64,000 nucleotides of DNA, taken from Siphonodentalium dalli (Eukaryota > Mollusca > Scaphopoda > Gadilida > Siphonodentaliidae). Under the pieces are notes generated by a model. The model saw nothing but the letters and a program-made list of their open reading frames with translations, was not told the DNA's origin and did no database searches. A program made the translations under genes and the position numbers. Positions 1 through 64,000 of the stretch are shown piece by piece (the stretch's first letter is position 1; each line of letters begins with the position of its first letter). The stretch is taken from the NCBI GenBank assembly GCA_032622095.1, contig CP136063.1, forward strand, positions 66,601,897 to 66,665,896, written 5' to 3'.

Positions 1-503
1 CTCCTGTCCGGAAATGCTTCAATCGATTAATATTCATTTTATTTTAATATTTTCTGGTCTAAAAAGGTGTGGTTGTCTAGCTAACGAACAATAGCAGTTA
101 CTGTTAACAGAGACCAGATATTTTATTGTGTATTTTTGATTTTTGGTCACAAATAAACATTAATTATACTCATTATCGCTCATAACTATGGAATAAAACA
201 AGACAATCAATCAATCTGGGGCACTTGACATTGGTCCATAGCTATATGAACATCCTAATGCTCTCTGTCGATATATGGTATCACCCAAATGATCTGTTCT
301 AAAAATAGACCAATAAAGTGTCCCAATAAATCATCTAATTTCATAATAAAATATTGAAAAATTAAAAAAAATGAAATTAAAAAATTAAAAAGGCACTCAT
401 TCATTAAAAAACAAAAAAATTAATTAAAAAAATTAATTAAAAAATTGAAAAATTGTCATGTTTCTGACGATTGCCGTCAGTGGCGGGCGGGCTAACCTGC
501 TAG
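1..503 (+). mobile_element. possible Helitron 3' end in AT-rich sequence
   Basis: Bases 1-350 show nothing I recognise. Bases 355-455 are A-rich low-complexity sequence. At about 471-488 a short hairpin (TGACG, loop ATTGC, CGTCA) is followed by GC-rich sequence and CTAG at 500-503, then T. A hairpin shortly before a terminal CTAG with a T on the host side is the Helitron 3' signature, and the same CCTGCTAG/T ending occurs in the better supported Helitron at 29249. The 5' end is not visible and no Rep/helicase reading frame is present. Confidence 0.4.
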
Positions 504-789
504 TATTAATATAAAACAAAGACAGTTCCTTAAAACATGTTGTCATGCACAAATTTTGACAGAGCTGGTACAATTTTCATATCGCAGAATGTGAGGCCGA
601 AAGTTCCGAAAGAAGTTGGGTAGAGTCCAGGTTGTTTATGGAGGGTATGAAACGTGAACTGACACAATGGTTCCTTAAAACATGTACATGACGATGTAGT
701 CCTTCCTCATCACGGACATCAATAACTTAAACTACTTCGAGCTCAACTTTCAATTTGAGATAACTTGAATAATACATATAGTTGTAACT

Positions 790-1075
790 TGTTACATATA
801 GGCCTAAATTACTCACTAATTAAATATATACGATTGCGTCTGTCCTCAAATAGGTTGCATCAGTCTGTAATCTGATCGAATCTCTGAGCTTATTAGTCAT
901 GAATGTTGTGCGTAACTTGCGAAAGCGGAACTTCCCTTTGTTTTTGTTGCAAACTGAAACAGGAAATTTTCTAGTCTGGGAAAACCAGTGGCTATATATA
1001 GAATAATAATTTGGGAAATCCAATAAAAATGTTTCTAATTTTAGAATTAGGTCTTTTCTGAGAAATGTGAAGACG
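790..1075 (-). repeat. dispersed repeat, inverted relative to 34145-34380
   Basis: This stretch is the diverged reverse complement of 34145-34380. Shared blocks include the ACTCACTAATTAAATATATA segment near 812, the CAGGAAATTTTC segment near 959 and the TTTCTAATTTTAGA segment near 1031. It is non-coding. The small frames across it are chance frames. Confidence 0.6.
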
Positions 1076-1426
1076 AATGTGACAACATGTAATCCAATTC
1101 CGCACGACTGCGCGTGAAAGGAGTAAACCACGCCCATGCGCCTTTGTGTCTTTCTTTAGGGCATTTGCGCAATGCTCTTTCGAGCTGTCAATCACACTAA
1201 CCCGCCGTGCTCCTTTGTGGTATATGAGGCAAATTACATAATTATACAAGAGTAACCTGAAGATGAAATATTTCGATTGAGGTGACGTTTACACATAGCC
1301 GGTGAAGCCGTTACCCGGCGAACCCGTTAGCCGGCGAAGGTTGGGCAGAGTGTTTACACATCGCCGGCGAAGATACGCATATATTAATGTGTCTCCTTTA
1401 CTTGTTAATAGTTTTCGTTTTATTAC

Positions 1427-1990
1427 GCCACCTAGTGTGGTGTTTCTAGCTTTTGGTTTTTTGATATCGCGTGGTGTACAGGGCGAATGTATTCTTGGAG
1501 ATTGTTTGTACCTTACTTAATCATACCGATAGAATCACGTAGATGCCGAAATTGTAAAGTTAACGCCAGCGGTGTATAATACGTTTATGAAAATATGATA
1601 ACTCCTATCGATAGAGTCAGGACAGGCTCAAATTGTAAACTTAAAGTCACCGGTGTAATAATATGTTGTTGAAAATATAAATAATCTGATAGCCTGAAAT
1701 ATTGTATAACCTATTGGGAGCCCCTGAAAATATTGTATAACCTATTGGGAGCCCCCTGGTGTAGTGAACTGAATTGTGGGTAATTTATGGAGATTGTTTG
1801 TACCTTACTGAATCGTACCGATAGAATAACGTAGATGCCGAAATTGTAAAGTTAACGCCACCGGTGTATAATATGTTTATGATAAATCGTATCGATAGAG
1901 TGAGGACAGGCTCAAATTGTAAACTTAAAGTCACCGATGTAATTACGCCACCTGTGGTGTATCTATAGCTGCTGAGATTTTGATATTGCG
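1427..1990 (+). repeat. CGCCAC-end repeat family, two partial units
   Basis: Two units start with TTACGCCACC (at about 1422 and 1944), each followed by a GTGGTGT segment and a GGGCGAATGTATTCTTG segment. The same family occurs in the opposite orientation at 22740-23310 and 24300-24682, and as a fragment near 32670-32690. Every terminus reads TA followed by CGCCAC, which suggests a TA target. The body repeats the phrase TTGTAAAGTTAACGCCA with diverged internal copies. Confidence 0.6.
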
Positions 1991-2009
1991 TGGTGGACAG
2001 GGCGAATGT

Positions 2010-3640
2010 ATTCTTGTGGGGCTTTTATTTATAGAGTTGGAAATTCCGTTTATTTAAAAGTCGGAACTACGCGACCAGTAGGCCAAGTCCAGTAAAACGG
2101 TTCGTTATAGGTGCTGGTTGTTATTGTTATTTTAACGGAATTCTGAGTTGGTCATTCGCGAAACCAATATATTTTATATTCTATAATTAAAACCGTGGGT
2201 ATATAATATATGATCCTCTTTATGGATATTGTAGGAAGGTAAATTTAGCTAAAGCGATGGGATATCTTGCAAGACAACACATTTCGGTGTGCGCTATAAC
2301 AGCTCAATGTTTAAGGTGTTACACAACGTCTGATAAAAAGAGTTCTATCTGGAATATTCACACTATTTTTTCAGAGAACATGCATAAACATAGTCCTATC
2401 GGACTATCGTAAAGTAGTTCCGTTTAATTCGGGATTAATTAACCCTCAGACTGCCGAAACTGCCGACAATAAATTCGCTTGTTCGTGTCCCCCGAAAATC
2501 AAACTTGCCTGTTTAGAGGTCCCATTTTCGTGGCTAATGGTGATAGAATCACAATTTTTCAGTCAAGTTCATGGATAAATTACATTACACTTAATCGGCT
2601 TATGTCCGCGGCCATAAACCTGCGTTTTGATAACAATTTATTTGAGACAAATTGTTGCGCGGGTATCAGTCGGCGCTTATCGGTTGAAGTTATTATAATC
2701 GTGCAGCCTGCACGTGTTCAAATACAACAGGAAAAAAAATACTATGTCAAATAAATAACGTGATCAATGGACAGACAAGTTTCATTTCCGTGGGACACGA
2801 AAAAGCGAATTTAATGTCGTCAGTCTCGGCAGTCTGAGGGTTTTAATTAATCTCCTTTACGATATTCCGATAGGACTATGTTTACTCTATGTTCTCTGAA
2901 AAAAAATGGTGTGAATATTCCCGATAGAACTATTTTTATCAGACGTTTTGTAACACATTAAAACATTGAGCAGTTAGCGCAATTTTCTGAAATTTCGGAC
3001 TATTTCGACTATAAAAATACGATGAGCAACTGAAAATGTTTTTCAACATTCTGGAAGGGGTATATGTCCATGGTATATATGTTTAAAATTTCACGCATAA
3101 ACTATGACAGATAACAAAGTTATAATTAGTTTTATAGGCCCACCATAAATCCCCTATAATAAACGCATGCCTCCGTAAGCACATGGCTTTGCTGTGGATA
3201 CTTTCGTTCCCAGCATGCATCATTCTCGCTATCTGTAAAATGTCTATGAACAATGGCTGTGCCATGCACTCTTAGCTTTGATCCGCATTTAGAAGCATTC
3301 TGGTGTGGCGAATGAGAAACCTGCAGTAATTTATAAGCCGTAGTTCATTGTAATAATTTGAAGAATTACTTGCATGTCTTAACGGAATTCTGAGGCGGTC
3401 CATTCATGTAACCAATATATTTTATATTATGATTTATATTTATGGCTAATAATATGATCTTGGTGGCGTTACCATTTCTGACTATGGTTTTCTTGGTTCT
3501 CACTGAACTGCAATATGATATTGCTGTACACCTGTAAACATCTAGCCGCTTCCTGTTAGAGATATGGTTGGGCAGTATAGTGAAATGAAACTTTTTAGAA
3601 ATGGAAATGCCGAAATTATTAATATCCAACTCAAACTTTC
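2010..3640 (+). repeat. dispersed repeat, first copy (second at 29650-30600)
   Basis: Matching blocks in the same order link this stretch to 29650-30600: the ACGCGACC/GGCC segment near 2060, CAAGACAACACATTTCG near 2268, GAACAATGGCTG near 3247, AACCTGCAGTAAT near 3319, and a segment ending GGTGGCGTTACCATTTCTGA near 3458. The last block also occurs reverse-complemented at 17359 and 19531. The copy is interrupted by the foldback at 2290-2982. There is no credible coding frame. Confidence 0.55.
2290..2982. mobile_element. foldback element, arms about 200 bp
   Basis: The left arm (about 2290-2525) and right arm (about 2775-2982) are diverged reverse complements. Paired landmarks are CAGCTCAATG/CATTGAGCAG, AACGTCTGATAAAA/TTTTATCAGACGTT, ATAGTCCTATCGG/CCGATAGGACTAT and CCCTCAGACTGCCGA/TCGGCAGTCTGAGGG. 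The central 250 bp is single-copy in this window. A 91-residue frame at 2479-2754 spans arm and loop and looks incidental. The second copy of the surrounding repeat near 29900 lacks this foldback, so it is a later insertion. Confidence 0.7.
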
Positions 3641-3969
3641 AGGTATTGCTATTGGTAATTTTATAGATATTTAAAAAACATTGTTAATGGTTTGTTTGGG
3701 TTCACATACAGCCTGTGAAGTGAGTGTCGCACCAAAAGCATGGCCATTGTCAGTTTTGAAATCTTTTCGTCGCATACATCTACAAATTGGTGTCTAATCA
3801 TTCGGATTGGACTTTATATTATATATATAAGTTTCAACATCGCGAATCAAATGTGACACATTTTCCGTTTGCACATTATACAATAAAATATGTTTTTCAT
3901 TTTACTCGGGCGTTCACCATGTCCATGTATATAGGGCCGTGGCGATGGGGTGTCTCATCCCAACTTTAA

Positions 3970-4945
3970 TCAAAATATTCAAAAGCTGGAAATTTCATAC
4001 CTGACACGGCAATAGTTGGACATTTGACATCAGCAATATGTTTAAATTGTTCTCGTAGTTTTATTTTCAACAATTTGTTATTGGTGATTTCTTTAGGCAA
4101 CATTTGCTTATTTTTTTACCAAATTGTTGGACTGAAATGACCATCAGTTGGAAATGATCCAACCTTATTAGAGTTGCGTCAAGTTTGGAAAATGTCCAAC
4201 AATTGGAAATCTTACGGCTGGATGCTTGGATTTTGCAATTTTCAGGGTTCAGATTAAAAAAAATTCTCACACCTGGCCATAACCACGGTCGGTCGATAAA
4301 TTCCAAAGATGAACAGTCCCACACCTCCAAATCAGGCCCTCTAGACCCGTCCCTGTGTAAATATGTCCACGGCGCACTCAGATTTAGATTATTGAACTAA
4401 TTGTCCATTAAGTTTGAATCCACAGAAACGTGCCATCCCATTTCTTCCATATATATATGGACATACATGTACATGAATTAATTCCCTCGAATGCGCAACA
4501 AATGTACCATGCACATACAGAGTACGTGTACCATCATCGGTTAGTATTTATAATAATAGCTTATAACCAAGGTGCGTGACCACCGACCTGACAGCTGATT
4601 AGAGACAATCAAACTGGCACACTGACCAATATATACACAGGTTTAAAGCGGGCCGGTCTATCAGCGATTGCACAATAATATTGTTCGAGTTAATTGTTGA
4701 AAGGAAATCACCCATGACGGCATGACCCCAGATAAACATCTAACTTAAACGCAGAGCGAATTAGAATCCATACGACAATCAGGTGCTTGTACTAAATCAT
4801 TTTATCCAAAAGTTGAAAACCGTATAGCTGAGTATCCGGATAGCCGTAATTCTTATCCGGCGAAGTATAAACACTCTATTGTTATCGCTGCCGGCTAAAG
4901 CGAATGCGATCTTCGCCGGGTAATGTATAAACACCCCCTGAGTGC
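3970..4945. other. non-coding, no recognised gene
   Basis: AT-rich sequence with related phrases ('TTGGAAATG..CCAAC') near 4140-4210 that resemble the 11640-11700 and 16680-16740 segments of another repeat. The right end of the composite block is at about 4830-4943. I see no exon-like frame. Confidence 0.4.
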
Positions 4946-5744
4946 CATTATACACACGTATAAGAAAACGAGAATATATCCAGTTGATAAAGTTTTTTCT
5001 TGTTATGAAAAGAGACGTCGTGCAATATGCTCATTATGTTGATATCCTATAGCACCGACCAATCACCGAACATGAGTTAGTCTGTCCGTCGGTTTGTTTG
5101 CGATTTTTTTCAACCAAATTGGGTGTGATGACTCGGGGTACCCTGGCGGATCTTATATATAATGGTGTTCGATATTCAAAATCTTGATTTAAAAACAAAT
5201 TAATTTATAAAAAATATATACGTTTTGTTAATTTGAGCAAGGAGTTCAATCTAAGATAAAAAATCTCACACAGTGGCTGCAGGCCGAAGTCAGACCGAAG
5301 TTACTCACTCGGGGTGTTGTAACATTTATCATACAAATTCGTCATTTAGTCGAATGTACGCTATATATAGAGTTTTGTTCTTTTTGTTAACAATTTTAGC
5401 GGTTCCAGCAGACGAAGAGCGGGTCTCAAACTAGAACGATCTTGTTAGTGCTGCCATACAGGGCCTTGCGTTTTAAACATATATATCGTGGTAACGTATC
5501 AGATCGTAAGAATCGTGTGCGCTATTACATGTATCTACCGACGGACAGTTGCATGCTTCACATGATCCCCGGATGTTTCCGTTGTGTCAAAACTGTTTAA
5601 GATCATTTATATGTGGAAACATTCAGGTTAGGGCAGAAAGGCGCCTATACATTTTAACTTTACATATTGTCATGCGCACCATGCATAAGGTGGGGTATAC
5701 AATTTAATTTAATTGTTTATGTAACCATTGGGCCAACGACCGAT
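4945..5744. other. no recognised feature
   Basis: No long reading frame, splice-bounded exon or repeat family that I could match elsewhere in the window. Confidence 0.4.
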
Positions 5745-8035
5745 AGTCCTGTCGATAAAAGGTTTGACCTAGAATAAATTCGGACTAAGTTGGTTTGTAT
5801 ATCATTTTGAAGAGGAATATATATCCTCTATTACATATCTAAAATCCGCTTTGAGAATTTTTTGTAATTCAAGATGGCGTCCAAGATGATTGCCATTTTC
5901 CGTTAAGTCAGTTTGATCCAATTATATTGTCAAATTGTGATAAATTTTGTCATATATACACATGTATACATTTTTGAGAATCTAAGACATAACCGCACCT
6001 TTATGTGCCAAAATTGGAACTCCTCGACCAATATGGCCGCCAAAATGGCGGCTGGAAGTGAATTTATTTTGCGTTTTTTACTAATATCTTTAAGAATGGT
6101 TTCTGCTGATTGGAACTGATTGAGAATTGTGACATTATTTTGTATTTATCATGTTAACTGACAATTGGAGCAATGACATATGCAATTCGTGGGGTTCCGG
6201 CCCCCTCCTATCACTCAAAAATTCGATTTTCAGAATGCGGTATAATATATCACAAAATATCACCTTTGGGATTCTAGTCATATTTCATCAAGAAATTGGA
6301 AGAACTGTGCAATGTAAGTGATGCGTTCTATTTTTTATGGATATTGCAACTCAACGGCACCAAAACTGTCACTTTGGCTCAACATGGCTGCCAAAAATGA
6401 CGGCCAAAAAAGATAACTATTACACCGGCGTGCCATGCAAACGTTGTAGTTGATGAAAAAAAGTTACTATTCTCTCTTATATACATCGAGTACTAAGATT
6501 TCTGATGCACCTTGATTAATTTTTACTATTTTAACCATAATTATTCGAATTTTTCTGTCACAAACTTGACCCAAAAATCATGTTCAGGTTTGAACAATTT
6601 TATGTCTTTGGTATCAAAGGTGCATATTGTTTTTATGAGTTAAAGTGTTTTGTCACATTTATTCCGAACATTATTCTCGGCTGTTCCTAAAAGGTAGCAA
6701 ATTTTGAATCACTTGCTTATTAAACATGCTACCTAATGAACTAAATGTTCTATTCTGGTTGTCCCGGTACCTTATGAGGCATAACAAATTAATTTTAAGG
6801 GATGCAGTCGGGGAGGGGGTCTGCCAACAAATTAAATACACAGGGCTGCAAATAAAAATTCCAAAAGAAGTTTTCGGCAAAATCCATACTGCATCCCTTA
6901 AAATGATTTGTCATGCCTCATAAGGTACTGCGACAACCAGGATATAATATATAGTTGTCAGTTGACTGAGTAGCATGTTTAATAACCAAGTGAGTAACAA
7001 TTTGCTACTTTTTCGTAACAGAAGAGAATAATGTTCAGAATATATGTGATAATCAACTTTTTATCAAATTTGGTTTCCATTTTGCAAGCCATCCTCAGTT
7101 ATTTGTCTAAAATACCACAGTGGACACATTTAAGACAGATAAATAAAAAGCACCTTTGATACCAAAGATAGTTCCGTTTTACTTGAAAAAAATGGTCCAA
7201 AGCTGAAACGTTATTTTGTTGCCAATTATTGTGATAGAAAAATCCCACAATTCTGGTAATTTCGGTGGTTAAAATAGTAAAAATTAATCAAGGTGCATAA
7301 GAAGTAATCAATGTATATAAGACAGAATAGTTCATAATTTTATTCATTTACCTCAACTTATAAACAGTTGCATGGCATGCTGGTGAGATATTTATCATTC
7401 TTCATATTTTGGAGGCCATTTTGGCAGTCATTTTGAGCCAAAGTGACAGTTCTTCCCATTTCCTGATGAAATATGACTAGAATCCCAATGCTGATTTTTT
7501 TGTGAAATGTTACACGGCGTTCTGTAAAATCGAATTTTTGAATGATCTGAAGGGGCTGAGACCCAATGAAGACCCAATGAATGGCACATTTCATTGCTCC
7601 AATGGTCAGTTAACATGCTAAATACAAAATAAAGTCATAATTCTCAACCGGTTTCAAACAGAAGAAACTTATCTTAAAGATTTCAGTAAAAAGGTGTGAC
7701 ATTTTCCACTTCTGGCCGCCATTTTGGCGGCCATCTTGGGCGGGGAGTATTTTGGCATAAAAATGTGACGTTACGTCTTAGCTTCACAAAAATGTATACA
7801 TGTGTATATATAATTATGACAAGATTTATGACAAGATGACATTATAATTGCATCAAACTGACTTAACGGAAAATGATAGCCATCTTTGACACATCTTGAA
7901 TAACAAAAAATGCTCAAAGCGGATTTTGGATATGTTATAGAGGATATCTGCCTCTTCAAAATGGTATTAAAACCAACTTAATTAGTCCAAATTTATTCTA
8001 GGTTGACCCTAAAATTTGAGTTTATCGACCAGACT
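5745..8035. mobile_element. 2.3-kb long inverted repeat (foldback)
   Basis: The left arm (about 5745-6985) and right arm (about 6960-8035) are diverged reverse complements over roughly 1.1 kb each. Paired landmarks: outer GTCGATAAAAGG/GAGTTTATCGAC, AATAAATTCGGACTAA/TTAGTCCAAATTTATT, TACACATGTATACATTTTT/AAAAATGTATACATGTGTA, TGGCCGCCAAAATGGCGGC near 6032 and its counterpart near 7711, and inner TTAAACATGCTACC/GTAGCATGTTTAATAA around the centre. Short frames across the arms have no family features. This is either a large foldback transposon or an inverted duplication of one. Confidence 0.8.
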
Positions 8036-9699
8036 ATGATTACAACATAACTGGACACTATAATGCCGACATAATATTGATGTACATGTAGTCCCATATA
8101 ACGATTAACCCGTGTTCTTAGACAATGTTGCGACAAATTACCTGAAACTTTATCAGATTAAGTTGCCAATGTGTGAATGTAGCATTAAGATGAGCTGACA
8201 CATACTCACTGTTACTTTTGAATGTCAGATATATCCCAAGATGTTTTGCTAATATAGCGTAAGCACACACCGATCACTAACAATCAGTCATTTACAATGT
8301 ACCTACGCAAATTCGTATATAGTAGTTCTCAGAAATTGACACTGGGGGATTTCTGACGATTGCTTATTTATGGCCAATTGCTAAGTATACAAACTGTAAT
8401 GTAGAAATATCCCTATGGATGCAATGATAAGACTCGTGTAGTCTAACCGCCAACAACTTGAAAGAAATGCAAATACCATAAAAAGTCAGTGGTTCATAAA
8501 CAGTATGACCTTTCTATTGGGGTTGTGCTTAACAAATAACAATAAAATTCCCACCATAAACTTATCAGGGGCGGCGGAAGATCAGAACAAGTGGGGGTCG
8601 AAAAGTTTTGGGGGGATCAGCGGGAGGAGATAACTTTTTTCCGGGGTGGGGATCGTGGATATCGTGGGGTCGCTTCGGTATAGTTCAGTAGCGGTACATG
8701 TTCATTCGGTTTGTGTTCTAAACGGAAACGTCTGTCGTGTAACACATACTAATATGATCAAGCCCCGTAATCCGTGTAGGGACATCTATGTTTTGAGATA
8801 CTTACCAATTTTTTTAGCGTGCGCCGCGTGTATACTGTTCGGAAAAAATTTGATAGCCGTGGTTCCATGGGCATTTTATTTATAGATAATTGGTTTTTCC
8901 GGTGTAAAAGTCGAACTGCGCGACCAGGAGGCCGAGTCCGGTAAAAGGTGTAGTTGGGAATTTCAATTTCGTTTATTGTCCTTTACATTATTAAGTCTAT
9001 AATGTTGATTTTTGGTTTGTGACAAGCTATGATGTCAATTACCAATAAAAGAAATTTAAAAGATAATTTATAAGTCTTATATTTCAACTTTTATAGATAT
9101 GTTTCGTTCTGCAGCCCACTGACATTTTCTTGTATACACATTAGTCCAGGAGATATTGGTCGACCTCTGCACCCCCCCCCCCAGGACTCAACTTCACCCC
9201 ACTAATTTTCTTCCTTAAGGTATCCTCTAATTTTTTTCACTTGTTAACAAGAAAAAAAAGTGGCCGCAGAGACTCCAGACAAGATGGCGTCCATCATGGC
9301 GGCCATTTTTTTTAAATGCACCATGTCTCTTTGATCGCCGTTATAGTAAAGATGATATCACATGCGGTCTTGTTTTCTGCTCGATTCGTTATGCTAATAT
9401 ACAACTCTTACAAATTAGCCAAAAATCCGACACCAGAATCCAATATGGCGGCCAAGATGGCCGCCGAAATGTGAAAATATGCTATTTTTCTGACATGTTA
9501 CCACATTTCGTTTGTCTCTGTGGGAAAATGTTGGCATCTTTGCGTCATGTTATACATTTATCATACAGAAGAGTCATTTTCGACCACATGGGGACCATAA
9601 TATACATTATCATAGCGGGATATTTTTGTCCGATATCACGTTTTCCCAAATGCCGGTATAATAGGTCAAAGCCGAATCTACGTTAATAACGCGATGTAA
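8036..9699. other. intergenic, fragments of repeats
   Basis: Mostly unmatched sequence. Bases 8860-8960 match the start of the dispersed repeat at 2020-2110 and 29665-29750 (ATTGGTTTTTCCGG, CGCGACC, GGCCGAG phrases). A C-run lies near 9172-9182. Bases 9280-9470 carry AAGATGGCG / ATGGCGGCC phrases typical of several invertebrate repeat families. No gene is supported. Confidence 0.45.
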
Positions 9700-9701
9700 T
9701 A

Positions 9702-12635
9702 GCGAGTTTGCGATTTCAAACGGGTACGGGTACCGGTACGGGTACTGGTAGCTACCCGTACCGGTACACGTTTTGAAATCGCAAACTGTTTTACGGGTAG
9801 AATTAAGCATATCGACGGGTAGTGTATGGTGAGCCAATTGCAGCACAATATATATGATGTAGAGAAATTGTTATCCGCATTCGCTTTCTTGGCCGACGTT
9901 ATACTTGTTGTTATGGTTATACGATGGACATCTGCGTGGATAATGGATTGCATTAACCAGGGACGAGGCGAAAGTGGAAGGGGTTGGCGTCTTTCTTTGA
10001 CTCATTTTGGTAACATTTTCAATAATTAGCTTTCATAAGTAATTTCCCAGACCGTTCGAGTGTCGTCTAGAACAGATGGAATTTTCTGACTGAGAAAATA
10101 TGTTATGATAGCACAAATATACAATTACGCTAATTTAATAATCCAACCATTATTCGGTGTAAAATGTGTTGGTTTAGACCCAGGGTCCAAGAATGTCCTA
10201 CATGCATGCACTTTTAGTCAGATATAAGACCGAAATTGCCCCTTATATTAGTTGGGGAATATTTAGTCATATAACTGGTAATGGGTTGGAATCTTTCGAA
10301 GGGTCGGGCAAGGGAATATTCATCCCAAGAACTTGGATATTTGTCCGGGTCTAAACCCGGATGTATAGGTAGAACAAGAGCTACACTGGGCGTGCAAAAT
10401 ACCCCCTCTCTTGGGTCGGCGGAAACTGGTAAAAAAAAAGGGGAATAACTCTGGTAAAAATTGGCGGACGGAACTCAAATTTGAACTTGACCTGTGTTTT
10501 GGTGGGAGAAAGTAATATACCAAATTATCATTGAATCCGATAAGCTCTAGTAAAGTTATCAACCGGAAAAAAAATTTCAGGGATTTTCTAAGTCAAATTA
10601 CGTCAAATAAGGGGCATAACTCCGGTGAAAATTGGTGGACGGAACCCAAATTCGAACTTGAGCTGTCTTTTCTCCTAATAAACCCACATACCAAATTTGA
10701 TTGAAATCGGTTCACTCTAACTAACTCTGCCAGAACCCAAGTTCGAACTTGACCTGTGTTTTGGTGGGAGAAAGTAATATACCAATTTGGATTCATTCCG
10801 ATAAACTATATTAAAGTTATCATCCGGACAACAAATTTCAAGGATTTTCTAAGTCAAAAAACCTCAAATAAGGGGCATAATTCCGGTGAAAATTGGCGGG
10901 CGGAACCCAAATTCGAACTTGAACTTACTTTTCGGCTCATAAACCCACATACCAAATTTTATTGAATTTGGTTCACTCTAACTAAAGTTATCATCCGGAA
11001 ACCAGGTTAACGGACGGACGCCCGGACGGACAGACCAATACTATAATGCGGCCGTTTTTTTTCAAACGGGCGTATAAAAATCAAACTTGTTAAATATAAA
11101 GGGTGTTTAATGGTACACTATTCATTATATGGTTCGAATAAAGAGCGTTTGCTTCACGTCTATGCGAAACAAAGAAAACAGCTAAAAGTCGATCTGATGA
11201 CGGTAAGATTGTGCCGACTATGAGGTGTGTATATCAGTATTTGGTGTCACTATCGGCCACTACAATATACAACAGTCTTGGGGTTCAAATGCGCCATGTC
11301 CGTTCAAAAGTCAAATATCTATATTAAAATGAGAAATCAGTCACCACCACATAAGGTACAATAACTGAACGGTTGTATTCAATCGTGTAACACATTCACG
11401 GTGTACTTATGCACAAAGGGTCGATAGGGGACGTGGCGAGAGGGTGGGGTGTATCACCCCAACTTTTGTCAACAGTTGGATATTGCATATACCTAACACA
11501 CCAAAACATACGTTGAAATTATTCTGTCATTCAGTTTGATTTTCCAAAAATGTATTAGTGCGTTTTTTTTTTTTTTTTTTAGACCAACATTTGCAAATAT
11601 TCCTACTTTTGGTAGAAAAACATTCGGGCTATATGGTCAACAGCAGGTTGGAAATATCCAACAAATGTAAAGCTTGAGGAAAGTCAATAATTTATCAATT
11701 TTCATGTTCAGATTTCAAAACGTTCTCACACCTGACCGAACCATGATCGACCCGGTATGCCCTGGTCTAACCACATGCAGTGGCTCGTCAATACTGATCA
11801 TTGATTTGTGAAAAACAAACCAGGGCGTGAATTTGCCTGGTGTTAGACCACTAGATGTTATGACTTTGGAATTTCCAGGTTCATATCTACAAAACTGTTC
11901 TCGTACTGCATGGTCGGCAAGGTGGAACCCCCCATCACAGGACTTCTGCAACAAGACTACTGATCCATTTAGAACAGTCCACAATAATATTCAGGACAGT
12001 GAAGGATCAGTTGCATGGGGGGAATCAGAGCCCAACGGCGTGCACAATTTGAATTACGCACAAACCTCTGTTTGGTGTGGTTTAAGGGGGTGTATAGTTG
12101 GGAATTTGAAGGTGGACACACCTTCTCAACGCGGAGACCCCCTATAATTACGTCCCTGTGTCGAGACTGCGTATAGCACCGCCAACTCACTCTCTTAATC
12201 ATAACATGTCGAGAATCCCGGGGTTAGCCCCCCCCCCCCCAAATCACATTCCCAAAAAATAACATGTCATTACTTGAGTGAAGACAGTTGTCAGTAAACA
12301 AATCGGCGTTCCATAGTTATCTTAGTGTTAGAAGCCGCCTCGATACTTTGAACATAAAACATGGCTTACATGACAAATGTATCAATGAGATTTGGCAATT
12401 AAATCGTGCAATAAATAGATTAATGCATAGCTGACTGTTATTTCGTAGAACTAATGTACTTTTGAGTGAGAAAACTTTAGCGAAAGACTACCAGTCAACG
12501 GGATACATCTACCCGTTCCAAATCCCTATCGCTTTATGTGCTGCATTCAAAGTACGCAAATGACCGTGACGATTTTCACCGATCTACCAGGATCTACCGG
12601 TACCCGTACCCGTCCGACGGGTATCGCAAACTCGC
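9702..12635. mobile_element. element A, complete copy: GCGAGTTTGCGA inverted ends, TA flanks
   Basis: The left end at 9702 (GCGAGTTTGCGAT) and right end at 12635 (ATCGCAAACTCGC) are perfect terminal inverted repeats flanked by TA on both sides (9700-9701, 12636-12637). The subterminal regions hold GGTACCGGTACGGGTA-type palindromic repeats on both sides. There is no transposase-like frame, so the element is non-autonomous or decayed. A 0.7-kb nested insertion lies at about 10362-11085, absent from the second copy. The TA flank fits a Tc1/mariner-like or related mechanism, but the family is not identified. Confidence 0.75.
10362..11085. mobile_element. nested insertion with about 150-260-bp internal repeats
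   Basis: Element A copy 2 reads straight through the equivalent point (near 16110-16115), so this block is an insertion. It starts near a CACTGGGCGTGC segment and ends with TTTCAAACGGGCGTATAAAA. Internally it repeats a unit with phrases AATTGGCGGACGGAACCC, TTCGAACTTGA and AAAGTTATCATCCGG three or four times, followed by a CGGACGGACGCCCGGACGG purine/GC tract. The short frames inside it are repeat shadows. Confidence 0.65.
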
Positions 12636-12699
12636 TAATGTTTCGAATCAATGAATGTTATTGCTATTATAACAACACCCATGCATATATATGTGCAGG

Positions 12700-13300
12700 A
12701 GATACTCGAGCTATGATTCCTCTTATACCCGAGTTGAGGAATATTTACCCAAATCCAAGATGGCGGCCAAAATGGCCACCAGAAATAAAAAATCGCCGAA
12801 AAACGCCGATTTTAACATCAGTGAGCATTATTGTCATGAAAACTCCACACCTGCTTACTATTGTGAGTTGGGAACACTTAGGCGAAGAACTTTCCTTGTA
12901 CCATATCCAAATAAAAGTACCCCAAATCCAAAATGGCGCCCACAATGGCGGACAGATTTTGAAAAATTACCGAAATTTCCTCATATTCACATCATTAGGC
13001 ATTATTGTCAAGACAACTCCATCCATGCGTATAGTTGAGTTGGAAATACTGAGGTGAAGTAATTACCTTACATCTCAAGCAAGAAATGGTTTTCCAAATC
13101 GAAGATGGCGGCCAAAATGGCGACCGAAATTTGAAAATACGCCTACATTCCTTTACTTTCTTAGGATGGGCGTTATTGTTTCGCGATTTCTACCCACCAT
13201 TACATTTTGATATGTATGAATTATTCATTAGGGTTTGGCAAGTGATACCCACAGTCAATATGGCGGCCAAACTGGTGGCCAGAAATTGAAAAGAAGCCGA
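12700..13300 (+). repeat. diverged tandem repeat, period about 190 bp
   Basis: Three to four diverged units, each with an AAGATGGCGGCCAAAATGG phrase (near 12757, 12930, 13103, 13255) followed by a segment with GCATTATTGTCA and CTCCA. The longest frames here (173 and 115 residues) are in different phases of the same repeat and carry no domain, so they are not called as genes. Confidence 0.6.
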
Positions 13301-15480
13301 TATTATCACATACTAATTTCAACTTTTTGTCATAATATCGATTTGTATAGACGAAACGGTACATAATATAAGCCATATATTAGTTCCAATGTAAGTCGTA
13401 GCCTTTTGGAATGATGAAAACCCACAATCGCGATGTGGCATTTCAAAATCCATTCTCCACTAAGGGCTCATACTGGCCGTAACCGTATATAGGTGCGCCG
13501 AATAGTCATATTATGACTTCCAAGAATCAAAACAACAGTACCTGAGCTTATTCTGAATTGTCACATTCAGCATTATCTAGACCCGTTTCCGTCTCTTCGT
13601 CAGATTAATATATCTCACTCACAACAACAGTTTACTACACTTCTTTGTAGAAGGGTGACACTAATCGGAATGTTTCAAACAATACATATGCCGGTGTCCA
13701 GCTCTCGTGTTTGTTTCGAAAGCTTGGAATTCTTAGCGAGCTTCATTCGTGGTATAGCTTATGATATAATTCAGATGCTACTATAGGCGTCATCTTGTGC
13801 GATACACTAGAAAAGTATTCGGTCTATGCGTATTCTAGCTTTCAGAAGGACCTATCTATCTGCGTATTGTCAGCTTTGGTGGACCAATGGGGATAACAAC
13901 GTGTGCACCTGGTGATCTTCCCAAACAGCCACTTCCCAATATATGGTCCATCAATTCGCATACTCATCTAATGCACTGACGTACCCGGACAACTTCTGAA
14001 TATGGCTTCGAATGTTGAAAGCCCGACATTTGACGGATGCATTTCTGCTAAGGCGTAGAAGACCGTAATGCATAATATAGCCAAACTCCTTGAACATGAT
14101 CATAAGAACAAGCTTGTTGGCGTCCAGCAATCGTCTCACCGAACATATCCAAGCAGATGCTAACAATACACACGGTGCTAGTTTGTGGGTATGTGCCATG
14201 ATAGTGGAAATGAAATTGGACCATGGCTGCACCGCCCCTTATTTTGTTATGTTTTAGATTCAGACAGGATCTCATGTGTGGCTTTGCTTTGCTTGTATGC
14301 TAAGATTGTATGTTTCCGTCCGTTTGGAAGCCGTTCTTAAACAGCTGGACCAGGCGTGTGCCATTGGCTACTGCTGCATAATCCCCACCAAGACTGGAGT
14401 ATAGTCTTAAAGGCGATACCTTTGATAGTTTGATATGTCATACTCACGCTGCGTGGTATGGTTCAAGAAAGTACAAATGCTCTTGCATTCAGTTCAACAA
14501 ACGTTGGTACACCAATTGATTTATTGGTAACATCACCATTGCGAACATTTTCCTGCATGAGACATTAACTGCTATATTCTAAAGTTATATATAAAGCTAT
14601 ATGACCATAAAGGTCGCGTTTCCCAACGTCCACAGCCATTGCCATCGAGACTGTAAATTGTTCTTTAAATACATAGTGAAATAAATGCACCACAGTTCCT
14701 GACATTTTCTTGAATAATACCACCAACATACTAACACTAACCCTGAGAGAGGATAACAAAAAACGCATACATTCATGCTATAAAGACATTATCCTTCAGT
14801 CCATCCGACTGTTTTGAGGGAGGCTAGCATAGTATTATCCAGACAAAAATGTACGTAGTTGAATCAGAAAGGCTTCGAAACGGATGTGGAAATACAATCT
14901 TACGGTACTTACCACACCAAATAAAACCGACACGCATGACATTCTATATCTTAAACATGCACCAGGTGTAGGGGTGGTGTATACCGTGGCCCATTTCATT
15001 CCTACTATCATGGCGCATGTCCATAAACTAGCACCGCGAGCATTGTTCCTCTCTGCTGGGAGATATTCGACGAGACAAATGCGGGGCGTCACACAGGTTG
15101 CTTCGGATCATGGTCAAGAAGTGTGGTAGTCTGTACACTATGGTATTCTCCTTAGCAGATATACATCTGTCCAAGGGAATGAGACAGCTAGCAACCTTCG
15201 AAACATTGTCGAAGTTGTCCACATATGCCAATACGTTCGCTGAGTTTGTGAGTTGACGAACCATCTATTGAGAAGTGACTAGCTAACTGGTTCGCCAGGT
15301 GTACATGTCGTTATCCCCATGGGGTATGAGACACATACATAGAGATGACCTTCTGTAAGCTTGTATAGTCATCGGTCATATGCCTTCATAGTTCAAGATG
15401 ACGCACAAATATCATATTGAGCAAATATTTAAAATCGTAAGCTAGACACCGGAAAATGAATTGTTTGAAACGTTATGATT
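13300..15480. other. intergenic; diverged inverted pair at 13990-14260 and 14930-15180
   Basis: The two sub-blocks are diverged reverse complements. Read in matching sense they share a CTATCATGGC.CAT phrase, an AAACTAGCACCG phrase and a GATCATG.TCA phrase. They could be remnants of one old element inserted twice or duplicated in inverted order. No frame in either is long enough or conserved enough to call coding. The remainder is unmatched. Confidence 0.4.
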
Positions 15481-15497
15481 AGAGGGACCCTACTCAC

Positions 15498-17356
15498 AGC
15501 TACCCGTACCGGTACACGTTTTTGAAATCGCAAACTGTTTTACGGGTAGAATTAAGCATATCGACGGGTAATGTATGGTGAGCCAATTGCAGCAAAATAT
15601 ATATGATAGAGAAATTGTTATCCGCATTCGACGTTATACTTGATGTTATGGTCATATGATGGACCTCTGCGAGGATAATGAATTGCATTCACCTGGGACG
15701 AGGCCAAAATGGAATGGATTGGCGTCTTTCTTGGACTCATTTTGGTAACATTTTCAATAATTGGCTTTCATTAGTAATTTCCCAGACCGTTCTAGTTTCG
15801 TCTAGAACAGATGGAATTTTCAGGCTGAGAAAATATGTTATGATAGCACAAATATACAATTACGCTAATTTAATAATCCAACCATTATTCGGTGTAAAAT
15901 ATGTTGTTTTAGACACAGGGTCCAAGAATGTCCTACATGCATGTACTTTTAGTCAGACATAAGACCGAAATTGCCCCTTACTTATATTAGTTGGGGAATA
16001 TATAGTCATATAATTGATACTTGGTTGGAATCTTTCGAAGGGTCTGGCAAGGGAATATTTATCCCAAGAACTCGGATATTTGTCTGGGTCTAAATCCGGA
16101 TGTATAGGTAGAAAAATTAAACTTTGTTAAATATAAATGGTGTTTAATGGTACAATATTCATTATATGGTTTGAATAAAGAGCGTTCAAGTTTGCTTCAC
16201 CTGTATGCCAAACAAAGAAAACAGATAAAAGTCGCTCTGACGACGGTAAGATTGTGCCGAGTATGAGGTGTGTATATCAGTATTTTGTGTCACTATCGGC
16301 CACTACAAATATACAACAGTCTTGAGGTTCAAATGCGCCATGTCCGTTCAAATGTCAAATATCTATATTGAAATGAGAAATCAGTCACCACATAAGATAT
16401 AATAACTGAACGGTTGTATTCAATCGTGTAATACTTTCACGGTGTATTTATGCCCACGCACAAAGGGTCGATAGGGGACGTGGCGAGATGGTTGGGGTGT
16501 TTCACCCCAACTTCTGTCAAATTGTTGAACAGTTGGAAATTATATATACCTATTATAAACACACCAAACATACGTTGAAATTATTCTGTCATTCCGTATG
16601 ATTTTCCAAAAATGTATTAGTGGGGATTTTTTTCATAGTTTTTGACATCCTACTTTTGGTGGAAAGAATTCGGGCTATATGGCCAACAGTTATGTTGGAA
16701 ATATCCAACAAATGTAAAGCTTGAGGAAAGTCTATAATTGATAAATTTTCATGTTCAGATTTCAAAACGTTCTCCCACCAGACCGAACCATGGTCGACCC
16801 GGTATGTCCTGGTCTATCCACATTCAGTGGCTCGTCAAAACTGATAATGAATTTGTGAAAAACAATATAGGGCGTGAATTTACCTGGTGTTAGACCACTA
16901 GATGTTATGATTTTGCAATTTCCAGGTTCATATCTACAAAAATTTTCTCGTTCTGGTCGGCGAGGTGGACCCTTCATTACATGACTTCTTTAACAAGACT
17001 ATTAATCCATTTAGAACAGACTATAGAATAATATTCAGGACATGCAGTGAAGGATCAGTTGGGGGAAAATCAGAGCCCAACGGGGTGGCGGGGTGCATAA
17101 TTGGAATTCCGCACAAACCTCAGTTTGGTGTGTTTCAATTGGTAGGGAATGTGAAGGTGGACACCCCTTCTCAACGCGGAGACCCTCTATAACCACGTCC
17201 CTGTGCCGAGACTGCGTATAGCACCATCAAATAACTCTCTTAATCATAGCATGGCATTACTTGAGTGAAGACCGTTGTCAGTAAACAAATCGGCGTTCCA
17301 TAGTTATCTTAGTGATAGAAGCCGCCTCGACACTTTGAACATAAAACATGGCTTAA
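15498..17356. mobile_element. element A, second copy, left part
   Basis: Closely matches 9745-12368, starting inside the left subterminal CCCGTACCGGTACACG region. The terminal GCGAG repeat is missing. It lacks the nested insertion found at 10362-11085 in copy 1. It stops at ATGGCTTA (17348-17355), and the sequence that follows ATGGCTTA in copy 1 resumes only at 24683. The element has therefore been split by about 7.3 kb. Confidence 0.75.
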
Positions 17357-18415
17357 ACAAGAAAACCATAGTCAGAAATGGTAACGCCACCAAGATTATA
17401 GTATTACATATAAATAGAAATTATAAAAAATACATAAAATATTTTGATAACAATTGCGTTTAAACAAGTAATCCTTCAAATTATTACTAACAAAGCAAGT
17501 AAATGACTGTGGGGTCACTCAACAGATTATAAAGACTTGGACTTAGTATACTGTAAATACTGGGAATGTATATTTTTAAATTTTAGTCTAAAATTTAAAT
17601 GAAATAATTAAAATTTAGCAAGAAGTAAAAGCTAATTTTCACATTTAATTTTTTTTTTTGGTTAAATAAAGGAATAATTTAAATGTAAAATTTGGTTTAA
17701 AAAAATGATTGACCGTGGCTCTTCCAATAATTGCGCGACTGACCTGGTCAATTGTTCTTAAGAAGTTGTTTTGAGAATTACTATGGAGGGAAATAGTTAT
17801 GGCTGTGGCTTCGCAAGTAATTGACTTGGTGACGTGATGTTAACAAATCTGAACTCCAGTAAACCAAGGACGCTCCATACCAAATATAAGGTAAATAAAT
17901 AATTCTTTAGAAGTTGTTTTAATATTTACTATGGAGGGAAAGAATTGTGGTGCTGGCTTCGCAACTATTTGACCCCATTGTAACAAATATAAATATTAGT
18001 CACTCAGGCAATAGATGTATCTATTCTGTATATTAAGTTATTGGGTCTTACGTGTCTTGAGATGTCTAAATATGTTTTGATGGACAGATCGCGCAAGCGC
18101 AAGGGACCCCCGCCAATCGTATCTGTTGTGATTCCAATTGTTGACTTATTAAATATGCACATATACTTAAGAAACAGTCGCGCGCGAAGCGCGCTCCCGT
18201 AGGTCGGTGTTTGGATCCCATTTAATGAAAATATCATTGAAATAATCGGTTTCCCCCCAATAAACATCCATATATTCAATATACATGTTTTTGGAGCAGA
18301 ATTAGGTAGACCATATTGAACGCCATAATTTTGCTGTGGTTAAGTGGTCAATTACTTTGGACATTACTGTATGTAGATGGAGTTATCATTAGACCTCACA
18401 TCCTTATATGGGATA

Positions 18416-18544
18416 CAGTAATGCCCAAAGTAATTGACCACTTAACCACAGCAGAATTATGGGTAATTTTTCAGGATTTAAAATCCGGAAAAATTACCCA
18501 CAATTCTGCTGTGGTTAAATGGTCAATTACTTTGGACATTACTG
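18416..18544. mobile_element. 129-bp palindromic CAGTAATG MITE
   Basis: Near-perfect palindrome from CAGTAATGCCCAAAG to CTTTGGACATTACTG, flanked by TA at 18414-18415 and 18545-18546. Arms pair over almost the full length with a centre at AAATCC/GGA. TA flanks and a CAGT start recall Tc1/mariner/pogo-type MITEs. Confidence 0.8.
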
Positions 18545-18590
18545 TATGTGGATGGAGTTATCATTAGACCTCACATCCTTATATGGGCTA

Positions 18591-18719
18591 CAGTAATGCC
18601 TAAAGTAATTGACAAATTAACCACAGCAGAATTATGGGTGATTTTTCAGGATTTAAAATCTTGAAAAATTACCCATAATTCTGCTGTGGTTAAGTGATCA
18701 ATTACTTTAGACATTACTG
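18591..18719. mobile_element. 129-bp palindromic CAGTAATG MITE, adjacent copy
   Basis: Same palindrome as at 18416, separated by a 42-bp spacer (GTGGATGGAGTTATCATTAG...). A right half-copy precedes at about 18324-18370 with the same spacer type, so element plus spacer is locally tandem. TA flanks are at 18589-18590 and 18720-18721. Confidence 0.8.
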
Positions 18720-19530
18720 TATGTAGATGGAGTTAAGCCTCACATCAGTTTGTTGGGGATTTGGACCTTGACTTGGGACCTTTGGTTTTTAACGCAACAA
18801 ATGCGAGTACACCTTATACACAAATTTCTGATGTAGCCAGAGTTTTTATTGGATAATATGAGTTTGAAGCCTGCTTACATTTCAATATGTTTTCAGTTTT
18901 GTATTGTCTGCAGCAGCTAGAACTCGGCGCGTTGAAGCAAAAGTTATAAAAGAAAAATGTGTACGTAACGAGACTATAATACAAATGAAAAAATAAATTG
19001 AGGGGGGGTGGGCATTACAGGGAACTAAGGGTTGAACCGATATACATATGTAGAGCGATAACGACCAATGTTGACATATTATGCATCTCAACTCTACTGT
19101 TGCAACAAGGTTATAAAATAGGGGGGGGGTTGTCAGAATGTTAGTCATCTCTATATAGTGCCAGAATAGTCATTTATGGACTTCTATAGTGGTACAATAC
19201 AAATTAGAATCAAATGATAAAAATATGTATGTAACACAACTATACCGATGAAAATAAAAATAATAATTTAAGCCGGGATAAGATGTTGGGTTGGTTATAT
19301 GGACTCGGAGAAAAAGGGGTTCGTACCGATGAACTGACATAAATTAGTGGAGCGATGTTGCCATGTAATGCATCGCGAATGTACTAAAGCAGCAATGATA
19401 TAAAATTAGGGGGGGGGGGGTGTCGGAAATTATCTCTATCTCTATAGATGGCACCAGAATTATATAGAAAGGAATAGCAATTGATATACGTATACGGTAT
19501 ACTATAGTAATACCATAGACATATAAGTAC

Positions 19531-21708
19531 AAGAAAACCATAGTCAGAAATGGTAACGCCACCAAGATTATAGTATTACATATAAATAGAAATTATAAAA
19601 AATACATAAAATATTTTGATAACAATTGCGTTTAAACAAGTAATCCTTCAAATTATTACTAACAAAGCAAGTAAATGACTGTGGGGTCACTCAACAGATT
19701 ATAAAGACTTGGACTTAGTATACTGTAAATACTGGGAATGTATATTTTTAAATTTTAGTCTAAAATTTAAATGAAATAATTAAAAGATAAAATTTAGCAA
19801 GTAGTAAAAGTTAATTTTATCATTTAATTTTTTTTTTTGGTTAAATAAAGGAATAATTTAAATGTAAAATTTGGTTTAAAAAAAAAATGATTGACCGTGG
19901 CTCTTCCAATAATTGCGCGACTGACCTGGTCAATTGTTCTTAAGAAGTTGTTTTGAGAATTACTATGGAGGGACATAGTTATGGCTGTGGCTTCGCGAGT
20001 AATTGACTTGGTGACGTGATGTTAACAATCTGAACTCCAGTAAACCAAGGACGCTCCATACCAAATATAAGGTAAATAAATAATTCTTTATAAGTTGTTT
20101 TAATATTTACTATGGAGGGAAAGAATTGTGGTGCTGGCTTCGCAACTATTTGACCCCATTGTAACAAATATAAATATTAGTCACTCAGGCAATAGATGTA
20201 TCTATTCTGTATATTAAGTTATTGGGTCTTACGTGTCTAAATATGTTTTGATGGACAGATCGCGCAAGCGCAAGGGACCCCGCCAATCTTATTTGTTGTG
20301 CTTCGAATTGTTGACTTATTAAATATGCACATATACTTAAGAAACAGTCGTGTGCGAAGCGCGCTCCCGTAGGTCGGTTTTTGGATGCCAGTTAATGAAA
20401 ATATCATTGAAATAATCGGTTTCCCCCCAATAAACATCCATATATTCAATATACATGTTTTTGGAGCAGAATTAGGTAGACCATATTGAACGCCATAATT
20501 CTGCTGTGGTTAAGTGGTCAATTACTTTGGACATTACTGTATGTAGATGGAGTTATCATTAGACCTCACATCCTTATATGGGATACAGTAATGCCCAAAG
20601 TAATTGACCACTTAACCACAGCAGAATTATGGGTAATTTTTCAGGATTTAAAATCCGGAAAAATTACCCACAATCTGCTGTGCTTAAGTGGTCAATTACT
20701 TTGGACATTACTGTATGTGGATGGAGTTATCATTAGACCTCACATCCTTATATGGGCTACAGTAATGCCTAAAGTAATTGACCAATTAACCACAGCAGAA
20801 TTAAGGGTAATTTTTCAGGATTTAAAATCTTGAAAAATTACCCATAATTCTGCTGTGGTTAAGTGATCAATTACTTTGGACATTACTGTATGTAGATGGA
20901 GTTAAACCTCACATCAGTTTGTTGGGGATTTGGACCTTGACTTGGGACCTTTTTTTTTTTAACGCAACAAATGCGAGTACACCTTATACACAAATTTCTG
21001 ATGTAGCCAGAGTTTTTATTGGATAATATTAGTTTGAAGCCTGCTTACATTTCAATATGTTGTCAGTTTTGTATTCTCTGCAGCAGCTAGAACTCGGCGC
21101 GTTGAAGCAAAAGTTATAAAAGAAAAATGTGTACGTAACGAGACTATAATACAAATGAAAAAATAAATTGAGGGAGGGGTGGGCATTACAGGGAACTAAG
21201 GGTTGAACCGATATAAATCTGTAGAGCGATAACGACCAATGTTGACATATTATGCATCTCAACTCTACTGCTGCAACAAGGTTATAAAATAGGGGGGGGG
21301 GGTGTCAGAATTTTAGTCATCTCTATATAGTGCCAGAATAGTAATTTATGGACTTCTATAGTGGTACAATACAAATTAGAATCAAATGATAAAAAATATG
21401 TATGTAACACAACTATACCGATGAAAGTAAAAATAATAATTTAGGCCGGGATAAGATGTTGGTTTGGTTATATGGACTCGGAGAAAAAGGGGTTCGTACC
21501 GATGAACTGACATAAATTAGTGGAGCGATGTTGCCATGTAATGCATCGCGACTGTACTAAAGCAGCAATGATATAAAATTGGGGGGGCCCCGGGGGGGTC
21601 GGAAATTATCTCTATCTCTATAGATGGCACCAGAATTATATAGAAAGGAATAGCAATTGATATACGTATACGGTATACTATAGTAATACCATAGACATAT
21701 AAGTACAA
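19531..21708 (+). repeat. tandem duplication, copy 2 (2.17 kb)
   Basis: Second copy of 17359-19530, joined directly to it. Differences include longer homopolymer runs (T-run near 20951, G-run near 21292), a GGGGGGGCCCCGGGGGGG segment near 21581 and a short deletion near 20670. It carries the equivalent palindromic MITEs at 20586-20712 and 20760-20887. It passes at 21708 into an unrelated CAAGTATCAC segment. Confidence 0.85.
20586..20887. mobile_element. two palindromic CAGTAATG MITEs in duplicate copy 2
   Basis: Counterparts of 18416-18544 and 18591-18719 at 20586-20712 and 20760-20887, each TA-flanked. The first has lost three bases in one arm (ACAATCTGCTGTGC), so the palindrome has decayed slightly after the duplication. 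Confidence 0.75.
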
Positions 21709-22740
21709 GTATCACTCAATAAAATATTTCGTAACATGACTATAGCGATGAAAAAAATAAATAAATTGGACTGGGATTAGAGATTGGGTTGGTTATATGT
21801 GGATAATTGGATATGGAATTCATACCGATGAAATGATACAAATTAGTGGAGCGATAAAGACCAATGTTGACACTTAGTCAGGCTACGCGGGGGAAATAGG
21901 GGTTGATACGATAGACCGAAATAAATTTGTCGAGTGATAATGACCAATGTTGACGTATAAAGTAACGCGACTGTACTGTTGCACAATTATCATGTAGAAC
22001 CAGTCAAATATGGACTCTGGTGCCAATATGGAACAGCTCAGAAAACATTTGAAGGGCCCTAAAATTTATGGGATCTGCCATACAAATCGATTTATGTTGA
22101 TAAATCTCTTATTTTTCAAAATTTTAAGCTGAGACTTGGTGTGTTTGAGTGGGATACGTATATATTCCTAAAATGATAGGATACAGCACATAATTATGTT
22201 TTAGGTGGAAGAAATGAATTTTTTTCGATGATAAAATTTAACAATAAGTTAAATTTTAATAACATGGGATTTGCAAATCAAATCGATTTATGTTGACAAA
22301 ACTGTCATTTTTCAAAATTTTGAGTTGAGAATTCGTGTGTCTGTGTGTAATACTTATATATTCTTAAAATGACAGAGTCCAGCGCGTAATTATCTTTTAG
22401 ATGGAAGAAATTGAATTTGTTTTCGATAACCATCTACGGCCGTACTACGGCCGGGTTTATCGAGTACGCTATTTTATAAACAAACTTTTGTCAATAGCCG
22501 TTTTGGTCAAACTAAACCTTTTTCGACCGGGAAAGCAGATCCGAATAGTAGCTAAGATGTATTTAGATAGAATTATCAAAAGAATTTGACCGATTAGGGT
22601 GCATTTTAAAAGAATCGAGTGGAGAAATCTTGGTGACATTTTCATAAAACACGCCGATAATTCCAAAGATAAAAGATGGCGGTTACTACAAAAAAAACAG
22701 ACATGCGCACTCCAATTAAAATTACCCATAATTCAGTTCA
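21709..22740 (+). repeat. duplicated block, copy 1 (partner 23314-24300)
   Basis: Begins AAGTATCACTCAATAAAAT and matches 23309 onward. It contains two diverged versions of a roughly 175-bp unit (CAAATCGATTTATGTTGA, TTTTTCAAAATTTTAA, CCTAAAATGATAGG phrases), then a segment with TACGGCCGTA palindromes and ACCTTTTTCGACCGGGAAAG. A 62-residue frame at 22401-22589 does not persist intact in the partner copy, so it is not called coding. Confidence 0.7.
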
Positions 22741-23310
22741 CTACACCAGGGGCTCCCAACAGGTTATACAATATTTTCAGGCTATCAGATTATTTATATT
22801 TTCGACTTTAAGTTTACAATTTGAGCCTGTCCTCACTCTATCGATACGATTTATCATAAACATATTATACACCAGTGGCGTTAACTTTACAACTTCGGCA
22901 TCTACGTGATTATATCGGTACGATTCAGTAAGGTACAAACAATCTCCATAAAATACCCACAATTCAGTTCACTACATGCAGGGGCTCCCAATAGGTTATC
23001 CCCATTTATTATGGGCTCCCAATAGGTTATACAATATTTTCAGGCTATCAGATTATTTATATTTTCAACAAGATATTATTACACCGGTGACTTTAAGTTT
23101 ACAATTTGAGCCTGTCCTGACTCTATCGATAGGATTTATCATATTTTCATAAACGTATTATACACCGCTGGCGTTAACTTTACAATTTCGGCATCTACGT
23201 GATTATATCGGTACGATTGAGTAAGGTACAAACAATCTCCAAGGATACATTCGCCCTGTACTCCATGCGATATAAAAAAACCAAATGCTAGTAACACCAC
23301 ACTAGGTGGC
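22740..23310 (-). repeat. CGCCAC-end repeat family, reverse orientation
   Basis: Reverse-complement copy of the family at 1427-1990, ending at CTAGGTGGCG followed by TA (23310). It holds two diverged internal units (GGCTCCCAA.AGGTTATAC and TATTACACCGGTGACTTTAAG phrases). Confidence 0.65.
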
Positions 23311-23313
23311 GTA

Positions 23314-24300
23314 ACAAGTATCACGCAATCAAATATTTCGTAACGTGACTATAGCGATGAAAAAAATAAATAAATTGGACTGGGATTAGAGATTGGGTTG
23401 GTTATATGTGGATAATTGGATATGGAATTTATACCGATGAAATGATACAAATTAGTGGAGCGATAAAGACCAATGTTGACACTTAGTCAGGCTACGCGGG
23501 GGAAATAGGGGTTGATACGATAGACCGAAATAAATTTGTCGAGTGATAATGACCAATGTTGACGTATAAAGTAACGCGACTGTACTGTTGCACAATTATC
23601 ATGTAGAACCAGTCAAATATGGACTCTGGTGCCAATATGGAACATCTCAGAAAACATTTGAAGGGCCCTAATATTTATTTAACATGGGATCTGCCATACA
23701 AATCGATTTATGTTGATAAATCTCTTATTTTTCAAAATTTTAAGCTCAGACTTGGTGTGTCTGAGTGGGATACGCATATATTCCTAAAATGATAGGATAC
23801 AGCACATAATTATGTTTTAGGTGGAAGAAATGAATTTTTTTCGATGATAAAATTTAACATGGGATCTGCCATACAAATCGATTTATGTTGATAAATCTCT
23901 TATTTTTCAAAATTTTAAGCTGAGACTTGGTGTGTCTGAGTGGGATACGTATATATTCCTAAAATGATAGGATACAGCACATAATTATGTTTTAGGTGAA
24001 AGAAATGAATTTTTTTCGATGATAAAATTTACAGCATACGTACGGCCGTACTACGGGTTTATCGAGTACGCTATTTTATAAACAAACTTTTGTCAAAAGC
24101 CGTTTTGGTCAAACTAAACCTTTTTCGACCGGGAAAGCAGATCCGAATAGTAGCTAAGATGTATTTAGATAGAATTATCAAAAGAATTTGACCGATCAGG
24201 GTGCATTTTAAAAGAATCGAGTGTAGAAATCTTGGTGACATTTTCATAAACACGCCGATAATTCCAGAAGAAAAAAGATGGCGGTTATCACAATAGAACA
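23314..24300 (+). repeat. duplicated block, copy 2
   Basis: Partner of 21709-22740. The 175-bp unit is present twice and nearly identically (about 23680-23853 and 23854-24030), showing recent local expansion relative to copy 1, where the two units are strongly diverged. Confidence 0.7.
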
Positions 24301-24682
24301 GGCATAATATTACCCATAATTCACCTCACTACACCAGGGGGCTTACCCATAATTCACCTCACTATACCAGGAGGCTCCCAATGGGTTATATATTATTTTC
24401 AGGCTATCAGATTATTTATATTTTCAACAACATATTATTACACCGGTGACTTTAAGATTACAATTTCAGCCTGTCCTGACTATCGATACGATTGAGTCAT
24501 ATTTTCAAAAACATATTATACACCGGTGCCGTTAACTTTACAATTTCAACATCTATGTGATTCTATCGGTACGATTTGAGTAAGGTACAAAAAAAAAAAT
24601 CTTCGTCCACACGACCACAGAATTGGAGACTACCACTGAATATGAAAAACAGCCACACTAGAAACACCACAGTGGTGGCGTA
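24301..24682 (-). repeat. CGCCAC-end repeat, partial copy closing the 7.3-kb insertion
   Basis: Same family as 22740-23310. It ends CAGTGGTGGCG-TA at 24682, exactly where element A sequence resumes (ATGACAAATGTATC). The 7.3-kb insertion therefore ends in this family's terminus. Confidence 0.6.
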
Positions 24683-24948
24683 ATGACAAATGTATCAATG
24701 AGATTTGGCCACGTAATCGTGCAATAAATATTTTAATACATAGCTGACTGTTATTTCATAGAACTAATGTACTTTTGAGTGAGAAAACTTTAGTGAAAGA
24801 CTACCAGTCAACGGGATACATCTACCCGTTCCAAATCCCTATCGCTTTATGTGCTGCATTCAAAGTACGCAAATGACCGTGACGAATTTCACCAATCTAC
24901 CAGAATCTACCGGTACCCGTACCCGTCGAACGGGTATCGCAAACTCGC
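24683..24948. mobile_element. element A, second copy, right end
   Basis: Matches 12370-12635 and ends with ATCGCAAACTCGC then TA (24949-24950). It continues the copy broken at 17356. Subterminal CCGGTACCCGTACCCGTC repeats are conserved. Confidence 0.75.
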
Positions 24949-24950
24949 TA

Positions 24951-25902
24951 CTGTATGATTAATACAAAACACATTCGGGATTCTGAGGACAAGTTCTCCG
25001 AACCCTATATGAACATAGGCCCCTACAATAAGTACAATATATGCTCAAAGGTATAACGAGGAGAAATACAATTGCTTTGGTGTAAGGATAAGATACGATA
25101 GGATAGGATAATTTTATTTACAATACACATATATAGTACAATGGAATTAACATATAACTAGATAACAATGCAGTATATTGCTGGGGGACATAGCCCTGGC
25201 GGGCTGTCTTCCTGCTTCCCCTTCACACACATAGCGCGTGAAGCGTATTGAATAATTTGAAATTCTGGTTATCCATGGTATCTTAGTGTTCAAAGAGGTT
25301 AGAAAGTATGAATACATACACAGATAATTATTAGTCGGGGGCAAGTCCATATATAGAGATAAATGGAAGGTTAATTTGGGATGCTGTCAGTTTGGAAAAC
25401 TGGCAATAGGGAATATTAAGGGATCAATCAGTGGAAGGTATAATCGTATATAGAGGTATAAAGTACTATAAACTAGAACAAGGAGTTCCCCCCCCCCCAC
25501 AACAAGCTGTCGGCCAACAGGATGTCATTCGAACAAAATTTTTTGTGAACATGCTGCAGACCGACGTTCACAACGAAATGTCAATCAAACTGAATTATTG
25601 CTAATTTCAATATATAAGTAACTTTATAATGCGGTTTGTGCAATATTTCATCAACGTTAGCGCTATATATACTTGAGGCAGAATCTGATGTTGAGAACTG
25701 CCACGTAAGTGGTCCTTGTCGGTTTGAAACCCAACGTTACAACTGCATATAACTGTGGTATTGGTAAAGCTCGATCGTGTAACATAACGTGCTTCAAACG
25801 TCATACACTGTCAAGTTTGCACGGCCTTTTGAAGGCATGTTCTAATAGAAAACCACGTGTTGCCAGAATATGAACGGCATGCATCAAAATAAACGAAAAA
25901 TA
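24951..25902. other. intergenic, no recognised gene
   Basis: Unmatched sequence with a short GATA-rich tract (25085-25112) and a C-run near 25490. No exon-like frame was seen on either strand. Confidence 0.45.
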
Positions 25903-26162
25903 AACAGAAGGGCCCTGTGCCAATGCATGCTCTTATATATGCGAGTCGACCATAGGTCGCCTCGCATATATAAGAGAATGCATTGGCCTAAAAAAAAATC
26001 TTTTTTTAACACTTTTTACCATTTTTTCTTACATTCTTTAACAATTTTATAATTTTTAATGTGTTAAGCCAATGCATTCTCTTATATATGCGAGGCGACC
26101 TATGGTCAACTCGCATATATAAGAGAATGCATTGGCACAGGGCCCTTCTGTTGGGTAAAGGG
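25903..26162. mobile_element. TTAA type I hairpin element, left end degraded
   Basis: Two 69-bp hairpins in opposite orientation (about 25916-25984 and 26071-26139) around a T-rich spacer. The right end reads CCCTTCTGTTGGGTAAAGGG followed by TTAA (26163-26166). The left end keeps the inverted AACAGAAGGGCCCTG but lacks the outer TTACCC segment. The GGG-TTAA end is piggyBac-like. No transposase is present. Confidence 0.75.
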
Positions 26163-26426
26163 TTAACTGACACAACATGATGATTATACATTATACAATT
26201 CATACTTACCAAAGCTAACGACATGAGCAGCAAACTTTCGGTAGTTCCACTTGTAACGGTGCTATTAACCCCTTACCCAACAAACCGGCCAAAACCGGCA
26301 AAATAAAGCTTCAACAGCCTAAAATATCTTCGGTCTGTCTCAATAGAACCATACAAATATTGATATAATTGGAACCGGCTCCTTGACCACATTGTGATAG
26401 TTACAGTTATGCCCTGTGCCAATGCA

Positions 26427-29249
26427 TCTATATCTATATTTGCGAATGTCTGTCTGTCTGTCTGTCTGTGTTCTATAGAAATTCACAGGGGACCATCTAG
26501 ATGATGCCAAAGGGGTCTACTAGGAGTAGCTTTTTACGAGAAAGATAATGGTCGGGGTCAGAATTTTCTAAAGTGACGCCGTTGTTGTCAGGGGCAGAAA
26601 AGGGGGAGGGGCAGAAAAATAAATTGTCGCCGATTGCCACCAAACTTATATATAATCATCCCCATAATATGAGGAATCTAATGGCGTGGTTTAAATATGG
26701 CAAAAGTCGCGCCGTTCACGTCAAGGGTGCCCGGAAGGGGGGGGGGGTGCAGATTTTTTTTCTGTCGCCGATTGCCACGAAACTTACATATAATCATCCC
26801 CATGATATGAAGAATCCATCGGTGTGGTTTAAATATGTCAAAAGTGGCGTCGTTTGAGTCAGGGATGAACGGAAGGGGAGAGGGGCACCAAAATTGATAA
26901 AACTAATTTTAGCGCCGATTTCCACCAAATTGATATATATTCTTCTTCACGATACAAGGAATCTAATTGTGCGATTTAACAACGCCAAATGTTGTTTTTG
27001 GATGTGAGATTGGGAGGGGGTGGGCACTAAATTTGATAATAAGTCGCCGATTGCCACCACACTTATACAAAATCATCCCCATGGTATGAGGAGTCTAATG
27101 GTGTGGCTGTTATCTGTCAAATGTGGCCTCATTCGAGTCAGGGTTGCATTGAAAGGGACAGGGGTACCAAAATTGATGCACAATTTTTTTAGCGCCAATT
27201 TCCACCAAGTTGATACACGTTCTTATCCATGATACGAGGAATCTAATCGTGATTTAAAGACGCCATAGTGGTGCTGTTTGAGTGAGAGATGGAGAGGGGA
27301 GGGATTGGCACCAAATTTGATAAAAAAAATTGTTTACTCGCCGATTATCACCAAACTTATAAACAATCATCTCCATGATATCAGGAGTGTAATCGTGTGG
27401 TTTAAGGATGTCACAAGTGGGGCCATTCGAGTCAGTGGTGTATAGAGATGAGAGGGACACAAAAAGTTATATCTATATGTTTAGTGCCGATTTCCACCAG
27501 ATTGATACATATTCTTCTCCGTGATACGAGGAATCTTATCGTGTGGTTTAGATACACCAAATTGGTGCCCTATGGGTGAGAGATGTGGGGACCTTAAGTT
27601 TGATACGAATTTGTATACTCGCCAATTTACACCAATTTCATATATATGCATCTCTAATCTCTAATGAGTCTTAGTGTGTGCAGCTTGAGTCCGAAATAGG
27701 GACGGGAGGGTCACCAAAACTGATACAAAATATTTTTAGTACCAATTACCATCAAATTCAGACACGTTCTTCTCAAATGATACAAGAAATAAAATCGTGC
27801 TGTCTGTCTGTCTTTTTGTCTGTCTGTGTGCGTTCTATATATAACTTCACGCGGTAAAATCGAGATGGCACCAAGGCGTTCTAAGAGGGGTAACTTTTTA
27901 CAAGGAAGATAATGGTGCGGGTTAAAATTTTCTAAAATGATGCTGTTGGTGGGAGGGGAAATTTAAAAATTATGGTGAAATAGTTTTGTCGCTGATTTCC
28001 ACCAAACGAATACATAATCACCTTCGCAATATGGCGTTGTTTGAGTCAGCGTTGCATCAACAATTGATTTAATAAACCAAATTCCACCAAATTCATACCC
28101 GTTTTTCTCTAATGATATACCATGAATTAAATCACATTTGGTGTCATTTGTGTCACGGGTGGCGAGCGGATATGCACTATCATTGATAAGATTGCTATTC
28201 GCCGATATCCACATATAAGTTATATACAGTCACCAGGCCATCTCCATATAGTTGGGCGTTCACATTTCACAATCCCGACATATGGTGACCCACATAAGTC
28301 ACTTGAACAATTATATCTTCTTAACAGTCATATTTATATGGGAATGGCAATCAAGGCATTCACACAATGAGCTAGCAAAAAGAGATAACTAGAAGAAGCA
28401 TTAAACGTATATTTATCATTCTATTGAAGAGATACATATATTCGTGCAAACTGAGAGACCTCGAACCGTCAGAGGATTGCATATATATAATAACAACATT
28501 TAGTCTGTTCCATTCAATACAGTTTCCACAAAAAGTTACAATTTGTCAAGAGATATGGAAGGCCTGTTCAAAAATAGTGCTCACAGTGTGCAGTCAAATA
28601 TAGTTTCTTCTGATATACAAGAAAATGCAGTTAGTAGCACAAGACTTTTCAGGATCCTACCAATACGGACATCTGACAAGGGTTTTATAACAGACTCATC
28701 GACTGACATAAACAACTCAAAATCTCGCTCTGTGCCTGGCACATGTAGCTGATATATGTGCGCAGCAACATTTCGTTTAAACTAAGAATATTTAGCCAAT
28801 ATATAGCACCATGAACAGAGGAGCACCTGGAAATTTCTTTGAAACATCTGTATCTTCATGGAGATATGATAGCCATGTGTCCTCGAGATCTTAGTCCAAC
28901 CCACTAGATTGATTGATACATCTCAATATGTAAAACCCAATTATCATCTTTTATCGAACTAATGTGTTTATGATGTTCATGTATCATATTATAACGTCTA
29001 ATGTATACGCAGTTGTAATTAAATAAATACTTCATTATTGGTGGAACGGATTAATCGCGATAAACAGAATGACAATTGATAAGGTGAGCCACTACTTATA
29101 TTCCATGACTGTAATAATAATGTTTTGTGATGCTATTTGAATATACAATTTATGAGAAAACGTATAACACTTTAAGCAAGAGCATTCTCTATTCCCAACA
29201 AATATCCACGGCATACATTAACCTGGGCAACGCCGGGTAACCCTGCTAG
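26427..29249 (+). mobile_element. non-autonomous Helitron, 2.82 kb
   Basis: Inserted within a hairpin of the TTAA element: the host reads AATGCA before and TTCTCTTATAT after, which join exactly to the uninterrupted hairpin AATGCATTCTCTT. The element begins TC (26427) and ends CTAG (29249) with an imperfect GC hairpin (CCTGG ... CCGGG, 29222-29236) upstream, and it sits between A and T. All three are Helitron rules. The body is a diverged tandem array. A second copy of the 5'-terminal TGTCTGTCTGTC/TTCTATA segment lies at about 27798. No Rep/helicase frame is present, and a 69-residue frame at 28543-28752 is unrecognised. Confidence 0.9.
26573..28230 (+). repeat. diverged tandem array inside the Helitron
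   Basis: Units of roughly 140-150 bp alternate the phrases GCCGATT.CCACCAAA, CATGATA.GAGGAATCTAAT and GTGTGGTTTAA. Several units carry G-rich tracts such as GGAAGGGGGGGG. The frames across it are repeat shadows. Confidence 0.7.
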
Positions 29250-29484
29250 TTCTCTTATATATGCGAGTCGACCATAGGTCGCCTCGCATATATAAGAGAA
29301 TGCATTGGCCTAAAAAAAAAACTTTTTTTAACACTTTTTACCATTTTTTCTTACATTCTTCAACAATTTTATAATTTTTAATGTGTTAAGCCAATGCATT
29401 CTCTTATATATGCGAGGCGACCTATGGTCGACTCGCATATATAAGAGAATGCATTGGCACAGTGCCCTTCTGTTGGGTAAAGTG
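29250..29484. repeat. right part of the interrupted TTAA element
   Basis: Contains most of the left hairpin, the T-rich spacer, the complete right hairpin (about 29393-29461) and the right terminal repeat. It is continuous with 26269-26426 once the Helitron is removed. Confidence 0.8.
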
Positions 29485-29649
29485 TTAATACGTTGACATC
29501 GCTACTATTGAAACTACATCGTTTTTGTTTCGCATATATTTAGCTGTGGTACAGCAAGCTCTGTCAGCGAACCAGTCACTGCTGGTTACAAGCAACTAAT
29601 TATTAACCACACATGTGTATACTGTAGGCCAAATTATAGAATTCCATGG

Positions 29650-30600
29650 TCCTATGTAGGTTTTATGAATATATAATTGGTTTTTCCGGTTATTTTGGGA
29701 CGCGTTAAAGTTGTACTGCCACACCGAGGCCGGTAAAAGCTGTAGTTGGAATGTCCAAGTTCGTGAAAGTTCTATTGATTATGCCGATGATTTGAGAAGC
29801 TTTATTGTTTTAGAATATTGTAGAAAAGCTAATCTGGCCGTGTCAAATTGAGATATAGCGATGTGATATCTCGCAGGACAACACATTTCGCGTTTTCGTG
29901 GGGTGTGTATTCGCTGGATGTCTTATACTTGCAGTATATAACTACATGTATTTTGACGCGTTAATTGAGTTCGATGTTTAGGTATGAACAATGGCTGGGT
30001 CGTGCACAGTTGAAGATTTTATGGAGGGAACACAATTTTTTATCAGCATTTAGAAGCTTTCTGGTTTGGTGAATGATAAACCTGCAGTAATAAGGCGTCA
30101 CTCTCACCAGAAAAAGTGCTGAAGGGTACACAGGGTTTGAAAATGTGCTGAAGGGTATACACAGTGTTTGTGATCGGCACGACCACTATTACATAAATTG
30201 TGTTTATGAAAGTCTGGCACCCATTAGCAGTTTGTTCTCAGTACATTTTAATATTCATTGGAACGTAAACAATTATTTTCTGACAGAAATCATGGCAGAT
30301 ACGAAGACTGAATGTCCTTTATAATTACATTTCAAACCCTGTGTACCCTTCAGCACATTTTGAAAATCCTATGTACCCTTCAGCACTTTATTTTGGTGAG
30401 AGTTACCCCTTCAGCAGTAATAAGCCGTAGTTTTTTGTAATAATTTGAAGGATTAGTTGTTTTAACGGAATTCTGAGGCGGTGCATTCATGTGACCAATA
30501 TATTTTATATTATAATTTATATTTATGGCTAATAATATGTATGATCTTGGTGGCGTTACCATTTCTGACATATGGTTTTCTTGTATAGAGTTATACACGC
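29650..30600 (+). repeat. dispersed repeat, second copy of 2010-3640
   Basis: See the first copy at 2010-3640. Here the CCTGCAGTAAT landmark is split by the MITE at 30095-30413, and the copy lacks the 0.7-kb foldback. The ATCTTGGTGGCGTTACC block lies at about 30543. Confidence 0.55.
30095..30413. mobile_element. 319-bp MITE with 11-bp target duplication
   Basis: Flanked by direct repeats GCAGTAATAAG at 30084-30094 and 30414-30424. The homologous unoccupied site at 3323-3340 reads GCAGTAATTTATAAGCC. The arms are inverted: CTCTCACC...GTGCTGAAGGGTACA on the left, TGTACCCTTCAGCAC...GGTGAGAG on the right, each with a direct repeat of the TGCTGAAGGGTACACAGG unit. An 11-bp duplication is closest to Mutator-like insertion (8-11 bp), but the family is inferred only. 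Confidence 0.75.
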
Positions 30601-33230
30601 TTCTTGAATTTGTGTAGGGGAAACTCGAGTCAGCATAAAACAAATTCTGGCTGCTGATTGGTTGATTATCATTGAGGGAAATATCCCTAAAGCCCCTGTC
30701 ACACTCAGGCCGGCGCTCTCATTGCGCTGCAGAAGTATCAAAGCGCCCACCTAAACGCACTAAGGTCCCCAAGAACCTATTGGTGACGCAGAGGCGTTAT
30801 TTCGCTAAAATCCAATTCGGATTCTGGATTCAGATTACAGATTTGTCCCCGTACGACTTGGTTCGGCAAAAGAACAGACCACAAATTTCCAGAATCAGTA
30901 AACGAACAGACCGTAATCCTAATTTCGTGGTAATCCGATTTGGATTCGGATTCCGATTACGGACTCAAATGTTCGTAATGTAAACAAACCGAGATTCCGC
31001 CACCTCAGAGTTTAAAAACACAATAAAACATAAGAATCCGTCTCTTGTGTACAAATTATTGCAGAATATAAACGATCTATATCAAAGAATTTTAAATGCG
31101 GAGACAAATTTGTTTTATTGAATGTAAACTGGGAGAATATTACTGAAATTAGCCAAATAATAACGCTATTGATAGTAACGCTGGGGGAGCACTTCGGTTG
31201 ATGGCAAATCATTGTTGATTGTCACTTTCATATGTCCATTTCATAATTCCATCCTTAAAATACCGCCCGAACGCATGTCGATTTCGAATTCGGCGGATAC
31301 GTCACCATTGACCGAATTCATATGAACCTGCATGGATATGTCTTCTGCTGTGTTCGTTATTATAATGTTTCTTCTTATTCAAGAAATAGTAGGATTATAT
31401 GGTATCGATGGATTATCAGATACACGTATGTACTATCATCTAGTCTTAAAGTTATAGCAATTTTAACATGTTTTGTTTCGTTAAATGCAGTCGTTTTGCG
31501 CAATAGTCTCTGTATAGACAACAGACACATGTTCTAGGGACGTGGCTAGAAGTTTCCTCAAATTTCCGGCCAACTGCACCCCCCCCCCCCCCCCCCATTG
31601 AACCAAACATCAATCTCACAGGTTCGCAGAATTCAATTTGCTCTCCTTGGAAATATCCAATCTGACAAACACTAAGATTGGAAAATTACCAACTTTTACT
31701 GGTTGAAAAAAATCAAACAATGAGAACAATGCCAACCTATATATGGTGTCAAATTAATGTCCAACTAATGTTGTGTCATGCATGAAATTTCCGACTGCTG
31801 GAATGTACCAAAGTTTAGTTTAGATATATTTATTTCAAATATATGTCAAATTTAGATAACACATGATATATAACACATACAAAGGAATTGGGGGACAAGT
31901 ACTGACTCACTTAAGGGTACCCCCCTCTCCCATATGTTATTACACTGAAAAAAAAAAAAATTAGTAATGGCAAAGCAACATGACTACCAAAACAAGTTGA
32001 ACATATATACATATCACTGGACACCCCCTCTCTCGAGTTAGTCATAAGTTTGTATATGTATTTATTTAAAATCGGGTTTGTTTGTTGCGTTTGTTGGCTT
32101 GTACGTATCATTATTTGAAACAGTTAGTCAAAATAATCCTGATTTTCCTCACGTATGAATGACTGCACAGCTTAGCAAATTGTACCAAAGTTCGGGGTGG
32201 GGGTCGAGACACCCAACCAACCCCTGTCGTCACGTCCCTGTTCAACTGACAAGTTCCGTGTGTTCTTCACAACATCTTCGGAATTTGATTCAGGAGGCCT
32301 AGAGCTGTCATGTTTAGATATGCTTGCCATCATCAATAAACACACTTTAACTTGAAAAAAAGATGCGATTAAGTCGCATTGGCAGCAAATTATGTGCCGT
32401 GTATACACACATAGAAGAACAGCATGACTTTCACAACAAACATGCACTTTATAAATATAAGATACAAATGATACTTGTGTCAAATACATGAGCCATGTTT
32501 GACGCTGGGGGAGAGTTTCGGAGACCACGTGGATTTCAAAATCTGACCTAGAATCCGAAATTAGCTCCGCCCCCCGTAATCGGCTTTGGATTCTCAATCC
32601 GGATTTTAGCGAAATTACGGCTCTGTGGATTATCGATCGACCACAGAATATGGAAATCTGCGTACCAAGCAACACCACGGTGTGGCGTAATGAGGGGAGT
32701 TTAAACAAGTCGATACTACTGGACGTGATAGAAATTATTAGTCTTTTCGCGAACCAAGCAATTCAATTATCACCTATCGCTGATAAACCAAGCAGTACCG
32801 GTACCTGTAAACGACGAAATACCAAGCTGAAGTTTTCTAGTTTTACGCTCGCTGTGTCATCAAAAGTCAAATAAAACCACGTCATGTTGCATTATTATGG
32901 TTTATTTCTTCATTATACACCACAAAACATGCTTTAGGTGTCATTTTCCGCCTTAGTTTTCTTCTGCTTGGTTCTGCTTGGTTCTGCTTGGTACTGCTTG
33001 GTATTTCGACGCACCCATAAAAAAAACGGTCCCAAATCAAAGGCAACTAACATGCCGTCCAATTAACACCCACGCTACCTACTTACCCGAACTGAATAGG
33101 GGCCGAACGAGCCCGACCGAAAGAGCCCTGGACTGAAAAGCCCAAGACCGAAACGTCCCTGGACCGAATCGACCCGCTCCCGGTTACACGGGTCCCCTGG
33201 TGCGACAACCCCATCACGATTATCCACCTC
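30601..33230. other. intergenic, low-complexity and unmatched
   Basis: Holds ATTCGGATTC.GGATT/ATTACGG phrases at 30780-30990 that recur inverted near 32530-32630, a C-run of about 20 at 31580, a CGCCAC-family fragment near 32640-32690, and four TTCTGCTTGG-like 10-mers at 32963-33002. Degenerate CCGAACGAGCCCGA-like short repeats lie at 33085-33180. No gene is supported. Confidence 0.4.
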
Positions 33231-33232
33231 AA

Positions 33233-33345
33233 TACAGTAATGCCCAAAGTAATTGACCACTTAGCCACAGCAGAATTATGAGTAATTTTTCAGGATTTTA
33301 GTCGGAAATATGGCTTGTTGCCATTCATCGGAAAGCTCTCTACGG
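33233..33345 (+). mobile_element. half of a palindromic CAGTAATG MITE (left arm)
   Basis: TACAGTAATGCCCAAAGTAA opens the element and it stops at ATCGGAAAGCTCTC, which is the centre of the full-length palindromes at 34975, 39880 and 43013. Only one arm is present. Confidence 0.7.
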
Positions 33346-33859
33346 GCGTTAGCATTAGTAGAGGTTACACACAACTAATTATTTTCCATAGGCGACAGTG
33401 TTAACTAAAAGTCCCGCCGGCCATGGGTTTGACCTATTTGAACTTCAAGTGGTCAATTTTCCCTTAGAACGTCATCCTCTGCACCAGTATGTGACAACAA
33501 ACGCGTCCTTTTCGGTATTTTTTTCGAACGATAATCTTGCATTTCCACAAATTCAAGAAGAGTAACTCTATATAATTAGTTGTTTGTAAACCAGAAGTTC
33601 ACGGCGTGATCTACAGTATGTATAGGTTTATGATCGTGTTATTATGATTTAGATTCAAATCATTGCATGTGAAATTATCCGCAGCGAAGATATGAAAGTT
33701 TACATCAAGATAAAAAAGGATCTTTTTAGGGGCACACAATTTCTCCTAATGAGTATAATCTCTCAAATTGCTGAACCTCGATCATAAAATGTTAAATAAA
33801 CATATGTCAAATTTGTTTGTTCTTATTCCCACTATAAAGTACCGTGCTAGCCCTTTGGT

Positions 33860-34125
33860 TCACTCTCACCAAAAAGAATGCTGAAGGGTACACATGTTTT
33901 GAAAATGTGCTGAAGGGTTCCTACACAGTTTTTGAAAATGTATACGTGCTGACGGGTACGTACGTACGTACACCGGTTTTGAAAATGTGCTGAAGGGTAC
34001 ACAGGTTTTGAAATCTCACTTTAAATGACGTATATTTTTTGTGTCTGTCATGATTTCTGTTAGAGAATATTTTTGTTCATGTTCTAATGAAAATTAAAAT
34101 GAACTACAGATGGCCGGGGGTCAGA
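33860..34125 (+). mobile_element. partial copy of the 30095 MITE
   Basis: Starts GTTCACTCTCACCAAAAAG and repeats the TGCTGAAGGGTACACA unit three to four times, one of them interrupted by ACGTACGTACGTAC. It then continues into the inner TCTGTCATGATTTCTGTTAG segment. The right arm is missing. Confidence 0.6.
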
Positions 34126-34144
34126 CTTTCGGGAACGGGTGCAT

Positions 34145-34380
34145 GTTACTGTTAGTGTGTCCCTCTAAAATTAGAAACATTTTGATTGGATTTTCCGAAT
34201 ATTTATTCTATATATAGTAACTGGTTTTTCCGGACAGTCGAACATTTCCTGTTTCAGTTTGCAGCAACAGGAAGTTTTTCTCACAGAGAATTGTTCATAT
34301 TACAAAATGATGTAACCGATTTGAGAATATAGGCGCAATCGTATATATTTAATTAGTGAGTATATATTACAAATATATTA
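34145..34380 (+). repeat. dispersed repeat, inverted partner of 790-1075
   Basis: Shares TCTAAAATTAGAAACATTTT, GGTTTTTCC, CATTTCCTGTTTCAGTTTGC and ATATATTTAATTAGTGAG phrases with the reverse complement of 790-1075. Confidence 0.6.
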
Positions 34381-34611
34381 TCTCAAATTGAAAGTTGAGC
34401 TCATGATCGACGTTTTTGGCTGCAAAGTTCAATGTTCAAACTTTTCTTGAACTTGAAGAAACCTGATGGAAACTGGCACACAGCTGTTTTTTTATCAATT
34501 CAGTATAATCAGCCCACACTGGCCACAGGAGCTTGATCAATAACTGGGCATAGTATGGGATTAGATAAGACAGCGCCCAATGTTTATGTTTTGAACTGAG
34601 AGATAACTCTT

Positions 34612-34664
34612 AAGATGCCCGTTATTTCGTTAAATTACTTTTACGAAATAACGGGCATTTAAAC
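34612..34664. repeat. short perfect hairpin
   Basis: ATGCCCGTTATTTCGT is followed by a short AT loop and the reverse complement ACGAAATAACGGGCAT. It could act as a cruciform or be a tiny MITE remnant. No adjacent gene suggests a terminator role. Confidence 0.6.
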
Positions 34665-34974
34665 ATTTACACCACAAAGCTCAAACTTCGCAAAACGTAT
34701 AAGAAATGATAAACTCAGGATGGGTGGGCTTGGGGGAGGCGGATGGCACTGTACAAAAGTCAGCCCAAAAAACACCTGTCGTATTTAATCCCAGATATTG
34801 CCAATAACTGCCTCAATTAGGCTAATTAGCAGTTTTTGGCCCACCCACTGTAAGAAAACAAAACAAATGAAACATGCGAAGATAGGTGATCTCACTGACC
34901 TAGCTGTTTACAACCGTCTGATTCCAACAAAAAATAAACTGATAAGTGTATCATACCAAACCCTTGCATGCATA

Positions 34975-35180
34975 CAGTAATGCCCTAAGTAATCAACCTT
35001 TTAACCAAAGCAGAATTATGGGTAACTTTTCAGGATTTAGTCGGAAATATGGCTTGTTGCCATTCATCGGAAAGCTCTCACTTTCCGATGAATGGCAACA
35101 AGCCATATTTCCGACTAAATCCTGAAAAGTTACCCATAATTCTGCTTTGGTTAAGAGGTCGATTACTTAGGGCATTACTG
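34975..35180. mobile_element. 206-bp palindromic CAGTAATG MITE, long form
   Basis: Near-perfect palindrome from CAGTAATGCCCTAAG to CTTAGGGCATTACTG, TA-flanked (34973-34974, 35181-35182). Each arm contains the outer module of the 129-bp form plus an inner segment running to TTCATCGGAAAGCTCTC. It has no coding capacity. Fragments of the same arm occur as half-copies at 33233, 38650, 48523 and 50236. Confidence 0.85.
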
Positions 35181-35189
35181 TATTTCGGT

Positions 35190-36930
35190 ACATGAGATGT
35201 TGCAGTAAATGGAGGAAGAGTTAATTACTTTCTGTTATCGCCTTCTTCGAAGTATTTCAGCGTTTATTTGTCAAACCACAAAACTGCCTTTTTTAGCCAC
35301 ATATGCAGCTTGTGTTAATACCACCAAATGTCCATGCATTGTCCATACATAGCTTTCCAAAGCATATATCTACTCATACCAGATATGTTTTTCGAGTTCA
35401 CACTTAGTGAAGAAAAATCTTATTATTGACACTATGGGCTACAGGTCACATCTCTCATCTGATTGTCACCAATGTTCACATTGATCTTCGAGGTAACCTC
35501 TAGATTTGAGCCATCAATTATTTCTGAAATAATTGAAAATCATGGTCACCAGCAGCCATCTCAGGCTCCCTTTGTGTGCTAGGGGCCTCCCCTGGCATGC
35601 TTCGCACACATTTTCATATCAGGCAGGCTCTCTCTTGAGCCTTCATTCAACGGCGGCCCTTTTGTGCTCAAATTTTTTTAATTTTCTTTTTAGATTCAAC
35701 TTCTTGTTCAATTTAAGTAAAACAATTTTTCTTGTATAATACAGTCGCTGAATCATTAGAATGCCACTGCACCGTTGTTGTCAAGAAGGGTTATTTTGTG
35801 ATAAACATTACTGTTAGAGCAGAATCATTTCAGAAAGACACTTCATTGTTTTCAAAAGAAATTTAAAATTTCCTGCCAAGCACAAAGTCAGTCTAATTAT
35901 AACAGGACCAAGGTTTCATTATGCAGCCAACTTGAAAGTAATGAAAACTTGGTCTAGTTTTTAACAAGACTGGCCCAAAGTGAATCCACAAATTTGAATG
36001 ATGAGTGTACTGTAGATAACAATTACATCAGCTTTTATAGTTATTTTGATTGTTAGCTCAACTGGACGAAGACAAATTTGAGCTGTTGCCTTCGGTTTGC
36101 ATCCGTGTGTGTGTCCATTAAAAATATCCTTTAGCACACCCTACATGTCACATCTCTCATCCGATCATCACCAACTTCACATTGATCTTCGGGGTAACAT
36201 CTAGATGGGAGCCATCGAATTTTCTTAAATCTCTGAGGAATATGGCTAAGGAAAATTAGCAGCGTATGCACTGGTTGTTCTTGTACTAAGATTTCTTTTC
36301 AACATGGGCACTGCCATCTTGAATTTGATTCGGCACTCTCTTGGAAATGGCATTGCAATTAAATTTAAACTGATTTATCTTTTTTTATAGTCAACATAAC
36401 ACATTCAATGCGTGAATGCATTACATGGTTTATAATTTAAAAAATAATCATTATGTTTGTACAGTTGCGATCTAAATTTAACGTTGTACCCTATGGAGAT
36501 TTTGGCAATTTGCTCAAATGTTATCCTGCGCAAGATGCCATTTAAATTGAGTTAATGGCTATCATATATGTGACTTTAATAAGAAAATGGCTCTTGTGTG
36601 TAAACTACTGTAACTATATATGATTTTACAAAAGTAACACGCAATATTGACAAAAACGTGGTTGACATACATGGCTCAGTGACAATGTCCACTATTATAC
36701 AATTATCCTTCAGATGGTCTATTTTAATGATCTGTGTACATTTCAGAATATTTAACAACAGACATGCATATTTCACTCCTAGGTGATTATACAATATGTT
36801 GCTTTCGTTGTAGCATGGCTTGGAGTTGCGGCCCTTATGACCGCCATTGTATTATTTTCTGTCCATGTCACCCTATTTGCTCCCATACTCTAATTTCACA
36901 CTTACATGTATTATAACAGGCTTTGAACAT
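35190..36930. repeat. degenerate copies of the ATCTAGATGGGAGCCATC repeat; otherwise unmatched
   Basis: Bases 35440-35560 and 36100-36260 share phrases CACATCTCTCATC.GAT, TTCACATTGATCTTCG.GGTAAC and GAGCCATC with 60220-60550, so they are old relatives of the arrays in the 3' third of the window. The rest shows no repeat match and no exon-like frame. Confidence 0.45.
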
Positions 36931-36941
36931 TCAGGTAAAAG

Positions 36942-37066
36942 TTATTGAATCTGTTTGCGACGTTCTCGTCGCACCTTAAGCAGGGAATCAAGACCCTCCT
37001 CAAAAACTCCCTCAGATGTCAAAGGAAGATTTTCCATGTCTCCAGTCAAGTTAGACTCCCACCATT
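36942..37066 (-). CDS. candidate terminal coding exon, unidentified protein
   Basis: On the minus strand a possible acceptor (GACACAG, complement of 37067-37073) opens a frame starting TGG TGG GAG. It reads acidic and then basic to a TAA at 36944-36942: residues include EWWESNLTG, MENLPLTSEG, EEGLDSLLK and a basic tail VRRERRKQIQ. Composition and the absence of repeat matches make it look like a genuine protein C-terminus. The frame is closed just upstream by TGA, so it needs an intron there, and the minisatellite at 37154-38507 would lie in that intron. I found no convincing upstream exon and no domain. The plus-strand frames over the same bases are probably shadows. It may be a pseudo-exon or chance. 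Confidence 0.35.
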
Positions 37067-37153
37067 CTGTGTCGCTCAATGCACACATATGCAGAAACAC
37101 AACCAAACGAAATTCTCATCCTCTGCTTCCAAGCAAGTTAATAACTTCGCCAA

Positions 37154-38507
37154 CGCTTGCTGTGAATATAGTTGTGTAATGACTCCCATGTGAGCCGCTT
37201 GCTGTGAATATAGTTGTGTAATGACTCCCATGTGAGCCGCTTGCTGTGAATATAGTTGTGTAATGACTCCCATGTGAGCCGCTTGCTGTGAATATAGTTG
37301 TGTAATGACTCCCATGTGAGCCGCTTGCTGTGAATATAGTTGTGTAATGACTCCCATGTGAGCCGCTTGCTGTGAATATAGTTGTGTAATGCCTCCCATG
37401 TGAGCCGCTTGCTGTGAATATAGTTGTGTAATGACTCCCATGTGAGCCGCTTGCTGTGAATATAGTTGTGTAATGACTCCCATGTGAGCCGCTTGCTGTG
37501 AATATAGTTGTGTAATGACTCCCATGTGAGCCGCTTGCTGTGAATATAGTTGTGTAATGACTCCCATGTGAGCCGCTTGCTGTGAATATAGTTGTGTAAT
37601 GACTCCCATGTGAGCCGCTTGCTGTGAATATAGTTGTGTAATGACTCCCATGTGAGCCGCTTGCTGTGAATATAGTTGTGTAATGACTCCCATGTGAGCC
37701 GCTTGCTGTGAATATAGTTGTGTAATGACTCCCATGTGAGCCGCTTGCTGTGAATATAGTTGTGTAATGACTCCCATGTGAGCCGCTTGCTGTGAATATA
37801 GTTGTGTAATGACTCCCATGTGAGCCGCTTGCTGTGAATATAGTTGTGTAATGCCTCCCATGTGAGCCGCTTGCTGTGAATATAGTTGTGTAATGACTCC
37901 CATGTGAGCCGCTTGCTGTGAATATAGTTGTGTAATGACTCCCATGTGAGCCGCTTGCTGTGAATATAGTTGTGTAATGACTCCCATGTGAGCCGCTTGC
38001 TGTGAATATAGTTGTGTAATGACTCCCATGTGAGCCGCTTGCTGTGAATATAGTTGTGTAATGACTCCCATGTGAGCCGCTTGCTGTGAATATAGTTGTG
38101 TAATGACTCCCATGTGAGCCGCTTGCTGTGAATATAGTTGTGTAATGACTCCCATGTGAGCCGCTTGCTGTGAATATAGTTGTGTAATGACTCCCATGTG
38201 AGCCGCTTGCTGTGAATATAGTTGTGTAATGACTCCCATGTGAGCCGCTTGCTGTGAATATAGTTGTGTAATGACTCCCATGTGAGCCGCTTGCTGTGAA
38301 TATAGTTGTGTAATGACTCCCATGTGAGCCGCTTGCTGTGAATATAGTTGTGTAATGACTCCCATGTGAGCCGCTTGCTGTGAATAATAGTTGTGTAATG
38401 ACTCCCATGTGAGCCGCTTGCTGTGAATATAGTTGTGTAATGACTCCCATGTGAGCCGCTTGCTGTGAATATAGTTGTGTAATGACTCCCATGTGAGCCG
38501 CTTGCTG
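37154..38507. repeat. 42-bp minisatellite, about 32 units
   Basis: Near-identical head-to-tail units of 42 bp (start phrase GCTGTGAATATAGTTGTGTA, end phrase CATGTGAGCCGCTT). I saw only three variants: an A-to-C change at 37392 and at 37854 (exactly 11 units apart) and a one-base insertion near 38386 that makes one 43-bp unit. Because 42 is divisible by three and the minus-strand unit contains no stop in any phase, all three minus frames stay open, producing artefactual frames of 531 and 472 residues built from 14-residue repeats. Confidence 0.97.
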
Positions 38508-38649
38508 CTCTCTGAATGCTGATTGTTCAACCATCTTTCATGGCTGAGAATGCAGCAATGTAGATACATTGGAATCGGAGCATTCCTTCGATGCACCTTT
38601 AGTTCCGTATTTCTTGGAAATGGCCTCTCCGACCTAAGGATCGGGGAGA

Positions 38650-38754
38650 GCTTTCCGATGAATGGCAACAAGCCAAAATTTTCGACTAAATCCTGAAAAA
38701 TTACTCATAATTATGTTGTGGTTATGGAGTCGATTACTTAGGGCATTACTGTAG
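38650..38754 (-). mobile_element. half of a palindromic CAGTAATG MITE (right arm)
   Basis: Runs from GAGAGCTTTCCGATGAATGG, the palindrome centre, to GGGCATTACTG-TA. It is more diverged than the full copies. The start of the spurious 531-residue frame lies in this element, more evidence that the frame is not a gene. Confidence 0.7.
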
Positions 38755-38938
38755 GCTACACTTTTCTGACTAGGGGAATCCATTAAGTATAGAAAGGGTT
38801 AACACAGCTAGGCTACATGGCAGTTAATTTCCTCAGGTATACTTAAAGGGGCACTTAATTTTTGAGTCGCCGATTATTTTGTTTATAGTGACTTGATATA
38901 CGGTTTTAATAACAATCTATGCCATAAAATATGATTAA

Positions 38939-39019
38939 CCCTTTGAGTGCCAGGGGCCGATCTCATCGGCCCTAAACCTACAAAATAAGTCTAAAGAATA
39001 TAAGAATAAATTATTAAAA

Positions 39020-39052
<33 letters not shown>

Positions 39053-39172
39053 GTTAGGCCAATGCATTCTCTTATATATGCGAGGCGACCTATGGTCGAC
39101 TCGCATATATAAGAGAATGCATTGGCACAGGGTATATGGGTTGATACAAAAATCGACCTGGCACTCAAAGGC
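38939..39172. mobile_element. TTAA type II hairpin element, 234 bp, with empty-site proof
   Basis: TTAA (38935-38938), then CCCTTTGAGTGCCAGG ... CCTGGCACTCAAAGG, then TTAA (39173-39176). The right side carries one 69-bp hairpin (39058-39126) next to a long A-run. The duplicate copy reads ATGATTAAAATAC with a single TTAA at 42307-42310, and related sites near 41329 and 44458 are also empty. Insertion therefore followed the tandem duplication and duplicated TTAA. Confidence 0.92.
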
Positions 39173-39589
39173 TTAAAATACTATAATTCATCACTATTTT
39201 AAACATTTGTGTCTCAGTAGATGCCCACAGAGAAATAGAAAACTGCTGAAACATAGAATGACTTCCCCTCCCCCCTTTGGTACCCAGAATGCAACAGAAT
39301 TCAAACTTTTTCAATGGAAGGGGAAGAACTCTATCTTTAATAATAGAGTTATTCCCCCCTGCGTTGAAACTCAACAAAAATAACATGTCCACAGTTTATT
39401 ACACCGGATAAGTTGATAATACAATATTTTGGAGCTTCCTCTTTCAAATGGTCTATAATATGGCATATGTAATCAGGGGGTTCGAAATCAAGTGGGTCTT
39501 TAATGTTCTTATTTAACATTTCAGCCCTCCTAACACTCAAGAAATTGTGTACACTCACTTACAGCTACCATAAAGAAGAAATCATCAAA

Positions 39590-39651
39590 ATGGCTGAGAA
39601 TAACTACCCTACCACACAGGCTCCAAGTGACGAGACTCCATCTGCTGGCGG
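39590..39651 (+). CDS. candidate first coding exon, duplicate 1 of the TRIM-like gene
   Basis: Identical coding content to 42723-42784: ATG at 39590, 20 codons (MAENNYPTTQ, then APSDETPSAG) and two further bases, then a GTATGC donor. Being farther from the RING exon (9.1-kb intron) it is more likely a by-product of the 3.1-kb tandem duplication or an alternative first exon. A possible upstream acceptor (CACTTACAG) precedes it, so part of the 5' UTR may be spliced. Confidence 0.45.
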
Positions 39652-39879
39652 GTATGCTTGCTTTTAACTGTTTCTATTGCACTAATTTATAAAGGTATAC
39701 ATTGGAATGGTCCATTATTATGCCTCCGACCCAAGTAGGAGGTTCAGGGCATATAGCCAAGGGCTCCGTCCGTCCACCCATCCATCCGTCTGTCTGTATA
39801 GTCTGTGCACATTTGAGCCCTATGTGGTCAGGGTCAAACTACCACCTGATGCCCGTTATTCTGTACAATTTAGGAGTTA

Positions 39880-40092
39880 CAGTTATGCCCTAAGTAATCA
39901 ACCTCTTAACCAAAGCAGAATTATGGGTAACTTTTCAGGATTTAGTCGGAAATATGGCTTGTTGCCATTCATCGGAAAGCTCTCGGTGAGAGCTTTCCGA
40001 TGAATGGCAACAAGCCATATTTCCGACTAAATCCAGAAAAGTTACCCATAATTCTGCTTTGGTTAAGAGGTCGATTACTTAGGGCATTACTG
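39880..40092. mobile_element. 213-bp palindromic CAGTAATG MITE, long form
   Basis: TA-flanked palindrome (39878-39879, 40093-40094) with a left end mutated to CAGTTATGCCC. The centre reads AAAGCTCTCGGTGAGAGCTTT. The equivalent copy in duplicate 2 is at 43013-43225. Confidence 0.85.
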
Positions 40093-40500
40093 TAATTGGT
40101 AGTCTTAATTGGTCAAACCTGTTAAAATCAACAAAGGAAAGACCACTTAAAGACCAAATGAATGTGTGTCCGTCCGTCCATCCGAACATATCACCTTGTA
40201 ACTCAGGTGTTAATTATTGGATTTTGTTGTATCGATAGCACATGTTGGGGAAAGGATGCCAACATACTACAGGTTTCATCCATTATTTTTTCACCAGATT
40301 TGCCCTTCTTTGACTTGGAAATTTGTGAATTTTGTGTCTGAAACAGTGTTGAACGATTAGGAGTTTTCAGAAAGGAGAAGTTGACTACAAGTCGATTAGT
40401 CGAACCCCTTCTCTCATAGACATGATTGATGATGGAATATCTTTGCAAACATTATTTTGAAAACTGTTATTTGTAAGTTTCTGGATAATTTATTGGGTAC

Positions 40501-40902
40501 TTATAATAATATAATAATAATGGTACTTATAAAGTGCCTATCCCTGCAAGGGCCCTAAGCTCTTCACATTATTATCCCATCTGTTGAATCATGCTGAGTC
40601 TTATGCATGCAACCATGCATTTTTATAGGTGCTTCACACGAGCGGCTTACACATACCCAACAACCAGTTCTCTGTCTCTCGTCTAGGTACGACGAAGTGA
40701 GCACAGTACGAGTGACCTTGCCCAAGGGTCACAATCTGGCTCGAGATTTGAAACAGTGTGTGTCTATATATACATGTAGCACAGTCACCGTTTAATTCGG
40801 CCAAGCCACTGTTATGGAGTCGATAGTCCACCGGCGGGGCACGAACTCATGCCAGTGCATATTTACAAGTCCGACACTCTAACATTGGGCTAGCACTACC
40901 AC
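40501..40902 (-). mobile_element. tRNA-derived SINE, copy 1
   Basis: Read on the minus strand, the head (from about 40902) has an A-box-like TAGCCCAATGT and a B-box-like GTTCGTGCCCC at tRNA-like spacing, the internal RNA polymerase III promoter of a SINE. The body includes a GGGTCACTCGTACTGTG segment and, near the 3' end, an AAGTGCC/CCCTGCAAGGG segment. The tail is a TTA/TTATTA simple repeat (plus-strand 40501-40520). A 62-residue plus-strand frame across it is a shadow. No intact tRNA gene is implied. Confidence 0.7.
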
Positions 40903-40906
40903 TTAA

Positions 40907-41151
40907 CCCTTTGAGTGCCAGGGGCCGATATTATCGGCCCTAAACATACACAATAAGTCTGTTAAAGAATATAATAGAATATATTAAAATTGTAAAAAAC
41001 TGTAAAAAAAAAAAAAAAAAAAAAAAAATTGTTAAGCCAATGCATTCTCTTATATATGCGAGGCGACCTATGGTCGACTCGCATATATAAGAGAATGCAA
41101 TGGCACAGGGTATATGGGTTGATACAAAAATCGGACCTGGCACTCAAAGGG
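40907..41151. mobile_element. TTAA type II hairpin element
   Basis: TTAA at 40903-40906 and 41152-41155, ends CCCTTTGAGTGCCAGG / CCTGGCACTCAAAGGG, hairpin at 41036-41104 with one arm mutation. It is present at the same place in duplicate 2, so it predates the tandem duplication. Confidence 0.88.
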
Positions 41152-41872
41152 TTAACAAATATGTCGTTATAATGCCAACTTAATGGTATTTGTCACAAGA
41201 AATCCAGTCAAAAATAAAAATAGTGAATGCATTTAAAGGCCCACTTAATTTTCGAGTCTCCGATTATTTTTGTTTTATAGTGACTTGATATACGGTTTTA
41301 ATAACAATATATGCCATAAAATATGATTAAAATACTATAATTCATCACTATTTGAAACATCTGTGTCTCAGAAGATGCCCAGAGAGAAATAGAACATTGC
41401 TGAAGATTCCCCACCCCCCTCTGACCCCCCAGAATGCAACAGAATTAAAACTTTTTCAATGAAAGGGGAAGAACTCTATTTTTAATATGTAGAGTTATTC
41501 CCCTTGCATTGAAAATGATACTGATTTTTACTTCAATGTTGATGACAAAACTCAACAAGAACATCATGTTCACAGTTTATGTGGGCCTTTAATCTACATG
41601 TATGTGAATAAAGAGTAGAGAAGGTAAACATCCAATCAAACAAAATTCGGAACTGCTGAAAACCGGTGCTAGAAGTTTTGTTTGAAAAAACGTTCCGTGT
41701 CTATGCCTTATGTAACAACTACTTGGTAAAGATACATAGAACATGAGAAGGATCAGTGTATCGAGCTATATTATAAAGTACTATTTATATATATTATAAA
41801 TACTAAGACAGTTAGGCTTCCCTTGCTAAACATTAATCTTATATTACAAAGTTATTATAGAATGTCGTGTGC

Positions 41873-41997
41873 AGTATGTGTTTTTCTTGTCCAGGTTGTG
41901 GTGAAAAGTCATATTGGACGAGACACGCAGCGCCCAGTCCAATATGACTTTTCACCACAACCTGGACGAGTAGAAGAAAAACACATACTGTAGATAA
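41873..41997. mobile_element. hairpin MITE with about 48-bp arms
   Basis: CAGTATGTGTTTTTCTTGTC opens the left arm. The arms pair through CAGGTTGTGGTGAAAAGTC and CATATTGGAC around a 17-bp loop (GAGACACGCAGCGCCCA). A related, shorter inverted pair (GTCATATTGAAC / GTCCAATATGAC) lies at 47608-47669. The copy in duplicate 2 is at about 45008-45131. Confidence 0.75.
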
Positions 41998-42017
41998 CAT
42001 TGTATAATGACATTTTT

Positions 42018-42141
42018 AGCTCAACTTTACTTTGTAAAGTTTGAGCTATTGCCATGGCTTTGTCGTCTGTCGTCCGTGTGTGCGTGTGTGTGTGCGTAAG
42101 GCGTCAACAATAGAGGCTACAGGTCGTACCTTTGATCGGAT
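42018..42141 (+). repeat. truncated start of the AGCTCAACTT array element
   Basis: Same opening sequence as 45159 and 62901, cut at GATCGGATC where copy 2 of the tandem duplication begins. The duplication junction therefore lies in this repeat, and an 8-bp filler (GGATTTG-like) separates it from the next copy. Confidence 0.75.
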
Positions 42142-42722
42142 CGGATTTGATCCATTAAGTATAGAAAGGGTTAACACAGCTAGACTACATGGCAGTTAAT
42201 TTCCTCAGGTATACTTAAAGGGGCACTTAATTTTTGAGTCGCCGATTATTTTGTTTATAGTGACTTGATATACGGTTTTAATAACAATCTATGCCATAAA
42301 ATATGATTAAAATACTATAATTCATCACTATTTTAAACATTTGTGTCTCAGAAGATGCCCACAGAGAAATAGAAAACTGCTGAAATCATAGAATGACTTC
42401 CCCCCCCTTTGGTACCCAGAATGCAACAGAATTCAAACTTTTTCAATGGAAGGGGAAGAACTCTATCTTTAATAATAGAGTTATTCCCCCCTGCGTTGAA
42501 ACTCAACAAAAATAACATGTCCACAGTTTATTACACCGGATAAGTTGATAATACAATATTTTGGAGCTTCCTCTTTCAATTGGTCTATAATATGGCATAT
42601 GTAATCAGGGGGTTCGAAAATCAAGTGGGTCTTTAATGTTCTTATTTAACAACTCAGCCCTCCTAACACTCAAGAAATTGTGTACACTCACTTACAGCTA
42701 CCATAAAGAAGAAATCATCAAA

Positions 42723-42784
42723 ATGGCTGAGAATAACTACCCTACCACACAGGCTCCAAGTGACGAGACTCCATCTGCTGGCGG
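42723..42784 (+). CDS. candidate first coding exon of the TRIM-like gene
   Basis: ATG at 42723 begins 20 codons (MAENNYPTTQ, then APSDETPSAG) plus two bases (GG), ended by a GTATGC donor at 42785. The RING exon at 48727 starts with a single base completing a codon, so the splice phases fit exactly (GG plus C gives Gly). The short acidic, Thr/Ser/Pro-rich leader has no domain. The upstream context ATCAAAATGG is a reasonable initiation site. The assignment rests on phase, orientation and the lack of a start codon in the RING exon. No transcript is available. The proposed intron is 5.9 kb and contains only repeats. Confidence 0.5.
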
Positions 42785-43012
42785 GTATGCTTGCTTTTAA
42801 CTGTTTCTATTCCACTAATTTATAAAGGTATACATTGGAATGGTCCATTATTATGCCTCCGACCCAAGTAGGAGGTTCAGGGCATATAGCCAAGGGCTCC
42901 GTCCGTCCACCCATCCATCCGTCTGTCTGTATAGTCTGCGCACATTTGAGCCCTATGTGGTCAGGGTCAAACTACCACCTGATGCCCGTTATTCTGTACA
43001 ATTTAGGAGTTA

Positions 43013-43225
43013 CAGTAATGCCCTAAGTAATCGACCTCTTAACCAAAGCAGAATTATGGGTAACTTTTCAGGATTTAGTCGGAAATATGGCTTGTTGCCA
43101 TTCATCGGAAAGCTCTAGGGGAGAGCTTTCCGATGAATGGCAACAAGCCATATTTCCGACTAAATCCAGAAAAGTTACCCATAATTCTGCTTTGGTTAAG
43201 AGGTCGATTGCTTAGGGCATTACTG
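43013..43225. mobile_element. 213-bp palindromic CAGTAATG MITE, long form
   Basis: TA-flanked (43011-43012, 43226-43227) counterpart of 39880-40092. Here the left terminus is intact CAGTAATGCCC. The centre reads AAGCTCTAGGGGAGAGCTT. Confidence 0.85.
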
Positions 43226-43634
43226 TAATTGGTAGTCTTAATTGGTCAAACCTATTAAAATCAACAAAGGAAAGACCACTTAAAGACCAAATGAATGTGT
43301 GTCCGTCCGTCCATCCGAACATATCACCTTGTAACTCAGGTGTTAATTATTGGATTTTGTTGTATCGATAGCACATGTTGGGGAAAGGATGCCAACATAC
43401 TACAGGTTTCATCCATTATTTTTTTTACCAGATTTGCCCTTCTTTGACTTGGAAATTTGTGAATTTTGTGTCTGAAACAGTGTTGAACGATTAGGAGTTT
43501 TCAGAAAGGAGAAGTTGACTACAAGTCGATTAGTCGAACCCCTTCTCTCATAGACATGATTGATAATGGAATATCTTTGCAAACAATATTTTGAAAACTG
43601 TTATTTGTAAGTTTCTGGATAATTTATTGGGTAC

Positions 43635-44035
43635 TTATAATAATATAATAATAATGGTACTTATAAAGTGCCTATCCCCGCAAGGGCCCTAAGCTCTTCA
43701 CATTATTATCCCATCTGTTGAATCATGCCGAGTCTTCTGCATGCATCCGTGCATTTTATAGGTGCTTCACACGAGGGGCTTACACATACCAAACAACCAG
43801 TTCTCTATTTCTCGTCTAGGTACGACGAAGTGAGCACAGTACAAGTGACCTTGCCCAAGGGTCACAATCTGGCTCGAGATTTGAAACAGTGTGTGTCTAT
43901 ATATACATGTAGCACAGTCACCGTTTAATTCGGCCAAGCCACTGTTATGGAGTCGATAGTCCACCGGCGGGGCACGAACTCATGCCAGTGCATATTTACA
44001 AGTCCGACACTCTAACATTGGGCTAGCACTACCAC
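43635..44035 (-). mobile_element. tRNA-derived SINE, copy 2
   Basis: Duplicate of 40501-40902 with few substitutions. Both A- and B-box-like sequences are retained. It directly abuts the TTAA element at 44040. Confidence 0.7.
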
Positions 44036-44039
44036 TTAA

Positions 44040-44285
44040 CCCTTTGAGTGCCAGGGGCCGATATTATCGGCCCTAAACCTACACAATAAGTCTGTTAAAG
44101 AATATAATAGAATATATTAAAATTGTAAAAAACTGTAAAAAAAAAAAATAAAAAAAAAAAAATTGTTAAGCCAATGCATTCTCTTATATATGCGAGGCGA
44201 CCTATGGTCGACTCGCATATATAAGAGAATGCAATGGCACAGGGTATATGGGTTGATACAAAAATCGGACCTGGCACTCAAAGGG
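44040..44285. mobile_element. TTAA type II hairpin element
   Basis: TTAA at 44036-44039 and 44286-44289; duplicate of 40907-41151 with a T interrupting the A-run. The 69-bp hairpin is at about 44170-44238. Confidence 0.88.
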
Positions 44286-45158
44286 TTAACAAATATGTCG
44301 TTATAATGCCAACTTAATGGTATTTGTCACAAGAAATCCAGTCAAAAATAAAAATAGTGAATGCATTTAAAGGCCCACTTAATTTTCGAGTCTCCGATTA
44401 TTTTTGTTTTATAGTGACTTGATATACGGTTTTAATAACAATATATGCCATAAAATATGATTAAAATACTATAATTCATCACTATTTGAAACATCTGTGT
44501 CTCAGAAGATGCCCAGAGAGAAATAGAACATTGCTGAAGATTCCCCACCCCCCTCTGACCCCCCAGAATGCAACAGAATTAAAACTTTTTCAATGAAAGG
44601 GGAAGAACTCTATTTTTAATATATAGAGTTATTCCCCTTGCATTGAAAATGATACTGATTTTTACTTCAATGTTGATGACAAAACTCAACAAGAACAACA
44701 TGTTCACAGTTTATGTGGGCCTTTAATCTACATGTATGTGAATAAAGAGTAGAGAAGGTAAACATCCAATCAAACAAAATTCGGAACTGCTGAAAACCGG
44801 TGACCGGTGCTAGAAGTTTTGTTTGAAAAAACGTTCCGTGTCTATGCCTTATGTAACAACTACTTGGTAAAGATACATAGAACATGAGAAGGATCAGTGT
44901 ATCGAGCTATATTATAAAGTACTATTTATATATATTATAAATACTAAGACAGTTAGGCTTCCCTTGCTAAACTTTAATCTTATATTACAAAGTTATTATA
45001 GAATGTCGTGTGCAGTATGTGTTTTTCTTGTCCAGGTTGTGGTGAAAAGTCATATTGGACGAGACACGCAGCGCCCAGTCCAATATGACTTTTCACCACA
45101 ACCTGGACGAGTAGAAGAAAAACACATACTGTAGATAACATTGTATAATGACATTTTT

Positions 45159-47393
45159 AGCTCAACTTTACTTTGTAAAGTTTGAGCTATTGCCATGGCT
45201 TTGTCGTCTGTCATCCGTGTGTGCGTGTGTGTGTGCGTAAGGCGTCAACAATAGAGGCTACAGGTCGTACCTTTGATCGGATCTTTATGAAATTTGTCAT
45301 AGCTGTTGACATCAACATTTGTACTGGAATGATTCATTTTGGGGTCATTCGGAAAAAAAACATGGCCGCCAGCGGCCATCTTAGATTTCAAAATTCAATC
45401 CATTAGCACGGGCTACAGGCCGTACTGTTCGTCTGATCGTCATGAAATTTAATATTGACATGTAGATGGGAACGAGTAATCTTGGGGTCATCCGGCCAAA
45501 AAACATGGCCGCCAGCTGCCATCTTGGATTTTACTCTTTGTATGACTAAATCCTTTAGCACGGGCTACAGGTCGTACCTTTAGTCTGATAATCATGAAAT
45601 TTGTCATGGCTGTTGAAATTGGAATGTAGATGGGAACGAGTCATTTTGGGGTCATTGGGACAAAAAACATGGCCGCCAGTGGCCATCTTTGTTTTCAAAA
45701 TTCAATCCATTAGCACGGGCCACAGGTCGCACTGTTCGTCTGATCATCATGAAATTTGTCATGGATGTTAATATTGACATGTAGATGGGAACGAGTCATT
45801 TTGGGGTCATTCGGCCGAAAAACATGGCCGCCAGCAGCCATCTTGGATTTTACTCTTTGTATGACTAAATCCTTTAGCATGGGCTACAGGTTGTACCTTT
45901 AGTCTGATCATCATAAAATTTGTCATGGATGTTAACAATGACATGTAGATTGGAACGAGTCATTTTGGGGTCATTCGGCCAAAAAACATGGCCGCCAGCA
46001 GCCGTCTTGGATTTTACTCTTTGCATGACTAAATACTTTAGCATGGGCTACAGGTCCTTCTTTTAGTCTGATCATCATAAAATTTGTCATGGATGTTAAT
46101 AATCACATGTAGATGGGAACGAGTCATTTTGGGGTCATTTGGCCAAAAAACATGGCCGCCAGCAGCCATCTTGGATTTTACTCTTTGTATGACTAAATAC
46201 TTTAGCACGGGCTACAGGTCATACCTTTAGTCTGATCATCATGGCTGTTGATATTGGAATGTAGATGGGAACGAGTCATTTTGGGGTCATTCGGACAAAA
46301 AACATGGCCGCTAGCGGCCATCTTGGATTTCAAAATTTAATCCATTAGCACGGGCCACAGGTCATACTGTTTGTCTGATCATCATGAAATTTGTCATGGA
46401 TGATAATATTGACATGTAGATGGGAACGAGTAATTTTGGGGTCATTCGGCCAAAAAACATGGCCACCAGCAGCCATCTTGGATTTTACTCTTTGTATGAC
46501 TAAATTCTTTAGCACGGGCTACAGGTCGTACATTTAGTCTGATCATCATAACATTTGTCATGGCTGTTGAAATTGGAATGTAGATGGGAACGAGTCATTT
46601 TGGGGTCATTCGGACAAAAAACATGGCCGCCAGCAGCCATCTTGGATTTCCAAATTTAATCCATTAGCACGGGCCACAGGTCGTACTGTTCGTCTGATCA
46701 TCATGAAATTTGTCATGGATGTTAATATTGACATGTAGATGGGAACGAGTAATTTTGGGGTCATTTGGCGAAAAACATGGCCGCCAGCAGCCATCTTGGA
46801 TTTTACTCTTTGTATGACTAAATTCTTTAGCACGGGCTACAGGTCGTACCTTTAGTCTGATCATCATAAAAATTTTCATGAATGTTAATAATGACATGTA
46901 GATGGGAACGAGTCATTTTGGGGTCATTGGGCCAAAAAACATGGCCGCCAGCAGCCAACTTGGATTTTACTCTTTGTATGACTAAATCCTTTACCACGGG
47001 CTACAGGTCGTACCTTTAGTCTGATCATCATAAAATTTTTCATGGCTGTTGAAATTGGAATGTAAATGGGAACAAGTCATTTTGGGGTCATTCGGACAAA
47101 AAACATGGCCGCCAGTAGCCATCTTGGATTTCAAAATTTAATCCATTAGCACGGGCCACAGGTCGTACCTTGAGTCTGATCGTCATAAAATTTGTCATTG
47201 ATGTTAACGATGACATGTAAATGGGAACGACTCATTTTGGGGTCATTTGGCCGAAAACATGGCCGCCAGCAGCCATCTTGGATTTTACTTTTCTCTTCAT
47301 GTCTATAAACTAGTATTAGACATTCAACTTTCCACATTCCTAATCGCTCCATTGACTGTAATATATTAAATTATTCCCTGTCCAAGTTGAGCT
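45159..47393 (+). mobile_element. array element with AGCTCAACTT/AAGTTGAGCT ends
   Basis: Opens AGCTCAACTTTACTTTGTAA, followed by a TTTGAGCTATTGCCATGGC segment and a GTGTGT tract, then about 13 diverged units of roughly 150-165 bp. Each unit has ATCATCATGAAATTTGTCAT, GACATGTAGATGGGAACGAG, TTTTGGGGTCATT and ACATGGCCGCCAGCAGCCAT phrases. It closes CCAAGTTGAGCT, and the related end at 60647 shares the following CAGTGTCATTGACAC, so the true terminus may be slightly further out. No protein frame survives. Confidence 0.8.
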
Positions 47394-47399
47394 ACAGTG

Positions 47400-48115
47400 T
47401 CATTGACACTTTCATTATTATCCAATTGTGTGTTTATATATCCAAATTTATGGAATAAAACTTTTGTGGTTATTTTGAACAGTAAACAGGGAAGTGAAAA
47501 AAAACTCAATGCGGGAAGTGAAACGGGTCTGCTAAATCCACAGTATTGCACGCGCATCACAATTTCACCGATTCATTAGGCAGAGTTACTTTGTGAGTCC
47601 TGATAAAAAAGTCATATTGAACATTCGGGTGTCCAAGATGATTTTCGGGAGTCCAATATGACTTTTTCCTGGATTATCACATGACGGCTTTTGCCCAATC
47701 AGAAATACTGTTAGTTAAGGGATGGATAATAATACAATATACAGCTAATTAAATAAACAACATGCCAGCTAGCCCAGCAGCTCACCAGAACATAGCTGTC
47801 AGTGCTTTTTGAGATAAACTGTGGTCACCGTGCATAATCAGTTGGGATCTCGATCTTCATGTGTTACACCTGTGGTAACACCCGGCTTAAGTGCACAAAT
47901 AATTTTAAAACTGAACTTTGCATCCCATACTTTCTGAATAAATTCTCCAATCAGTTAGAAATTAAAAATATACATTTGAATCTGTTGGAATGGTCTATAA
48001 TTTATCTGGTGGGCTGTTCAGGAAATATTAGCAGACGACAGATAACACTGGTGTAGAAGGATTCCTGTTCATTGGTGGGAATTGTTAGATAATAAGTTCA
48101 ACAAAAGGCTGTTTG
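47400..48115. other. intergenic (within proposed intron), no recognised exon
   Basis: Contains an inverted AAAGTCATATTGAAC / GTCCAATATGACTTTTT pair at 47606-47671 related to the hairpin MITE at 41873. Otherwise unmatched. A 65-residue frame at 47859-48056 lacks splice sites or domains. Confidence 0.4.
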
Positions 48116-48119
48116 TTAA

Positions 48120-48511
48120 CCCTTTACCCAACAAAACGGCCAAAACCGGCCAAATAAAGCTTCAACAGCCTAAAATATCTTCGGTCTGTCTCAATAGAAC
48201 CATACAAATATGGATATCATTGGAACCGGCTCCTTGACCACATTGTGATAGTTACAGTTATTCCCTGTGCCAATGCATTCTCTTATATATGCGAGTCGAC
48301 CATAGGTCGCCTCGCATATATAAGAGAATGCATTGGCCTAAAAAAAATCTTTTTTTAACACTTTTTACCATTTTTTCTTACATTCTTTAACAATTTTATA
48401 ATTTTAAATGTGTTAAGCCAATGCATTCTCTTATATATGCGAGGCGACCTATGGTCGACTCGCATATATAAGAGAATGCATTGGCACAGGGCCCTTCTGT
48501 TGGGTAAAGGG
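48120..48511. mobile_element. TTAA type I hairpin element, intact 392 bp
   Basis: TTAA (48116-48119), then CCCTTTACCCAACA ... TGTTGGGTAAAGGG, then TTAT (one mutated base). Two 69-bp hairpins in opposite orientation (about 48270-48338 and 48418-48486) flank a T-rich spacer. The roughly 150 bp before the first hairpin (AAACGGCCAAAACCGGCC segment) has no right-hand counterpart. It serves as the uninterrupted reference for 26269-29484. Confidence 0.88.
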
Positions 48512-48522
48512 TTATCCCCGAG

Positions 48523-48627
48523 AGCTTTCTGATGAATGGCAACAAGCCATATTTCCGACTAAATCCTGAAAAGTTACCCATAATTCTGCTGTGGTTAAAG
48601 GAGTCGATTAATTATGGCATTACTGTA
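48523..48627 (-). mobile_element. half of a palindromic CAGTAATG MITE (right arm)
   Basis: Runs from GAGAGCTTTCTGATGAATGG to ATGGCATTACTG-TA. It is the half starting at the palindrome centre. It lies about 100 bp upstream of the RING exon. Confidence 0.7.
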
Positions 48628-48726
48628 TATGAACATTTCCTAAGGGAACTATTCGTCAATGAGTATTTAGCAAAGAAAGGGTACATTTAGCAGCTTTGGC
48701 TCAGATTTTATCTTTTAATATTTCAG

Positions 48727-49868
48727 CATCCAGCTGATTGAGTATGAAGTATACCAGAGCCGACTTGAAAATGGCCAATGCAGCTTGTGTCAAAAATACT
48801 TCAATGACACAAGTAATCTTCCCAAGAGACTAGCGTGTTTTCACGTTTTCTGCCGCAAGTGCTTAGTGGCATGTATGCAAAGTGGGAATAACGCAGTTAT
48901 ATGTGCTATCAGACTGTGTGAGAAGCTTACGGACACCGACTCTGTGGATAGTTTACCAACAGATAACTTCAAATTATCTCACGGCCAGATGAAAATGGTT
49001 CAATGTAGCCCGGGCGATGTCAAATGTGCTGGATGTACAAATGGAATAGCTGAATTTGCATGCTCCGACTGTCCTAATTTTCTCTGTAATGACTGTTTGA
49101 ACAGGCACAAAGCTGATGTATCAGGTAGAATGCATTCCACCCATTGCTTAACCTCTCTCAGTCCTGATGATCTGAAGAGCTTGTTTTACCCGCAGCTTAA
49201 ATGTTCCAAGCCAAAGCATGACCACTATCCAAAAAATATGTTCTGCACAGATGATGGCTGTAAAATGCTAATGTGTTTACAGTGCGCTTCCACTGATCAC
49301 TTGAAGAAAGGGCATGATGTTCAGGAAGATACAGAAGCTTTCTCGCCTTACAAAACATCAATAGATGACAAGCATGCTAAACTAAAAGACGAGAACACAG
49401 AAATCCAGCATGCTTTGAGTGTTGTTGAGGCTGAGGGCGTAGCTATAGATGATAGACAGAAAGAAGTTGAACGAGAAATTAGCGACATATTCACATCATA
49501 TCAAGAACTTCTCTCAAAGCAGAAGAATAAAATGATAGAAGACGTTAGATTGTTGTCTGCTATTAAGAAGAGTACCCTTGATCAGCAAATGAGAGAACTC
49601 GCTGAGCGGAACATGAACGTAACAACTCATCTTGAATATGCTTCATCAGTTATGAATTGTCCAGACCATTCCTTGGCACTCAGTGTATCTCAAGAACTGA
49701 TACAGAAAATGAACGATTTGCTCAAAATGTATGTCATGAAAGATCCCAAATCCAAAGCCGAGTTCAATTTTGAGACAACAAACAATCACACTAATTTCAT
49801 GTTCTTCATAGAAAACCTCGGGAATTTAAGAAGCATAGACACAGACTATGAAAGACAACAGATAGCAG
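48727..49868 (+). CDS. TRIM-like RING/B-box/coiled-coil protein, main exon
   Basis: TRIM-family proteins are typically E3 ubiquitin ligases whose RING recruits an E2, with B-boxes and a coiled coil for assembly. The exon is bounded by acceptor ATATTTCAG and donor CAG/GTGAGA and stays open for 380 codons. In the proposed protein the RING is C39-C42-C58-H60-C63-C66-C80-C85; the last pair is spaced by four residues where two is usual, so zinc site 2 may be altered. B-box 1 spans about 121-160 (CAGC, CSDC, CNDC, H157, H160). B-box 2 spans about 180-217 (C180, H185 or H187, C194, C199, C204, C207, H212, H217). A charged helical coiled-coil region follows to about 330. There is no in-frame ATG before the RING, so a 5' exon is required. 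Residues 330-401 have no recognised fold. Confidence 0.85.
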
Positions 49869-51600
49869 GTGAGATTACCTTACTCATATTTAATCCTTTC
49901 TATACGGAATGGATTCTCCCACTCAGTTATAAAAGACTACATGGAACACTCTATTATTCATTTAGAGGGATGTACATGTAATAAAAGCAGATGACAGACT
50001 GAAAACAGATAGTTCAAACACAGAAAAAGTCCTTTTAATTGGAGGGAAATGTTCAGATCCATAATAAGTTCAACAAACCTAAAAAATATAAAAAAGTTCA
50101 GCATATAGTTTTTTATCTTAAAATGTACTGGTAGGAGTCAAGCGTCAAGTTTTAAAATATCAAGAGTTCGTGATATGCATCTTTAAAATCAGCTTAATCC
50201 ATACAATAGACAGCATTATCCATGTCACACAAAAGCTCTCAGTGCTTTCTGATGAATGGCAACAAGCCATATTTCCTGTGGTTAAGGAGTCGATTATTCA
50301 GGGCATTACTGAATATTATGTGAAGTTGGTACGATAAAATGATAAACAATGTTCAAAAATATGACAAGACTGTAAAGTTGATATTCCCTGGAAAACAGAA
50401 AGAGAAAATATAAACTATACGTATAATTATTTCTACATTTGTTCATCCTCCCTTCAAATTAACTATTATATTGGCAGAGTTTGATTTATATAGTTATGAA
50501 ATGGCGAGAAATTAACTTTATATGAGCAAAATTTTATACAGTAAGAATTTGGGGTGGGGGGGGGGAGATACCCAGGCCTGAGTATCTTCCCCCCACCCAG
50601 TGGCTACATATGACAAAAATTAAACGTATGATTTTATTGCTTAATTTGCTTTATATAGTCATGAAATGGCGAGAAATTAACTTTATATGAGCAAAATTTG
50701 ATTAGAGTAAGAATTTGGGGTGGGGGGGGGGAGATACCCAGGCCTGAGTATCTCCCCCCCCCCCCCCTCCCACCCAGCACCTACAAATGACAAAAATTAA
50801 ATGTATGATTTTATTGCTTAATTTGCTTTATATAGTCATGAAATGGCTAGAAATTAACTTTATATGAGCAAAATTTGGTTAGAGTAAGAATTTGGGGTGG
50901 GGGGGGGGGAGATACCCAGGCCTGAGTATCTTCCCCCCTCCCACCCAGCACCTACATATGACAAAAATTAAACGTATGATTTTATTGCTTAATTTGCTTT
51001 ATATAGTTATGAAATGGCGAGATAAACTTATATATATATTTTTTAATTATGCTGCTGGGTGAGGGGGGGGGGGGGGGGGGGGGGGGGGATACTCAGGCCT
51101 CTCCCCCACACCAAATTCCTACTCTATCAACTTTTTGTCATAAAAAGTTAATTTCTGACCATATCATGACTATTTAAAGCAATAAAATCATATGTTTAAT
51201 TTTTGTCATATGTAGGTGCTGGGTGGGGGGGGAAGATACTCAGGCCTGGGTATTTCCCCCCCCCCCCACCCCAAATTCTTACTCTATCAAATTTTGCTCA
51301 TATAAAGTTAATTTCTCGCCATTTCATGACTATATAAAGCAAATTAAACGATAGAATCATAAGGTAATATTTTGACATATTTATGCTATTATTGGGTTAA
51401 GTTAAACTTCAAAATAACCAAAAAAAATATATATATTTAATAGTTTTCTCGGCATTTCTTACCATAATAATATAAAATAAGTGAGGGAAAAAAAATGTAC
51501 GAGTGGGGGGAAGATACCCAGGGTGGGGGGGAGATACCCCGGGGTATGTTCCCCCCGGGGGGAGATATCGTGTTACACCGGTACCCCAAATCTCGCATCC
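49869..51600. repeat. intron with G-run hairpin array, direct then inverted
   Basis: Bases 50236-50310 are a decayed half palindromic MITE. From about 50480, three direct units of 164-178 bp each contain GAAATTAACTTTATATGAGC, a run of 9-12 G, then GAGATACCCAGGCCTGAGTATC and a C-run that folds back on the G-run. From about 51040 the same unit recurs in inverted orientation. G-runs reach about 27 bases near 51063. Confidence 0.8.
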
Positions 51601-51682
51601 ATAAGAAATTATGGGAACAACTTGTGCATCAAACAGATCAAATTGATTTTTAATTGAAAGGCAGTGTAATCTTGCGTTAGTG

Positions 51683-54480
51683 TCAGATTATCGAATACAT
51701 GGCCTTAGTGGCTTTGTCAGCAAGGCCTTTTTTTGCTTCAGAGTATGAACCAGACTTGGTATGTGTAATTCCAAGATAGTTAAATTTTTTTACAACATCA
51801 ATTGGATTGCCATTGTAGAAAAAAATTCTGTTTTTTGGGAGGCTTCGTTTGGATATAAGCATGATTTTAGTCTTTGTTGCATTAACTGTCAGTTTCCACG
51901 TTTTGCAGTAATTATGAAAAATATTCAATGTGTTTTGTAATTTTGCGGGGGTTTCAGCCATGAGAACGGTGTCATCTGCATATAGAACTATGAACAGTTT
52001 CATATTCAGATGATTTTTAGCGTCATTGGATAGTTTCGGTAAACCGATAGCTCCCGAGGACTCTAAGTAGTCTTTTAGGTCATTTAGATATAATGTAAAA
52101 AGTATAGGTGAGAGATTCACTCCTTGACGGACACCAGATAAGCACGGGAAGTAGTTTGATTGTATTTTCCCCAATTGCACTCTGGACTTAATATTTAGGT
52201 ACATACTGCGTATAACTTTGTAAATTTTGCCTTTTATATTATTTAGCAATAGTTTGTGCCATAACCCTTGTCTCCATACTTTGTCAAATGCTTTCTCAAA
52301 ATCTATGAATGCACAGTATAGTAGTTTGGGTCAGCATATAGAGAACAAATATATTATCAACAGTGGAATATTTTTTTCTAAAGCCTGATTGATTTTCATT
52401 TATAATTTCTTGTTCTTCTAGGTATGTATTAATTCTGTTTGTCAAGATTTTTGTAAATAATTTTCCAAGACAACTTAGTAAGGTAATTGGCCTATCATTT
52501 TTGGGATCGCTAGTGTCGCCTTTGTTTTTAAATAAGGGTATAATAGTGCCTATTCCCCATGAGTCAGGAACACAACCAGAGTCTAGGACTAGATTAAAAA
52601 GTTTACAGTATATATCTAATAGCGCACCAGTTGAGGCTTTTATATATTCGTTCAAAATTCCATCAGTTCCGGGGGATTTGTTGTTACTGAGGTTTGAGAC
52701 TGCAGTGGTTATTTCCTCGCATGTAATTGGTCTATTTATGTGATCATTTCCTTCGTAATTTGTGTCCTTAATTTTTAAATTAGGGTTATCTTCATATGAT
52801 GTACATGTAGCATTCATTTCTCGAAAATGGTTCTCCAATTCACTTATTTTTAGCTTATTACATGTTACTCTGCTTTTCTTGTTCAGAGTACTCCAAAATA
52901 GTTTTGCATTACCTTTTTTAAAAGTTTATTCATTTCACGCGATACCTTTTCCCTGTGTACTTTCATCGCATTGTCCAATACGAGTTTATATTTTTTACAT
53001 TCCTCGCGCATTACATTTTTAGAGTAATCATTTTGTCTTAATTTATTATTTCTTTGTGATTTTCTGTATTCCTTTCTGGCCAGTTTACATGCCAAATTAA
53101 ACCAGGGCTTAATTACCACGTGTATTTATCTTTTTTTATTTAGTTTACATACTGGCCGGGACTCCGAAAGTTTTATTCGCCGAATTATTTATAGCTCCTG
53201 TTATTTTTGATACTATGCTATTTATTTCATTAATACTTACAACGTCAGTTTCATATTTATCAATAGTCTGTTTTATGACGTTAATTTCTTCGTCATCAAG
53301 ATTATATTTAAATTCACTTAATTTAGTTGTATCCCATCTGGGTCTAGCTGCCCCTGCATTAGATTCATGTGTACTTTTTGTCTGCACGTGCTGATTTATT
53401 ACTATTTCGGTTGTTAATGGCTTGTGAACATCTGAGAAAAGTTTATTTAGTTCCCCTACTACGGTGAAGTTATTTAATATAAATAGCATTGCAAGAGAAC
53501 TTATGGTATAATCAATTGTTGAGGCATCGCCACAAGTAAGTTTTCCTATCATGGAATCATTTCCCATATGGCCATTTATAATAATCATGTCATTTTGTTG
53601 ACAAAGGGAAATCAGTTTGCGACCATAGCTATTTACTGTTTTATCAGTGTTAAATCTTTGTTTGGTGAGGCCAGCTTTTTCAATTTCTGATTCGACATTT
53701 TGGTTATCATACAGGTAGCTGTCAAAATCTGCATGTTTGTTCTTGGTGAATTGGATGTAGTCTAAATTCTCTGCTGTACGTGCATTAAAATCCCCGGTAA
53801 TAAGTATAGTCTCACTTCTTTGTCTCATATTCAGGATTTCTGCAGTTACTTCATCAAACGCGGTGTCTGATGTGTATTTGGAACCATCTGGTGGGATGTA
53901 TAAAGCACCTATGATAATAGCATCTCTCTGATTATTCAGTTTTAGTTCTACCCAGTGAATAAAAGTACACTTTGTATTTATGATGCTTAATTGCTGATGA
54001 TTCTAATCTATCACTAATACCTCCAGATTTCACCCGCGAAAGTTTCATTCTGTTTTTCATATATAATTTGAATCCCTGTAAAGTTATTTGGTCGCAATTA
54101 TCTGTTTTGGTTTCTGACAGACAGAGAATGTCATGATTGTTGCAAAGTTCTTGGAATTCTGGGTAATTTACTCTTGCTCTCAGTCCACAAACATTGAGAG
54201 AAAGTATACTGAACTTTGTTTTGAGATTTAAGCTTTCTGATGCTTTGCCATTTTTATTAGGATTTAGAAGGTTGGGTGTGTCTGTAGCGACACTACACTT
54301 CACATTACGTGTATTCGGATATAGTAAAATTCGATCACGTATTTCATTATACTCTATGTCGTCTCTGTTTTTATTTGCTACTTTAAGACTGGAGTTGGCA
54401 TTTCCGTGTACTGGTAGTACGGAGTCATGTATATTCGAAGCATGAAAAATACGTGAAATTGACATATCTGTAAACCTCAC
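51683..54480 (-). pseudogene. decayed LINE: endonuclease and reverse transcriptase
   Basis: Antisense to the TRIM-like gene. In order along the minus strand: an APE-type endonuclease start (54480-53932, LSLNVCGL and LSETKTD motifs), its remainder (53828-53145, GDFNARTAE, TIDYTIS and SDVHKPL motifs), a linker with KPWFNLA (53119-52883), then reverse transcriptase (52838-52296, NKSPGTDGI, GTIIPLFKNK and NQSGFRK motifs; then DFEKAFDKVW just upstream of 52249 in another phase, and LSGVRQG, YADD at 51982-51971). Endonuclease and reverse transcriptase together place it among Jockey/CR1-type non-LTR elements; the clade is not resolved. It has at least three frame breaks and stops after the YADD region without the usual 3' part, so it is dead. 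Confidence 0.9.
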
Positions 54481-54628
54481 ATTTCATCCCGTGAGTTTCG
54501 TTTACATAACAATGGTTTTAACACTGTAAATTTCATTATTGGAGAAATATCAATAATGAATATAAGAACAAAGTTTATATATTTCTTCATGCTCTCCTTA
54601 GTGGTGATGTCTTTACAGACTTTTATAG

Positions 54629-54858
54629 TTTTTGCACATTTACCCTCTGTGAATGATTTGAGTCCCTTTAGTAGAGTTGTTCACCTAGAGCATCTATTTA
54701 TGTCTAATACTCTGCCCCAAATCGTAGAGGATGAAGATATTCGAGAGAAGAAGTTTTCAAACGAAGGAAGTTCTCTGCCACCTGATCCTGTATCTCCAAA
54801 GAGTCCGTTGCTGGTGGCGATGCCAGGTCTAGCTGGAATATCGGACGACCAACTCAAA
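54629..54858 (+). CDS. candidate third exon of the TRIM-like gene
   Basis: Acceptor GACTTTTATAG and donor AAA/GTAAGA bound an open stretch whose phase matches the phase-1 donor at 49868. It encodes about 76 residues, among them FAHLPSVNDLSPFSR, IVEDEDIREKKF and LPPDPVSPKSPLL, then GISDDQLK: an acidic, Pro/Ser-rich, probably disordered linker. No PRY/SPRY, NHL or filamin domain is present. An alternative acceptor ten bases upstream (TTTACAG at 54618) gives the wrong phase. The exon ends on a codon boundary. Confidence 0.55.
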
Positions 54859-54909
54859 GTAAGAAACTATTGCTTGCATAAGTGTTCATATTGGTATTTT
54901 TCTTCATAG

Positions 54910-56044
54910 GGATTCTCCATACTATAACATGGTTGCCGCAGCACCTTAGATTCAAGGAATGGCCTTGAATTTAACGACTGGACGTTCAAGGCCTGGAAAA
55001 CCTTGAATCCATGATAAGAGGGGCACTTCAAGGGACTGTAATTTAATTACGCACTTATTTTTTTCGGGTTTACAGTAATGCTCCGTGACTATGATCACAA
55101 TTTTTAATAAACATGCAAAGTATTGAAAGATATCATTGGTCATCTTTTCGGCATTGGCGGGTTATGCTGTATGCTCTGCCAATCAAAGTAATCTATCCAC
55201 AGATTCTGTTTGCAAAGGTGTACGTGTCTTGTTTTTCAAAAGCAAAAATCCCAATGTCTTCTTACATATATTTTGATCATAATTATCAAGTCGGAAGAAT
55301 AATGAAATCATACCGTAATGGGGAAATTTCAGGAGTTATGGCTATGTATTATCAGACAGGTATTCTGCAAAATGCACAGTTTACTCAAAGTTCAAACTCC
55401 AAGTTTTATTTTCAACCAGTGTCTCAAAAATGGGAAAGGTGGTATTTAACTCTCATATGAATTTTTATGAAATCAGACTAACATATTACCATAAGAACAG
55501 CCCAACAAAATTGAAATATAACACTTAAGGACCAAAAACTCACATAATGATGTTGTCAGTCTGAACCATATGTGTGGGTAAACTAAAGCCAGTGTAGGAA
55601 ATGCCAAATCGACACTTTAGTACATGGCATACCATGATTTCTGTCGATGTTCTAATGATGCACATCAATGTTTGGTCCTGGCATAGCTTTGAATTTGACC
55701 CATCCTTGAGAGAATGATCCCAGGAATGGCAGACTGAGAAACAATGCTGGGTGGGATTCTTTTTCAAATGTAGGGAAATTAAAGATGGATTATCTCTTTA
55801 AATAATTTTTTTTAGATAGTTTCCGGAGTATGACATAATACGTTTGAGTTGCAAATCCCTGCCCGGAAACGATTCTATCAATTATTATTGATTTTATTTT
55901 GATATTATTTTATAATAATGTTCTAAATTATATACCTAAGAAATCATCTTTTTTGGACATGTGGTCACAGCAACCTTTTATTTCCAACTTTCATTGTCAG
56001 TTTACTGAATTAGTGCCATTCATCTTGATTGTTTTTCTTTCCAG
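54910..56044. other. intron, no further exon recognised
   Basis: A 115-residue frame at 55113-55460 has no bounding splice sites in a compatible phase and no domain. A self-complementary CCTTGAATTT/CAAGG segment lies at 54950-55030. Otherwise unmatched. Confidence 0.4.
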
Positions 56045-56078
56045 TTGAGGAAAAGTAAGATATCAAGGCACGAAGAAG
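56045..56078 (+). CDS. candidate 34-bp micro-exon of the TRIM-like gene
   Basis: A strong pyrimidine-rich acceptor (TTTTTCTTTCCAG) and strong donor (GAAG/GTAAGT) enclose 34 bases. In phase 0 from the preceding exon they read LRKSKISRHEE plus one base, a basic then acidic segment continuing GISDDQLK. The small size makes the call depend on the splice signals and phase agreement. Confidence 0.5.
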
Positions 56079-56341
56079 GTAAGTATTAGCTTGGAATTTA
56101 TGTAATGTTTTTTACTGTCAATAATTGCTGACAAAATTTATTTCTAATATTACACCAGTTGACACGAAAAATATGCATTGAGCAGCATTACCATGACTAC
56201 TTAACCAGGTTCTCATGAGGTCTGGAATGGCCTGCAATCAGAACGTGTGTTATTCAATGCCTTCAGATACTGAAATTTCAAACCATTATGTCTTGAAATC
56301 CCTAAATTTGCTGTGATGATTTCTGTTTATAACTATTTCAG

Positions 56342-56367
56342 AATCAAGTGAAACTGGGATGAATTAA
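56342..56367 (+). CDS. candidate last coding exon of the TRIM-like gene
   Basis: Acceptor ATAACTATTTCAG is followed by two bases completing a Glu codon, then SSETGMN and a TAA at 56365-56367. With all proposed exons the coding length is 1494 bases, exactly 498 codons including the stop. If the protein truly ends here it lacks any C-terminal TRIM substrate domain. An alternative is that splicing skips this exon to a downstream one I cannot identify among the repeats. Confidence 0.4.
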
Positions 56368-56478
56368 TTGAATTGTTATTAAAAGAATGTGTTCTGCTAA
56401 CACAGTCCATTGAATACATTTATATCCCTCACAATTCTACAGAATGGTCCGAAATTGATAAATGCACACATTATTTGC

Positions 56479-56517
56479 TCAATGTTTGAGCTATTGCCAT
56501 GGGTTGCTATCCCTCGT

Positions 56518-56561
<44 letters not shown>

Positions 56562-57300
56562 ATGTGTGTGTGTGTGTGTGGAGATGTCTGTCAACAATTT
56601 CCAATTGCAATGGCTACAGGTCGTACCTTTGGTCAGAACATTATGAAATTTGTCATGACTGTTGACATTGACATGTAGATGAGAACGAGTTTTTTGGCAA
56701 AAAACATGGCTATCGGTGGCCATCTTGGATTTCAAAATTCAATCCTTTAGCACAGACTACAGGCCATACTGTTTGTCTGATCATCATGAAATTTGTCATG
56801 GATGTTAATAGTGATATGTAGATGGGAACTAGTCATTTTGGGGTTGCATGACTAAATCCTTTGGCATGGGATACAGGTCGTACCGTTGGTCGGATCATGA
56901 TGAAATTTGTTATGGATGTTAACATTGACACGTAAATGGGGAGGGGACGAGTCAATTTGGGGTCAGTCGGTCATCTTGGATTTTACTCTTTGCACGACTA
57001 AATTCTTTGGGACGGGCCACAAGATCATTATGAAATTTGTCCTGATTGTTGATATTGACATGTAGATGGGAACGAGTCATTTTGGGGTCATTCTGCAAAA
57101 AACATGGCCACCAGTGACCATCTTTAATTTAAAATTTTAATCCATTAGCACGGGCACAGGCCAGATTGTTCAGTTTGGATCTTCGATGTAACCTCTAGAA
57201 GGGAGCCATAAAAGTTTTATGAATTTTGTTGAAAAATATGGCTGCCTGCAACCATCTTAGATTTCAAATTTGAATCTATCGGCACACCCTGCAGCTCACA
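56479..57300 (+). repeat. array element fragment with (GT)n tract
   Basis: TTTGAGCTATTGCCATGGG, a long GT run (56521-56580) and about four units of the 150-165-bp array repeat seen at 45159-47393, more diverged here. Confidence 0.75.
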
Positions 57301-57306
57301 TTTATA

Positions 57307-57775
57307 AGCTCAACTTACTTTGTAAGTTTGAGCTATTGCCATGGGTTGGCGCCCGTCGTCCGTGTGTGAGTCTGTGTGTCTGTATGTCCGTCAACAATTT
57401 CCTTTGGAGCGGGCTACAGGTCGTACCTTTGGTCTGATCTTTATGAAATTTGTTGTGAATGTTGACATTGACATGTAGATGGGAACGAGTCATTTTGGGG
57501 TCATTTGGCCAAAAGACATGGCCACTGGTGGCCATCTTGGATTTAAAAATTAAATCCATTGGCGCAGGCTGCAGGTCGTAGTTTGGTCGATCTTCATGAA
57601 ATTTGTCATGGATGTCAACAATGACATGTAGATGGGAACAAGTCATTTTGGGGTCATTCGGCCAAAAATCTTGGATTTTACTCTTTGCATGATTAAACCC
57701 TTTGGCACAGGCTACAGGTACGTCACCTTTGGTCAGATTGTTATGGCTGTTGACATTGACATGTAGATTTGTGTG
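57307..57775 (+). mobile_element. array element, left part before a 2-kb insertion
   Basis: Opens AGCTCAACTTACTTTG, has two to three array units and stops at GACATGTAGAT. The expected continuation (GAGTCATTTTGGGG) is found at 59811, so an intervening 2 kb may be an insertion into this element, which would then end at about 60647 (AAGTTGAGCT). Confidence 0.6.
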
Positions 57776-59810
57776 ACCCACATTATGTGAGGAGAGGGGG
57801 ATGCCCTATAGCAGAAGAGTCCACAAATAGAGGTATCATGTCTTACCCACCGGAAGCTGACATAAGCTAATGATAGGTAGAGAACTCTGCTGTATAGGCA
57901 GTTTCTGATATAGTCATAAAGAATAGGAAAATAAAAGATAGCAGAAACCCAAAGAACACATATAAATTTTGTGTTATGATTTATGTTTCATAATAAGATT
58001 TAATTTAAGCTTTGTATGATCCACGTTATGTGAAAAGAAATAATCAATAAAGCGAGGTCCCCTGGTCATTTTTGTAAATTTAGTACCCACGAGGTCTCCA
58101 TGTCGTTACTGTACCTTTATAACCACGGGGTCCCCAGGTCATTACTATACATTCACTGCCCACGAGGTCCCTATGTCATAACTTACATGTATTCACCACG
58201 ATGTCCCTGGGTCGTTACTGTACATTTACACCCACGAGGTCCCCCGGTCACCACCATACATTCACTTTCACGAGGTCCTCGGGTCATTATTGCACATCCA
58301 CCACCCACGAGGTCCCCGTGTCATCACTGCACATCCACCACCCACAAGGTACCCATGTCGTTACTGTACACCCACTCATCACGAGGTCCTCAGGCCATTA
58401 CCCACGAGGTCCCCATGTCGTTACTGTACATTTACTATTCACAAGGTCCCCGGGTCATTACTGCACATCCACCACCCACGAGGTCCCAAAGTATTATTGT
58501 ACATTTACTACACATGAGGTCCCCGGGTCATTACTGCACATTTACCAACACGAGGTCCCCAGGTCACCACGGCACACTCACCACCCACAAGGTCCCCAGT
58601 TCATTGCAATGTATGTGCTTCTGCTATCCAAATAAGAGATTCACCATGCCAGGCCCCTGAACGCCGTAACAAAGAGGTTTTATTGTTTGTGCGAGATTCA
58701 GACGTGTCCCATAACAGCTATTGAATTCCACATACTATCACAAAAAAGTTTTATTGTTTGTGCGATTACAGAGGTTCCGTTGCTAAAGCGACACTGATTC
58801 GTGGGACAATATAAATATATAATGTGTAATATTACTGACTACTGGCAAATTTAGTACAATGATTATTAAGCGACCAAAATCAGCCTTTTTGTTAATGCAC
58901 ACCTACGAAATGCGAATTTGACTTATAGAACGATCTTGATAACACAGAAGGAATCAAATAATCAAATGTCTGGAAAAGATTTACTACGTCGGGTTCCGAA
59001 AATGTGTCTTTAATTAGAATGTTGTCCTATGAAAAAAATGATTTGGCCTCAGTTCCTCAGGTGCGCTTCTGGTCTTCTAACAGATATAAATCAATCTGTT
59101 ATGATATAAGGTGCGGTTTCGGGAGTTAGCGCACAACCCTAATTGGACAGACCAGTTCTCCTGTATAGACCATGTCCCTGGTCTATACACTGCAATGCCA
59201 AAAAACGGCCTATGGATTCCTTCAATATCAAATATCATTGTTGAAATACACGTTTAAAGGCTTGTAATTAAGGTTTATTGAAACTGGCTGCACACGGCAT
59301 ATATAAGAAGTTTAAAGTGAAATAGGCGCGATTTTATTCAATTAGTTTAATTATTTACCTTCTAAATCTGTGTATCCCTGATTTTGTATCCTGTGAACAT
59401 TGTCGACTGCTTTAAATCCTTATTGAATAAAGTATATAAACTGTATGTCTTTTCCAGTACATGTAACATCGCACCATATCGCACATAAATTAACATGACA
59501 CAGCTTACTCCCGTAGACTCCAAGCATAAATGATTCGACTGATACCGTTGACTTGCGTAATGATGTAGTAGAAACGTAAACATGCATATCGCGTGATCTA
59601 TGACATAATTTCCAAGACAGTGCATATGTACTTAGATCCTGTAGTCCCAGTGCTAATGAATGAATTTATATGTCGCGCTATTTAGTAGGAATAGTGCAGT
59701 TGTGTTTCAGTATGGCTTATAACGAGATATTATTTTTTTTTAAATGTAATGCTTTGACAGCTGAATTATAAGTTAACAATTTTTGGGTTGGGTTATCACA
59801 TAATGTATAC
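57776..59810. mobile_element. possible 2-kb insertion with ACATTATGTGA near both ends
   Basis: Left end GTGTGACCCACATTATGTGA, right end TATCACATAATGTATAC: the segment ACATTATGTGA occurs inverted at both ends. Bases 57800-58080 and 58680-59750 are otherwise unmatched, apart from two GGTTTTATTGTTTGTGCGA phrases at 58677 and 58750. It contains the minisatellite at 58088-58612. No gene was recognised. Confidence 0.45.
58088..58612 (+). repeat. CACGAGGTCCCC minisatellite, period about 40-50 bp
   Basis: Eleven to twelve diverged units with CCACGAGGTCCCC, GGTCATTACTG and ACATT.ACC phrases. Frames of 186, 144 and 75 residues in three phases are products of this repeat; none has a start context or domain. 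Confidence 0.85.
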
Positions 59811-60660
59811 GAGTCATTTTGGGGTCGTTCTGCCAAAAAACGTGGCTGCCAGTGGCCATCTTGGATTTCAAAATTCAATCCATTAGCACGGGCTACAGTT
59901 CGTATCTTTTGTCGGATCATCATTAAATTTGTCAATAATGTTAATATTGACATGTAGATGGGAACGAGTAATTTTGGGGCGTTCGGCCGAAAAACATGGC
60001 AGCCAGCAGCCATCTTGGATTTTACTCTTTGCATGACTACATCCTTTGGCATGTGCTACAGGTCGTAGCTTTGGTCTGATCATCATGAAATTTGTCATGG
60101 ATGTTAATATTGCCATGTGGATGGGAACGAGTCATTTTGGGGTCATTCGGCCAAAAAACATGACCGCCAGCAGCCATCTTGGATTTTGCATGACTTTGCA
60201 TGACTAAATTATTTGGCACACCCTACAGACCACATCCCTGATCCGATCGTCGCCAAACTTCATATGGAACCTTTGGGTCAAATTGGATGACTTCTAGATG
60301 GGAGCCATCAAATTTTTATGAATTTCATTGAAAAACATTTGATTTTACTCCTTGTATGACTAGATCCTTCTATGCACCGAGAGGCCACCTCCCTCATCCG
60401 ATCATCACCAAACTTCATATGGATTTTCAGGGTGACCTGTAGATGGGGCCCATCTTGGATTTTTCTATATTTAGTGGTATTACTGCATCCTTTGGCACTC
60501 ATTACAGCCAAACATTTTCATCCAATTAAACTTAAGCTGCTTTGGCATCTTCAGGGTAAACTCTAGTTACATAAGAATATAAACTACGAGTTCCCTATTG
60601 CTCTATGGACTGTAATATATTACATGATCCCATTTCCAAGTTGAGCTTCAGTGTCATTGA
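59811..60660 (+). mobile_element. array element, right part
   Basis: About five units of the 150-165-bp repeat, then older relatives (CCGATCATCACCAAACTTCATATGG) and the terminal CCAAGTTGAGCTTCAGTGTC (60635-60654). Confidence 0.7.
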
Positions 60661-61150
60661 CACTTTCATGTCTGGCTGTATGCACAGTGTGATTGATTAC
60701 ATGAAACATCATCGCATGCCTTATAGAAGCTGACGTTAGTTTCGCGTCCCATTTGTTGATTTAAGTATATGTTTTGTAGAGGTTTTGGATCATGTAATAA
60801 ATAGAATATACAACTCGTCGCCAGTTTATAGGGGACTTTACAAAACTCATCCAATAAATTAGATCTGAATCTCACCAAAGGCTCAATCCAGACCTAATTT
60901 ACAGGACTCATTTTGTAAATTCCACTACAAACTGGGGACTAGTAGATCCTCTATTTATAACATTATATAGCACAGAGTCAGATTGTAGCTGATTTCATCT
61001 TTATTGGAATTAGTTCAAAAGTATACATTGGAATAGTCTATTATTCATCTGAAGGGATGATCAGGAAATATAAGCTGATGACAGAATTGATATGAAATGT
61101 TCTCTGGTAGCAAGTGGAGCGAACAAGTCAGATTTTATTTGGCTCAATTA
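60661..61150. other. intergenic, no recognised gene
   Basis: Unmatched except for 61021-61060, which resembles 39697 and 47985 (TTGGAATGGTC.ATTATT phrases). No exon-like frame. Confidence 0.4.
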
Positions 61151-61275
61151 GTTCCTTGTTATCAGAGCGTCGGTACAAGTGAGTTGCGCGGTCTGTAACC
61201 TTTATTGGAAGCAACCGCCCTCGTGCTGATGCCGGCGAGTGAGACGGTTTTGGATTAGGCTTAGCGCGACGGACA

Positions 61276-62120
61276 ATGGAGCTAATCCCTGACGCCGCGT
61301 TGGCTGCAATACAGAGATCTCAAATTGCGGACATTGTTAGCTGGAATCTCCAGTCTAACAGGGGCTATTTGACTCTCTGTGTTGAATTCCGGACGGAGGA
61401 TGCTGGTATCCAGAGATCTTCTACCCGGAGCAGGAATGCCAAGACCAACCGTACAATGAAAGAGGAGCCTCCTAAGAGAAAGACGCAGCTCGAAGGAGAA
61501 GGGACGCAGCCAGACGGGCTAAATGGAAGAAGCAGAAGGGGGTGACTGTAGATCGGCCAGTCGCCCCTCCCCGTGTGGTTCAGCCATCCAGTGTCACAGC
61601 CGGTAGGCCGGAGTTGTCTGAGAGACGCCCAGACGACCCGGCCTACATGGAGACAGGTGACATTAGACCAGCTAGCAGGGACTCCGTAGATCTGCCGGAG
61701 GTCCCTGCTGTCGGCACAGAGACGAGCGGAGACAGGGACGCTGATACCACCCCCGATGTTCCTGCCGCCAGTTTCGACGTGGAGATGGAAACACCACCCA
61801 GCCATTCTCCACCAGGGGCGGAATCTACCATCACCACCCCTCCGACGCCGAGGTATGAAGAGAAGCCGGCGACGTCCATCACCAAAGAACAGATGGAAAA
61901 ACAACGCGACAAAATCAAGACAGCAATTGTGACACACCACGCAGCAGGAACGACTTACCATCTCACCAAATACGAATTCTTCCTGCTGCGGGATCGCCAG
62001 ATCTACTGGCATCGAGACAAAGATGAGAGAACCTCTGGCACAGTTAAAGCAATTCCAACACCGACATATGGCCAATACACACTATTATATTCAAAGCGTC
62101 CACGACCACCAGAAAAATGA
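61276..62120 (+). pseudogene. retroelement ORF1-like frame with a frameshift
   Basis: Distinctly GC-richer than its surroundings. ATG at 61276 opens 90 codons (IADIVSWNLQSNRGYLTLCVE near the start) that end at 61545. A second phase is open from about 61470 and continues with a very basic stretch (EKDAARRRRDAARRAKW), a Pro/Ser/Thr-rich acidic middle (TPDVPAASFDVEMETPP) and a C-terminal segment (YHLTKYEFFLLRDRQIYWH), stopping at 62120. Basic nucleic-acid-binding composition, a compact GC-rich leader (61160-61275) and the structured 3' tail suggest ORF1 or a gag-like protein of a retroelement, but I recognise no named domain. The phase change at about 61440-61480 is either decay or programmed frameshifting. 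Confidence 0.5.
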
Positions 62121-62270
62121 AAATGAACACCACCAAAGAATCTATAAATTGCTATCTTTTTTCATTTTTTTCCCCCTCTTATTCTCTAATAAAATCAAAA
62201 TCATGAGGGATTAAGGAAAGGGCCCTTCGGCCCTTTCGACAATCCCGGGGCTAGCTACCCCAAATAACCC
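62121..62270 (+). repeat. 3' tail of the ORF1-like element
   Basis: Pyrimidine-rich stretch, an AATAAA-like signal (62189-62194), then the hairpin AAGGGCCCTTCGGCCCTTT (62218-62238) and GGGGCTAGCTACCCC, another small stem. It is probably the 3' UTR of the same element. A related tail is not seen elsewhere in the window. Confidence 0.5.
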
Positions 62271-62762
62271 AATTAAAATATGAAATATTCAGATAATAAA
62301 TTCAATTCAGGTAAGACTAATTATATGTTATTATAAATAGAAAACAGAAAGTACATGAGTCAGCCACAAAGTTCTTGTTTGTAAAAAAATCAGCAGCAAT
62401 TAAACATATTTAATTAACATTGTCCATTTGGCCTAATTTGTAATGGAATAAAACGTCAATAAATCACAGCTCAAGCTTATTCAGAATGAAGACATTTAAC
62501 GGACATATTCCGCCTGACTCTTTGAGCAAAATATTAGGTGACACCACTGGTTGCAAGTATCACATTTTACAAACTTGACAAAGTCACCCGTTGTTGGGGG
62601 AGATGACCCCAACAAACACAACAGACTTCGTCACTGTTTAAACTATAATAAATAGAATGAAGAGCTGATGGCTTATTTGCTATCAAAGTCTTATTCATTG
62701 ATGGGAATTATTCAGATAATAAGTTCAAGAAACGACCAGTGGTCATTTGTTGAACTCCTTAT
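62271..62762. other. no recognised feature
   Basis: AT-rich, unmatched sequence. A short GATGACCCCAACAAAC segment and its surroundings show no frame. Confidence 0.4.
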
Positions 62763-62900
62763 CTGAACAATTACAGTTACAGTTATGCCCTGTGCCAATG
62801 CATTCTCTTATATATGCGAGTCGACCATAGGTCGCCTCGCATATATAAGAGAATGCATTGGCCTAAAAAAAATCTTTTTTTAACACTTTTTACCATTTTT
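62763..62900. mobile_element. truncated TTAA type I element with one hairpin
   Basis: Matches 48245-48375, including the ACAGTTATGCCCTGTGCC lead-in and one 69-bp hairpin (about 62794-62862), and breaks off in the T-rich spacer where the AGCTCAACTT element starts (62901). Confidence 0.75.
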
Positions 62901-64000
62901 AGCTCAACTTTACTTTGTAAAGTTTGAGCTATTGCCATGGCTTTGTCGTCCATCGTCCGTGTGTACGTGTGTGCGTGTGTACGTAAGGCGTCAACAATGC
63001 AGTCTACAGGTCGTACCTTTGGTCGGATCATTATGAAATTTGTCATAGCTGTTGACATCAACATTTAGACCAAAATGATTAATTTTGGGGTCATTCGGTA
63101 AAAAAACATGGCCGCCAGTGGCCATCTTGCATTTCAAAATTCAATCCATTAGCACGGGCTACAGGGCGTACTGTTTGTCTGATCGTCATGAAATTTGTCA
63201 TGGATGTTAATATTGACATGTAGATGGGAACGAGTAATTTTGGGGTCATTCGGCCCAAATACATGGCCGCCAGCAGCCATCTTGGATTTTACTCTTTGTA
63301 TGACTAAATTCTTTAGCACGGGCTACAGGTCGTACTTTTAGTCTGATCATCATAAAATTTGTCAAGAATGTTAATAATGACATGTAGATGGGAACGAGTC
63401 ATTTTGGGGTCATTCGGCCAAAAAACATGGCCGCCAGCAGGCATCTTTGATTTCACTCTTTGTATGACTAAATCCTTTAGCACGGGCTACAGGTCGTACC
63501 TTTAGTCCGATCATCATAAAATTTGTCATGGCTGTTGAAATTGGAATGTAGATGGGAACGAGTCATTTTGGGGTCATTCGGATAAAAAACATGGCCGCCA
63601 GCGGCCATCTTGGATTTCAAAATTCAATCCATTAGCACGGGCCACAGGTCGTACTGTTCGTCTGATCATCATGAAATTTGTCATGGATGTTAATATTGAC
63701 ATGTAGATGGGAACGAGTCATTTTGGGGTCATTCGGCCAAAAAACATGGCGGCCAGCAGCCTTCTTGGATTTTACTCTTTGTATGACTAAATTCTTTAGC
63801 ACGGGCTACAGGTCGTACCTTTAGTCTGATCATCATCAAATTTGTCATGGATGTTAATATTGACATGTAGATGGGAACGAGTAATTTTGGGGTCATTCGG
63901 CCAAAAAACATGGCCGTCAGCAGCCATCTTGGATTTTACTCTTTGTATGACTAAATCCTTTAGCACGGGCTACAGGTCCTACTTTTAGTCTGATCATCAT
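62901..64000 (+). mobile_element. array element, continues past the window edge
   Basis: Opens AGCTCAACTTTACTTTG, a GTGTGTAC tract, then six to seven units of the array repeat, very close to those at 45300-47300. It replaced or interrupted the TTAA element at 62763-62900. Confidence 0.8.

Follow-up and report, generated by a model that had tools for sequence, protein, structure and literature searches.

A palindromic core shared by two TTAA-flanked MITE families with different ends in Siphonodentalium dalli

Introduction

MITEs of the piggyBac superfamily generally have a TTAA target, CC[C/T]T tips, small size and no coding capacity found, as do the elements considered here. The CMITE paper defines piggyBac-type MITEs by CC[C/T]T tips in TIRs of 12–19 bp (PMC2872659). 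The CMITE families of Acropora corals are alike in their TTAA target, and different TIRs surround one conserved internal region; we find the same arrangement, in two families only (PMC2872659). A core common to several families is described as unusual by the CMITE authors. In Galileo of Drosophila mojavensis, single copies combine ends and centre from different subfamilies and internal sequence has been recruited in inverted orientation, both as in the present elements; its authors invoke ectopic recombination and conversion (PMC3573991).

Here we analyze a 64,000-nucleotide stretch of Siphonodentalium dalli DNA (the window), for which an initial annotation had described one 69-bp hairpin in two kinds of TTAA-flanked MITE, type I and type II.

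Results

We found that the hairpin occurs ten times, as the initial annotation had counted, within a few bases of the places it gave: nine copies are full-span and one is cut, such that the hairpin reckoned from 29241 is intact only over 29250–29309 (Table 1). The 14-mer arm, with up to two mismatches allowed, has 19 matches in the window, compared to 0.50 expected from shuffles. Five hairpins (29390, 39058, 48269, 48417 and 62794) form 32 of the 33 possible Watson-Crick pairs, four (25919, 26068, 41036 and 44170) form 31, and the cut copy forms 25; RNA folding of the 48417 hairpin gave -54.3 kcal/mol (z -13.7). An eleventh hairpin, a truncated stub, begins at 26418. Rfam at gathering thresholds gave no matches, nor did exact patterns of the 27-base stem in viral and prokaryotic contig collections or of both end types in the viral contig collection, and a literature search for five element strings returned no open-licence papers.

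The off-centre G/A mismatch, thought to be kept in nearly all copies, is present in all ten. Since the hairpins of both types differ from a reference copy at only 3 of 612 independent positions (hand count), shared descent suffices and the mismatch needs no function; we therefore rejected it as a sign of function. Each of the three independent substitutions in the hairpin breaks a pair and none is compensated, and thus we also rejected support from stem covariation.

Table 1. Coordinates of the elements, hairpins and associated sites in the window
Feature	Positions	Strand	Size or basis
Type I element, two hairpins as inverted copies	48116..48515	+	400 bp with target sites, 392 bp inside
Type I core and right end with TTAA	25903..26166	+	Left hairpin bears inverted right-hand flank, then diverges
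Type I left-end fragment	26265..26445	+	BLAST, 93.9% to 48116-48294 over 181 bp
Type I core and TTAA-bearing right end; cut left hairpin	29250..29488	+	Sequence comparison
Type I left hairpin and part of spacer, then another repeat	62775..62900	+	Sequence comparison
Type II element	38935..39176	+	242 bp with both TTAA; TIR CCCTTTGAGTGCCA with 1 mismatch; empty sites
Type II element, older insertion	40903..41155	+	Duplication alignment, empty-site comparison
Type II element, the 40903 insertion copied by tandem duplication	44036..44289	+	98.5% alignment
Empty site for 38935 flanks, single TTAA	42305..42328	+	Flank comparison
19-bp palindrome GGGCCGAT-ATT-ATCGGCCC	40922..40940	+	16-34 bp inside type II left tip
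Hairpin (left, inverted)	25919..25987	-	Arm search, pair count
Hairpin	26068..26136	+	Arm search, pair count
Hairpin, 60/69 bases	29250..29309	-	Arm search, pair count
Hairpin	29390..29458	+	Arm search, pair count
Hairpin	39058..39126	+	Arm search, pair count
Hairpin	41036..41104	+	Arm search, pair count
Hairpin, duplicate of 41036	44170..44238	+	Arm search, pair count, tandem duplication
Hairpin (left, inverted)	48269..48337	-	Arm search, pair count
Hairpin	48417..48485	+	Arm search, pair count, RNA folding
Hairpin (left, inverted)	62794..62862	-	Arm search, pair count

Both element types have the structure originally assigned to them, with the 33-bp stem present once in type II (all three elements, 242–254 bp including target sites) and as an inverted duplicate in type I, whose predicted length of about 392 bp is that of the only complete copy in the window (48116–48515). 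This copy has TTAA on its left and TTAT on its right; TTAA stands at 26163, 26265, 29485 and 48116 among the type I copies. The 26265 fragment agrees base for base only as far as about 26427, within the hairpin stub. We found no empty type I site in the window.

Type II represents a genuine mobile unit, because the second copy of a tandem duplication of about 3.1 kb (39173–42142 matching 42307–45283, with 98.5% identity over 2981 bp) lacks the 38935 insertion and retains one TTAA. A second empty site, also with a single TTAA, is an older paralogous site that is present twice (41325 and 44459). The 38935 insertion is most simply placed later than the duplication, while the elements at 40903 and 44036 represent one insertion, since they were duplicated together with their flanks. 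Target duplication is clear for the type II element at 38935, with its empty sites, and less sure for type I. A 19-bp palindrome also lies just inside the left end of type II and is seen again at 38954–38972; with arms of at least 6 bases required, it is present in the left 60 bp and absent from the right 60 bp of the 38935 and 40903 elements. By analogy with piggyBat and piggyBac ends, this palindrome is a candidate transposase-binding site.

The terminal repeats carry CC[C/T]T-type tips (CCCTTTGAGTGCCAGG and CCCTTTACCCAACA, inverted at the opposite end), with CCCTTT adjoining TTAA, and the elements are small (242–254 and 400 bp with target sites) with no coding content found. The putative assignment to piggyBac rests on the fit of tips and target. 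We also considered Kolobok, which has a TTAA target and 5'-RR / YY-3' termini (PMC9587614), and rejected it; the termini here are 5'-CC / GG-3', with GC-3' at 39171–39172 of one copy. We scanned stop-to-stop frames of at least 80 codons against Pfam, leaving out frames that start at 37000–38600 in the 42-bp satellite, and no transposase was among the eight families matched by 85 window frames (E 0.01); a badly decayed one may thus have been missed. Only one of the scanned frames covers a type II element (38938–39180, minus strand), and it matched no Pfam family. Besides the satellite (37000–38600 region), the window has a LINE and a RING/B-box-like frame.

The flanking phrases initially described as shared are so only in part: the inner flank of the hairpin is TTAA in five of ten copies and TTAG in the other five, and the outer ACAGGG is missing at the cut copy (29241) and altered to ACAGTG at 29390. 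Comparing 48269 with 39058, we found that the hairpin and ACAGGG are identical; beyond them lie three outer-flank classes, the joins to the differing ends fall some six bases beyond the base of the hairpin, and the outer divergence is sharp. Homology is not confined to the hairpin and these phrases, as had been supposed, since a diverged A-rich spacer is also common to both types, with type II in reverse-complement orientation relative to type I; the shared block is thus longer than the hairpin. With the A-run removed, the match to the spacer of the type I copy at 48116 scored 36 (shuffle mean 19.7), which was equalled in 1 of 2000 shuffles for 38935 and 3 of 2000 for 40903, and the forward orientation was at background level against this same copy. 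With the A-run kept, the similarity was weaker (equalled in 2 to 100 of 1000 shuffles across six pairs).

Between 48269 and 39058, differences number 0 of 75 positions in the hairpin and ACAGGG compared to 8 of 43 in the aligned spacer (P = 0.0002). Among type I spacers, 3 of 277 positions differ, compared to the 3 of 612 in hairpins (P = 0.38; hand counts). In the 25903 copy, the left hairpin bears the right-hand outer flank; this is a flank exchange within type I and a possible intermediate, seen in one copy among only seven insertion loci, two of them type II. The earlier proposal of end-swapping around the hairpin draws partial support from this exchange and from the existence of two TTAA families with different ends and a near-identical hairpin.

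Discussion

We think it probable that these are non-autonomous piggyBac-type MITEs in which recombination or a template switch at the palindrome gave the core different ends. piggyBac-type transposases from other loci would mobilise the elements in trans. The shared core (A-rich spacer, 69-bp hairpin and ACAGGG) would have been joined to different terminal sequences, yielding type II with one hairpin and type I with a hairpin on either side of the spacer, the two in opposite orientation. Because the joins fall so close outside the hairpin base, a likely route is ectopic recombination, gene conversion or template switching at this palindrome. The exchange may have occurred during excision-gap repair, in which template switching has been named as a source of defective copies, and the hairpin would have no special function. 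The analysis yielded no evidence for the roles in transposition, replication or small-RNA production that the initial annotation had suggested.

We considered that the hairpin might instead be a functional cis module that binds transposase or host factors or assists synapsis, such that selection preserved it in source copies in both families as the remaining sequence diverged. The contrast between hairpin and spacer (0/75 vs 8/43) would be compatible with such selection. The piggyBat transposase recognises a palindrome in the left end of its element, transposition can be promoted or inhibited by sequences internal to MITEs, and the CMITE authors propose a role for their conserved core (PMC2872659). 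However, recent transfer accounts equally well for the between-type contrast, hairpins and type I spacers do not differ significantly in divergence, the uncompensated substitutions speak against a selected stem, and the best resemblance to the piggyBat site is the short type II left-tip palindrome rather than the 69-bp hairpin. Thus, we regard selection for such a function as unlikely. It is quite unlikely, in our judgment, that the hairpin is a portable recombination module, in which the palindrome promotes strand switching and the core repeatedly gains new ends; if so, the core could be moved by different piggyBac-type transposases and non-autonomous elements could outlive their partner.

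We also consider it very unlikely that the core began as a mariner-like MITE in its own right, with a TA target, which became nested inside TTAA elements and moved with them. Outside the left hairpin, the flank TACAGTTATGCCC (26402 and 62778) agrees at 12 of 13 bases with TACAGTAATGCCC, the terminus of a TA-flanked palindromic MITE family within the window, the corresponding flank at 48253 agrees at 11 of 13, and the homology of the 62775 copy ends 3 bases beyond the TA of this flank. A TA-bounded core would be expected to show TA-CAGTTATGCCC on both sides, but the mirror end is absent, as the sequence after the other hairpin is ACAGGGCCCTTCTGTT, and in type II it is ACAGGGTATATGGG; by the Tc1/mariner standard of TA and matching TIRs around the core, one side is TA-MITE-like and the other is not. 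None of the ten window copies is the core alone between two TA ends. Over 16 bases the left flank is identical to the TA-MITE at 39878, which we rejected as evidence, since the 43011 duplicate and most relatives of this MITE differ there, such that the extra match probably arose later by chance. Finally, both types have the core in common and similar tips (CCCTTT), as if they were fragments of one longer element, an outcome that the initial annotation had named as its own refutation. TTAA and TIRs bound type II at each end, and its empty sites retain one TTAA; this contradicts such an origin for type II and makes a single longer element extremely improbable.

If the ends truly exchange around a palindromic core, as the preferred reading has it, this would provide a concrete and testable way for MITEs to change transposase partners. 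It could also help explain conserved cores, whose origin the CMITE authors leave open (PMC2872659). The locus adds a second CMITE-like pattern, in which the 25903 copy is a possible intermediate and the 38935 insertion can be ordered in time relative to a tandem duplication.

Set beside the coral elements, the likeness extends to the CCCTTT tips, found in five of six CMITE families, and to an allele pair of which one member lacks the element, comparable to the empty sites here (PMC2872659). CMITEs are about 100 bp long with a 75-base core, in contrast to the 33-bp stem core here (PMC2872659). A published 60-base stretch of the CMITE core folds weakly (-11.0 kcal/mol) and has no match in these elements; the best hit it gives in the window spans 11 bases (E 0.61) and falls within a minisatellite unrelated to them. 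We therefore rejected sequence kinship and call the elements CMITE-like, not CMITE. Galileo differs in that it is filed in the P superfamily and has long TIRs, and its chimeras with two different TIRs are flanked by unequal 7-bp sequences, unlike the elements here (PMC3573991). The pattern resembles one already published for the coral CMITEs, and the present case is a further example, not a new kind.

Two element types share a hairpin core

The initial annotation had placed ten copies of a 69-bp near-perfect inverted repeat (the hairpin; copies are named by their starts) in two types of TTAA-flanked MITE with different ends. We found all ten, with coordinates agreeing within a few bases, and add an eleventh, a stub only, starting at 26418. 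The arm GCCAATGCATTCTC, with up to two mismatches, matched 19 times, compared to 0.50 expected. Watson-Crick pairing, with a maximum of 33 pairs, reached 32 in five of the ten copies, 31 in four and 25 in the cut copy 29241, of which only 29250-29309 is intact; the G/A mismatch occurs in all ten. Folded as RNA, the 48417 copy gave -54.3 kcal/mol (z -13.7), which none of 200 shuffles reached. The ten hairpins and the stub trace back to approximately seven insertion loci: two belong to type II and, with 25903 and 26265 taken as separate, five to type I. The two hairpins of the complete type I element are mutual reverse complements.

Common to both types, in matched orientation, are an A-rich spacer, the hairpin itself and ACAGGG. 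Over the 75 bases of hairpin plus ACAGGG, the type I copy 48269 and the type II copy 39058 do not differ. When the 39058 spacer, with its A-run removed, was aligned to the type I spacer in reverse complement, 35 positions matched, 8 mismatched and 2 columns were gaps; among 2000 dinucleotide shuffles, 1 scored at least as high (3 for 40903; type I copy 48116 in both tests), whereas the forward-orientation alignment was at background level. With the A-run kept, significance was weaker and depended on the pair (2 to 100 of 1000 shuffles across six pairs). Differences in hairpin plus ACAGGG, set against those in the spacer, gave P = 0.0002 (Fisher's test).

Directly beyond ACAGGG (ACAGTG at 29390), the outer flank is CCCTTCTGTT on the right of type I, [A/C]ATAACTGTAAC on its left and TATATGGGTTGATAC in type II, with unrelated sequence at this position in the cut copy. 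On the inner side, the phrase TTAAGCCAATGC, annotated as shared, proved only half general (TTAA in five of ten copies, TTAG in the other five). In the type I copy at 25903, the outward neighbour of the left hairpin is ACAGGGCCCTTCTGTT, that is, the right-hand flank, with divergence beginning beyond CTGTT; it stands in place of the left-hand flank that 48269, 62794 and the 26418 stub carry. This has the appearance of a flank exchange from one hairpin to the other within type I; alternatively, the symmetrical arrangement might have come first. The earlier suggestion of end exchange is reasonable and is borne out in part, by the apparent flank swap in this one copy. Outward of the left hairpin, type I sequence also resembles the end of the TA-CAGTAATGCCCTAAGTAATCGAC palindromic element (12 of 13 bases at 26402 and 62778; 11 of 13 at 48253), hinting at nesting.

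Insertion history and sequence decay

A tandem duplication (39173-42142 and 42307-45283; 98.5% over 2981 bp) contains the type II element at 40903, which predates it, since its duplicate sits at 44036. Between 38778-38938 and 42150-42310, 160 of 161 bases agree. No counterpart exists for the type II element at 38935: its equivalent site, 42305, is uninterrupted, with a single TTAA, and an older paralogue of the site (about 87-92% alike), present once per duplicate (41325, 44459), is also empty. Insertion after the duplication is the simplest history; an earlier insertion, later excised precisely from the other copy, is also conceivable at the cost of one extra step. The empty sites for the 38935 insertion show that type II is a unit and not a piece of a longer element, the case that the initial annotation had named as contradicting its reading. 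For type I, we found no empty site in the window.

Hairpins carry three independent substitutions (25919; 26068; 41036 with its duplicate 44170), each of which breaks a pair. Differences counted by hand stand at 3 in 612 positions for hairpins against 3 in 277 for type I spacers (P = 0.38). Thus, on small numbers, inserted copies seem to decay like neutral sequence; selection possibly acts on source copies.

In type II, a 19-base palindrome (38954-38972, 40922-40940) also lies 16-34 bp in from the left tip. Scanning for palindromes with arms of at least 6 detected it in the left 60 bp of the elements at 38935 and 40903; the right 60 bp of both elements and the two ends of the complete type I gave none.

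Coordinates of elements and other features in the window
Feature	Position	Strand	Remarks
Type II	38935-39176		both TTAA included; CCCTTTGAGTGCCAGG tips
Type II	40903-41155		both TTAA included; CCCTTTGAGTGCCAGG tips
Type II	44036-44289		both TTAA included; CCCTTTGAGTGCCAGG tips
Type I, complete	48116-48515		TTAA left, TTAT right; CCCTTTACCCAACA tips
Type I fragment	25903-26166
Type I fragment	26265-26445
Type I fragment	29250-29488
Type I fragment	62775-62900
TA-CAGTAATGCCCTAAGTAATCGAC element	39877-40095, 43010-43228		~219 bp, 95.9% self-complementary (BLAST)
Relatives of TA-CAGTAATGCCCTAAGTAATCGAC element	18323-18735, 20493-20904, 33232-33340, 34972-35183, 38641-38753, 48515-48628
AGCTCAACTTTACTTTGTAAAGTTTGAGCT-start element	42010, 45152-47290, 57299, 62894-64000		some copies with ~164-bp repeat arrays
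Tandem repeat	37154-38507		42 bp, 32 copies, 99% matches; open in three minus-strand frames
Open frame	48719-49981		420 codons; RING and B-box matches, all under Pfam curated cut-offs (best E 6e-5)
LINE-type retrotransposon	51683-54483	minus	broken across several frames
LINE reverse transcriptase matches	51686-52330, 52299-52925	minus
LINE endonuclease match	53148-54002	minus	just below cut-off
Frame in LINE region	53935-54483	minus	no match
Tandem duplication	17357-19533 / 19529-21709		~2.2 kb, 96.7% identical

Among the other repeats, the TA-CAGTAATGCCCTAAGTAATCGAC element, which also occurs as half copies, looks like a mariner-type MITE, and the AGCTCAACTTTACTTTGTAAAGTTTGAGCT element calls to mind the Helentron-type elements of oysters, whose repeats measure about 160-180 bp in excerpts of PMC7492417. 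The TRIM-like frame at 48719 starts about 200 bp from the type I element at 48116.

Comparison with known elements

TTAA and the 5'-CC tips fit an assignment to piggyBac, judged from the termini. Kolobok also targets TTAA but has 5'-RR termini, according to the relevant portion of PMC9587614. No transposase was among the 8 Pfam families matched by 85 scanned frames. Neither the viral nor the prokaryote collections contained an exact match to the patterns searched, as expected for an animal genome. In piggyBat, palindromes confined to the left end are recognised by the transposase (PMC11707139, in part); the resemblance of the type II palindrome, which type I lacks, offers a lead.

Coral (Acropora) CMITEs are TTAA-flanked families with different TIRs (CCCTTT start in five of six) and a 75-base core whose conservation across families exceeds that of the TIRs and whose origin the authors leave open (PMC2872659, excerpts); the 60-base core query printed there has no match in our elements. 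Our element strings were absent from the open-licence papers searched (Repbase lay outside that search). Chimeric copies of the Drosophila transposon Galileo combine the ends of some subfamilies with the centres of others, a structure for which sections of PMC3573991 invoke ectopic recombination and conversion, and a second paper names template switching in gap repair (PMC4168063, likewise in part). The type I and type II elements combine the CMITE and Galileo patterns, but differ from both in that the core holds a strong hairpin, which type I carries as an inverted duplicate. The initial observation is confirmed, with corrections; the pattern itself is known, and these elements represent a new form of it.
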